A stretch of DNA of 38,190 nucleotides. Source: an uncultured Clostridia bacterium. GTDB lineage: Bacteria > Bacillota > Clostridia > Christensenellales > UBA1242. The stretch spans positions 1 to 38,190 of the forward strand of contig CANRDW010000008.1 of assembly GCA_947629505.1 (NCBI GenBank), written 5' to 3'. This document shows, in pieces, positions 1 to 38,190 of the stretch (position 1 is the stretch's first letter; each line of letters begins with the position of its first letter). The notes under the pieces were generated by a model. The model was not told where the DNA came from. It did not search any database and worked only from the letters and a program-made list of their open reading frames with translations. Made by a program: the position numbers and the translations under genes.

Positions 1-138
1 TTGTTTAACTATTACAATATGTCCAGAATGGAAGCGCAGGCTTATGCAAATGATTCTCTTCATCCAAACACCGCCGGGATGAAACTGATTTCCGACTGTT
101 TTATCGACGCACTTTACAAAAACTATGTTTTAAATTAA
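1..138 (+). CDS. C-terminal fragment of an SGNH/GDSL-type hydrolase (5' end outside window)
   Basis: Frame 1 reads ...MEAQAYANDSLHPNTAGMKLISDCFIDALYKNYVLN*; the D-x-x-H block (DSLHPNTAG) is typical of the catalytic Asp/His of SGNH hydrolases. Confidence 0.7.
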   Translation: MFNYYNMSRMEAQAYANDSLHPNTAGMKLISDCFIDALYKNYVLN

Positions 139-166
139 AAAAGGATGTGTTTTACATCCTTTTTTA
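139..166. terminator. Bidirectional rho-independent terminator between convergent genes
   Basis: AAGGATGT (141-148) / ACATCCTT (154-161) with flanking A and T tracts. Confidence 0.8.
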
Positions 167-3100
167 AACATATTCTTCTTTGTTTGGCAAAAGCACAAAT
201 TTTAGTGTTTTGTTTGCCATAGGGCTGATTGCATCGCTTGCGCTTGAGCCATCCGGCCATGGACTGTAACTTCCATCCGAATTTTTCAAAGATTCTTTAA
301 GATGTTCAATATGGTCAGTTGTTTCTCCGGCAAGTGAAGGATCGCGATAAACTCTTTGCATATGCCATTGAATATGATCGACATTCTTTACAAGTATTGT
401 GCCGTTTATTGTCTTGTATTCACACAAAAGTCGAATGTATCTTGAATCAGTGAACAATTCGCTCATCGTTCGGTTTGTAAAACTTGAAGCGCCGCCATCT
501 GTGGTGTTGGACACATTATATGAATAGAAATCAAACCCTAAGCCAAAGAAAGAGAGTGTTGATTTACTTAAATTATTTTTATTTTCATCTTGCAAATATT
601 GATCATTTTCCCAACGATAGAAAGTTGCCGGGCCGCCCGTTTCAGTGATAATCATGTTTACATAATATCTATATTCTTGTGTGGCTTTTGTAGCATTTTT
701 CCCAAACCATTCAACATAATCTTTTGCGGCATTTTTTACACTCATTATTCCTTCTTCAACAATGAAAGAGGCATAAATGTTCCCGCCATTGATGGCTTTG
801 AATGAGCTTTGCAAGTCGGCACTGTTGTTGTAATTCAATACATCAAAAAAGCCTTTAAAATACAGATGATTGTTTTTGCCGTTTTCAAGTGAAATTGCTC
901 TCAAGCATTCTGCAATGACAACATTTTCAAAATATGCATCTCTTCTTCTTGAAGTGCTTTTGCCATCAGTAAAAAGTTGTAAAGCGCAGTTTGCGACATA
1001 TCTCAGCACCGTGTTTTTAAAGAAAATTTTATCTTCATCAGCCCCTGAAATCGGATTCATTTTGCTGTAATATTGCAAGTTGCAGTAATAAGCGCCGCCT
1101 ATTTTCAATAAAATTTTATGGGTTTTGCAACTTACGGAATCTGCCGGATTTGTGCCTTTCAAAGTGACATTGTAAAGGGTGTTGAAAGTTAATGAACTGT
1201 TGCCTGTATTTTCAGAATCACCTAGTGAAGTGCAAAGAGCGGTGTTTAAGGCTTGCAGATTTATTTGATTGCCGTTGCCATAGACAAGAGTCTTGTTAAG
1301 TTGACCTACTGTTGCACTGTTTATAAACAAGTCATTTTGCACGGCTGATTCTCTCTTTGCTTTTTGTTCGGCAGTTTCTTCACCCACGGCATCCAATTCA
1401 CCTGGCCCATACAAATTGTTATGTAACACAATTTTGCTGTTGTTGTAATAGCCTGTTGCGTTGAAAACATTTACAAGAGAAGTGTCATCAAGGACATTGA
1501 AATTGAAGTGACAATTCACGCTGCCATCGCCACTTGTGCCATCGCCAGCATTTACGCGCAAGAAAGCAAAAGAATTCTCGGCGGAGATGTCAAAGTTTCT
1601 TCCACTTTTATCATCCACCACTTCTTGAGGCTGAGTCCAAGTTGAACTGTCGCCAAAATTGCCAAAATAGTCATTTTGAACATCTGTTTCTCTTAACCCA
1701 GCAAAGTTTCCAAAGTAAATTCTTGCGATTCCTGTTTCAAAGTAAGTGTCAATCCAAATTATATCTTTGATATTGCCCGGAGTTTTGCCATCTAAAGTCA
1801 GAAGAGCGTTTGTTGTTTCGTCTATCTTATATTCATTGCCCAAATAGGTTACTTTTCTGCCCTTTTGTGTGGTGATAATTTGTGTTTCTGTGTTGCCAAC
1901 CCAGCGAGATAATGTCCAAGTGATGTCATCGTTTGATGCTGATTTTTTTTGAGGGGCAACACTTTCAAGGGCGGAGAATGGCATTTTGAAATAATTTACT
2001 ATTGCGTTTTTGTAATAACTGTTTTTAGCAAACAATCTCACTTGCTGATTGCCAAGATAAATATTTTTGTTGTCAAAGCCTTCAAATTCGATAGATTGAA
2101 TTTGAACAAACGAAAAGTTGAGTTTCAAGGAAATTGTGTTGTATTTTAATGTGACATATTTGTTGAAACTGCCTTCAATTTCGCCAAACACAATGGTGAT
2201 TTCAACGTTGGCTGCGTCATAATTTGATGCCCAGCCTGTTGTGTTTAAATCCAATTCAAAATTGTTTTTAAAAGTGTCCTCGTTGCCAACTCCGCCCAAA
2301 AGCAGAGTGTTGTCTATGATGATTGACAGAGTGACATTGCCCTGGGTGTTGCCCGGCAGGCTGATGAACTCTTCTTTCAAATCTTTCACGCTGTCAAAAA
2401 ATGCGATTTGACTTGTTGTGGAAATTTTAAGTTGAAAATCATCTAATTTTATTTTACTCAATTTAATGCAAGTGGAAACACCTTCGTCTGCAGAACGGAA
2501 ATAAATGCGCTCTACATCGTCATTTATTGCAACCTTAACTTTATAATTTTCGATGACCACTTCTTGCCAAGAGTTGTTGTCAAAAGAATATTCCACTGTG
2601 TTGTTGCTGATGTTTTTGCCATCTTTTCTTGATATATCAACATCAAAGAATAATTCGTCTGCAATTGTCGTGTAAGAGTCTGTGTCATTCAATTCTTCGT
2701 TGTCAAAAGAAACGTTGATTGTGTCAGCTTTTGAAATTGACTCGATGACAAGAGTGAAAGTTTTTCCGCCAATTGTCAAATACATTGTGTCGCTTTTGCA
2801 ACTGTCTTTGCTTGTGAGGGTGATGGTGTTGTTTAAGATTACAACATCAACATATGGAGTGGACACAAGTGTTGGAATGTTTTGTGTTATGTCAAAATCT
2901 TGAGGAGTGAAATTTTCGTCAATCGTCAAAACAATTTTATCGTGAAGGTCTTTAAAAGTGAGTTTGTTTTCTTGCTCTGGCACAAGACGACCTTCTTCAT
3001 AAGTTACAACAGGATAGTCGTCCAAATTTCCATGAGTGGTGGATATTGTTCTTGGAACAACACACAAGCCAAGCCCGTCTGACAAAGAATATTTTTCATC

Positions 3101-5167
3101 GAACTCTTTTTTGTAACGCACTTCAAAAGTGATGTTTAAGTCTGTTTTCTCAGCAAAATCTATTTTGTTTGAGAAAGATTCAAAATTTTCAATTTGATAT
3201 TCATGTCCATCATAAACGATAAACAAATCTTTTCCTTCCATACAGCCATTTACATTTGAAACTGCCACGCTGTAATTGACAAAATCTTTGCTTGTGCGGA
3301 AAGTTTTTGTTGACTGACCATTAAAGGCGATTGCAAAATCATCTTCCGTCACATGATAGTCAACATATACATTTATGTCCCAAATTTTTGTTGTTTCGGC
3401 TTCGGCGTTTAAATAATGCAACACAATTTGGATGTTTGCTTCACCACCTTTAAGAGGGCTGATTTTGTAATTTCCCGTTTCGCTTTGTTGGACAAGTTCA
3501 ACAACACCAATGCCACTTACAAGATTGTATTCAACGCTTGTATCTTGTGGTGTGGTGAAATAGATGATGCCCGTGTCTTGAGTGTCCGCGTCAGACATAT
3601 TCAAAGTCACATTTATTGCACTGTCATCCATGCCAACATTGATTTCTTTTTCATTGTTTGCAAGTGAAGTGTAAGAAATGTCAATCTCTTTTGAAATATT
3701 GACGGTGTTGTCTGCTTTGTAGAGCACAACACTCACTTTGATGCTGCCAGATTTATTGAAGGTTAAAACTCCGTTGTCAAGTGATGCCACATCTGTTGTT
3801 TCAAGTTGATATTCAATTCTGTTTGTGTGATTTTCAGGGCCAATTTCAACATTTATGGTTGATAAAGATGGCCTTTTGTCATCATTTGAGAAAGTGATTT
3901 GTTTTTTGGATGTTTGAATGTTTGTTGTTTCTATTCCGTTGTAAGAGGTTGAAATTTCAGTTGCGTCACGATTGACATTTAAACGGAAAGTGTCAACATG
4001 GCTTTCATTTAGTTTGTAATTGACGGCATCATAAACTGTCGCATGCACTGTCACATCAACAAAGGTCACTCCTTTTGGCATTTGTCCAACAAAGTAAAAC
4101 CTTTTAGTTTCTTCATTGAAATTCAAAACGCCATCTGTGGTGTAGGTCACTCTCTGAATCAATTGATAAGCACCCTCAGGGGCAGTGGCAATGTAAATCG
4201 GCAATTCTTCGCCGTGGCTGTATTCATCATAATTTACTGTATAATTTTTCTCTGTAAAAAGTGGCCCAAGATAATAGCCATAAGTGGAAGTGTATTCTTT
4301 GTTCACTTCAAGGAAATTGTTGGCATAATCTGTGACGCGTGCAGTTATTTTCACATGCCCTGGCTTGTGGAAAGTTATATTGCCAAGATCGTCAACTGTT
4401 GCAACTTCATCATCGTCAGAACGATATTCAGTTGTCATGCCAAAATTGTTTGGCTTTATGTTGAGTTCTGGGAAAATTTCAGATTTTTTAGATGTCAAAA
4501 CAGATTCGCTGTCAAATTGTATTTCTTTCAATCGCGGATAGCAAGTTATTTCAACGGAAGCGGATATCTTTGGATTTTCAACAGAGGTTGCGGTCACTTT
4601 TGCAACTCCTGCACCAACAGCGGTTATTCTGCCGTTTTGATTCACTTGCAAAGCACTATAGTTTGAGCAAGACCATGTGATATATTGATTTTCTGCCTCT
4701 TTTGGATAAACATAAACTGAAAGCGTTTGAGATTCGTCTTCATACATGTTGCTGTTGTAGTTTGAAAGGATTTCCAATTTATGCACTTTGTCGTCTGTGA
4801 CAACAACTTTTCTGGATGCGGTCGCATATGTATTTTCTTTGCTGGAAATTGTTATGTAAGTTTCGCCAAAATACACTGCTGTGATTTTTCCGTTTGCGTC
4901 AACAGTTGCAACTTCTTGATTGTCACTTTTGAAATTCAAATTGCGATTTGTTGCTTTCAAAGGCAAAACTGTGACTTCGGCACCCAGGTCATAGGTTGGA
5001 GGATTTTCTTCATCGTCCATAACCAAATATATTGTGCTGTCTGATGTCAATTCAACTGATTCAACATAAATATGCACAGAAAGACTCATAATTGCTCCAC
5101 TTACAAGCAATATCATCAAAATTATCAGTGGCAAAACAATGATGATTGATGTGATTAGTTTTTTCAT
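164..5167 (-). CDS. 1667-aa N-terminally anchored extracellular protein with bacterial Ig-like (Big_2-type) repeats and a possible beta-helix-like C-terminal part
   Basis: Long ORF; N-terminal TM/signal segment MKKLITSIIIVLPLIILMILLVSG; Big_2-like phrases (DNQEVATVDANGKITAVYFGETYITISS; DDDEVATVDDLGNITFHKPGHVKITA). No LPXTG or C-terminal TM seen. Confidence 0.85.
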   Translation of the reverse strand: MKKLITSIIIVLPLIILMILLVSGAIMSLSVHIYVESVELTSDSTIYLVMDDEENPPTYDLGAEVTVLPLKATNRNLNFKSDNQEVATVDANGKITAVYFGETYITISSKENTYATASRKVVVTDDKVHKLEILSNYNSNMYEDESQTLSVYVYPKEAENQYITWSCSNYSALQVNQNGRITAVGAGVAKVTATSVENPKISASVEITCYPRLKEIQFDSESVLTSKKSEIFPELNIKPNNFGMTTEYRSDDDEVATVDDLGNITFHKPGHVKITARVTDYANNFLEVNKEYTSTYGYYLGPLFTEKNYTVNYDEYSHGEELPIYIATAPEGAYQLIQRVTYTTDGVLNFNEETKRFYFVGQMPKGVTFVDVTVHATVYDAVNYKLNESHVDTFRLNVNRDATEISTSYNGIETTNIQTSKKQITFSNDDKRPSLSTINVEIGPENHTNRIEYQLETTDVASLDNGVLTFNKSGSIKVSVVLYKADNTVNISKEIDISYTSLANNEKEINVGMDDSAINVTLNMSDADTQDTGIIYFTTPQDTSVEYNLVSGIGVVELVQQSETGNYKISPLKGGEANIQIVLHYLNAEAETTKIWDINVYVDYHVTEDDFAIAFNGQSTKTFRTSKDFVNYSVAVSNVNGCMEGKDLFIVYDGHEYQIENFESFSNKIDFAEKTDLNITFEVRYKKEFDEKYSLSDGLGLCVVPRTISTTHGNLDDYPVVTYEEGRLVPEQENKLTFKDLHDKIVLTIDENFTPQDFDITQNIPTLVSTPYVDVVILNNTITLTSKDSCKSDTMYLTIGGKTFTLVIESISKADTINVSFDNEELNDTDSYTTIADELFFDVDISRKDGKNISNNTVEYSFDNNSWQEVVIENYKVKVAINDDVERIYFRSADEGVSTCIKLSKIKLDDFQLKISTTSQIAFFDSVKDLKEEFISLPGNTQGNVTLSIIIDNTLLLGGVGNEDTFKNNFELDLNTTGWASNYDAANVEITIVFGEIEGSFNKYVTLKYNTISLKLNFSFVQIQSIEFEGFDNKNIYLGNQQVRLFAKNSYYKNAIVNYFKMPFSALESVAPQKKSASNDDITWTLSRWVGNTETQIITTQKGRKVTYLGNEYKIDETTNALLTLDGKTPGNIKDIIWIDTYFETGIARIYFGNFAGLRETDVQNDYFGNFGDSSTWTQPQEVVDDKSGRNFDISAENSFAFLRVNAGDGTSGDGSVNCHFNFNVLDDTSLVNVFNATGYYNNSKIVLHNNLYGPGELDAVGEETAEQKAKRESAVQNDLFINSATVGQLNKTLVYGNGNQINLQALNTALCTSLGDSENTGNSSLTFNTLYNVTLKGTNPADSVSCKTHKILLKIGGAYYCNLQYYSKMNPISGADEDKIFFKNTVLRYVANCALQLFTDGKSTSRRRDAYFENVVIAECLRAISLENGKNNHLYFKGFFDVLNYNNSADLQSSFKAINGGNIYASFIVEEGIMSVKNAAKDYVEWFGKNATKATQEYRYYVNMIITETGGPATFYRWENDQYLQDENKNNLSKSTLSFFGLGFDFYSYNVSNTTDGGASSFTNRTMSELFTDSRYIRLLCEYKTINGTILVKNVDHIQWHMQRVYRDPSLAGETTDHIEHLKESLKNSDGSYSPWPDGSSASDAISPMANKTLKFVLLPNKEEYV

Positions 5168-5179
5168 AACAATTCACTC

Positions 5180-6775
5180 CTAAATATTAATTTTTCTATA
5201 TTTCTTGTCAACTGTAAACCAGAAAATAAGTATATTTATGATTGAATATATAAATGCAGCAGCGATTATTATCAAATAAGCATAAACCACAGGCAAAATT
5301 TTTGGCAGAAGCAATCCGCCCGCACCTAACAATGCAGCCATTAAAAGCCCGATTATAAGCATAAAGGTGATGTTTATCTCTTCCGCCTCGCCATTTGCCT
5401 TTGGTTTAAGATTTGGATTTGCAAGATTTAAATTTATTCCGTTAAACACCAAACCTATGCTGAATAAAATTTGTGAAGATACAAGCACAGCAAGTTCTGT
5501 CAAATTGATAAATTGCAATGCCACCAAAACAATTGAACTTATAAGCAAAACCCCAAGGCTGACCATCACATTCACCGAGCCTTTAACAAGCAGTTGTTTG
5601 CGATAACTCACAGGAATGATTTTTGTTATATAAAATCTTTTCCCTTCAATGCTTAATATTGTTGCAGCGAAAGAGCTTATCATTGCCATAAACACTGAAA
5701 TGACAATCATAGATGCGCCAAAAGTGACGCCAGAGCCAAGTTGCGCTGTGCCAACGACATTTGCCAATCTGTTGCAGAAGAAAACCATGACGGGTGTGGC
5801 AATTGCAACACCTAAATAAAAATATGAATAAGTTTTGGTGTGTATGATTTCATTTAGTGTGTGCTTTAAAATTGCTTGCGAGCCGCTTAGATTGTCAATT
5901 TGTGAAAATCTTTTGTAAACATCTTCTCCGCCATCAAGCACTTTTGTCCTTATTTTGGTGTAAACATTTTTTGCAATCAAAACGCCGATAGTGATAAAAA
6001 CAAGCCCAATCCCAAGCGTTGCGCCAAGCCCAATCCAAAATTGGTCAAAAAACATTATGTTTGCAATGTAAAATGCAGGGTTGTAATATGCGTTGAGGCC
6101 GTTTATCAAATTTTGCCAAATTTCAAGCGTGCCAATTTCCCAATTGCGATGAATAAAAAATTGTGCAAGTGCATTCAAAATGAAATAATAGGCGACAAAC
6201 AATCCCACTAAAAACAGGATAAACAAAACAAGACTGATAATGTTGTGTTTTTTCAGCAGAGCGCCAAGATACATAATTGGAATTGCCAGGAAAATTGAAA
6301 GTGCAAAAGGCACAACAGTAAAAAAGATTATGCCCAAAATAATTCCAAACACATAACTCACACTTATGCAATTCATTGCAAAGCCAAATACAAGCATCAT
6401 AGGGACAAGCAATATTGTGGAGTAGATTAAAAGGTCAATGTAATTTAAAATCAAAGCGCTGGCAAAAGTTTTAAGTGGGCTGAGCGGGAAACGAGAAGTT
6501 ATAGTCAAATCTGCAGGTCTGTAAAGCCTTTTCACTTGCATGCTTGTTGCAACAATTGTCAGCCCAATCATGCTGATTGTTAAATAAAGCACAGACAGTT
6601 GTTTTGCTGTGACTGCTATGCTTGTTTGCAGCACAAAAGAAAGCCCCCAAACAAGAGCAAGCACAATTGCAATAGCGACAAGTGCCACAAGCGAAGTGAT
6701 AAATGCATTTGATTTGCTGTTGTTGCGGTTTAAGCCCCATTTCAGTTTAAGTTGCAAACGAATGAAATCAAACAT
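5180..6775 (-). CDS. Multi-TM ABC transporter permease (ABC exporter/ABC-2-like)
   Basis: 531-aa ORF with many hydrophobic segments; overlaps the ATPase gene by 8 nt. Confidence 0.75.
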   Translation of the reverse strand: MFDFIRLQLKLKWGLNRNNSKSNAFITSLVALVAIAIVLALVWGLSFVLQTSIAVTAKQLSVLYLTISMIGLTIVATSMQVKRLYRPADLTITSRFPLSPLKTFASALILNYIDLLIYSTILLVPMMLVFGFAMNCISVSYVFGIILGIIFFTVVPFALSIFLAIPIMYLGALLKKHNIISLVLFILFLVGLFVAYYFILNALAQFFIHRNWEIGTLEIWQNLINGLNAYYNPAFYIANIMFFDQFWIGLGATLGIGLVFITIGVLIAKNVYTKIRTKVLDGGEDVYKRFSQIDNLSGSQAILKHTLNEIIHTKTYSYFYLGVAIATPVMVFFCNRLANVVGTAQLGSGVTFGASMIVISVFMAMISSFAATILSIEGKRFYITKIIPVSYRKQLLVKGSVNVMVSLGVLLISSIVLVALQFINLTELAVLVSSQILFSIGLVFNGINLNLANPNLKPKANGEAEEINITFMLIIGLLMAALLGAGGLLLPKILPVVYAYLIIIAAAFIYSIINILIFWFTVDKKYRKINI

Positions 6776-7487
6776 CGTCCACCTCGTTTACTTGCATGAA
6801 TATTTTTTCCAAATCAACATTTTTATCTTTTCGCAAATCAACAATCTTTGCAATTTCGCCGTGTTTAATAAAAATCACCACATCGCACGCTTTTTTCACT
6901 GTTTCAAGGCTGTGAGAAGAAAACAAAACAGAACGCCTGTTTTTGGCATAATTTTTAATAAACTTAACAAGCAAAAGCATAGTTTGTGGGTCAAGCCCCA
7001 CCATAGGCTCGTCCAACACCCATAAAGATGGATTGTGAACAATTGCACCCAAAATACAAATTTTTTGCTTCATTCCGTGAGAGTAATTTGCAATTTGTAT
7101 GTCAAGCGCGTGATCTATGTTAAACTTTTTAGCAAGAATTTCAAGAGTGTATTTTTTCTGTTCTTTGGTTGCACCATAAATGCTGCCTATGTAGTTTATA
7201 TATTCTCGCCCTGTGAGTTTTTCATAAACAGAGTGGTCATCTGGCACATAGCCGATATGCTTTTTTGCTTGTTCGCTTTGTTTGACAATATCAAAACCGT
7301 CAATTTTAATGACTCCTTCTTGGAAAGGCAAAACGCCAATTATGCTTTTGATAATTGTGGATTTCCCCGCACCGTTGCTGCCGACAAGCCCCACAACTTC
7401 ACCTGCTTCAACAGAAAAAGATATATTATGTGCTGAAAAATTTTCATTTTTAGGATATTTTTTTGAAAGATTTTTTACTTTAAGCAT
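6768..7487 (-). CDS. ABC transporter ATP-binding protein
   Basis: Walker A GSNGAGKST, signature-like NYSHGMKQK, Walker B LWVLDEP, H-loop SSHS; RBS AAAAAAGGAG upstream of ATG. Confidence 0.95.
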   Translation of the reverse strand: MLKVKNLSKKYPKNENFSAHNISFSVEAGEVVGLVGSNGAGKSTIIKSIIGVLPFQEGVIKIDGFDIVKQSEQAKKHIGYVPDDHSVYEKLTGREYINYIGSIYGATKEQKKYTLEILAKKFNIDHALDIQIANYSHGMKQKICILGAIVHNPSLWVLDEPMVGLDPQTMLLLVKFIKNYAKNRRSVLFSSHSLETVKKACDVVIFIKHGEIAKIVDLRKDKNVDLEKIFMQVNEVDDV

Positions 7488-7512
7488 AAAAAGGCTCCTT
7501 TTTTTCCCTTTT

Positions 7513-7542
7513 ATTATAAGTTGCGGGGGGGGGATTTGTCAA
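7513..7542 (-). promoter_or_regulatory. Promoter with poly-C (C9) spacer, candidate phase-variable
   Basis: Minus strand TTGACA-AATCCCCCCCCCGCAACT(18)-TATAAT, just upstream of the ABC ATPase start. Confidence 0.75.
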
Positions 7543-7651
7543 ATAAATTGGTAATAAAGTATATTTTATAATATAATATATACATAAATCTTCAATTTAT
7601 TTTTTCTTTAAAATGTTTGTAATTTTCAGAAAAAAAGTTTAAACTTATAAT

Positions 7652-8515
7652 ATGAAAATAACACTTGGCAACGGATTTTATTTTATGTATATTGCATTTG
7701 CAATAATTTTTATCCTTGTGCTATGGCTTATTTTAAGAAAGAAAGACAAGAAAGTTGTGAGAATTGTCTTGCTTGTCATATTGTTTTTAAATTTTGCTTT
7801 GCATTTTGTTAAACAGGCTTTTGTGCCATATATAAACAATCAACCCTCGGCATTAAGCAGGTCAACCCTGCAAAACATATGCGCAGTTTCAACAGTTTTT
7901 TGCCCATTTATTTATTTGATAAAAAAACAGAATGTTTTGCATGATTATATGTTTTTTATTTGTATGTGTGGCGGACTTGGCGGATTGTTTTTGCCAACAG
8001 AAGCGTTAAATCAAATGCCTTTCACTTTTGATGTTTTCAGATTTTATTTTTGTCATGTGGGGATGCTGACGGTTGTGCTGCTTGCCGCAATTTTAGGCGT
8101 GTATAGGCCGCGACTAAAATTTTTCTGGGTGATTCCACTTTTCTTTTTATTGCAAGAGGGGATCATTGCTGCCAACGAGTGTTTTTTAATCCAAGTTGGC
8201 TTGGTTAAATGCGATTATTCTGCTTTATTAGACAGGGGATTTAGAAACAGCAGTTTTGTGTTTGGAATTCGTCCAGAATTTGATGCGGTGAAATTTATGT
8301 TTGATCCACTTGTTCCAGAATTTTTCAAAACAGACGCTTTTCACATAAACAACGGCAAGCCTTTTTATTTCCCGGTGTTGTGGCTGATTGTGCCGGCGCT
8401 TGTTTATTTAATTCCAATTTACATAATATTATCTTGCCCTTTCTGGATTCAAGATTTGATAAAATCAAAAAAACTTAAAACACAAAGTGGAAAAGGTGAT
8501 ATAATAAAGATATGA
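7652..8515 (+). CDS. YwaF-like multi-TM integral membrane protein
   Basis: 287-aa hydrophobic ORF resembling the YwaF/TIGR02206 type; TGA overlaps the next ATG (ATGA). The ATG directly follows TATAAT (7646-7651), so the start is uncertain. Confidence 0.55.
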   Translation: MKITLGNGFYFMYIAFAIIFILVLWLILRKKDKKVVRIVLLVILFLNFALHFVKQAFVPYINNQPSALSRSTLQNICAVSTVFCPFIYLIKKQNVLHDYMFFICMCGGLGGLFLPTEALNQMPFTFDVFRFYFCHVGMLTVVLLAAILGVYRPRLKFFWVIPLFFLLQEGIIAANECFLIQVGLVKCDYSALLDRGFRNSSFVFGIRPEFDAVKFMFDPLVPEFFKTDAFHINNGKPFYFPVLWLIVPALVYLIPIYIILSCPFWIQDLIKSKKLKTQSGKGDIIKI

Positions 8516-9888
8516 AAAAGAAGATTATCTCAATTGTTGCGATTTTGTTGGTTGTGGCGATAACCGCCGCACTGATTCCTTTGTTTATTCCAAAGAAAAC
8601 GGATTTAACAACAAAAAATTTTGTTGATACAGACGAAGTTTTGTTAAATCCGGGCAAAGGCTTTGTGGACTATGGAACAATGATTTACAACGGAGCAGAG
8701 GACTATGTTTCGATTGGCTATCACAGATTTAATTGGGTGAAAATTGAGCCGACGGAGGGGGATTATCATTTTGATGAAATTGAACACAAGATTGAATCCT
8801 ATGCGAAACGAAACAAAAAATTTGCCTTTGGCGTGATGTGTGTCAACACTTCGGCGGACCTTGAATACGTGACTCCGCAATATGTTTTTGAAAAAGGTGC
8901 AAAAAGTTATGACGCAAAACTTGAAAGCGGCATCTATCAAAAAGTGCCGTCATGGACAGACCCTGTTTATTTGGAATGCGTGAACAAGTTTGTCAAAGCG
9001 CTGGGTGACAAATTTAACGGGGATGAAAGAATTGCCTTTATCGATATTTTGTCATATGGAAATTGGGGTGAGCAGCACCTATATCATATAGAAGTTGATG
9101 ACCGTGACTACATGAAAAAAGAGAAAATAACGCCCGAATTTTTCAGAGAAAACTATGTAAAACCGTATATGGAGGCTTTCCCTGACACGCTTTTGTTCAA
9201 TCCATGGGGAGAAGAAGATTTCAACGAGGTGTATGAAGAACTCATCGATGAGGGCGTGAGTTTAAGGCGAGATGGAATTGTAAAATACACAAATGGCCTT
9301 GATATGCTTGCAAAATGTTATGGGAAATTGCCGGTTGTGTTTGAATATGCGGGGAATTATAAAGATTACATTCCAAACGAAGAAGAGGAGTTTAACACAG
9401 AACTTCAAAAGGCAATAGATATTGCAAAGCCATCCTACATTGAGTTGGACGAAGATTGGTTTAAAAACAACAAAGAATATTGCGCATATCTTGCCAACAG
9501 AATGGGCTATTATTTCAGATTAAAACAGGCGCAGTTTCACCGCAATATGAAACTTGGTGATTGTACAACAATAAATCTGACTTTTGCCAACGATGGAGTT
9601 GCGCCAATATATGAAAAGTGTTTGGTGTATGTTGGACTTTTGGATGAAAACGGAGAAGTTGTTGAAAAAAAATTGACAGATTTGAATCCAAAAACTTGGC
9701 TTCCGGACACAAAAATTCAACAGTCAGTTCATCTTACAATTGACGAAAAAATGGCCGCCGGAGAATACACTTTAGCGGTGGGGCTTTTTGTAAACGAAGA
9801 AGATGAAAATCCAACATATCTGCTTGGCAGCGAGGGCAAAAATGCAAACAATTGGTATGTTTTAGGAGATGTTAATTTGTCAATTTAG
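8512..9888 (+). CDS. Membrane-anchored glycoside-hydrolase-like protein (DUF4832-type)
   Basis: 458-aa ORF; N-terminal TM; LLNPGKGFVDYGTM...YHRFNWVKIEPTEGDYHFDEIE resembles TIM-barrel GH-like N-termini; C-terminal beta domain. Confidence 0.6.
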   Translation: MKKKIISIVAILLVVAITAALIPLFIPKKTDLTTKNFVDTDEVLLNPGKGFVDYGTMIYNGAEDYVSIGYHRFNWVKIEPTEGDYHFDEIEHKIESYAKRNKKFAFGVMCVNTSADLEYVTPQYVFEKGAKSYDAKLESGIYQKVPSWTDPVYLECVNKFVKALGDKFNGDERIAFIDILSYGNWGEQHLYHIEVDDRDYMKKEKITPEFFRENYVKPYMEAFPDTLLFNPWGEEDFNEVYEELIDEGVSLRRDGIVKYTNGLDMLAKCYGKLPVVFEYAGNYKDYIPNEEEEFNTELQKAIDIAKPSYIELDEDWFKNNKEYCAYLANRMGYYFRLKQAQFHRNMKLGDCTTINLTFANDGVAPIYEKCLVYVGLLDENGEVVEKKLTDLNPKTWLPDTKIQQSVHLTIDEKMAAGEYTLAVGLFVNEEDENPTYLLGSEGKNANNWYVLGDVNLSI

Positions 9889-9928
9889 AAAAAATTTTGC
9901 AAAAAAATCAGCCAAAATTTAAAAGAAA

Positions 9929-9967
9929 AAATGTAGAAGATTTTTTGAAAAATAATCTTCTACATTT
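9929..9967 (+). terminator. Rho-independent terminator
   Basis: AAATGTAGAAGATT / AATCTTCTACATTT 14-bp stem followed by T-rich sequence. Confidence 0.8.
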
Positions 9968-9984
9968 CTTTATTTATAAGGTGT

Positions 9985-10004
9985 TCGTTATGAAAACATA
10001 ACGA
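9985..10004. repeat. Perfect inverted repeat TCGTTATG-aaaa-CATAACGA
   Basis: 8-bp arms, 4-nt spacer, immediately upstream of the 0A-box palindrome. Confidence 0.7.
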
Positions 10005-10006
10005 TT

Positions 10007-10031
10007 ATTTGTCGAATTGTTTTCGACAAAT
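10007..10031. promoter_or_regulatory. Inverted pair of 0A boxes
   Basis: ATTTGTCGAA-ttgtt-TTCGACAAAT: perfect 10-bp arms, each containing the Spo0A-box sequence TTTGTCGAA/TTCGACAAA. Confidence 0.75.
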
Positions 10032-10093
10032 ATTACAAAAAATAAAATTAAAAAATAAAATATTAAAAAATATTGTAAATTTTATCAAATCGT

Positions 10094-10122
10094 TTGGAAT
10101 TTTGCTAAAAGTGTGCTAGAAT
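10094..10122 (+). promoter_or_regulatory. Sigma-A-like promoter
   Basis: TTGGAA-17 bp-TAGAAT upstream of the gene at 10172. Confidence 0.5.
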
Positions 10123-10171
10123 ATGATTGAAATTGATGAATTTTTCACTTAAGATTAAAAGGATGGCTGCC

Positions 10172-10555
10172 ATGACTGAAGAGGAGTTTGAAAGGGCAAA
10201 AATTATAAAATTGACTTTCTTAAAAATAGGAATCAGATGCGACATGCATGGGTTTAATTATTTTTGCGATGCCGTCAATTATGCAATTGAAAATCCAAAT
10301 CTTTTAAATCATCTGTGTGATGGACTTTATAAAAAAGTTGGCGAAAAATATCATGTTAAAAAGACGGACAGTGTGGAAAGATGCATGAGGCATGCCCTTG
10401 ACGATTGTTTTGAGAAAAAGACATATGCGCGCGTGGATTTTTCACAAGATTTTTTAAAATTAAACAACAAGCCGACTGTCGGCGGGCTTATCAGAACAGT
10501 TGCGGAAAGTTATATGCTTGGTCTGTTGGAATTTAAAAAAGATGGCGCTTGTTAA
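10172..10555 (+). CDS. Stand-alone Spo0A C-terminal-like DNA-binding protein (copy 1)
   Basis: 127 aa; IGIRCDMHGFNYFCDAVNYAIENPNLL...DSVERCMRHALDDCF...NNKPTVGGLIRTVAESYML aligns by eye to Spo0A_C (IGVPAHIKGYLYLREAI...SRVERAIRHAIEVAW...KPTNSEFIAMVADKLRL). Start chosen at 10172 rather than the ORF-track 10127, using RBS AAAAGGA and the promoter position. Confidence 0.75.
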   Translation: MTEEEFERAKIIKLTFLKIGIRCDMHGFNYFCDAVNYAIENPNLLNHLCDGLYKKVGEKYHVKKTDSVERCMRHALDDCFEKKTYARVDFSQDFLKLNNKPTVGGLIRTVAESYMLGLLEFKKDGAC

Positions 10556-10589
10556 TCTCTTTTTTATTTGTTTTTAAAAGGAGTTTGAT

Positions 10590-10949
10590 ATGAAAGAAAC
10601 TAAAGAAAATGTTGCAAGATATGCCTTGGAACAACTTGGAATCAACAAAAAACACAACGGCTTTGATTTTTTGCTTGATGCAATAGTAAAAGTTATTTCA
10701 AATCCAAAACTTATTTTCAATTTGCCAAAATTATACAAGGCAGTTGCAGACAAAAACAATATTGAAATTGAAACAAGAGTTGTTTCAGACATCCGCAACT
10801 CAATTGCGCTTGCTTCAAAATCTGGAAAACTTGCAAACATCAACAAACTTTATGGTTTTCAAGTTTTTTATCCTACATACACTCCAAGAAATGCAGAATT
10901 TATCCGCTTGATTGCGGAATATTATATTTTGAAATTGTATATCGCATAA
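10590..10949 (+). CDS. Divergent stand-alone Spo0A C-terminal-like protein (copy 2)
   Basis: 119 aa; LGINKKHNGFDFLLDAIVKVISNPKLIFNLPKLYKAVADKNN...VVSDIRNSIALAS...TPRNAEFIRLIAEYYIL; RBS AAAAGGAG; 34 nt after copy 1. Confidence 0.65.
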   Translation: MKETKENVARYALEQLGINKKHNGFDFLLDAIVKVISNPKLIFNLPKLYKAVADKNNIEIETRVVSDIRNSIALASKSGKLANINKLYGFQVFYPTYTPRNAEFIRLIAEYYILKLYIA

Positions 10950-10976
10950 TTCGACAAAGTTAGACATAATCGGACG
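10950..10976. promoter_or_regulatory. Tandem 0A-box-like series at 10-bp pitch
   Basis: TTCGACAaa (10950), TTAGACA (10960), weak TCGGACG (10970). Confidence 0.6.
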
Positions 10977-10985
10977 TGCTTTTTG

Positions 10986-11015
10986 TTGGTTTTTGTAGAA
11001 AAAACAAGATATAAT
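10986..11015 (+). promoter_or_regulatory. Promoter for copy 3
   Basis: TTGGTT-18 bp-TATAAT downstream of the 0A-box series. Confidence 0.45.
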
Positions 11016-11056
11016 AGCAAAGGCTTCGGCTTTTGTATATTTTTTTAGGAGTTTTT

Positions 11057-11434
11057 ATGAGTGAAGAAAAGTTGTTAGAAATTAAAAAGGTTGTCAAAAA
11101 GGCCTTTATTCGTATTGGAATCAAATGTGATATGTTGGGATATAAATATCTTTGTCAGTGTTCGGAAGAAATAATATTCCATCCAGAACTGATTGAAAAT
11201 TTGTGTAATGGGCTGTATAAGGTTATTGCGGCAAAGAATGGAGTTGAAAGAAGCAACAACATAGAAAGAGCAATGCGCACTGCAATTGAACTTTGCTATG
11301 ACACAACAGGCTTTTTAGAATTAAACAGAATGTTCAACATGAATTTGTTTACAATAAATGATAAGCCCACCGCAGGTGAGCTTATCAAACTTGTTTCAGA
11401 ATATTATTGCTTAGATTTGTGGAAAGAAAACTAA
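11057..11434 (+). CDS. Stand-alone Spo0A C-terminal-like DNA-binding protein (copy 3)
   Basis: 125 aa; IGIKCDMLGYKYLCQCSEEIIFHPELIENLCNGLYKVIAAKNGVERSNNIERAMRTAIELCY...NDKPTAGELIKLVSEYYCL; RBS AGGAG 6 nt from ATG 11057 (ORF track starts earlier, at 11033). Confidence 0.75.
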   Translation: MSEEKLLEIKKVVKKAFIRIGIKCDMLGYKYLCQCSEEIIFHPELIENLCNGLYKVIAAKNGVERSNNIERAMRTAIELCYDTTGFLELNRMFNMNLFTINDKPTAGELIKLVSEYYCLDLWKEN

Positions 11435-12801
11435 AAACTGATTTTTGATTGAATGTAAGGGCAGAGTTCGCTGATTTTTAAGCGAATTTGCTGCATAGTG
11501 TCACGGTCACGGATTGTCACGGTGTCATCTTCAAGTGTGTCAAAATCAATTGTCACGCAGAAAGGAGTGCCGATTTCGTCCTCACGGCGATAGCGCTTTC
11601 CGATTGAGCCCGCTTCGTCATAGTCACACATAAACTGTTTGGACAAGATTGCAAACACCTCTTTTGCCTTATCTGAAAGATTTTTTTGAAGTGGAAGCAC
11701 AGCAACTTTATAAGGTGCGATTGCAGAGTGCAGGTGCATAACAACGCGTGTGTCGCCGCCCTCCAAAGTTTCTTCGTCATAGGCTTCACACAAAAGTGCA
11801 AGTGTAAGTCTGTCCGCTCCGATTGAATATTCAATTACAGTTGGAAGAAATTTCTCGTTTGTCACAGGGTCGAGATAAAGCATGCTTTTGCCGCTGAATT
11901 CTTGGTGGCGTGATAAATCCCAAGTGCCGCGATGATGTATGCCGTTGAGTTCTTGCCAGCCAATTGGAAAGAGATATTGAATGTCGCACGCTGCTTTTGC
12001 ATAGTGGGCAAGTTTGTCATGGTCGTGGAAGCGCAAATGTTCGTCTTTCAAGCCTAAATCTTCAACAAATTGTTTTGCGCGAACTTTGTAATCTTCATAA
12101 AAATTCATGCTGTCCTCTGCCTTGCAGAATTTTTGAAGTTCCATCTGCTCAAATTCGATTGTTCGAAAAAGGAAGTTTCCTGGCGTGATTTCATTTCTGA
12201 AAGATTTTCCAATTTGAGCGATTGCAAAAGGCACTTTTGCACGCGCTGTTCTTTGAACATTCAAAAAGTTGACATATTCGCCTTGGCAAGTTTCAGGGCG
12301 AAGATAAACTGTGTCGGCTTCCGCTTCAAGTGTTCCGCGGGAGGTTGTAAACATTGGATTAAATTTTCGAATAGGCGTAAAGTCACGTTTGCCGCAAACG
12401 GGGCAGCGAACATCATGCTCTTCGATGTATTTTTCCATCTCTTCGTTTGTCATTGCTTCGGCGCTGACAGTTCCTTTGCTGTGATTTTCAATCAAAGTGT
12501 CGGCGCGGTGACGCGTTTTGCAGTTTTTGCAGTCCATTTTCGGGTCGCCAAAACTGTCAACATGCCCTGATGCCTTCCAAACTGTTGGATTCATCAAAAT
12601 GGCTGCGTCAACGCCATAGGTGTTTGCGTCCTCTTGCACAAAGCGTTTCCACCATGCGCGTTTGATGTTGTTTTTAAGTTCCACACCAACGGGGCCAAAG
12701 TCCCAAGTGTTTGCAAAGCCGCCATAAATTTCGCTTCCTGGAAAGACAAAGCCGCGCGCCTTGCAGACGTTTACAATTTTGTCCATGTTTTTAAGTTCCA
12801 T
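11431..12801 (-). CDS. glyS: Glycyl-tRNA synthetase (class II, dimeric type)
   Basis: 456 aa; VCKARGFVFPGSEIYGGFANTWDFGPVGVELKNN, RPETCQGEYVNFLNVQRTARAKVPFAIAQIGKSFRNEITPGNFLFRTIEFEQMELQKF; preceded by a T-box leader. Confidence 0.97.
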   Translation of the reverse strand: MELKNMDKIVNVCKARGFVFPGSEIYGGFANTWDFGPVGVELKNNIKRAWWKRFVQEDANTYGVDAAILMNPTVWKASGHVDSFGDPKMDCKNCKTRHRADTLIENHSKGTVSAEAMTNEEMEKYIEEHDVRCPVCGKRDFTPIRKFNPMFTTSRGTLEAEADTVYLRPETCQGEYVNFLNVQRTARAKVPFAIAQIGKSFRNEITPGNFLFRTIEFEQMELQKFCKAEDSMNFYEDYKVRAKQFVEDLGLKDEHLRFHDHDKLAHYAKAACDIQYLFPIGWQELNGIHHRGTWDLSRHQEFSGKSMLYLDPVTNEKFLPTVIEYSIGADRLTLALLCEAYDEETLEGGDTRVVMHLHSAIAPYKVAVLPLQKNLSDKAKEVFAILSKQFMCDYDEAGSIGKRYRREDEIGTPFCVTIDFDTLEDDTVTIRDRDTMQQIRLKISELCPYIQSKISF

Positions 12802-12830
12802 AACTTTCTCCTTTTAAATTTGCATAGATT

Positions 12831-12966
12831 AAAAAACGCCTCTATGCCTTTATGCATAGGGGCGATTAAATGACCGCTGTTCCACCCTAATTCGTGAAAA
12901 TTCACCTCATTTATGTCTTTACGCCGACAAGCGTTTGCTCGGGAGTTGCCAATTCCGTCATTGCAT
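12831..12966 (-). ncRNA. T-box riboswitch leader of glyS
   Basis: Minus-strand T-box AGGGTGGAACAGCGGT (12873-12888), antiterminator partner CGCCCCT, terminator hairpin CGCCCCTATGC-ataaag-GCATAGAGGCG-TTTTTT (12831-12864). Confidence 0.9.
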
Positions 12967-12971
12967 AAACA

Positions 12972-13000
12972 ATTTTATGTCATTTTTTGCTTTTTGTCAA
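12972..13000 (-). promoter_or_regulatory. glyS promoter
   Basis: TTGACA (12995-13000) -17 bp- TAAAAT (12972-12977). Confidence 0.75.
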
Positions 13001-13031
13001 CAATTTTGATGTAAAAAGCGAAAAAATAGCC

Positions 13032-14612
13032 TTAATTTTTGTATTTTTCCATGTATTCTTCATATGACATCTGTTTGTCGATGATGGTGTTTTCGTCCAC
13101 AATGTCAATGATTCGATTTGCGACAGTTTCAATAATTTCTTGGTCGCCGGTTGCAAAAAGCATTGCGCCTTTGAAATTTTGCATGCCTTTGTTCAGGGAA
13201 GTGATGCTTTCAAGGTCAAGGTGATTTGTAGGCTCGTCGAGAATCAAAAGATTTCCGCTTTCAAGCATGATTTTTGCAAGCATACATCTCACTTTTTCGC
13301 CGCCGGAAAGGACATTCACTTCTTTCAAACTCTCTTCGCCAGAGAAGAGCATTCTTCCAAGCCAGCCGCGCACATAACTTTCTGTTTTATCTTTTGAATA
13401 CTGTCTAAGCCAATCCACAATGGACAGGTGACAGCCCTCAAAATATTCGCGATTATCCTGTGGAAGATAAGACCATTTTATTGTTTTGCCAAACTTAACA
13501 GTGCCGCTGTCAGCCTCTTCTTTTCCTGCCAAAATATTGAAAAGAGTTGTCAAAACAAGGCTGTTTGCAGATAAAAACACAATTTTTTGGTCATGTTCCA
13601 CTGTAAATGACAAATTTTTAAACATGCCTTTTTTGGTGAGATTTTCAACTTTTAAAATCTCTTTTCCAATTTCTTGTTCATATTTAAAGTCAACATATGG
13701 ATATTTGCGTGAAGATGGCTTCAAATCATCAAGAGTGAGTTTTTCAAGTTCTTTCTTGCGGCTTGTGGCTTGTTTGGATTTAGAAGCATTTGCCGAGAAA
13801 CGTGCGATAAAGTCTTTGAGTTCTTTTGCGCGCTGTTCCGCCTTTTTGTTCTGTTCTTTTGCCTGTCTTGCAAGAAGTTGGCTTGTTTCATACCAAAAGT
13901 CATAGTTTCCAAGATACATATTTATTTCGCCAAAGTCAACATCGCAGATATGTGTGCAAACTTTGTTTAAAAAGTGACGATTGTGCGAAACAATGATGAC
14001 AATATTTTCAAAATCAAGCAAGAAATTTTCCAGCCAACGAATGGTTTTAAAGTCCAAATTGTTTGTCGGCTCGTCCAAAATAAGAATGTCTGGATTGCCA
14101 AAAAGCGCCTGAGCAAGCAAAACTTTCACCTTTATTTTTGCGTCAAGTTCGCTCATAGTCTTTTCAAAAAGTTCTTCGCCAACTCCAAGATTTTGAAGAA
14201 GTGTTTTGGCTTGTCCATCTGCTTCCCATCCGCCAAGTTCGGCAAATTCGGTTTCAAGTTCGCCGGCACGAATGCCATCTTCATCCGAAAAATCTGCTTT
14301 TGCATAAAGGGCGTCTTTTTCTGCCTGAATTTCCATAAGGCGCTTATGTCCAAGAAGAACGGTGTTTAAAACGGTTTCGCTGTCATATTTGTTTTGATTC
14401 TGTTCCAAAACAGACATTCTTTCACCCGGCGTGATAAAAACTTCGCCGGTGTTTGGCTCGATTTCACCGGTGAGAATTTTTAAAAAAGTTGATTTTCCAG
14501 CCCCGTTGGCACCAATGATGCCATAGCAGTTGCCTTTTGTGAATTTTAAGTTTACATCTTTGTATAATTTTCTGCCACCAAATGCAAGTGACACATTTAT
14601 TGCTTGAATCAT
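13032..14612 (-). CDS. ABC-F family ATP-binding protein (YbiT-like)
   Basis: 526 aa with two ABC domains (GANGAGKST; LILDEPTNNLDF; LSGGEKVRCMLAKIML; LILDEPTNHLDLESI); no TM segments. Confidence 0.93.
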   Translation of the reverse strand: MIQAINVSLAFGGRKLYKDVNLKFTKGNCYGIIGANGAGKSTFLKILTGEIEPNTGEVFITPGERMSVLEQNQNKYDSETVLNTVLLGHKRLMEIQAEKDALYAKADFSDEDGIRAGELETEFAELGGWEADGQAKTLLQNLGVGEELFEKTMSELDAKIKVKVLLAQALFGNPDILILDEPTNNLDFKTIRWLENFLLDFENIVIIVSHNRHFLNKVCTHICDVDFGEINMYLGNYDFWYETSQLLARQAKEQNKKAEQRAKELKDFIARFSANASKSKQATSRKKELEKLTLDDLKPSSRKYPYVDFKYEQEIGKEILKVENLTKKGMFKNLSFTVEHDQKIVFLSANSLVLTTLFNILAGKEEADSGTVKFGKTIKWSYLPQDNREYFEGCHLSIVDWLRQYSKDKTESYVRGWLGRMLFSGEESLKEVNVLSGGEKVRCMLAKIMLESGNLLILDEPTNHLDLESITSLNKGMQNFKGAMLFATGDQEIIETVANRIIDIVDENTIIDKQMSYEEYMEKYKN

Positions 14613-15319
14613 TTTACCCTCGTTTTTGTAAGTTTTGCCGTTTTTGGTTTTTCAGTCAAAACGGGCTCTTTTTTCACTTTTTCCACGTTTTTTTCAGTTT
14701 TTTTAACGTTTTTTGCCTCTTTTTTCTGTGTTTTTTGAATTTTTGGCTGAATTTCTGCAGGTTGTTTTTGTTTTCTTTTTTGCCTTTCTTTTTTGTTTAT
14801 TTCTTCAAGTTTTTGAGTGTATGAAAGGTTGTAATTTTCTTCCAAATGTTCAACTGTGCCATTGAAATCAAAGTCAGGCAAATAAATTTTATTTAAAATT
14901 TCGCCAAAAATCGGATCGAGATTAAACACTTCTTGATAGGCGTTTGTTTCATCAATCTCCTGCCCGCGAAAATCTTTCAGGACAAGCCTTGTCAAAACAA
15001 TTCTGATTGAAAGATAATTGACAAGTTTTTTATAAAAATCTTCAGATAAAATTTTCTTTAAATTTTTATTTTTTTTCAATTTTTTGCAATTATAAAGCGA
15101 CATTTCAAAATAATTTTTTATTATTTTTTTATTATTAAAAATAAATTCCGGGAAAATTATTTTATTTTCCATTTGTTTTAAAAATAAAATTCGCTTAATT
15201 TCTTCTTCATCCGCCGAAAAATCCTTTGACAAAGGGCACAACCCCGTCAATTTATACACCTTTCCCACACGGCGATTTACGATATTTAAATAATTGTAAA
15301 TTTCCAAATTTGTTTTCAT
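14609..15319 (-). CDS. Hypothetical protein with Lys-rich C-terminal tail
   Basis: 236-aa ORF; ATGA overlap with the ABC-F gene; tail KKERQKRKQKQPAEIQPKIQKTQKKEAKNVKKTEKNVEKVKKE. Confidence 0.75.
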   Translation of the reverse strand: MKTNLEIYNYLNIVNRRVGKVYKLTGLCPLSKDFSADEEEIKRILFLKQMENKIIFPEFIFNNKKIIKNYFEMSLYNCKKLKKNKNLKKILSEDFYKKLVNYLSIRIVLTRLVLKDFRGQEIDETNAYQEVFNLDPIFGEILNKIYLPDFDFNGTVEHLEENYNLSYTQKLEEINKKERQKRKQKQPAEIQPKIQKTQKKEAKNVKKTEKNVEKVKKEPVLTEKPKTAKLTKTRVK

Positions 15320-15532
15320 ATTTTTTATTATAGCCGAAAAATCTTTTTATGTCAACTTTAATTTTTATTTTATTTAATATTTATTTAATTTTTTATGCTT
15401 AATTTAGTTGCGAAATTAATTTCAAAAATGTTAAAATAAAATTGTATAAAATTCGTGCGCATTTAATTGTAAAATTTCAGTATTTATTTTACCAATTGGC
15501 AAACACTAATTTTGCCTTATCAAAGGAGAGAT

Positions 15533-18500
15533 ATGAAAAGAAAAAGAGGAGTGTTAAGCATTTGGGCAACGCTGCTGCTTGTGCTGGTAGGCTTTGTGTG
15601 TGTGATTGGAGTGGTCACACTTATTATGTTTCTTTCTGGGCAATTAAACAAAAAGATTATTGAGCCGCAAAATTTATCAATATCTCTTGCTGATGGAAGT
15701 GAAGGGTTTGTGAGTGGGAACAACAATTTTTATGTTGCAAATGATTTTAAACTTGTTGTCAACACCACAACCGCAGATGTCACTGAAAAAACGATTAGAC
15801 TTAAATTTACAGATGGCTCGACAACTAAAAACGGCTACATAACAGACAATGACCGCATTTTGACCGTGCCAGAATATGTCACAATTGGGAAACCTTTTGA
15901 AGTCACGCTTGGAAGAGATTACAACAGCGAGTTGGATGCAGACATTGTCATTGGCGGCTTTAAAAGTTTGACGGCGGAGTCTGTTGAAAATGTTGAACTT
16001 CCACACCTTTCATTCACTGTGGCAGTGGATGTTCCTGTTTCAAACATTGAAGTGGGGGTTGATCAAGGTGCTTCCACAGTTTTCAACAATTTTCAGACAG
16101 TGACGATTGGCTCTGTGTTTGATTTTAGAGTTGATTTCAAACCTGAGCAAAGTCAGTTTGTTTTCTCTGACAACACTCAAAAGAAAGAATATTTCTATGA
16201 TTTTTCAACTTCAGGCATCAGAAGAAACTGGAACACTGGCCACTTTGAAGCATATTCAAAAAATGGCAGTGTGGATGAAGTGACAGTTTACACTTTTGCA
16301 AATTCTTATTACAGACAACTTGCTTTAAAAGAAATTGAAGAAAGTTATGAAAATCAAAATCTTAAAGACGAAAATCCTTTGGAATACAACACTGCCATGC
16401 TCAGTTATTTTGGCAGAAATCCTGCGGGAGCAGTCACATACACATTCCAAATTCAAGTTGTTGATGTGACGGTGAACAAGGATTCTTTGAAATTGAAAAA
16501 TGGTGGAAGTTACGATTCTGTTCCACTTGACCCTGTTTATGTTGACAAATATTACACACTCACTGCAAATTCAGAAAACGGCGATGACACTTTGGGCATC
16601 ACTGTCTATGACACAAGCGACACGGAAAAGCCATATCTTGTTGCAAATGTTGGAATTAAAATGCCTGAAGATATTGATATTAATGATCTTGTAATTGAGG
16701 GCGACAAGGTTATGCAAGTTGACAAAGAAACCGGCGACATTACAGAACTTCAGTTTGTTTTAGAGGATGCAAAAGGCGGCAAATATAACAGCACAGACCA
16801 ATATTCTTATTATATTTTGCCAAACACAACTCCAAAAAACAGTGGAGATTATTTCTGGCGCTTCAATGCAACAAAGGATCTTTCAACACAAACCTTTGCA
16901 ATAAACTTCTTCTATGAAAATGAAATGGGGAAGATTGTTTCATTATATGAATTTGGTGCTGACAAAGAAAAGAGTGCAATACTTACAATAAAGGAACAGA
17001 CTTATGAAGAGCCACCTTATTGGAAAGAAACTTCTGAATCTTCCGTTATTACAATGAACATCACCTATGACAGTGAGGGGACTGCAAAAACTGCCGTTGT
17101 TGACCTCAATGAATATCTCAATCCACTCAATGAAGCAAACATCTATGATGTTGTGAGATATTTCTTGATGTTCCCAACAATTAGTGGTGCTGAGGATGTC
17201 GTCAAAAATGTTTTCCCATACAAATCAGTTCATACATACACAAAAGACTATAAAGATCAACCTTTAAGTTTAAAAATTCAGGGTTATGACAAAGACAGTT
17301 ATGAATTATATGAACTTGAAACTTCACTTTTGTATGCTCTTAGAAGTTATTCTTCAACAGCGCTTGTTTTGGCGGCAACTATAAGAACAGATGCTGACCA
17401 CAATCCATATTTGGACGGAGAAGGCACTTACAAGATTGTAAACTTAAGCACGCCAAAAGCCGTTATTGTTGAAAGCGCTCTTTCAATTGTCAATATGACA
17501 CCATCTTTCTCATTTGTTAAAGAAAGAGGCATTACGCCATACAAAGATGGCAAATATTATGTGCCTGCAATAAACAGATCGGCAAGCGGCTCATCACTTG
17601 ATATGATTGAGTTTAATTTGACGGTTAATAGTGATGGTGATCCAACAACAAATGACAAAGTCATACAGGCTTTCCAAAACAAAAATCTTACAATAGAATG
17701 TTTGGACACACTGAATAATGTTTATGACATTGATTATTTGCAACTTGAATCGCTTAATGTAGAGGGAACAAAATTCAAAGGAAGAATTGCAATCAACGAA
17801 ACGGCATTCACACAAGAACATTTAGACAACTATTCAAATTTGGATGTGGGCAAACCGATTAAATTGCGCCTTGTTTACAATAATGGCGTTGAAAAGCAAT
17901 ATAAAGATATGTATTTAGAAGACGACCCTTCTGTTACAACCATGAATATTTATTATCCACAGCCATATTATGATGTCCAAGGCGGCGATGGCAAATATTA
18001 CATCGAGGGGAGATATCAAGAATTCTTTGGCTCTGCAACCACCACTACACAACACACACTTAAGGTCGATATTTCAGACACAACCACAATCAATTGGGTT
18101 GACAAAGAAGGCAGAGAAACAGATATTTCGTCATGGGGAGATGCACTTGGTCTATCAGGTGGGGCAAACGCAATTGAAATTTTAAACAAACTTTTGACTT
18201 TCACTTTAAAAGACCAATATGACAACGATATTGCTGAGGGGCTTTACAGCATTCGTCTGGTTGAAGAAGATGAAAATGGCAATCCTGTCACGGCTGGGGC
18301 GATCGGCCGCTCACAACTTTTAAATGAAATCGTAAATCTTTCTCCAACAGCAAACGGAAAGCCAACTTATCTTCGCGCGTATATTGTTGAAAATGCAATC
18401 ACAGAAAACACAGATGATTATTTTGTCAAAGTATATGACGAACAAAATGTTCCAACGGGCGACAGACTTGGCTCTGTGAGATTTGAATTTAACATCACAG

Positions 18501-21500
18501 GAAAAGGCATTAATCATATCGATTATGACAGCGACAGAGACCTGACGGCAACAACTTGGACAGATTCTCTAAACAACGGAACTGTCATAGTCGAAAAAGT
18601 CATCAATCCTACAAAGAACACCACTCCAAGCGTTGAACTAAACAAACTTGTCCACGTGTATAAGACAGGTGAGGGGCATGGGAAAGAAGACGACCACCAA
18701 AACCAAAACGGTTACGCCGATGTGATTTTCCTTCTTGACCCAGAATGGTTTGCAATGCTGTCAAGCAAAGATGAACTTTCAAAGATGTTGCAATTCAACG
18801 ACACTTTGAGTTTGACAGATGATGGAATTGAAACTACACCAATTACATCAATCAAATTTTTAAATGTGTTCAGCAGTGATACTGAATTGAAGTTTGTGAT
18901 AACTGACAGTTCAAGATTGTTTAGAATATCTTTTGTGTTTAAATGCATTTCAGATGTCGAGATTAAACCTGACTTTTCACGCTTCACCAAGCAATATGAA
19001 TCATATCTCGTTTCAAGTCCAAACAATTCACAAGAAATTGCACTTTTTGGAAATTATGAATACAAACTTGATGATTTCACAACTTTTTCCAACACACTAC
19101 ATTTAGAAAATTACTCTTGGGAAGATGCTTTTGATGGGAAAGACCCTGAAGAAAAAGACCCTGAAGGAGCATATACACTGGTTGACAGCAGCTCCCCTTC
19201 TGTTGCCAAGATAATTAAAAAAGGCTCAGACATATATTTGCATCTTGAAGAAGTTTATGTATGCACATCCGTCACCGTTGCTGTGTATTATCATATTAAA
19301 TCAACTTATTCTCCAATATTGTATCTTAACATATATATAAATCCAAATATTATAATGCGAGAAGATCTGACGCAGAGTGCAGATGGGGTGATTTTGGATT
19401 TGGCAAGTGATTTGCCAGCATTTGAAACAAATTATAAATTCTATCGCGCTCTTGGGCAGAATGGCGATGGTTATCTCAATGGAAACTCTTTTGAAGGCAA
19501 AACAGAGATACCAATTGAAAAGTTAACTTTTAATTTCGCAGAAGACCCTTCAACTCAATATATTCAAATAAGCGAAAAAACAGATGAAAGCGGAACATAT
19601 CAATACAAACTCAACACCGGCACGCTTGATTTGAAGTTTGGACAACTTGTTGCACAAAAGTTTAATGTAGTCACAGGAAATTCAGATTTCAACGCAATCA
19701 GAATTGTTACAATTGGAGATAACACAACCATATATAAATCTGACAATGCTTTGCAAATTCAACTTTACATCTCTTATGCAGCAGACGTAAGCCAAATATT
19801 CAAACAAGAAGAAAATAAAAAAATTGAAACCGTGTTGTATGGCGAAAACAAAGAAACTTATGTCATTCTTGTGCCAAACGGAAACGGCGGGCCTTCATCT
19901 TATCAACCAGCAAACAACACAGTGTTCACCTCTGTTTCTGGCGGGGCATTAACCAGACAAGATGAACAACACATCACCGTCAGCGGCACATCCTTTAAAA
20001 ACTTTATTAAATATGACAACAGCATTGTTGCCACAAGGACACTTTCAGATGGCGAGGGAACACTTGAAATCAGATTGACAGTCAATGTTATTGTGAGTGT
20101 GCTTGGCGACAAATTGCTGAATTACAACAATCAATACAACCATTTCACAGCCAAAGATGAAAAAGACAACACTGAAGAGATTGCATTCTCTGATTTGATG
20201 GCAAACGGCAATGTCTTAACTGCCAAGAATGTATATCAAGAATTGAGCGCTGGCGGAAGTTATAAAATTGTCCATGACACCAGCACAAGTAGTTCGACAA
20301 CAACCATAGACGAAAAAGAAAATGAATCGGGCTTCTATTTCTATTACAATCAAAGATACACTGTGATACTCGATATTGTGCAAGATCAATACAATATTGC
20401 ACAACGTTCTAGAAGCGAGGGCAACACCAGATATTATGACACAATAACTCTTGGAAATCTTGAAAACACATTTGGAGATGTGTATGTCATTTTGCGCCTT
20501 ACAATCACTTCGAGTGGAAACAACCTAATTTCATATTATTATCGCGTCAAAGTGACCCCAAACTTCAAAATGGGCGGAGTTATATATCCATTTGAAGTCG
20601 AAGGCGAATATCTTGACACATCTTCAAAATATTACAATGCACTCACAAAACACTATGAAATCAACCTTGACGAAAAATTTGATGAAACAAACAGTTATCT
20701 TAAAGATCAAAGCGCAGATAAAGATAAAACGGGCAAAACTCGTTTCGTAGATCCAAAAATCGAAGGGAAAACATTAACTTATTCATACAAGATTGGCAAC
20801 ATCTATGATGAGGATATCTCTTCAACCAGTCCACTTGTCGGAAAGGATTCTGATTATCTCACAAGCGCCTATGAAACTGATGGTGTTCTAGATTTCTTCA
20901 AAGATTTTGAAACGCAAGACCCAAAAACAAAATATACAAAATTAAACATTGGACTTGTTGACGAAACACGCCGCCTTACAGTTGAAATCATCAAATCATT
21001 TGAAAGTGACAACGTTTCTCTTGTCGGCGGTGACCTTGTGTATAAACTCCGCTTCAATCAAGGCAGACAATATGCATATCGTATTGAAGGGGACAATGTT
21101 TCTCCAAATCAAAAGAACAGCAACACTTACACCACAACTCTCACCGTCAACGACACAGAAAGTGACAAAGTATTTTCAATCTATCTTGCCGAAAAAGGTG
21201 GCTTAACAGAAACAGAAATTAACAATTATGATTGGTATATCACAAACACGGGAAATGACACAATTTTATCTGATAATTTTAAGTTTACTTCAAAAGGAGA
21301 AGGACAAATAGGCAAAGTTTTGACAATCACAACTCCAGCAAGCATCAAAAAAGACTTTACAGTTGAAATTGGCTTCTACACAACGCAAAAACGCGTGTTT
21401 AGATTTGTTGTAAACTTTACAAGCAATCTCAAAGAAACACCAAACGAAACTTTTGTCGGTGGCGAGACATATAAATTTGCCAAAGAAGGCGACAAAAAAG

Positions 21501-24500
21501 GTTCAATCTTTTCAAAAGATGGCTACACAATAGAAGCGAAAGAGAAAGACCCGAATGGTGCTTTCTATGCAATAACAAGCGAATCAATTGAATTTGCACA
21601 TTTGACAGAGGACAAAGATTTTACCTTCACAGCAACAAAAGGCAATTATTCATTTGACTTTACAATCACTGTCAAGGCAAGCATAAATCTTAACACTTTG
21701 CAAAACAGAATTATTACAGATCCTACCCATCGATTTGGGCAAGTTAAGTTTGATGTTAATCTTTCAGATATAATTACTGCACAAGGATTAACAGCCAGTG
21801 TAAACAGCAAGTTCACATTTGGCGCTTGGGGAGAACAACTTGTTGAAAGTCAATCAATCACCCCAGACGATGTTGCCAAAGGCGGCGAAATTGTCAGAAA
21901 GTCATTTACATTAACTTATCGCTTCAACAATAATGAAAGCACAGAAATTTCTTACACATTCAATTATCAATACACAGTTGATGAGAATGTAAAAATCACT
22001 CAAAACTATCCAAAGCCAGACGGGGAAAATCCAAGTGAAAGAGAATATCTCTCATCTGAAACGGCAAAACAATCAGATGCATTCTTCTTCACAAATGTTG
22101 CGGACTTTGCAACTGGTGCAAGAATTCAAGTTGACGACTTGACAACAGAAGTGGCAAAAGAGAAACCTATTGCACAAAAATGGACAATCAATATCACAAG
22201 TCTTAACAATCTTAGAGTTACATTTGATGGTTCAGTGATTGGAGCGGGCAGTAACATTATCACAAACACAACAATTGATGATTTAAATAACAAAGTGCTT
22301 ATCTTTGAACTTGTCAACCCTGCCATAAACGGAACTGCCGAGTTTGCGATTGAAATCAACAAAGTTCCAACAACCTATTCAGTTACAGTAGTAAGTGGCG
22401 AGGCGATTTCCATTCAACGCAACAGGCCTCAATCTGATAAGGTCGGCACAGAAATCATCTATGCTGAAAACATGCAAAACAAAGGCTCAGACATCTTTGC
22501 ACAAGACAGAATTTTGAAATATAAATTCAATCAAAATGCTGTTGGCACACACTATGTAAAACTTCAAAACGAGGCAGGAGACACTAAGATTATTGGAATC
22601 ACAGTTGATGAACTTAAACAATTTGTAAATCTCGATCTTGGAAAGTCATATACAGGTTATAAGGTTAACGGCACATATTCCACACCAGAAGCCACCGGCA
22701 CGGCAGAATCGGACAGCCAACTTTTTGAGGCTGCTCCAACCTTGACATCTCGAATTGTTGCAATTTATGCAGACGACACAGCAATCAAAAATGAAAAAGT
22801 CACCATTGAAATTAAAAGACAAGAAGAACAAGTCTATGTTGCAATTGGGGACTTTAAACTTAAATCGACAGATTTTGACAAATCTGTGACCGTTGATATA
22901 CAACTTAAATTTGACGGAAACGAAATCACTGTTCCATTCACATACGACTATATATTGACCGTTGACTTTGAAGTTGGAAACAATGCGGACAACATTGAGC
23001 CGGATGGCGCTGGCGCAAGTTATGTGACAGTCAATGCTGGCGAAGAAAAGAGTTTGCTTGATGAATTAGGATTTTTGGTTCGCCACTCATCTGGCGATAA
23101 GGCTTTATACACAAGCGCAGACATGCAAAACAGCGTTGGCAGATTGAACCTCAAACTTTATGATGATGAATTGGAAATTGAAAAGAGCGACACTGACACT
23201 CTTACAAACTCTGCATTTAATTATGATACCTATTTAAAAGCAGCAATAAATGAAGGCGGCATAATATATAAAACTGGGCTTAATCCTTTTTCGCCAAAGG
23301 GTCTCTCTTACATCACACGTAAAGGTACCAGTGTTGATACAGAAGGCAAAGAATATGATTACACACTCTCTGCAGAGGGTGCTGGAAATGACGGCAACTT
23401 TGTGATGATGCGTCTTTCATACATTGTCACCTTTGACGATGTTACAGTCACGGCTTCACACAACATTTTGCTTAAAATTTTGCCAAATTCAAGTATTTCG
23501 TTTAAAGAGAATTCAACTTCCAATGCAACGGAAGGCGACAATACCATGGTGATTGCAGGCCAAAGCATTTGGACAAATAAAAATATTAAACAATATGAAG
23601 TTGAAAACACAACCGATGGCGACTCAATCGTTTTGTGGGACAAAGAAAATCAAGCAAACAGTGCAATTCAAGTGAATATGTACAAAAATTTCAGCGCAAA
23701 AGATTTTGATTACACCTACAATCTAAAAGCCGACAGTGGCTACAACGATTGGGACGTTATGAATCAATCGTTTGATGCAGGGAATGGTCAGTGGAGCGCA
23801 GTACAAGATGAAAATAAAACAACAATAAAAGCAACTGCAACTCCAAACTCTGAGAATAATTTTGTGATAAATGTTCCATATCTTACATTTGGCACAACAA
23901 GATTTTATATTGAATTTGAAAACAACTATGGCTTCAAAGCAAGATTCTATTTCCAGAAATCTTCAGCGCTCAATCCAACAGTAAGCAAGGTTGGTGAAAA
24001 CGATGTGCTTCACGAGGGGGACAAATTTGTCTTTGGCGTGGACTTTATGCAAATCGCTTCTGACGCCCCTGTATATACATTTGTTTACAACGAAGATGGC
24101 AAAGCAGAAGATACTGGCGAGATAACAATTAAAGGTTTTGATAAACAAAAAGAAAACGGGCAAGTGGAGGTTACAGCAACCTTTGAATTTGGCATGATTT
24201 ATGCGAAAGATAAGCCGACAGCAGATAAATTTAGCAATGTACCAAGGACTTTAACTGCAACTATCAAGCGTGAGAGTGATAATATAACATCTATTAAAAT
24301 AGAAACATTAACATGGAAATTAGGTTTAGATCCAATTGATTTGTCGTCTGGGGACACAAAATTGTATTACTACAAAAATGGGAATGTTTCTCAAGCAAGC
24401 GACGTGGCAAGCTTCTTCAGAAACAATAAACCAACAATTTCTGTAGATCTGAGTGGATTGGTCCCAGATAATTCTGCAGAAGAAAATCCTACACTTCAAG

Positions 24501-27500
24501 ATATTTCAGTATTTATACAATATGGCACAAAAGTAGAAACAAAAGACCAACTGACCAGACGTTACAGAAGTGAATCTGGTGATGGGGTTGGTGTTGCTGA
24601 GGGTGCCGAATCTACGGTTGTTGTTCATATGTCAGGCATAGATGCCTATGGCTTTGACAAAAAAGATGGAATTGTTGATAAATATTCCGCAACGGGTGGT
24701 GACGGTCAACAAGATTTCACATCCAACATCAACAAAGTGTTGATCGACCATGTTGATTTCTACAAGACGGACGGCACAACTTGGCTTGGCAGCAGTATTT
24801 TGGGCAGATCAAATAAAAACGGTATAAAAGAAATTAAAGTTGGTGGAACTGATGGTGAAAGTGAGCCATATAATACAAGCGCATTAAGTGGTGACTTAGG
24901 CAAGATTTACACAAGCGAAGGTTATGAGTTTATTTTTGAGGAAGCATCAAAATTTGAGCCGGGCATAACTGTTGGCACTAAGGAAAACAACGAGTTTGTT
25001 GTCCCATACATTAACGGAATTGAATTTGGTGAAAATGAATCTATAGATGCGATTATGCGCGTGACAATCCGTGGCGGAGATCAGGACACAAACAAACAAA
25101 CTCGCACAACAGATTTCCAAGTTCAAATCAACAGAGATGATTATGTTACTTCAGCAGAAGCACAAATCAACGATGGTGCCTCTGTAACAACTGATGAAGC
25201 ATATAAATTTGCAACCAAGACTGAAGAGGTTAATGGTGAAAATACAGCAACTTGGCTTAATGACACACTTGAAATTGACCTTGCTCCATACACAACGATT
25301 AATTTTGCAGTGCATAATCGAGGCGACTTTAAAACGGAAAACAATACATTGCAAGTAAATCTTAACACGACAACTGAAAAAACTAAAGATAATTATGTTG
25401 CTGCAAGCATTAAAGAAGTAGAAAATAAAAATCCATTCTGGATCACAGCGTATGTTTCAATTTCTGGCAGCATGGTTGCTGGGGCATTTACAAAGAATTT
25501 GGATAATGATCCAAATAATGACAGAAATTTAGAAGATGCTGACAGATTCTATATCTATTTGCTTAGCCAAACCGTTGACGAGGGATATGAAACTAAAGAT
25601 GCTGTGTTTAGATATAATGGACAGGATATTACAATGAATGCTGAACAGCCACAAGCAGAAGAAACATCATTTGTTCCAAAAACAAGTGCTGGAACACCTA
25701 TTGCAGAATATAAACCGGAAAGCATAACTCTTCGCATAAACGACACAAGAGAATTGAGTAGCGGGCATAAACAAGTTGAACTTTACTTCTTGAAGAAGAT
25801 GGGAAGCAAGACCATGTATGCTGACGGCAACAGAGTTTACAGATATTCAAAATCATTCTCAGTGCATCCAGAATATAGTGTTGCCATTCCTCAAATAAAT
25901 GGTGGGGATGGGGAAACCTTGCAAATTTCAGATTATTACAAAGTTACTCACAAAAATAATGAGCAAGACCCAGGAACTTCTTATTATGTCATTCCAATGA
26001 GCGTTTGGGGCAAAAATGTTATGCTGAAAGTCAATGAAAGTGACAAGAACGAAGAAGGCGCTTCAATTTCAGAAAAAGAGGCATATAAATATGAGTTTGA
26101 AATTGAACAAGCACAAGGCTCCGCTTCAATTGACAAGTATGGCAACATCATCACAAACTCTGACTTTGGACTTTCTTGGAACCAAATGAGCGTCACTATT
26201 TGCACAAAAGTTGCCGGATTTGATTGCAAATTTGAGGACGGAAATGGCACAGTTGATTTAACACAAATTGGCGTTCCGGGCAAAGAAATTAAATTGTCAT
26301 TTAAGAAAGCAGAATCAGAACCAACAGAAGGAATAGAAGAAACTCCAGGATGCTATTACATTGAAGGCTTGAATAGAACACTGATTACTCTCGGCGAAGG
26401 GGATACATTGTATGCAATTGGTGATGTTTCAAAGACTGCAAGCCTAGTTGGCGAAGTAGATAGCAAAACAACAATCCCAGACTTTGCGTTGACTCCAAAT
26501 CAGCAACTTGATTTACAACAAATGTTTAAAGACGTATTTAGAGACAAAGGTTGGACAAATGTCAACTTCTATTTGGTGGGCTATTCTAAGGATGAAGGAG
26601 ATATCAACACAATTGTTAGAAACAACATTGATGTATATCAAGCGGGTTTTGCTGAAGCGGGCACATACAAGATAACAGTTGTCGCAACGGGAAAAACAAA
26701 CAATCAAACAGAAAAACAAACTGAGCAGTTCACCTCCACCATTTATGTTTATGACACATCAGAGCCAATAAGTATAGCCTATGCTCAAAATGTAGATAAT
26801 GGTGGTACAGCAAATTTATCTATAATTACGGGCACTGGTGAAGGTGAAACATGGTATGAACTTAAAGACGGAAAGACAACAAAGTATGAGGACGGGAAAG
26901 TCACTGTCAAAAAGGGAGTTGAGGACAGACAATTCTTGCTTGGCAACAGGCTTTACAAAATCACCTTTGTTGGCTATGGAAATACAAATGGAGAAGATGC
27001 AATTAAAAAAGAAGTTGCAACCAGCGTCAACTACTCTCTTTCAAATCTTGTTGACAACAAGGGCGGAAAATTCTATAAAATTGTAAATGTAAATGGGAAA
27101 AATCAACTTAGCCGTGATTATAACATTGAATATATCTCAGCCAATTATGGAACATCCAGGGTAGAGAAATATTTCTACAGCATAAATGGAACAATCACCA
27201 AATATGAAGTGACCTATCATATTGTTTCATCAAGCATAACAAACTACAACGGCACTTTGCCGGTTACAGCTGCCCATGAAGTTTCAAAATATGATGTTTA
27301 TAGTCTGGTTAAGGAAATGCTCAACATTCAAATGAAAATTTCAGAAGAAGCAAACACAGAAGAAGCAATATTGGAAGAAATGTTAAAATACATGACAATC
27401 TACGAGAAAGGTACAAATGGAGTTTTGACTGAATTCAACGGCAAAACATTTAGTTCTGATGAGTGGGGAGATGGCTTGGCGAGTTACAGATTCAGCGATC

Positions 27501-27862
27501 TCGTTGTAATTTGGGGCAAGAGCGGCTCTTCTGAAAAATCTCAACAAATCACTTTGGATTGTTTCTTGTTTGAAAATGAAAAAACAGTTGTAATTGATGA
27601 TGTTGACAGGAATATAACTTACAACCTTGCAAATGCAAGCGAGCCAATTTTAAAAGCGCTTGAAATAACAGACGCTGGTTCTATCACATTCTATGAAATA
27701 AAAGATGGCGTTGTTGACATAAGAGCCGCTGTTTCAGAGATTTTCCTTGGAAACTATCTTGCAAGTGGCAAATATGAGGGAACATTCTTAATCAATGTTG
27801 GAAACAAGTATTATAAAATAAACCTCACTCTCAACATCAAAAAGGCACAGGTGACAGGATGA
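15533..27862 (+). CDS. Giant (about 4109 aa) N-terminally anchored extracellular protein
   Basis: Continuous ORF; RBS AAAGGAG before ATG 15533 (MKRKRGVLSIWATLLLVLVGFVCVIGVVTLIMFLSG); beta-rich, low-Cys repetitive extracellular-type sequence; no LPXTG or C-terminal TM seen. Confidence 0.9.
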   Translation: MKRKRGVLSIWATLLLVLVGFVCVIGVVTLIMFLSGQLNKKIIEPQNLSISLADGSEGFVSGNNNFYVANDFKLVVNTTTADVTEKTIRLKFTDGSTTKNGYITDNDRILTVPEYVTIGKPFEVTLGRDYNSELDADIVIGGFKSLTAESVENVELPHLSFTVAVDVPVSNIEVGVDQGASTVFNNFQTVTIGSVFDFRVDFKPEQSQFVFSDNTQKKEYFYDFSTSGIRRNWNTGHFEAYSKNGSVDEVTVYTFANSYYRQLALKEIEESYENQNLKDENPLEYNTAMLSYFGRNPAGAVTYTFQIQVVDVTVNKDSLKLKNGGSYDSVPLDPVYVDKYYTLTANSENGDDTLGITVYDTSDTEKPYLVANVGIKMPEDIDINDLVIEGDKVMQVDKETGDITELQFVLEDAKGGKYNSTDQYSYYILPNTTPKNSGDYFWRFNATKDLSTQTFAINFFYENEMGKIVSLYEFGADKEKSAILTIKEQTYEEPPYWKETSESSVITMNITYDSEGTAKTAVVDLNEYLNPLNEANIYDVVRYFLMFPTISGAEDVVKNVFPYKSVHTYTKDYKDQPLSLKIQGYDKDSYELYELETSLLYALRSYSSTALVLAATIRTDADHNPYLDGEGTYKIVNLSTPKAVIVESALSIVNMTPSFSFVKERGITPYKDGKYYVPAINRSASGSSLDMIEFNLTVNSDGDPTTNDKVIQAFQNKNLTIECLDTLNNVYDIDYLQLESLNVEGTKFKGRIAINETAFTQEHLDNYSNLDVGKPIKLRLVYNNGVEKQYKDMYLEDDPSVTTMNIYYPQPYYDVQGGDGKYYIEGRYQEFFGSATTTTQHTLKVDISDTTTINWVDKEGRETDISSWGDALGLSGGANAIEILNKLLTFTLKDQYDNDIAEGLYSIRLVEEDENGNPVTAGAIGRSQLLNEIVNLSPTANGKPTYLRAYIVENAITENTDDYFVKVYDEQNVPTGDRLGSVRFEFNITGKGINHIDYDSDRDLTATTWTDSLNNGTVIVEKVINPTKNTTPSVELNKLVHVYKTGEGHGKEDDHQNQNGYADVIFLLDPEWFAMLSSKDELSKMLQFNDTLSLTDDGIETTPITSIKFLNVFSSDTELKFVITDSSRLFRISFVFKCISDVEIKPDFSRFTKQYESYLVSSPNNSQEIALFGNYEYKLDDFTTFSNTLHLENYSWEDAFDGKDPEEKDPEGAYTLVDSSSPSVAKIIKKGSDIYLHLEEVYVCTSVTVAVYYHIKSTYSPILYLNIYINPNIIMREDLTQSADGVILDLASDLPAFETNYKFYRALGQNGDGYLNGNSFEGKTEIPIEKLTFNFAEDPSTQYIQISEKTDESGTYQYKLNTGTLDLKFGQLVAQKFNVVTGNSDFNAIRIVTIGDNTTIYKSDNALQIQLYISYAADVSQIFKQEENKKIETVLYGENKETYVILVPNGNGGPSSYQPANNTVFTSVSGGALTRQDEQHITVSGTSFKNFIKYDNSIVATRTLSDGEGTLEIRLTVNVIVSVLGDKLLNYNNQYNHFTAKDEKDNTEEIAFSDLMANGNVLTAKNVYQELSAGGSYKIVHDTSTSSSTTTIDEKENESGFYFYYNQRYTVILDIVQDQYNIAQRSRSEGNTRYYDTITLGNLENTFGDVYVILRLTITSSGNNLISYYYRVKVTPNFKMGGVIYPFEVEGEYLDTSSKYYNALTKHYEINLDEKFDETNSYLKDQSADKDKTGKTRFVDPKIEGKTLTYSYKIGNIYDEDISSTSPLVGKDSDYLTSAYETDGVLDFFKDFETQDPKTKYTKLNIGLVDETRRLTVEIIKSFESDNVSLVGGDLVYKLRFNQGRQYAYRIEGDNVSPNQKNSNTYTTTLTVNDTESDKVFSIYLAEKGGLTETEINNYDWYITNTGNDTILSDNFKFTSKGEGQIGKVLTITTPASIKKDFTVEIGFYTTQKRVFRFVVNFTSNLKETPNETFVGGETYKFAKEGDKKGSIFSKDGYTIEAKEKDPNGAFYAITSESIEFAHLTEDKDFTFTATKGNYSFDFTITVKASINLNTLQNRIITDPTHRFGQVKFDVNLSDIITAQGLTASVNSKFTFGAWGEQLVESQSITPDDVAKGGEIVRKSFTLTYRFNNNESTEISYTFNYQYTVDENVKITQNYPKPDGENPSEREYLSSETAKQSDAFFFTNVADFATGARIQVDDLTTEVAKEKPIAQKWTINITSLNNLRVTFDGSVIGAGSNIITNTTIDDLNNKVLIFELVNPAINGTAEFAIEINKVPTTYSVTVVSGEAISIQRNRPQSDKVGTEIIYAENMQNKGSDIFAQDRILKYKFNQNAVGTHYVKLQNEAGDTKIIGITVDELKQFVNLDLGKSYTGYKVNGTYSTPEATGTAESDSQLFEAAPTLTSRIVAIYADDTAIKNEKVTIEIKRQEEQVYVAIGDFKLKSTDFDKSVTVDIQLKFDGNEITVPFTYDYILTVDFEVGNNADNIEPDGAGASYVTVNAGEEKSLLDELGFLVRHSSGDKALYTSADMQNSVGRLNLKLYDDELEIEKSDTDTLTNSAFNYDTYLKAAINEGGIIYKTGLNPFSPKGLSYITRKGTSVDTEGKEYDYTLSAEGAGNDGNFVMMRLSYIVTFDDVTVTASHNILLKILPNSSISFKENSTSNATEGDNTMVIAGQSIWTNKNIKQYEVENTTDGDSIVLWDKENQANSAIQVNMYKNFSAKDFDYTYNLKADSGYNDWDVMNQSFDAGNGQWSAVQDENKTTIKATATPNSENNFVINVPYLTFGTTRFYIEFENNYGFKARFYFQKSSALNPTVSKVGENDVLHEGDKFVFGVDFMQIASDAPVYTFVYNEDGKAEDTGEITIKGFDKQKENGQVEVTATFEFGMIYAKDKPTADKFSNVPRTLTATIKRESDNITSIKIETLTWKLGLDPIDLSSGDTKLYYYKNGNVSQASDVASFFRNNKPTISVDLSGLVPDNSAEENPTLQDISVFIQYGTKVETKDQLTRRYRSESGDGVGVAEGAESTVVVHMSGIDAYGFDKKDGIVDKYSATGGDGQQDFTSNINKVLIDHVDFYKTDGTTWLGSSILGRSNKNGIKEIKVGGTDGESEPYNTSALSGDLGKIYTSEGYEFIFEEASKFEPGITVGTKENNEFVVPYINGIEFGENESIDAIMRVTIRGGDQDTNKQTRTTDFQVQINRDDYVTSAEAQINDGASVTTDEAYKFATKTEEVNGENTATWLNDTLEIDLAPYTTINFAVHNRGDFKTENNTLQVNLNTTTEKTKDNYVAASIKEVENKNPFWITAYVSISGSMVAGAFTKNLDNDPNNDRNLEDADRFYIYLLSQTVDEGYETKDAVFRYNGQDITMNAEQPQAEETSFVPKTSAGTPIAEYKPESITLRINDTRELSSGHKQVELYFLKKMGSKTMYADGNRVYRYSKSFSVHPEYSVAIPQINGGDGETLQISDYYKVTHKNNEQDPGTSYYVIPMSVWGKNVMLKVNESDKNEEGASISEKEAYKYEFEIEQAQGSASIDKYGNIITNSDFGLSWNQMSVTICTKVAGFDCKFEDGNGTVDLTQIGVPGKEIKLSFKKAESEPTEGIEETPGCYYIEGLNRTLITLGEGDTLYAIGDVSKTASLVGEVDSKTTIPDFALTPNQQLDLQQMFKDVFRDKGWTNVNFYLVGYSKDEGDINTIVRNNIDVYQAGFAEAGTYKITVVATGKTNNQTEKQTEQFTSTIYVYDTSEPISIAYAQNVDNGGTANLSIITGTGEGETWYELKDGKTTKYEDGKVTVKKGVEDRQFLLGNRLYKITFVGYGNTNGEDAIKKEVATSVNYSLSNLVDNKGGKFYKIVNVNGKNQLSRDYNIEYISANYGTSRVEKYFYSINGTITKYEVTYHIVSSSITNYNGTLPVTAAHEVSKYDVYSLVKEMLNIQMKISEEANTEEAILEEMLKYMTIYEKGTNGVLTEFNGKTFSSDEWGDGLASYRFSDLVVIWGKSGSSEKSQQITLDCFLFENEKTVVIDDVDRNITYNLANASEPILKALEITDAGSITFYEIKDGVVDIRAAVSEIFLGNYLASGKYEGTFLINVGNKYYKINLTLNIKKAQVTG

Positions 27863-29313
27863 GCGTTTGGTTTTGGGTTTTAATAGCATACATTTCGATA
27901 AACTTTATTATGTTTATCTCCATGGTTTTCTTTGAAAGACGAAAACTGTCAAGCGTGATAAGTTGGCTGGCAATTCTGACAATTTTTCCGATTATTGGCT
28001 ACCTTTTCTATGCAGTTTTTGGAAGCGGACTTTCCTTTCGTGTCAGGCGAATGATTTCAAAGCACAAACTCTATCAAGTGGAGTATGACGAAGAAATAAG
28101 AAAACACATCTTGGGCACAAATGAAGAAGAAACTTTGAAACGGCTTAAAGATGATGCAGGCATTGTGAAATGTTGTTACAATTATGGCAGTATTCTTTGC
28201 CCCGACAACGATGTAAAAATCTTCCGTTGGGGCGAAGAAAAAATCGACTATCTTTTGCGTGACCTAGAACATGCCAAACACACCATCAACATGGAATATT
28301 ACATCTTTGCAGACGATGAAGTTGGCAAAAAAGTGATGGACATGCTCATCAAAAAAGCGCAGCAGGGCGTTAAGGTTAAACTCATCTATGATTCTGTTGG
28401 CAGCCTTAAAGCCCCACGCCGCTTTTTTAGGCAACTTAAAAAGGTGGGCGGCGAAATCGGGGAATTCTTCCCTCCATTTGCATATATTCGTTTGATAAAT
28501 ATGAAATTAAATTATCGAAATCACAAAAAGATTGTCGTGATTGATGGAAAAATTGCCTACACGGGCGGCATCAACATTCGTGACGACCATATGGGCAAAA
28601 AGAAGAAAGTTTCGCCGTGGCGCGATGCACATATTCGCGTGTGTGGAAGCGGAGTTTATCCACTTCAAGAAGCATTTTTAAACGATTGGCGTTACATCAA
28701 AAAAGAAACATTCTCATCTCACAAATACATCAACGAAGGGCTTTTCCCAGCACCATCAGTCAACGGCTCGGCATTTATGCAAGTAGTTTGCTCTGGCCCA
28801 GACGGGAATATTCCAAAAATCAAAGAAGTGTTCATCAAACTTATCACAAACGCCAAAGACAGCATTCTGATTCAAACACCTTACTTTATTCCAGATGAGG
28901 CGTTTGATGCAGCGCTGAGAATTGCGCTTGCAAGCGGAGTTAAGGTTAAGATTATGTTGCCGTCAAAACCGGACTACAAAACAATCTTTTTGGTTTCACT
29001 TTCATATCTTAAAGAGTTTGTCGAGTATGGCGCAGAGGTATATCTGTATGACGGCTTTTTGCACAGCAAAGTGATTGTTGTCGATGATGACAAAATGACA
29101 ATCGGCACTTGCAATCTTGATCAGCGCTCGTTTTCACTCAATTTTGAGGACACAGTTGTGTTGTATTCACAACAACTCAACAAAAAATATCGCGAATATT
29201 TCAAAGAGGACATATCACACAGCAGGCTCATCGATGTTAAGGCTTTCAAGAAAAAAAGATATCTCACAAAGTTTTTGCAAGCGGTGTTCAGACTATTTTC
29301 ACCAATTTTATAG
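27859..29313 (+). CDS. cls: Cardiolipin synthase (phospholipase D superfamily)
   Basis: Two HKD motifs (HKKIVVIDGKIAYTGGINIRDDH; HSKVIVVDDDKMTIGTCNLDQRSF) and N-terminal TM pair. Confidence 0.96.
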   Translation: MSVWFWVLIAYISINFIMFISMVFFERRKLSSVISWLAILTIFPIIGYLFYAVFGSGLSFRVRRMISKHKLYQVEYDEEIRKHILGTNEEETLKRLKDDAGIVKCCYNYGSILCPDNDVKIFRWGEEKIDYLLRDLEHAKHTINMEYYIFADDEVGKKVMDMLIKKAQQGVKVKLIYDSVGSLKAPRRFFRQLKKVGGEIGEFFPPFAYIRLINMKLNYRNHKKIVVIDGKIAYTGGINIRDDHMGKKKKVSPWRDAHIRVCGSGVYPLQEAFLNDWRYIKKETFSSHKYINEGLFPAPSVNGSAFMQVVCSGPDGNIPKIKEVFIKLITNAKDSILIQTPYFIPDEAFDAALRIALASGVKVKIMLPSKPDYKTIFLVSLSYLKEFVEYGAEVYLYDGFLHSKVIVVDDDKMTIGTCNLDQRSFSLNFEDTVVLYSQQLNKKYREYFKEDISHSRLIDVKAFKKKRYLTKFLQAVFRLFSPIL

Positions 29314-29341
29314 TGCAAAACATGAAAAACAACGAAAATAT

Positions 29342-29370
29342 TTGTATTTTTTGAAGATATTAGTTATAAT
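29342..29370 (+). promoter_or_regulatory. Promoter upstream of the TTG-start ORF
   Basis: TTGTAT-17 bp-TATAAT. Confidence 0.5.
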
Positions 29371-29388
29371 TTTAAAGGGGAATGAAAA

Positions 29389-29937
29389 TTGGACTACTCA
29401 GAATTCACTTCACGAAAAGATGCCTTTGATGGCTTTGTTAAATATCGCCGCGAAGTCTTGGACAACGAAAGTAAGGGCAATTTTGTAGATGCCTTCACAG
29501 AACTTTGCACCAAAGCACTCTCGGGCGATTGTGTGGCACAGGATTGCGTGGCATACTTTTTCAATCGCGGCGTGCCAAACTATCTTTCACCAAATTATGA
29601 CTATTACATGTCTTGGCAAATTCTTGCGGGGGCAAACGGGAATGAATTTGCACTTGAAAAGTTGGAATTTTTCCTTAATCCCGCACTCAACGAAATTATT
29701 GACGATGACGAACTTCTTGCCACGGCACTTAAACACGGCAATATTTCACGTGACAACGCCCTTATGGTGATTTCAAATTTGCTTTGCGAGGGGATTGTTG
29801 ACCAACTTGGCATTTCTGCAAAAGGACTTATAAACTTTAAGAACAAGACGGCAGAATATTCGCCGCGTCTTAATCGCGTGTATGTGAATGCACTCAACGA
29901 TTGCTTGAATGACGTTGTGGCTTATCTTAGAAGTTAG
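29389..29937 (+). CDS. Hypothetical protein, 182 aa, TTG start
   Basis: RBS AAAGGGG 8 nt upstream of TTG 29389; own promoter. Confidence 0.75.
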   Translation: MDYSEFTSRKDAFDGFVKYRREVLDNESKGNFVDAFTELCTKALSGDCVAQDCVAYFFNRGVPNYLSPNYDYYMSWQILAGANGNEFALEKLEFFLNPALNEIIDDDELLATALKHGNISRDNALMVISNLLCEGIVDQLGISAKGLINFKNKTAEYSPRLNRVYVNALNDCLNDVVAYLRS

Positions 29938-30388
29938 GCTTAAAGCCTTCCAACGAAAAACTTTCGGCAAAAACGCCGGAAATTGACACAATTATTTGAT
30001 TGCAAAGTTCCAACTCTCCACTTTTGATTGACAAAAGCATAAGTTTGATTGTAAGGGTTGAATACAGCGCAACAAGTGACAAAAAAGCATTGTTTTCGCT
30101 TTCCACACAAATAAAATTGTGTGGTTTTTTCTTGCTAAATTTTTCTTGCAGGCATTTCAAGCTTTGATTTATCTTTTCATGCAAAATTTTGCCGTCAACA
30201 AATCTTTCAAGCCTGACAAGGCATGCTTGCATCTTTGCAAGCACCACAAAAATTTCGCCAAGCAAAAGTTCCAACTCTTCCTCTTCCAATCTCACAAACA
30301 CAAAGCCCTTGTCTTTCAGCGTTTTTGAATATGCCTTTGCCATTTGTTCAAAATTTTCTGGCAAAAGAAAATCATCATAATTTTCCAT
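29927..30388 (-). CDS. Hypothetical helical protein, 153 aa
   Basis: Intact ORF with a terminator upstream; convergent 11-nt overlap with the preceding ORF. Confidence 0.65.
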   Translation of the reverse strand: MENYDDFLLPENFEQMAKAYSKTLKDKGFVFVRLEEEELELLLGEIFVVLAKMQACLVRLERFVDGKILHEKINQSLKCLQEKFSKKKPHNFICVESENNAFLSLVALYSTLTIKLMLLSIKSGELELCNQIIVSISGVFAESFSLEGFKPNF

Positions 30389-30423
30389 ATCTTTTCATAT
30401 GTGTTTTTGAAAAATAGTGTGAA

Positions 30424-30448
30424 AAAAACACGCCAAAAGCGTGTTTTT
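30424..30448 (-). terminator. Rho-independent terminator downstream of the VirD4-like gene
   Basis: AAAAACACGC-caaaa-GCGTGTTTTT; minus-strand U tract. Confidence 0.8.
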
Positions 30449-30451
30449 ATT

Positions 30452-32488
30452 TTAGAAATCAAATGGTGAAGATGCTTTTTTAAGTTTTTTTTGATTGCGC
30501 ATTTTGATGTCGTAGTAAACTTTCTGTTGATCAAGGCTTCGCATCATGCCGATTTGCGGCTCAACATCTTTCTTGTAGAAGAATGGTGTTTGATAAGATG
30601 GACATTGTTTAACTTTGATAGGATTGAATCTGAACATCTTAACAACAACGGTGTTACGCTCGATTTGTCCAAGTTCATATGGTGTGATAAGTGGACGGGT
30701 TGTTCTTTGAATTTGATTGCTTGTGGATTTTGATTTTCCTCCATCATCATTTTTTCCACCTGTGTTTTTAGATTCAGATGTGTTTTGTTCTTCATAAATA
30801 AGTTGAACTTCTCCGCACATCTTCGAGAAACTGTCACGAGTTTCTTGGTCGTCAGTTCCAAGATAAATCTGAGTGTTGCAGTTTTGCATGATTGTCTTTT
30901 GTCCGTCTGCGCCATACTTTGTTCCAAGTTGGGCGTAAGACTGACAAGCCATTTCAAACAAGATGTTTCTTCCGCGGGCAACGGTGATCATACTATCAAA
31001 TTTTGGAATTGGTGGCATGTTACCAAACTCTTCCAAAATAAAGTAAACGTGAGTTGGAAGTTTCGCATCATTATAAGAGTTCGCCTTATCAACAAGACGC
31101 TTATAAAGTTGTGAGATGCACAAAAGGGCAAGGTTGTGTCTTTCTTCACGGTCATCAGGAATGATGAGATAGAAAACTGTTGGCTTGCTTGTGAAATCAT
31201 CAAAATCAAGGTCACTTTCAGAGGTGAGGTAGGCAATACCTAAATCGTTCATGAAAGAAATCTTCCCTGTCAAAACACCCAAATATGATTTGGTTGTTCC
31301 TGGAGCGTTGTTGATAACCGCCGATGTCATGTTTGGAACTGTTGATGTTGCCGCATCTCTGCCTTTTAAAAGATAATCTCTGATTGTTTCAAAAGGTGCT
31401 TCTGCGTCCGGGTCACGATAGGTTGCAATTTTATATAAGTTGTAGAAATTAAACTTTTCTTTTGTCATGCCAAGTTCTGGGTCCATACTGTCTTCAAGCA
31501 TGGCAAGTGCGCAGCCATACAGGAAATCCTGAGCACCTTCTTCCCATGTTGGGTCGCTTGCAGTTTTAGATTTAGGAGCAATTGTGTTGCAAATTTCACG
31601 AAGTTCGTTCTGCGCTTGGTCAACATACACTTGTTCTGCACTGCTGACTGCCACGCGAAGAGAATCTTCATCTGCATAGGCAATTCCCTCAAAGCCATAC
31701 CAAACTTGTCCATAGTTTACACCCGGCAGTGTTTTGAAGCCCAAATCTTTTGGATTTCGCCCGTCACTGCAACGCTGAATATTTTTTCTGCAATTTTTTC
31801 CTTTGTGATAAACGTCATACACGTGCCCCATTGGATTCCAACGAGAAGAAGCAAATGCATCACGCAGGTTGAGGGTGATAACACGATATCCTTCATCTTC
31901 CAAAATTCTTGCGGTGGATGTGTAAAGTTCGCCTTTAGGGTCGGTGATCACCATGTGTGGCTTTTCACCTGAGTGGCCCAAAATTCTGATTGTTGGCACA
32001 AGGCAGGCAGATGTTTTACCAGATGCCGTTGTCCCGATGATAAGGCCGTGATATTCATCTTTCATTCCAATCTTGTATTTTCCATTGATCATGGAATTCA
32101 TAAACACAAGCCCGGTTTTTTTCACACTTGGAAGTTGTGCCCAAGTTGTGATGTAAAGTTTGTTGTTAGGCTCTGATTCAACGGTGTTTGGATCCATCCA
32201 CTTGGCATCACTTGAAAGATCCATTTCCACGCCGCTGGCAGTTTTTCCTGTTGTTTTTGCTTTAAGTTTTGACTCTTCCTTTTTTGGACCGAACAAATAA
32301 GTTGCAAAAATTCCCAGCAATATTCCGGAAATAGCACCAATGCCAACATAGTCCCACTTAGTAAACGCTTGCAGAATTGTTGGTTGTGGATCGGCTGTAA
32401 AGTAATAAATCAGCCCGCCACCAATAAAACCTACGACTGCAAAAATAATTGACCAAATTAGATAAATTTTTAATTTTGATTTTTTCAT
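30452..32488 (-). CDS. VirD4/TraG-type (T4SS coupling protein family) ATPase
   Basis: Two N-terminal TMs, Walker A-like GTTASGKTSACLVPTIRIL, VITDPKGELYTSTARILEDEGYRVITLNLRD, Walker B FILEEFGNMPPIPKFDSMITVARGRNI. Start set at 32488 (AGAGGTG RBS) rather than the ORF-track 32536. Confidence 0.9.
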   Translation of the reverse strand: MKKSKLKIYLIWSIIFAVVGFIGGGLIYYFTADPQPTILQAFTKWDYVGIGAISGILLGIFATYLFGPKKEESKLKAKTTGKTASGVEMDLSSDAKWMDPNTVESEPNNKLYITTWAQLPSVKKTGLVFMNSMINGKYKIGMKDEYHGLIIGTTASGKTSACLVPTIRILGHSGEKPHMVITDPKGELYTSTARILEDEGYRVITLNLRDAFASSRWNPMGHVYDVYHKGKNCRKNIQRCSDGRNPKDLGFKTLPGVNYGQVWYGFEGIAYADEDSLRVAVSSAEQVYVDQAQNELREICNTIAPKSKTASDPTWEEGAQDFLYGCALAMLEDSMDPELGMTKEKFNFYNLYKIATYRDPDAEAPFETIRDYLLKGRDAATSTVPNMTSAVINNAPGTTKSYLGVLTGKISFMNDLGIAYLTSESDLDFDDFTSKPTVFYLIIPDDREERHNLALLCISQLYKRLVDKANSYNDAKLPTHVYFILEEFGNMPPIPKFDSMITVARGRNILFEMACQSYAQLGTKYGADGQKTIMQNCNTQIYLGTDDQETRDSFSKMCGEVQLIYEEQNTSESKNTGGKNDDGGKSKSTSNQIQRTTRPLITPYELGQIERNTVVVKMFRFNPIKVKQCPSYQTPFFYKKDVEPQIGMMRSLDQQKVYYDIKMRNQKKLKKASSPFDF

Positions 32489-32553
32489 AGACACCTCTAT
32501 AAAGTATATTTTAAACATAAAACAACAAAAAAGCAAGCAAAGAACAATTAAAA

Positions 32554-33165
32554 TTAAAATTTTTGTAGTTTTTTATCACTTTTTTGCGCTTCTTGCAATT
32601 TTTGTTTATATAAAAATCCTCGAAGTTGCAATCGTGACTGCATTCCAAAATCTTCATGGTCAAGCATTTTTTCCAAAGTTTCAAGGTCAACAACACAAAT
32701 TTCAATGTCCTCAAAACTATCAAGATTTTGCACTGAATTTAATTCAACTTCCGCCTCAAAACAAATCAAACTTTCATCACAAAAGCCTGCTGAAGAATAG
32801 GACGCCGGCTCTGTTTGGACAATTTTCTTTGCAGTTGCACCAATTTCCTCTTCAAGTTCACGCTTTGCACTTTCAAGCGCTGTTTCGCCTTTGTCAATAA
32901 GCCCGGCAGGGACGGCATAGATATGTTTGTTGATTGGATATCTAAATTCTCTTATTAGCACAACCTTAGTCTTGCCATTTTCATCAAAAAAATAAGGCAA
33001 AATTCTCACCGCATCCACTTTTGGCTTTTTCATTAAAATATCTGGCGTGTCTTTGCGGGAGGCTATCTCATAGCAAAGTTCACCTTTTTCAGTTTCAAAC
33101 TTTCCCAAATATGTTTTAATAAATCTTCCATTCCATGTTTTTTCAACATCAATCAACTTTTTCAT
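32554..33165 (-). CDS. NUDIX hydrolase, ADP-ribose pyrophosphatase-like
   Basis: NUDIX box region GLIDKGETALESAKRELEEEIGATA; VREFRYPINKHIYAVPAG. Confidence 0.9.
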   Translation of the reverse strand: MKKLIDVEKTWNGRFIKTYLGKFETEKGELCYEIASRKDTPDILMKKPKVDAVRILPYFFDENGKTKVVLIREFRYPINKHIYAVPAGLIDKGETALESAKRELEEEIGATAKKIVQTEPASYSSAGFCDESLICFEAEVELNSVQNLDSFEDIEICVVDLETLEKMLDHEDFGMQSRLQLRGFLYKQKLQEAQKSDKKLQKF

Positions 33166-33196
33166 AATCTCTCCAAATATATTTTAAATAGTTGCC

Positions 33197-33220
33197 AAAA
33201 AAATCGCAAGCAAAATTGCG
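33197..33220 (-). terminator. Short rho-independent terminator
   Basis: Minus strand CGCAA-ttttgc-TTGCG-ATTTTTTT just after the stop of 33221..33988. Confidence 0.55.
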
Positions 33221-33988
33221 CTATAATTTGCCTTTTAAGCGTGCTGTCAGCGTGTTGATGTCGTCTATGATGCCATAAATGTTGAATTTGGCACTTAAAA
33301 TATAGTTTGACCGCAAATTTGCAAATTTTTTAAAGCCAAAAAAATATTTGTTTTCAAATTTGTTCTCTTCAAACATACGTTCATCTTGGACACTGTCTCC
33401 ACCAAATATAAGAAGGTCAAATTTTTTGTTTTTCAGAAATTTTTTCACAAATTCATGCTTGTTTAAATCTTTGTTTTTTATATCAAGCCCTTTGCCATAT
33501 TTGTCGTTGAAAAATTCAAAATCTTTGTTTGTAAATGTGTTTTTGCATTCATCGACAAAGTTTAATGTCCGCTGATTTACTCGCGAAAATTTGAAATTGT
33601 AATACAACTGATAGTCTTGATTTTTGGACATTTTATACTTCTTGCAAAGTTCGTCTATTTTGTTACCAAGTGTTGTTGTTTTGTTGTAATATCTTTCAAC
33701 TTTTTCATCTTCATTTATTAAAAATCCGCCATATTCATAGGCAAAACCACTCAGCATTGTGTTTTTCTGTTTTTTAAAGGCGTCTTTCAAAATCGAAAAA
33801 GTTTTTTGCGCAGATTTTTGTGAAGTTCCAGATAAAACAACCAGTTTGATGTCAAAGCCAAGTTCTGTTTTGAAGGCGTTTAAGGCATCAACAAAAAAAA
33901 GAAATGCCTTTGTGTTTATTTCTTCGCCAACGATAAGTTCATTTGTTGTCATAAACCAATCAAGGAATATGTAAGCAGTCTTTTTCAT
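33221..33988 (-). CDS. HAD-like (Cof-type-like) protein with degenerate motif I
   Basis: FLDWFMTTNEL near the N-terminus and IFGGDSVQDERMFE near the C-terminus resemble HAD motifs I and IV. Confidence 0.55.
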   Translation of the reverse strand: MKKTAYIFLDWFMTTNELIVGEEINTKAFLFFVDALNAFKTELGFDIKLVVLSGTSQKSAQKTFSILKDAFKKQKNTMLSGFAYEYGGFLINEDEKVERYYNKTTTLGNKIDELCKKYKMSKNQDYQLYYNFKFSRVNQRTLNFVDECKNTFTNKDFEFFNDKYGKGLDIKNKDLNKHEFVKKFLKNKKFDLLIFGGDSVQDERMFEENKFENKYFFGFKKFANLRSNYILSAKFNIYGIIDDINTLTARLKGKL

Positions 33989-34066
33989 CCTATAAGTATA
34001 TTACAAAATTTGATTTTTAAAGTCAAACAATTTCATTTTATCAAACGGAATTTGTTTTGTTTTTGC

Positions 34067-34096
34067 TTGACATTTGTCCAAAAACACAACTATACT
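34067..34096 (+). promoter_or_regulatory. Promoter of the paired membrane-protein operon
   Basis: TTGACA-18 bp-TATACT. Confidence 0.65.
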
Positions 34097-34115
34097 TTAT
34101 TTAGAGGTAAATGAA

Positions 34116-34748
34116 GTGAAAAAAAATAATATAATAATTTACATTTCATGTGTGGTTGTGGTTGTTTCGCTTGTCTTTGCCATGTTGATTGACAAGGTTG
34201 GCGCGATTATTTCTTCACTCATCACCACAATCATAACCACTTTTGGCGCGGTGGTAATTTGGATTCAACTTAGGCGAACAAGAATAAAGGTTTCAAGCGA
34301 ATTGATTGTAAACATGAACACAATTCTTTTAAAATCCCCAGGGCTTGTGTATTTGCGCGACAAACTTTTCAGAACAAATGACCCAAAGGATTTTTCTGTG
34401 GATGGAAAAATTGGAAAGAAGGATACAACCAAAGATTTAGACAATTTCATCTATGACGACTCTGTAAACATTATTGAATACCTGGAATTTTTTGAAAACA
34501 TAGGAGAGATGTATTTTGAAAATTCCGTTACACTGAGAGATATGGATAGAAGTTTTGGAGAAATGTTTTTTGTGGCAATGAACAACACTTACATTCAAAA
34601 CAGAGAAATAATTCCATACAAAGAACATTATCAGACATCAATAAAACTTTATGGCGTGTGGAGTAAATACAGAAAAAAGCACAACATAAAATCGCCTTAT
34701 GAAGACACTCCACTGGCATGGGAAAGTCTTTTGGAGAAGAAGAGATGA
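34116..34748 (+). CDS. Two-TM membrane protein, paralogue A
   Basis: GTG start at 34116 with RBS AGAGGT; ORF-track start 34074 lies between the -35 and -10. Confidence 0.75.
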   Translation: MKKNNIIIYISCVVVVVSLVFAMLIDKVGAIISSLITTIITTFGAVVIWIQLRRTRIKVSSELIVNMNTILLKSPGLVYLRDKLFRTNDPKDFSVDGKIGKKDTTKDLDNFIYDDSVNIIEYLEFFENIGEMYFENSVTLRDMDRSFGEMFFVAMNNTYIQNREIIPYKEHYQTSIKLYGVWSKYRKKHNIKSPYEDTPLAWESLLEKKR

Positions 34749-35362
34749 AGCATCATATCAACATAAACCTTTTAATATACATCACACTTATTGTCCTTTG
34801 TGCGGGGCTTATAATAAGCATGTTTTTTGTGTATTTATTTACGGATGTTTCCGAGATTTTGGCAAGTATAGTGGCGCTGCTTTCAACAGTGATTGGGGCA
34901 TTTGCTTCCGTAGTTGAATATGTGCATAACAATGCAATAGATTTAAGCAATGACATCATTACAATCTATCAAACATTTATTGACGTTCCTGACAACAAGT
35001 TGATTCAATATAAATTGGAAGTGATAAAAAGAAGAAACGTCAATTTGTTTACAGAAGACGACCAATCAAAAATAAGAAATTATTTATTGTATTTTAATGG
35101 GGTTGCCGAGAAAATTCTTACAAACAACATAAATATCAAAAAAATCAACACAATTTTAGGTTATAGATTTTTCCTTATTATGAATTGCCCATATATTCAA
35201 GACGCAGAGATTATTCCAAACGCACAAATGTATATCCCAGCCATTCAACTGCACAACAAATGGCGCATCTGGGCTGACAAACATCACTTCAAAAGAAGCG
35301 GCGATCCAACATCTCTTGACAAGAGATTTAAAGATTATTACAAATTTGCAGAAGAAAACTAA
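34745..35362 (+). CDS. Two-TM membrane protein, paralogue B
   Basis: ATG 34745 overlaps the TGA of paralogue A (ATGA). Shared motif FFVAMNNTYIQNREIIPYKEHYQTSIKLYGVW / FFLIMNCPYIQDAEIIPNAQMYIPAIQLHNKW. Confidence 0.8.
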   Translation: MKHHININLLIYITLIVLCAGLIISMFFVYLFTDVSEILASIVALLSTVIGAFASVVEYVHNNAIDLSNDIITIYQTFIDVPDNKLIQYKLEVIKRRNVNLFTEDDQSKIRNYLLYFNGVAEKILTNNINIKKINTILGYRFFLIMNCPYIQDAEIIPNAQMYIPAIQLHNKWRIWADKHHFKRSGDPTSLDKRFKDYYKFAEEN

Positions 35363-35428
35363 AACACATAGTTTTCTTTTGTGTTTGTAAAAATTGACGG
35401 AGTTTTTTCTGTCAAAAAATTTACAAAT

Positions 35429-35503
35429 GCTCCCATAGTGTAATGGATAGCACAATGATCTTCGGAATCATTAGTTCGAGTTCGAATCTTGATGGGAGCA
35501 CCA
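35429..35503 (+). tRNA. tRNA-Arg (anticodon TCG), CCA encoded
   Basis: Acceptor GCTCCCA/TGGGAGC, D stem GTGT/GCAC, anticodon arm ATGAT-CTTCGGA-ATCAT, T arm TCGAG-TTCGAAT-CTTGA, A73+CCA. Confidence 0.93.
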
Positions 35504-35518
35504 AATCTATTGTTAAAA

Positions 35519-35543
35519 AAAATCTTACATCATGTAAGATTTT
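35519..35543. terminator. Bidirectional terminator
   Basis: AAAATCTTACAT-C-ATGTAAGATTTT with flanking A/T tracts. Confidence 0.8.
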
Positions 35544-35582
35544 TATTTTAAGAACAGTAAGCAAAGTTGCTTTTTTCTAAGT

Positions 35583-35690
35583 TTATTTTTTTGATTTACT
35601 TTGTGTCCCCTTTTGAGAAAGAAATTCAGCAAATTTTTTATTTTGCTTGTAATCTTCCTCCAAAATATTCATAAGTTCCGTTTGCTCCAT
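35583..35690 (-). CDS. 35-aa small protein MEQTELMNILEEDYKQNKKFAEFLSQKGTQSKSKK
   Basis: Strong RBS AAAGGAG 6 nt from ATG; follows the 187-aa gene by 13 nt; below the size cutoff of the ORF track. Confidence 0.6.
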   Translation of the reverse strand: MEQTELMNILEEDYKQNKKFAEFLSQKGTQSKSKK

Positions 35691-35703
35691 GTTTTTCTCC
35701 TTT

Positions 35704-36267
35704 TTATAAATTTTTCAATTTTTCGTCGGCCTTGTCCACAATTTCGCCTTTTGAAGTCTTCATAATATCCTTTGAGATTTCCTTATTTATTTGCGAATTT
35801 AGTTTTTTCATTGTTGCGTCCGAAAATTGACTTTTTTCATTGCGGTAGTCCAACTGCACAAAAGCCTTTGTAAGTTTTAAGAATTCTTGGACTTCTTCTT
35901 TTGTTTCTACTTTCATTTTGCCAAGAACTTTTGCAAATTCTCCAACGCGTTTAGCATAAGAAGAAATGTTTCTGCAAGAAATATCCACTTTATCCCTATC
36001 CCTAGGAGCAAACAAGCCGTAAACCATTTTGTGAACTATTGTTGTTGTATTTTGGTCGAAATTATGATTAAATAATATAATTTCCACATAAAGTTTTGCT
36101 GCGCGTTTAAAGTCTGGATTATCCTTAAGTAAATACAATTGCCCTAATTGTGCTACACTTATATTCGCATCTGTTTGAAGCTCTTCGACCATTGTTAAAC
36201 CAGCAAGCCAATCCAATACTTCTTTTCGGCTTTTCTCATCTTCCCACCATTTTATTGATTCACTCAT
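35704..36267 (-). CDS. Uncharacterised soluble helical protein, 187 aa
   Basis: Intact ORF; RBS GGGAG; own poly-C promoter. Confidence 0.75.
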   Translation of the reverse strand: MSESIKWWEDEKSRKEVLDWLAGLTMVEELQTDANISVAQLGQLYLLKDNPDFKRAAKLYVEIILFNHNFDQNTTTIVHKMVYGLFAPRDRDKVDISCRNISSYAKRVGEFAKVLGKMKVETKEEVQEFLKLTKAFVQLDYRNEKSQFSDATMKKLNSQINKEISKDIMKTSKGEIVDKADEKLKNL

Positions 36268-36303
36268 TTTTTTATCTCCCTATCATATCTTGTTTTCATT
36301 CTC

Positions 36304-36331
36304 ATTATACTGCGGGGGGGGGACTTGTCAA
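36304..36331 (-). promoter_or_regulatory. Promoter with poly-C (C9) spacer, candidate phase-variable
   Basis: Minus strand TTGACA-AGTCCCCCCCCCGCAG(16)-TATAAT; near-copy of 7513-7542. Confidence 0.8.
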
Positions 36332-36403
36332 GTATTTTTTAAAATAAATAATTTTCCAAATTTTTAAATTGAAATTTAAAACACAAAACCCCCTTAATTT
36401 ATT

Positions 36404-36431
36404 TTGAATATCAAAATGTTTGTGATATAAT
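36404..36431 (+). promoter_or_regulatory. Promoter of the SDR gene
   Basis: TTGAAT-16 bp-TATAAT. Confidence 0.55.
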
Positions 36432-36450
36432 AACACTATTCGAGGGAAAT

Positions 36451-37221
36451 ATGAAACAAGTTGTTGTCATAACAGGGGCAAGCAGTGGCATTGGGCTTGC
36501 AAGTGCAAAGTTGTTTCTTGAAAAGGGCTGGACTGTCTATGGAATAGCCCGAAACGAGTTTAAGGGCGACTTTGAGTGCTTTCAAGCGGATGTGAATGAC
36601 CATCAAAAAATTAAAGAGATTTTGGAAAGTGTAGTCAAAAAAGAAGGGCAAATAAACGCCTTTGTCAACAATGCAGGATTTGGGATTGGCGGCGAACTTT
36701 TGGACAGTGATATTCAAACAGTTAAACAGTTGTTTTCAACCGACCTTACATCATATGCGACAAACATGACAATTGTGGGCAACATTATGAAAAAACAAGG
36801 CTTTGGCAAAATAATAAATGTTTGTTCGTTGTCAGCGTTGTTTCCGCTGCCTTATCAAAGTTGTTATTCGGCGGCAAAGGCGGGCATAGATGTTTTGACA
36901 AGGACTGCCAGAACGGAATTTAAGCCTTACAAAATTTTTGTCAGTGAAGTTTTGCCCGGCGATGTAAAAACGGGCTTTACGGACGCGCGAATAAAAAACA
37001 AAAGTGCAAGCGACAAAGTCAACAAATCGGTTGAAAAGATGGAAGGCTATGAGCGTGGCGGCATGAGTGCAAATGTTGTGGCAAAAAAGATTGTTAAACT
37101 TGCATCCAGCAAAAAACCGCGTGCAAGAGTTTGCGTTGGAGCATTAAAATTGTTAGTGCCACTTCAAAAAATATTGCCAACCAGATTTTTGGATTGGCTT
37201 ATTGCAAAAATATATTGTTAA
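36451..37221 (+). CDS. SDR-family oxidoreductase (possible 3-ketosphinganine-reductase-like)
   Basis: ITGASSGIGLASA, NNAGFGIGG, YSAAKAG (YxxxK); hydrophobic C-terminal tail; 11 nt upstream of the AOS gene. Confidence 0.92.
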   Translation: MKQVVVITGASSGIGLASAKLFLEKGWTVYGIARNEFKGDFECFQADVNDHQKIKEILESVVKKEGQINAFVNNAGFGIGGELLDSDIQTVKQLFSTDLTSYATNMTIVGNIMKKQGFGKIINVCSLSALFPLPYQSCYSAAKAGIDVLTRTARTEFKPYKIFVSEVLPGDVKTGFTDARIKNKSASDKVNKSVEKMEGYERGGMSANVVAKKIVKLASSKKPRARVCVGALKLLVPLQKILPTRFLDWLIAKIYC

Positions 37222-37232
37222 AGGGGTTTAAA

Positions 37233-38190
37233 ATGGATATATTTCAAAAGACAAAAGGTGTTCATAATTATGATCAGGCAAGGGAAGCAGGCATTTATCC
37301 TTATTTCCACGCATTGACTTCCGGACAAGATACGATTGTGCAAATGGAAGGGCACGAAACTATCATGATAGGCTCAAACAACTATCTCGGCTTGACTTCA
37401 CATCCAGAAGTAATTCAGGCGGGCGTTGAAGCAATCAAAAAATATGGCTCGGGTAATTCCGGTTCAAGATTTTTGAACGGAACACTTGATTTGCATCTTG
37501 AACTTGAAAAGGAACTTGCAAAATTTTTAAATAAAGAAGCGGTTATGACCTTTTCAACCGGCTTTCAAACAAATCTTGGCATAATCAGTGCAATTGTTGG
37601 AAGAAACGACTATGTTCTTTGCGACAAAGAGAATCACGCATCAATCTATGACGGCTGCAAACTTTCATATGGCAAAATGCTTCGTTACAATCACAGCGAT
37701 ATGCAAGATTTGGAAGAGAAACTTAAAATTGTTCCAAAGGAAAGCGGCATATTGATTGTCACAGATGGCGTGTTTTCAATGAGCGGTGAAATTTGCAAGT
37801 TGCCGGAGATTGTTAAACTTGCAAAGAAATATGGCGCACGCGTTATGGTGGACGATGCACATGGCTTGGGCGTTTTAGGCGAGGGCGGTCGCGGAACAGC
37901 AAATTACTTTGGACTTGAAAAAGATGTTGATATTATCATGGGCACGTTTTCAAAATCTTTGGCGTCACTCGGCGGATATATGGCGGCAAGCGAACGCGTT
38001 GTAGATTTTGTAAAACACACTTCGCGCCCTTACATATTTGCAGCAAGCATAACTCCAGCATCAGTTGCGACAGCACTTGCAGCACTTAAAATTTTGGAAA
38101 GAGAGCCACAGCGTGTTCAAAACCTTTTGGACATAAGCGACTATATGCGCAAAGGTCTTAAAAAACTTGGCGTAAGCATAATTGACAGCA
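37233..38190 (+). CDS. PLP-dependent alpha-oxoamine synthase, serine palmitoyltransferase-like (3' truncated by window)
   Basis: MDIFQKTKGVHNYDQAREAGIYPYF...GSNNYLGLTSHPEV...GSGNSGSRFLNGTLDLHLELE...HASIYDGC...VDDAHGLGVLGEGGRGT...GTFSKSLASLGGYMAAS...SRPYIFAASITPA; RBS AAAGGGG. Confidence 0.88.
   Translation, partial: MDIFQKTKGVHNYDQAREAGIYPYFHALTSGQDTIVQMEGHETIMIGSNNYLGLTSHPEVIQAGVEAIKKYGSGNSGSRFLNGTLDLHLELEKELAKFLNKEAVMTFSTGFQTNLGIISAIVGRNDYVLCDKENHASIYDGCKLSYGKMLRYNHSDMQDLEEKLKIVPKESGILIVTDGVFSMSGEICKLPEIVKLAKKYGARVMVDDAHGLGVLGEGGRGTANYFGLEKDVDIIMGTFSKSLASLGGYMAASERVVDFVKHTSRPYIFAASITPASVATALAALKILEREPQRVQNLLDISDYMRKGLKKLGVSIIDS

Follow-up and report, generated by a model that had tools for sequence, protein, structure and literature searches.

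A run of nine Cs lies inside the spacer of a perfect sigma-70-type promoter just upstream of an operon encoding an ABC transporter ATPase, a permease-like membrane protein and a giant protein with bacterial Ig-like domains in an uncultured gut bacterium, and its anatomy, non-random recurrence and length differences between copies and species strongly support the reading that this promoter is phase variable by slipped-strand mispairing, although switching within a population and its effect on transcription are inferred from assembled genomes. We analysed a 38,190-nt stretch of DNA (contig CANRDW010000008.1, positions 1 to 38,190, which we refer to as the window), which forms one contig of a 991 kb metagenome-assembled genome (MAG) in 43 contigs. 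The promoter reads TTGACA-AAT-CCCCCCCCC-GCAACT-TATAAT on the minus strand and is the only 12/12 sigma-70 match between 5 and 9 kb. This confirmed the promoter with its C9 tract and 18-nt spacer reported in the preliminary description, which had also proposed that it was phase variable, that the three genes form a single operon and that a 17-nt spacer would be optimal. C or G runs in the window have lengths of 1–5, then none of 6–8, then exactly two of 9; runs of 7 or more gave 6 overlapping matches against 0.52 expected, a value reached in 0 of 100 shuffles. The second C9 is also inside a perfect promoter (TTGACA-AGT-C9-GCAG-TATAAT, spacer 16), upstream of an open-reading frame with a likely ribosome-binding site. 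The features of the window are collected in the table.

Table: Coordinates of the promoter, operon and other features within the window
Feature	Position	Strand	Details
-35 hexamer	7537..7542	-	TTGACA
C9 tract	7525..7533	-	inside the 18-nt spacer (7519-7536)
-10 hexamer	7513..7518	-	TATAAT
Likely ribosome-binding site	7495..7499	-	AGGAG, upstream of the ATPase ATG (7485-7487)
ABC transporter ATPase	6768..7487	-	239 aa; Pfam PF00005, E=3.5e-31; orthologues 76-79% in the genus
ABC permease-like membrane protein	5180..6775	-	531 aa; no Pfam hit; 8-bp overlap with the ATPase gene
Probably exported protein	164..5167	-	1667 aa; bacterial Ig-like (Big_2) domains, hydrophobic N-terminus; 12-bp gap to the permease gene
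Terminator-like stem	135..167	-	end of the operon
Second tract promoter	36304..36331	-	tract 36314-36322
Protein downstream of the second tract promoter	35704..36267	-	187 aa; no Pfam hit
Apparently another giant exported protein	15512-27862		4116-aa ORF, read by eye
Cardiolipin-synthase-like ORF	27859-29313		read by eye
VirD4/TraG-like coupling protein	30452-32536		read by eye; suggests conjugation or a type IV secretion apparatus

The three genes overlap or nearly touch and their order is conserved in a second copy in the same genome (ATPase 76%, permease 48%, giant protein 24–34%) and in two further genomes of the genus (which we refer to as G003 and G056), with giant proteins of 1316–2191 aa, which supports the reading of the three genes as one operon, whose exported product appears to diverge fastest. 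Upstream of the ATPase, the window carries C9 with a spacer of 18, the second copy C9 with a spacer of 19, G003 C8 with a spacer of 13 and another relative, G019, C10 with a spacer of 20 (with a weak -10, TTAAAT), whilst G056 and a further genome, G047, have another promoter without a tract. G003 also carries a G10 in the permease at which the reading frame breaks, and two independent tracts in one operon argue for selection for switching of this operon.

The promoter is not isolated. The genome of the window contains 27 C/G runs of 8 or more, where Markov models of order 1–4 built on the window expect 1.5–5.5. Fourteen of these lie in -35/-10 spacers (12 as C and 2 as G on the coding strand), usually 3–4 nt after TTGACA, whereas with random flanks 0.3% of tracts would do so; some -10 assignments are loose (for example at position 10622 of contig C6). 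Twelve are inside genes and one is neither. In 9 of the 12 intragenic tracts the frame that enters the tract is not the frame that is open after it, whilst in 3 (a family-2 glycosyltransferase, a nucleotidyltransferase-aminotransferase and one unknown) the two agree, which is near the 1/3 expected if length drifts. Six of the nine are paralogues with a conserved hydrophobic leader and tracts of G8, G9, G9, G10, G10 and G10, so that drift of homopolymer length through reading frames is written in this assembly. Intragenic G tracts were found in glycosyltransferases, a nucleotidyltransferase-aminotransferase, a peptidase-like gene and an isochorismatase-like gene (the last two by eye; loci L024, L026, L038, L041 and L009), of which L009, L038 and L041 are out of frame at the tract. 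All genomes compared are metagenome assemblies and homopolymers are error-prone, yet a neutral origin by mutation bias, or an artefact of assembly or contamination, is contradicted by the concentration of tracts in promoter spacers, by the absence of C/G runs of 6–8 in the window and by recurrence in dozens of independent MAGs, and we consider it very unlikely.

Across 61 genomes of the genus, including that of the window, the pattern TTGACA-N2-5-C7+-N2-12-TANNNT was present in 31 and the G version in 28, whilst the reversed control pattern never hit. In a sample of the order, the stricter motif was present in 4 of 11 genus members, 0 of 6 other family members and 4 of 231 others; the placing of the organism in gut Clostridia rests on these labels. 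MAGs labelled Mucispirillum or Deferribacterales also carry TTGACA-C7+-TATAAT promoters, suggesting an independent occurrence in another gut lineage, and three IMG/VR contigs carry the C-tract spacer promoter. A search of viral contigs with the window's own flanks found nothing. Parsing of 101 C-type promoters gave tracts of 7–11 (64 with C9) and spacers of 13–20; the negative covariation between tract length and the rest of the spacer expected if total spacing were fixed by selection was not found (r=0.06). Some genomes carry dispersed families of one promoter: TTGACAAAAAATGC-G7/8-TA(A/G)AAT occurs about 25 times in the relative G032, with G7–G9 in G008 and G8–G11 in G043, and the genes behind them often start with a signal-like sequence. 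Many G032 tract promoters are followed, just downstream of the -10, by an inverted repeat (AGGGTATCC...GGATACCCT or AGGTTAGC...GCTAACCT; loci L183, L186, L190 and L193) with apparently compensating changes, possibly a 5' UTR hairpin or a mobile-element end. Among the loci examined across the genus, 58 of 113 tract-promoter genes have a hydrophobic N-terminus against 60 of 242 others (P=2e-6), but in the window's own genome only 3 of 12 do. The suggestion of a surface antigen in the preliminary description is reasonable for this operon, but many other tract-promoter genes of this genome encode proteins without a signal peptide; for several of these, mostly without Pfam hits (one has WG repeats, one an HEILH zinc-protease-like motif seen by eye), the role as switched genes is unclear.

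Among the ALTERNATIVES, one is that the C/G block is a fixed operator or promoter-recognition element, in which a regulator or special sigma factor recognises TTGACA-n3-C9-G and the genes form a regulon without length switching. This would explain the narrow length distribution with its mode at 9, the start of the tract 3–4 nt after the -35 in 79 of 101 promoters, the G that follows it in 80 of 101, the near-identical, lineage-specific promoter families and the few interrupted C-rich blocks (C5-T-C4 and similar) in otherwise typical spacer promoters, for example G029:C29:5529, G030:C5:38714 and G038:C4:70921 (genome, contig and position), which are perhaps switches locked by point mutation. 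However, the block may be C or G, next to the -35 or next to the -10, with unrelated flanks in different species and lengths that vary from 7 to 11. Pure runs of 5–6 and interruptions, which a binding site would tolerate, are rare: at the tested position 1 of about 65 tracts is interrupted, only one pure C5 run was found and runs of exactly 5 are almost all interrupted longer blocks. The same runs also occur inside genes where they break frames, which an operator cannot explain, and we regard this alternative as unlikely.

A slow tuning knob or decayed switch, in which length differs between species but hardly within one and the tract sets promoter strength over evolution, also appears improbable, although it cannot be excluded without reads. 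We tested whether mismatch repair is missing and rejected this: MutS is present in 59 of 61 genomes, and in that of the window it is apparently intact, which should lower single-base slippage, so the switching rate may be moderate (one genome of the genus also contains, at G037:C41:10086-11534, a 3413-aa open frame with two MutS_I-like matches). Tract lengths, which are assembly consensus, are mostly C9 in four further MAGs as well, and related copies differ by at most 1, which stable selection could also give; a nearly identical promoter pair (1/140 flank mismatches) has the same C9 and says little. Near-identical promoter cores differ in tract length within genomes (C9/C10, C10/C11, G7/G8 and G8–G11). 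Against slow tuning, tracts stay pure in copies whose flanks diverge by 12–30%, and the nine out-of-frame intragenic tracts in one assembled genome, among them a whole paralogous family, are expected for frequent reversible switching and costly otherwise.

We therefore favour, with good confidence, the interpretation that the promoter spacer carries a mutable C tract in which slipped-strand mispairing adds or removes single Cs, moving the spacer between about 16 and 20 nt, so that RNA polymerase binding, and with it expression of the operon, is inferred to switch stochastically and reversibly between cells. Tract-free consensus promoters of this genome peak at a spacer of 17 (19 of 35), in agreement with the proposed 17-nt optimum, whilst tract promoters do not (2 of 14; P=0.013; one -10 is ambiguous, but neither choice gives 17). 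This suggests that C8 (17 nt) should be the strong state, C9 (18 nt) intermediate and C10 or more weak. With 14 such promoters beside 12 intragenic tracts, the genome appears to hold a multi-locus contingency (bet-hedging) system, the inferred benefit of which would be to evade immunity, phages or competitors. It is more likely than not that a whole genus of uncultured gut Clostridia runs such a genome-wide system with the homopolymer promoter spacer as its main switch, in which promoter cassettes with a C or G tract placed in front of many genes give combinatorial random expression states in commensal bacteria. If so, cells of one such population, in bacteria not known as pathogens, are predicted to show different combinations of surface proteins and transporters, and tract lengths would become usable as a readout of selection in the gut.

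The mechanism itself is known, whilst the lineage, the number of loci and the weight of promoter spacers are, as far as the open-licence literature that we searched shows, not described; no paper joining Christensenellales and phase variation was found, and nothing matching was found for homopolymer phase variation in uncultured Clostridia. In the porA, opc and fetA promoters of Neisseria meningitidis an unstable homopolymer between -35 and -10, upstream of genes for surface proteins, is thought to alter sigma-factor binding (PMC2791445); there, a few promoters in a pathogen are involved, whereas here 14 are present in one AT-rich genome of an uncultured gut clostridial lineage, with dispersed promoter families of up to about 25 copies in relatives, although switching itself is inferred here. 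Campylobacter jejuni has about the same number of G/C tracts in a small AT-rich genome (29 of 7 or more in NCTC11168; PMC4965091), of similar lengths (mostly G8–G10) and with intragenic tracts that set ON/OFF frames, but 23 of its 29 are within reading frames and 3 intergenic, whilst here 14 of 27 are in core-promoter spacers. Mycoplasma variable lipoprotein families and the invertible promoters of C. difficile and Bacteroides give stochastic switching of surface-protein gene families, or of promoters, in host-associated bacteria (PMC11868660), but invertible promoters need a recombinase and inverted repeats, whereas here the variable element is a homopolymer.

Follow-up and report, generated by a model that had tools for sequence, protein, structure and literature searches.

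Random switching of many genes is familiar chiefly from pathogens, Neisseria and Campylobacter among them. In the fim promoters of Bordetella the length of a poly-C tract alters transcription, the tract lying upstream of the -10 hexamer, between it and the activator site. The Neisseria gene opc is, in addition to those named below, subject to transcriptional phase variation of the kind considered here. In Neisseria fetA a poly-C run between the -35 and -10 hexamers alters expression, the length of the tract setting spacing and promoter strength, and three transcriptional phase-variable genes have been tabulated for N. gonorrhoeae NCCP11945 (PMC5320596). Approximately 82% of the poly-G tracts of Campylobacter (C. 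jejuni and C. coli; PhasomeIt) lie within ORFs, and the commonest tract lengths in its phasome are 9 (53%) and 10 (26%) (PMC6321876). According to one account multi-locus phase variation appears to be confined to pathogens (PMC11868660), and we found no report of phase variation for the lineage studied here (Christensenellales) in the open-access literature.

The window (the whole stretch of 38,190 nucleotides analysed here) is part of an uncultured Clostridia MAG, G000, which comprises 991,195 bp in 43 contigs and is 86% complete. It carries two promoters of the same design, both on the minus strand, with the following features:

36326–36331, minus strand: -35 hexamer TTGACA
36314–36322, minus strand: C9 homopolymer tract in the promoter spacer (spacer of 16 bp, 36310–36325)
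36304–36309, minus strand: -10 hexamer TATAAT
35704–36267, minus strand: downstream gene, 187-aa protein with no confident Pfam/NCBIfam family
7537–7542, minus strand: -35 hexamer TTGACA of the second copy
7525–7533, minus strand: C9 tract of the second copy (spacer of 18 bp)
7513–7518, minus strand: -10 hexamer TATAAT of the second copy
6768–7487, minus strand: ABC transporter ATPase (PF00005), 239 aa, downstream of the second copy

The first copy, TTGACAAGT-C9-GCAG-TATAAT on the minus strand (36331–36304), lies directly 5' of the gene for the 187-aa protein. Spelled out it reads TTGACA AGT CCCCCCCCC GCAG TATAAT, with a GGGAG ribosome-binding site 3' of the -10 and then an ATG at 36267. The second copy reads TTGACA AAT CCCCCCCCC GCAACT TATAAT (minus strand, 7542–7513), the ATG being at 7487. 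A sequence-only reading of the window had noticed that the two share TTGACAARTC9GCA; both modules proved exact, and both tracts (36322–36314 and 7533–7525) are C9. When the window was shuffled, TTGACAARTC6 matched 0.10 times on average against the 2 matches observed, and none of 100 shuffles reached 2. The same reading had pointed out that a single slip, in opposite directions, would optimise each copy. This is correct as arithmetic, since the spacers are 16 and 18 bp and 17 is the commonest spacer when ordinary TTGAC-N-TATAAT pairs from this DNA are counted.

An ortholog of the 187-aa gene was found in one of the 111 other genomes of the genus (G122, locus L184; 90% identical). In its promoter a substitution at the tract edge leaves C8, the total spacer still being 16. 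The ABC ATPase possesses a paralog on contig C21 (76% identical) which is likewise preceded by a C9 promoter, and its orthologs in G113 and G116 have promoters lacking the C run. The upstream regions of the ABC-gene homologs were read without L145–L167 (~45–51% identity) and three close ones. The same window contains a 4116-aa open reading frame (15512–27862, plus strand).

As in Neisseria fetA/frpB (poly-C) and porA (poly-G), the homopolymer of C or G is situated between -35 and -10 (PMC5320596). Unlike the three genes of that N. gonorrhoeae strain, there are about 14 predicted ones in the 0.99-Mb G000, with a near-standard core, TTGACAANT-C9-G, in front of unrelated genes. Unlike the Bordetella fim promoters, the tract of G000 is a plain -35/-10 spacer. 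The mechanism proposed is one already described for Neisseria fetA and porA; what appears to be new is its scale, the use of a standardised module and the lineage in which it occurs.

The suggestion that the two copies belong to a dispersed promoter family was borne out by a genome-wide search, which revealed 12 C-tract copies, not just two, together with 2 G-tract copies (C6:24377 and C24:10991), all before unrelated genes; the reversed control pattern gave no match in G000. Each C-tract copy is a few tens of nucleotides from a start codon (the gene start at L060 is ambiguous) and, judged by these distances, the copies are located near gene starts and not mainly elsewhere. Behind the tract promoters are genes for two paralogous ABC ATPases, for a WG-repeat and a DUF898 protein, for proteins bearing a membrane segment at the N-terminus and for others without family; no shared function was found among them. 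G000 possesses 28 C/G runs of at least 7 (one of 7, six of 8, sixteen of 9 and five of 10). Twelve are C runs right after TTGAC in promoters, 2 are G runs in promoter spacers, 12 are in coding frames and 2 are elsewhere. Runs of at least 8 number 27 against the ~0.5 extrapolated from the decay of short runs, that is, an approximately 50-fold excess, and lengths 6 and 7 are nearly empty (one of each in the 177 kb of G000 sampled). A phage element was also considered; there was a single match among viral contigs, and the module is therefore not a phage element.

Within the genus TTGACN{1,6}C8 is present in 64 of 112 species genomes, against 2 matches in total for the reversed control, and poly-G counterparts occur as well. 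When 392 genomes of the class were searched with a stricter pattern including TATAAT, only 3 contained it, each of them a member of the genus; it was absent from the 384 class genomes outside it. The sample consists of one MAG per species, these being consensus assemblies. The survey of the genus covered 147 tract sites; at 122 of them both a -10 and a start codon lie within 120 nt, the start codon at a median of 35.5 nt from the tract. C-type sites account for 107 of the 122 (C9 78, C8 25, C10 4), so that C9 makes up 73% of C-type promoter tracts; since loci L061–L135 and L285–L344 are pattern matches such figures presuppose a tract, and shorter tracts are under-sampled because the search pattern for most sites demanded at least 8 C. 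The dominance of C9 could also reflect constraint. The 122 downstream proteins form 94 protein clusters, mostly singletons, which confirms the proposal that one promoter family is dispersed over unrelated genes.

Tract promoters have spacers of 13–20 bp, most of them 15–17. Spacers of 17 bp are rarer than among ordinary pairs (12/74 vs 20/43, p=0.0006), and the medians differ weakly and non-significantly (16 in tract promoters vs 17 in ordinary pairs, p=0.10). Regressed on tract length, the spacer lengthens by 0.81 bp for each base of tract (95% CI 0.34–1.29), which fits the prediction of uncompensated slippage. Most copies are a base or two below the usual optimum and, drawing upon general promoter knowledge, one slip should therefore matter.

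One lipoprotein promoter is present in four species. Relative to the C9 copy (L092, spacer 16), that of L338 has T+C9 and a spacer of 17, and that of L105 has C8T and a spacer of 16; these two show 3 and 8 differences, respectively, outside the module over ~310 bp. Flank divergence among the three species is ~1–3%, yet the tracts differ. The fourth and more diverged species (L096) has C10 and a spacer of 17. Of the three departures from C9, two consist of a substitution at the edge or an inserted T, not a clean C indel. Among near-identical alleles of different species, then, a tract change shifts the spacer from 16 to 17, whereas the ortholog pair of the window holds 16. In the Candidatus Bipolaricaulota MAG JALSGO01 (L185, L206) identical promoter flanks enclose a C9 run on one contig but a C12 run on a second.

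Of the 12 coding poly-G/C tracts in G000, 9 put their gene out of frame and 3 do not. Six of the out-of-frame cases belong to paralogs with a single N-terminal membrane segment, whose tract (G8, G9 or G10) occupies one and the same position (C15:18001, C34:189, C38:713, C40:2165, C2:62141 and C7:36276; L042, L050, L051, L052, L055 and L059). The membrane segment of ~44 aa is followed by frames of at least 419 aa, several of which run to the end of the fetched stretch, and a Pfam scan of four of the six gave only DUF6273, in one. This set is a candidate surface contingency family. Because out-of-frame coding tracts are a hallmark of contingency loci, slippage also becomes the most economical way to read the tracts in promoters. 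G000 has the attributes of a multi-locus phasome: at least 10 candidate loci per genome, an excess of long tracts, and coding tracts in both ON and OFF frames. Like the Campylobacter phasome it has many G/C tracts, with a mode of 9 and then 10, and a mixture of in-frame and out-of-frame genes; unlike Campylobacter, about half of its tracts are in promoters and MutS and MutL are present. Both are intact, which rules out loss of mismatch repair as the cause, and slippage may therefore be slower than in Campylobacter. In the MutS search most members of the genus had one MutS-family match, and nearly all other families of the order had a second, partial, MutS2-like one; judging from these matches MutS2 may be missing from the genus. 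G055 is the only near-complete relative in the order, outside the genus, without a MutS or MutL match.

We consider it likely that this is multi-locus, promoter-heavy, slipped-strand phase variation, acting through sigma-70-type promoters with hypermutable runs in their spacers. A slippable tract of at least 8 C or G does lie between -35 and -10. The C8–C10 run (elsewhere G8–G10) of such a promoter would gain or lose one base by replication slippage, the spacer presumably ranging from ~15 to 18 bp, and this shift would alter promoter strength in a random and reversible way, with each of the ~14 G000 genes varying independently. That C and G runs occupy the same spacer position argues for length, not sequence. 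Observed are the position, architecture, number and genus-wide spread of the module, the tract and spacer differences between near-identical alleles of different species and the out-of-frame genes; the rate and reversibility of slippage, its effect on transcription and a bet-hedging benefit are inferred. A counterpoint comes from a simple hydropathy rule, by which 23 of the 122 downstream proteins are lipoprotein-like and 40 contain membrane segments of another kind; the remaining 59, in which the rule finds no such segment, look cytosolic, unlike classical surface contingency loci. The sequence-only reading had offered a coordinated or stochastic phase-variation regulon. The stochastic part is well supported by indirect evidence, namely the excess of long tracts, the range of spacers, the allelic series of one promoter and the out-of-frame coding tracts. 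The coordinated part is unsupported, since slips in one tract should be independent of those in any other and no shared regulator site was found beyond the tract.

Alternatively, C9 may be a fixed recognition or structural element, either the site of a C/G-tract regulator or an A-form spacer, conserved in length within a co-ordinately regulated regulon. The strong C9 mode, the hole at run lengths 6–7, the nearly invariant cassette TTGACAANT-C9-G and the several diverged ortholog pairs which retain C9 and spacer all suit this explanation, as do copies found with a -10 in Mucispirillum, all of them C9 with a spacer of 15. So does an edge signature, [T/A]C8-10G: T or A precedes nearly all C8–10 runs, and G follows 69–100% of runs of 8–10 C vs 15–27% of runs of 3–5 C. 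We nevertheless think a fixed regulator site unlikely. The operator shared by a regulator's regulon would be confined to promoters, whereas the signature, absent in shorter runs, occurs in both orientations and in promoters and genes alike; tract and edge bases thus recur at the same lengths in coding regions, where no promoter regulator would act. Moreover, the tract is also reversed in promoters, spacers vary from 13 to 20, and Campylobacter contingency tracts share the length mode. It is conceivable, if rather doubtful, that a lineage-specific factor recognises or edits [T/A]C8-10G tracts in either orientation, holding them at 8–10 bases in promoters and genes. If there is such a tract-maintaining factor, the genus runs a dedicated tract-based switching, not passive slippage.

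It is very improbable that these are ordinary strong promoters whose C run, the product of chance or mutation bias, has no regulatory consequence. While their hexamers are near consensus, and the run-free promoters of the ABC-gene orthologs in G113 and G116 agree with it, such an origin does not account for the ~50-fold excess of long runs, their bimodal lengths, or the fact that 64 of 112 genomes have them concentrated beside the -35, where the control pattern matches hardly at all. The idea of a mobile or duplicated cassette that carried the promoter to new sites, as the same short core at unrelated genes and the longer, copied-looking, near-identical poly-G promoter blocks with hairpin in G032 and G008 might suggest, is scarcely credible and for G000 is rejected, for homology stops at the core (mean identity of the upstream 60 nt of the 12 copies 37% vs 34% shuffled) and no shared sequence is evident 3' of the -10.

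The gut genus Mucispirillum (Deferribacterota) has several poly-C promoters per genome (L179, L181, L187, L188, L191, L197, L204, L213, L217, L241, L243 and L245), mostly TTGACATT-C9-ATGATATAAT and all with a spacer of 15 in the pattern search. Unlike the module of the Clostridia genus, the run is mostly followed by A and the spacer is 15 in all matches, and this looks like an independent origin. We found no paper describing these Mucispirillum promoters. An uncultured Clostridia genus with ~1-Mb genomes would possess a large, promoter-heavy set of switching loci, paralleled in gut Mucispirillum. Its more than 100 natural promoters of differing spacer and tract length make spacer-length control directly measurable there. 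They also carry a warning, in that the population expression of tract-promoter genes is unreadable from one assembled genome.

Outside the genus, G055, which belongs to another family of the same order, is the sole relative in the order rich in TTGAC..G8 sites. G032 (L355–L362) and G008 (L363–L367) contain ~15–18 near-identical poly-G promoter copies per genome, TTGACAAAAAATGC-G8-TAAAATAGG..., often with a hairpin directly 3' and some seemingly without a gene; these are possibly silent cassettes or a repeat element.
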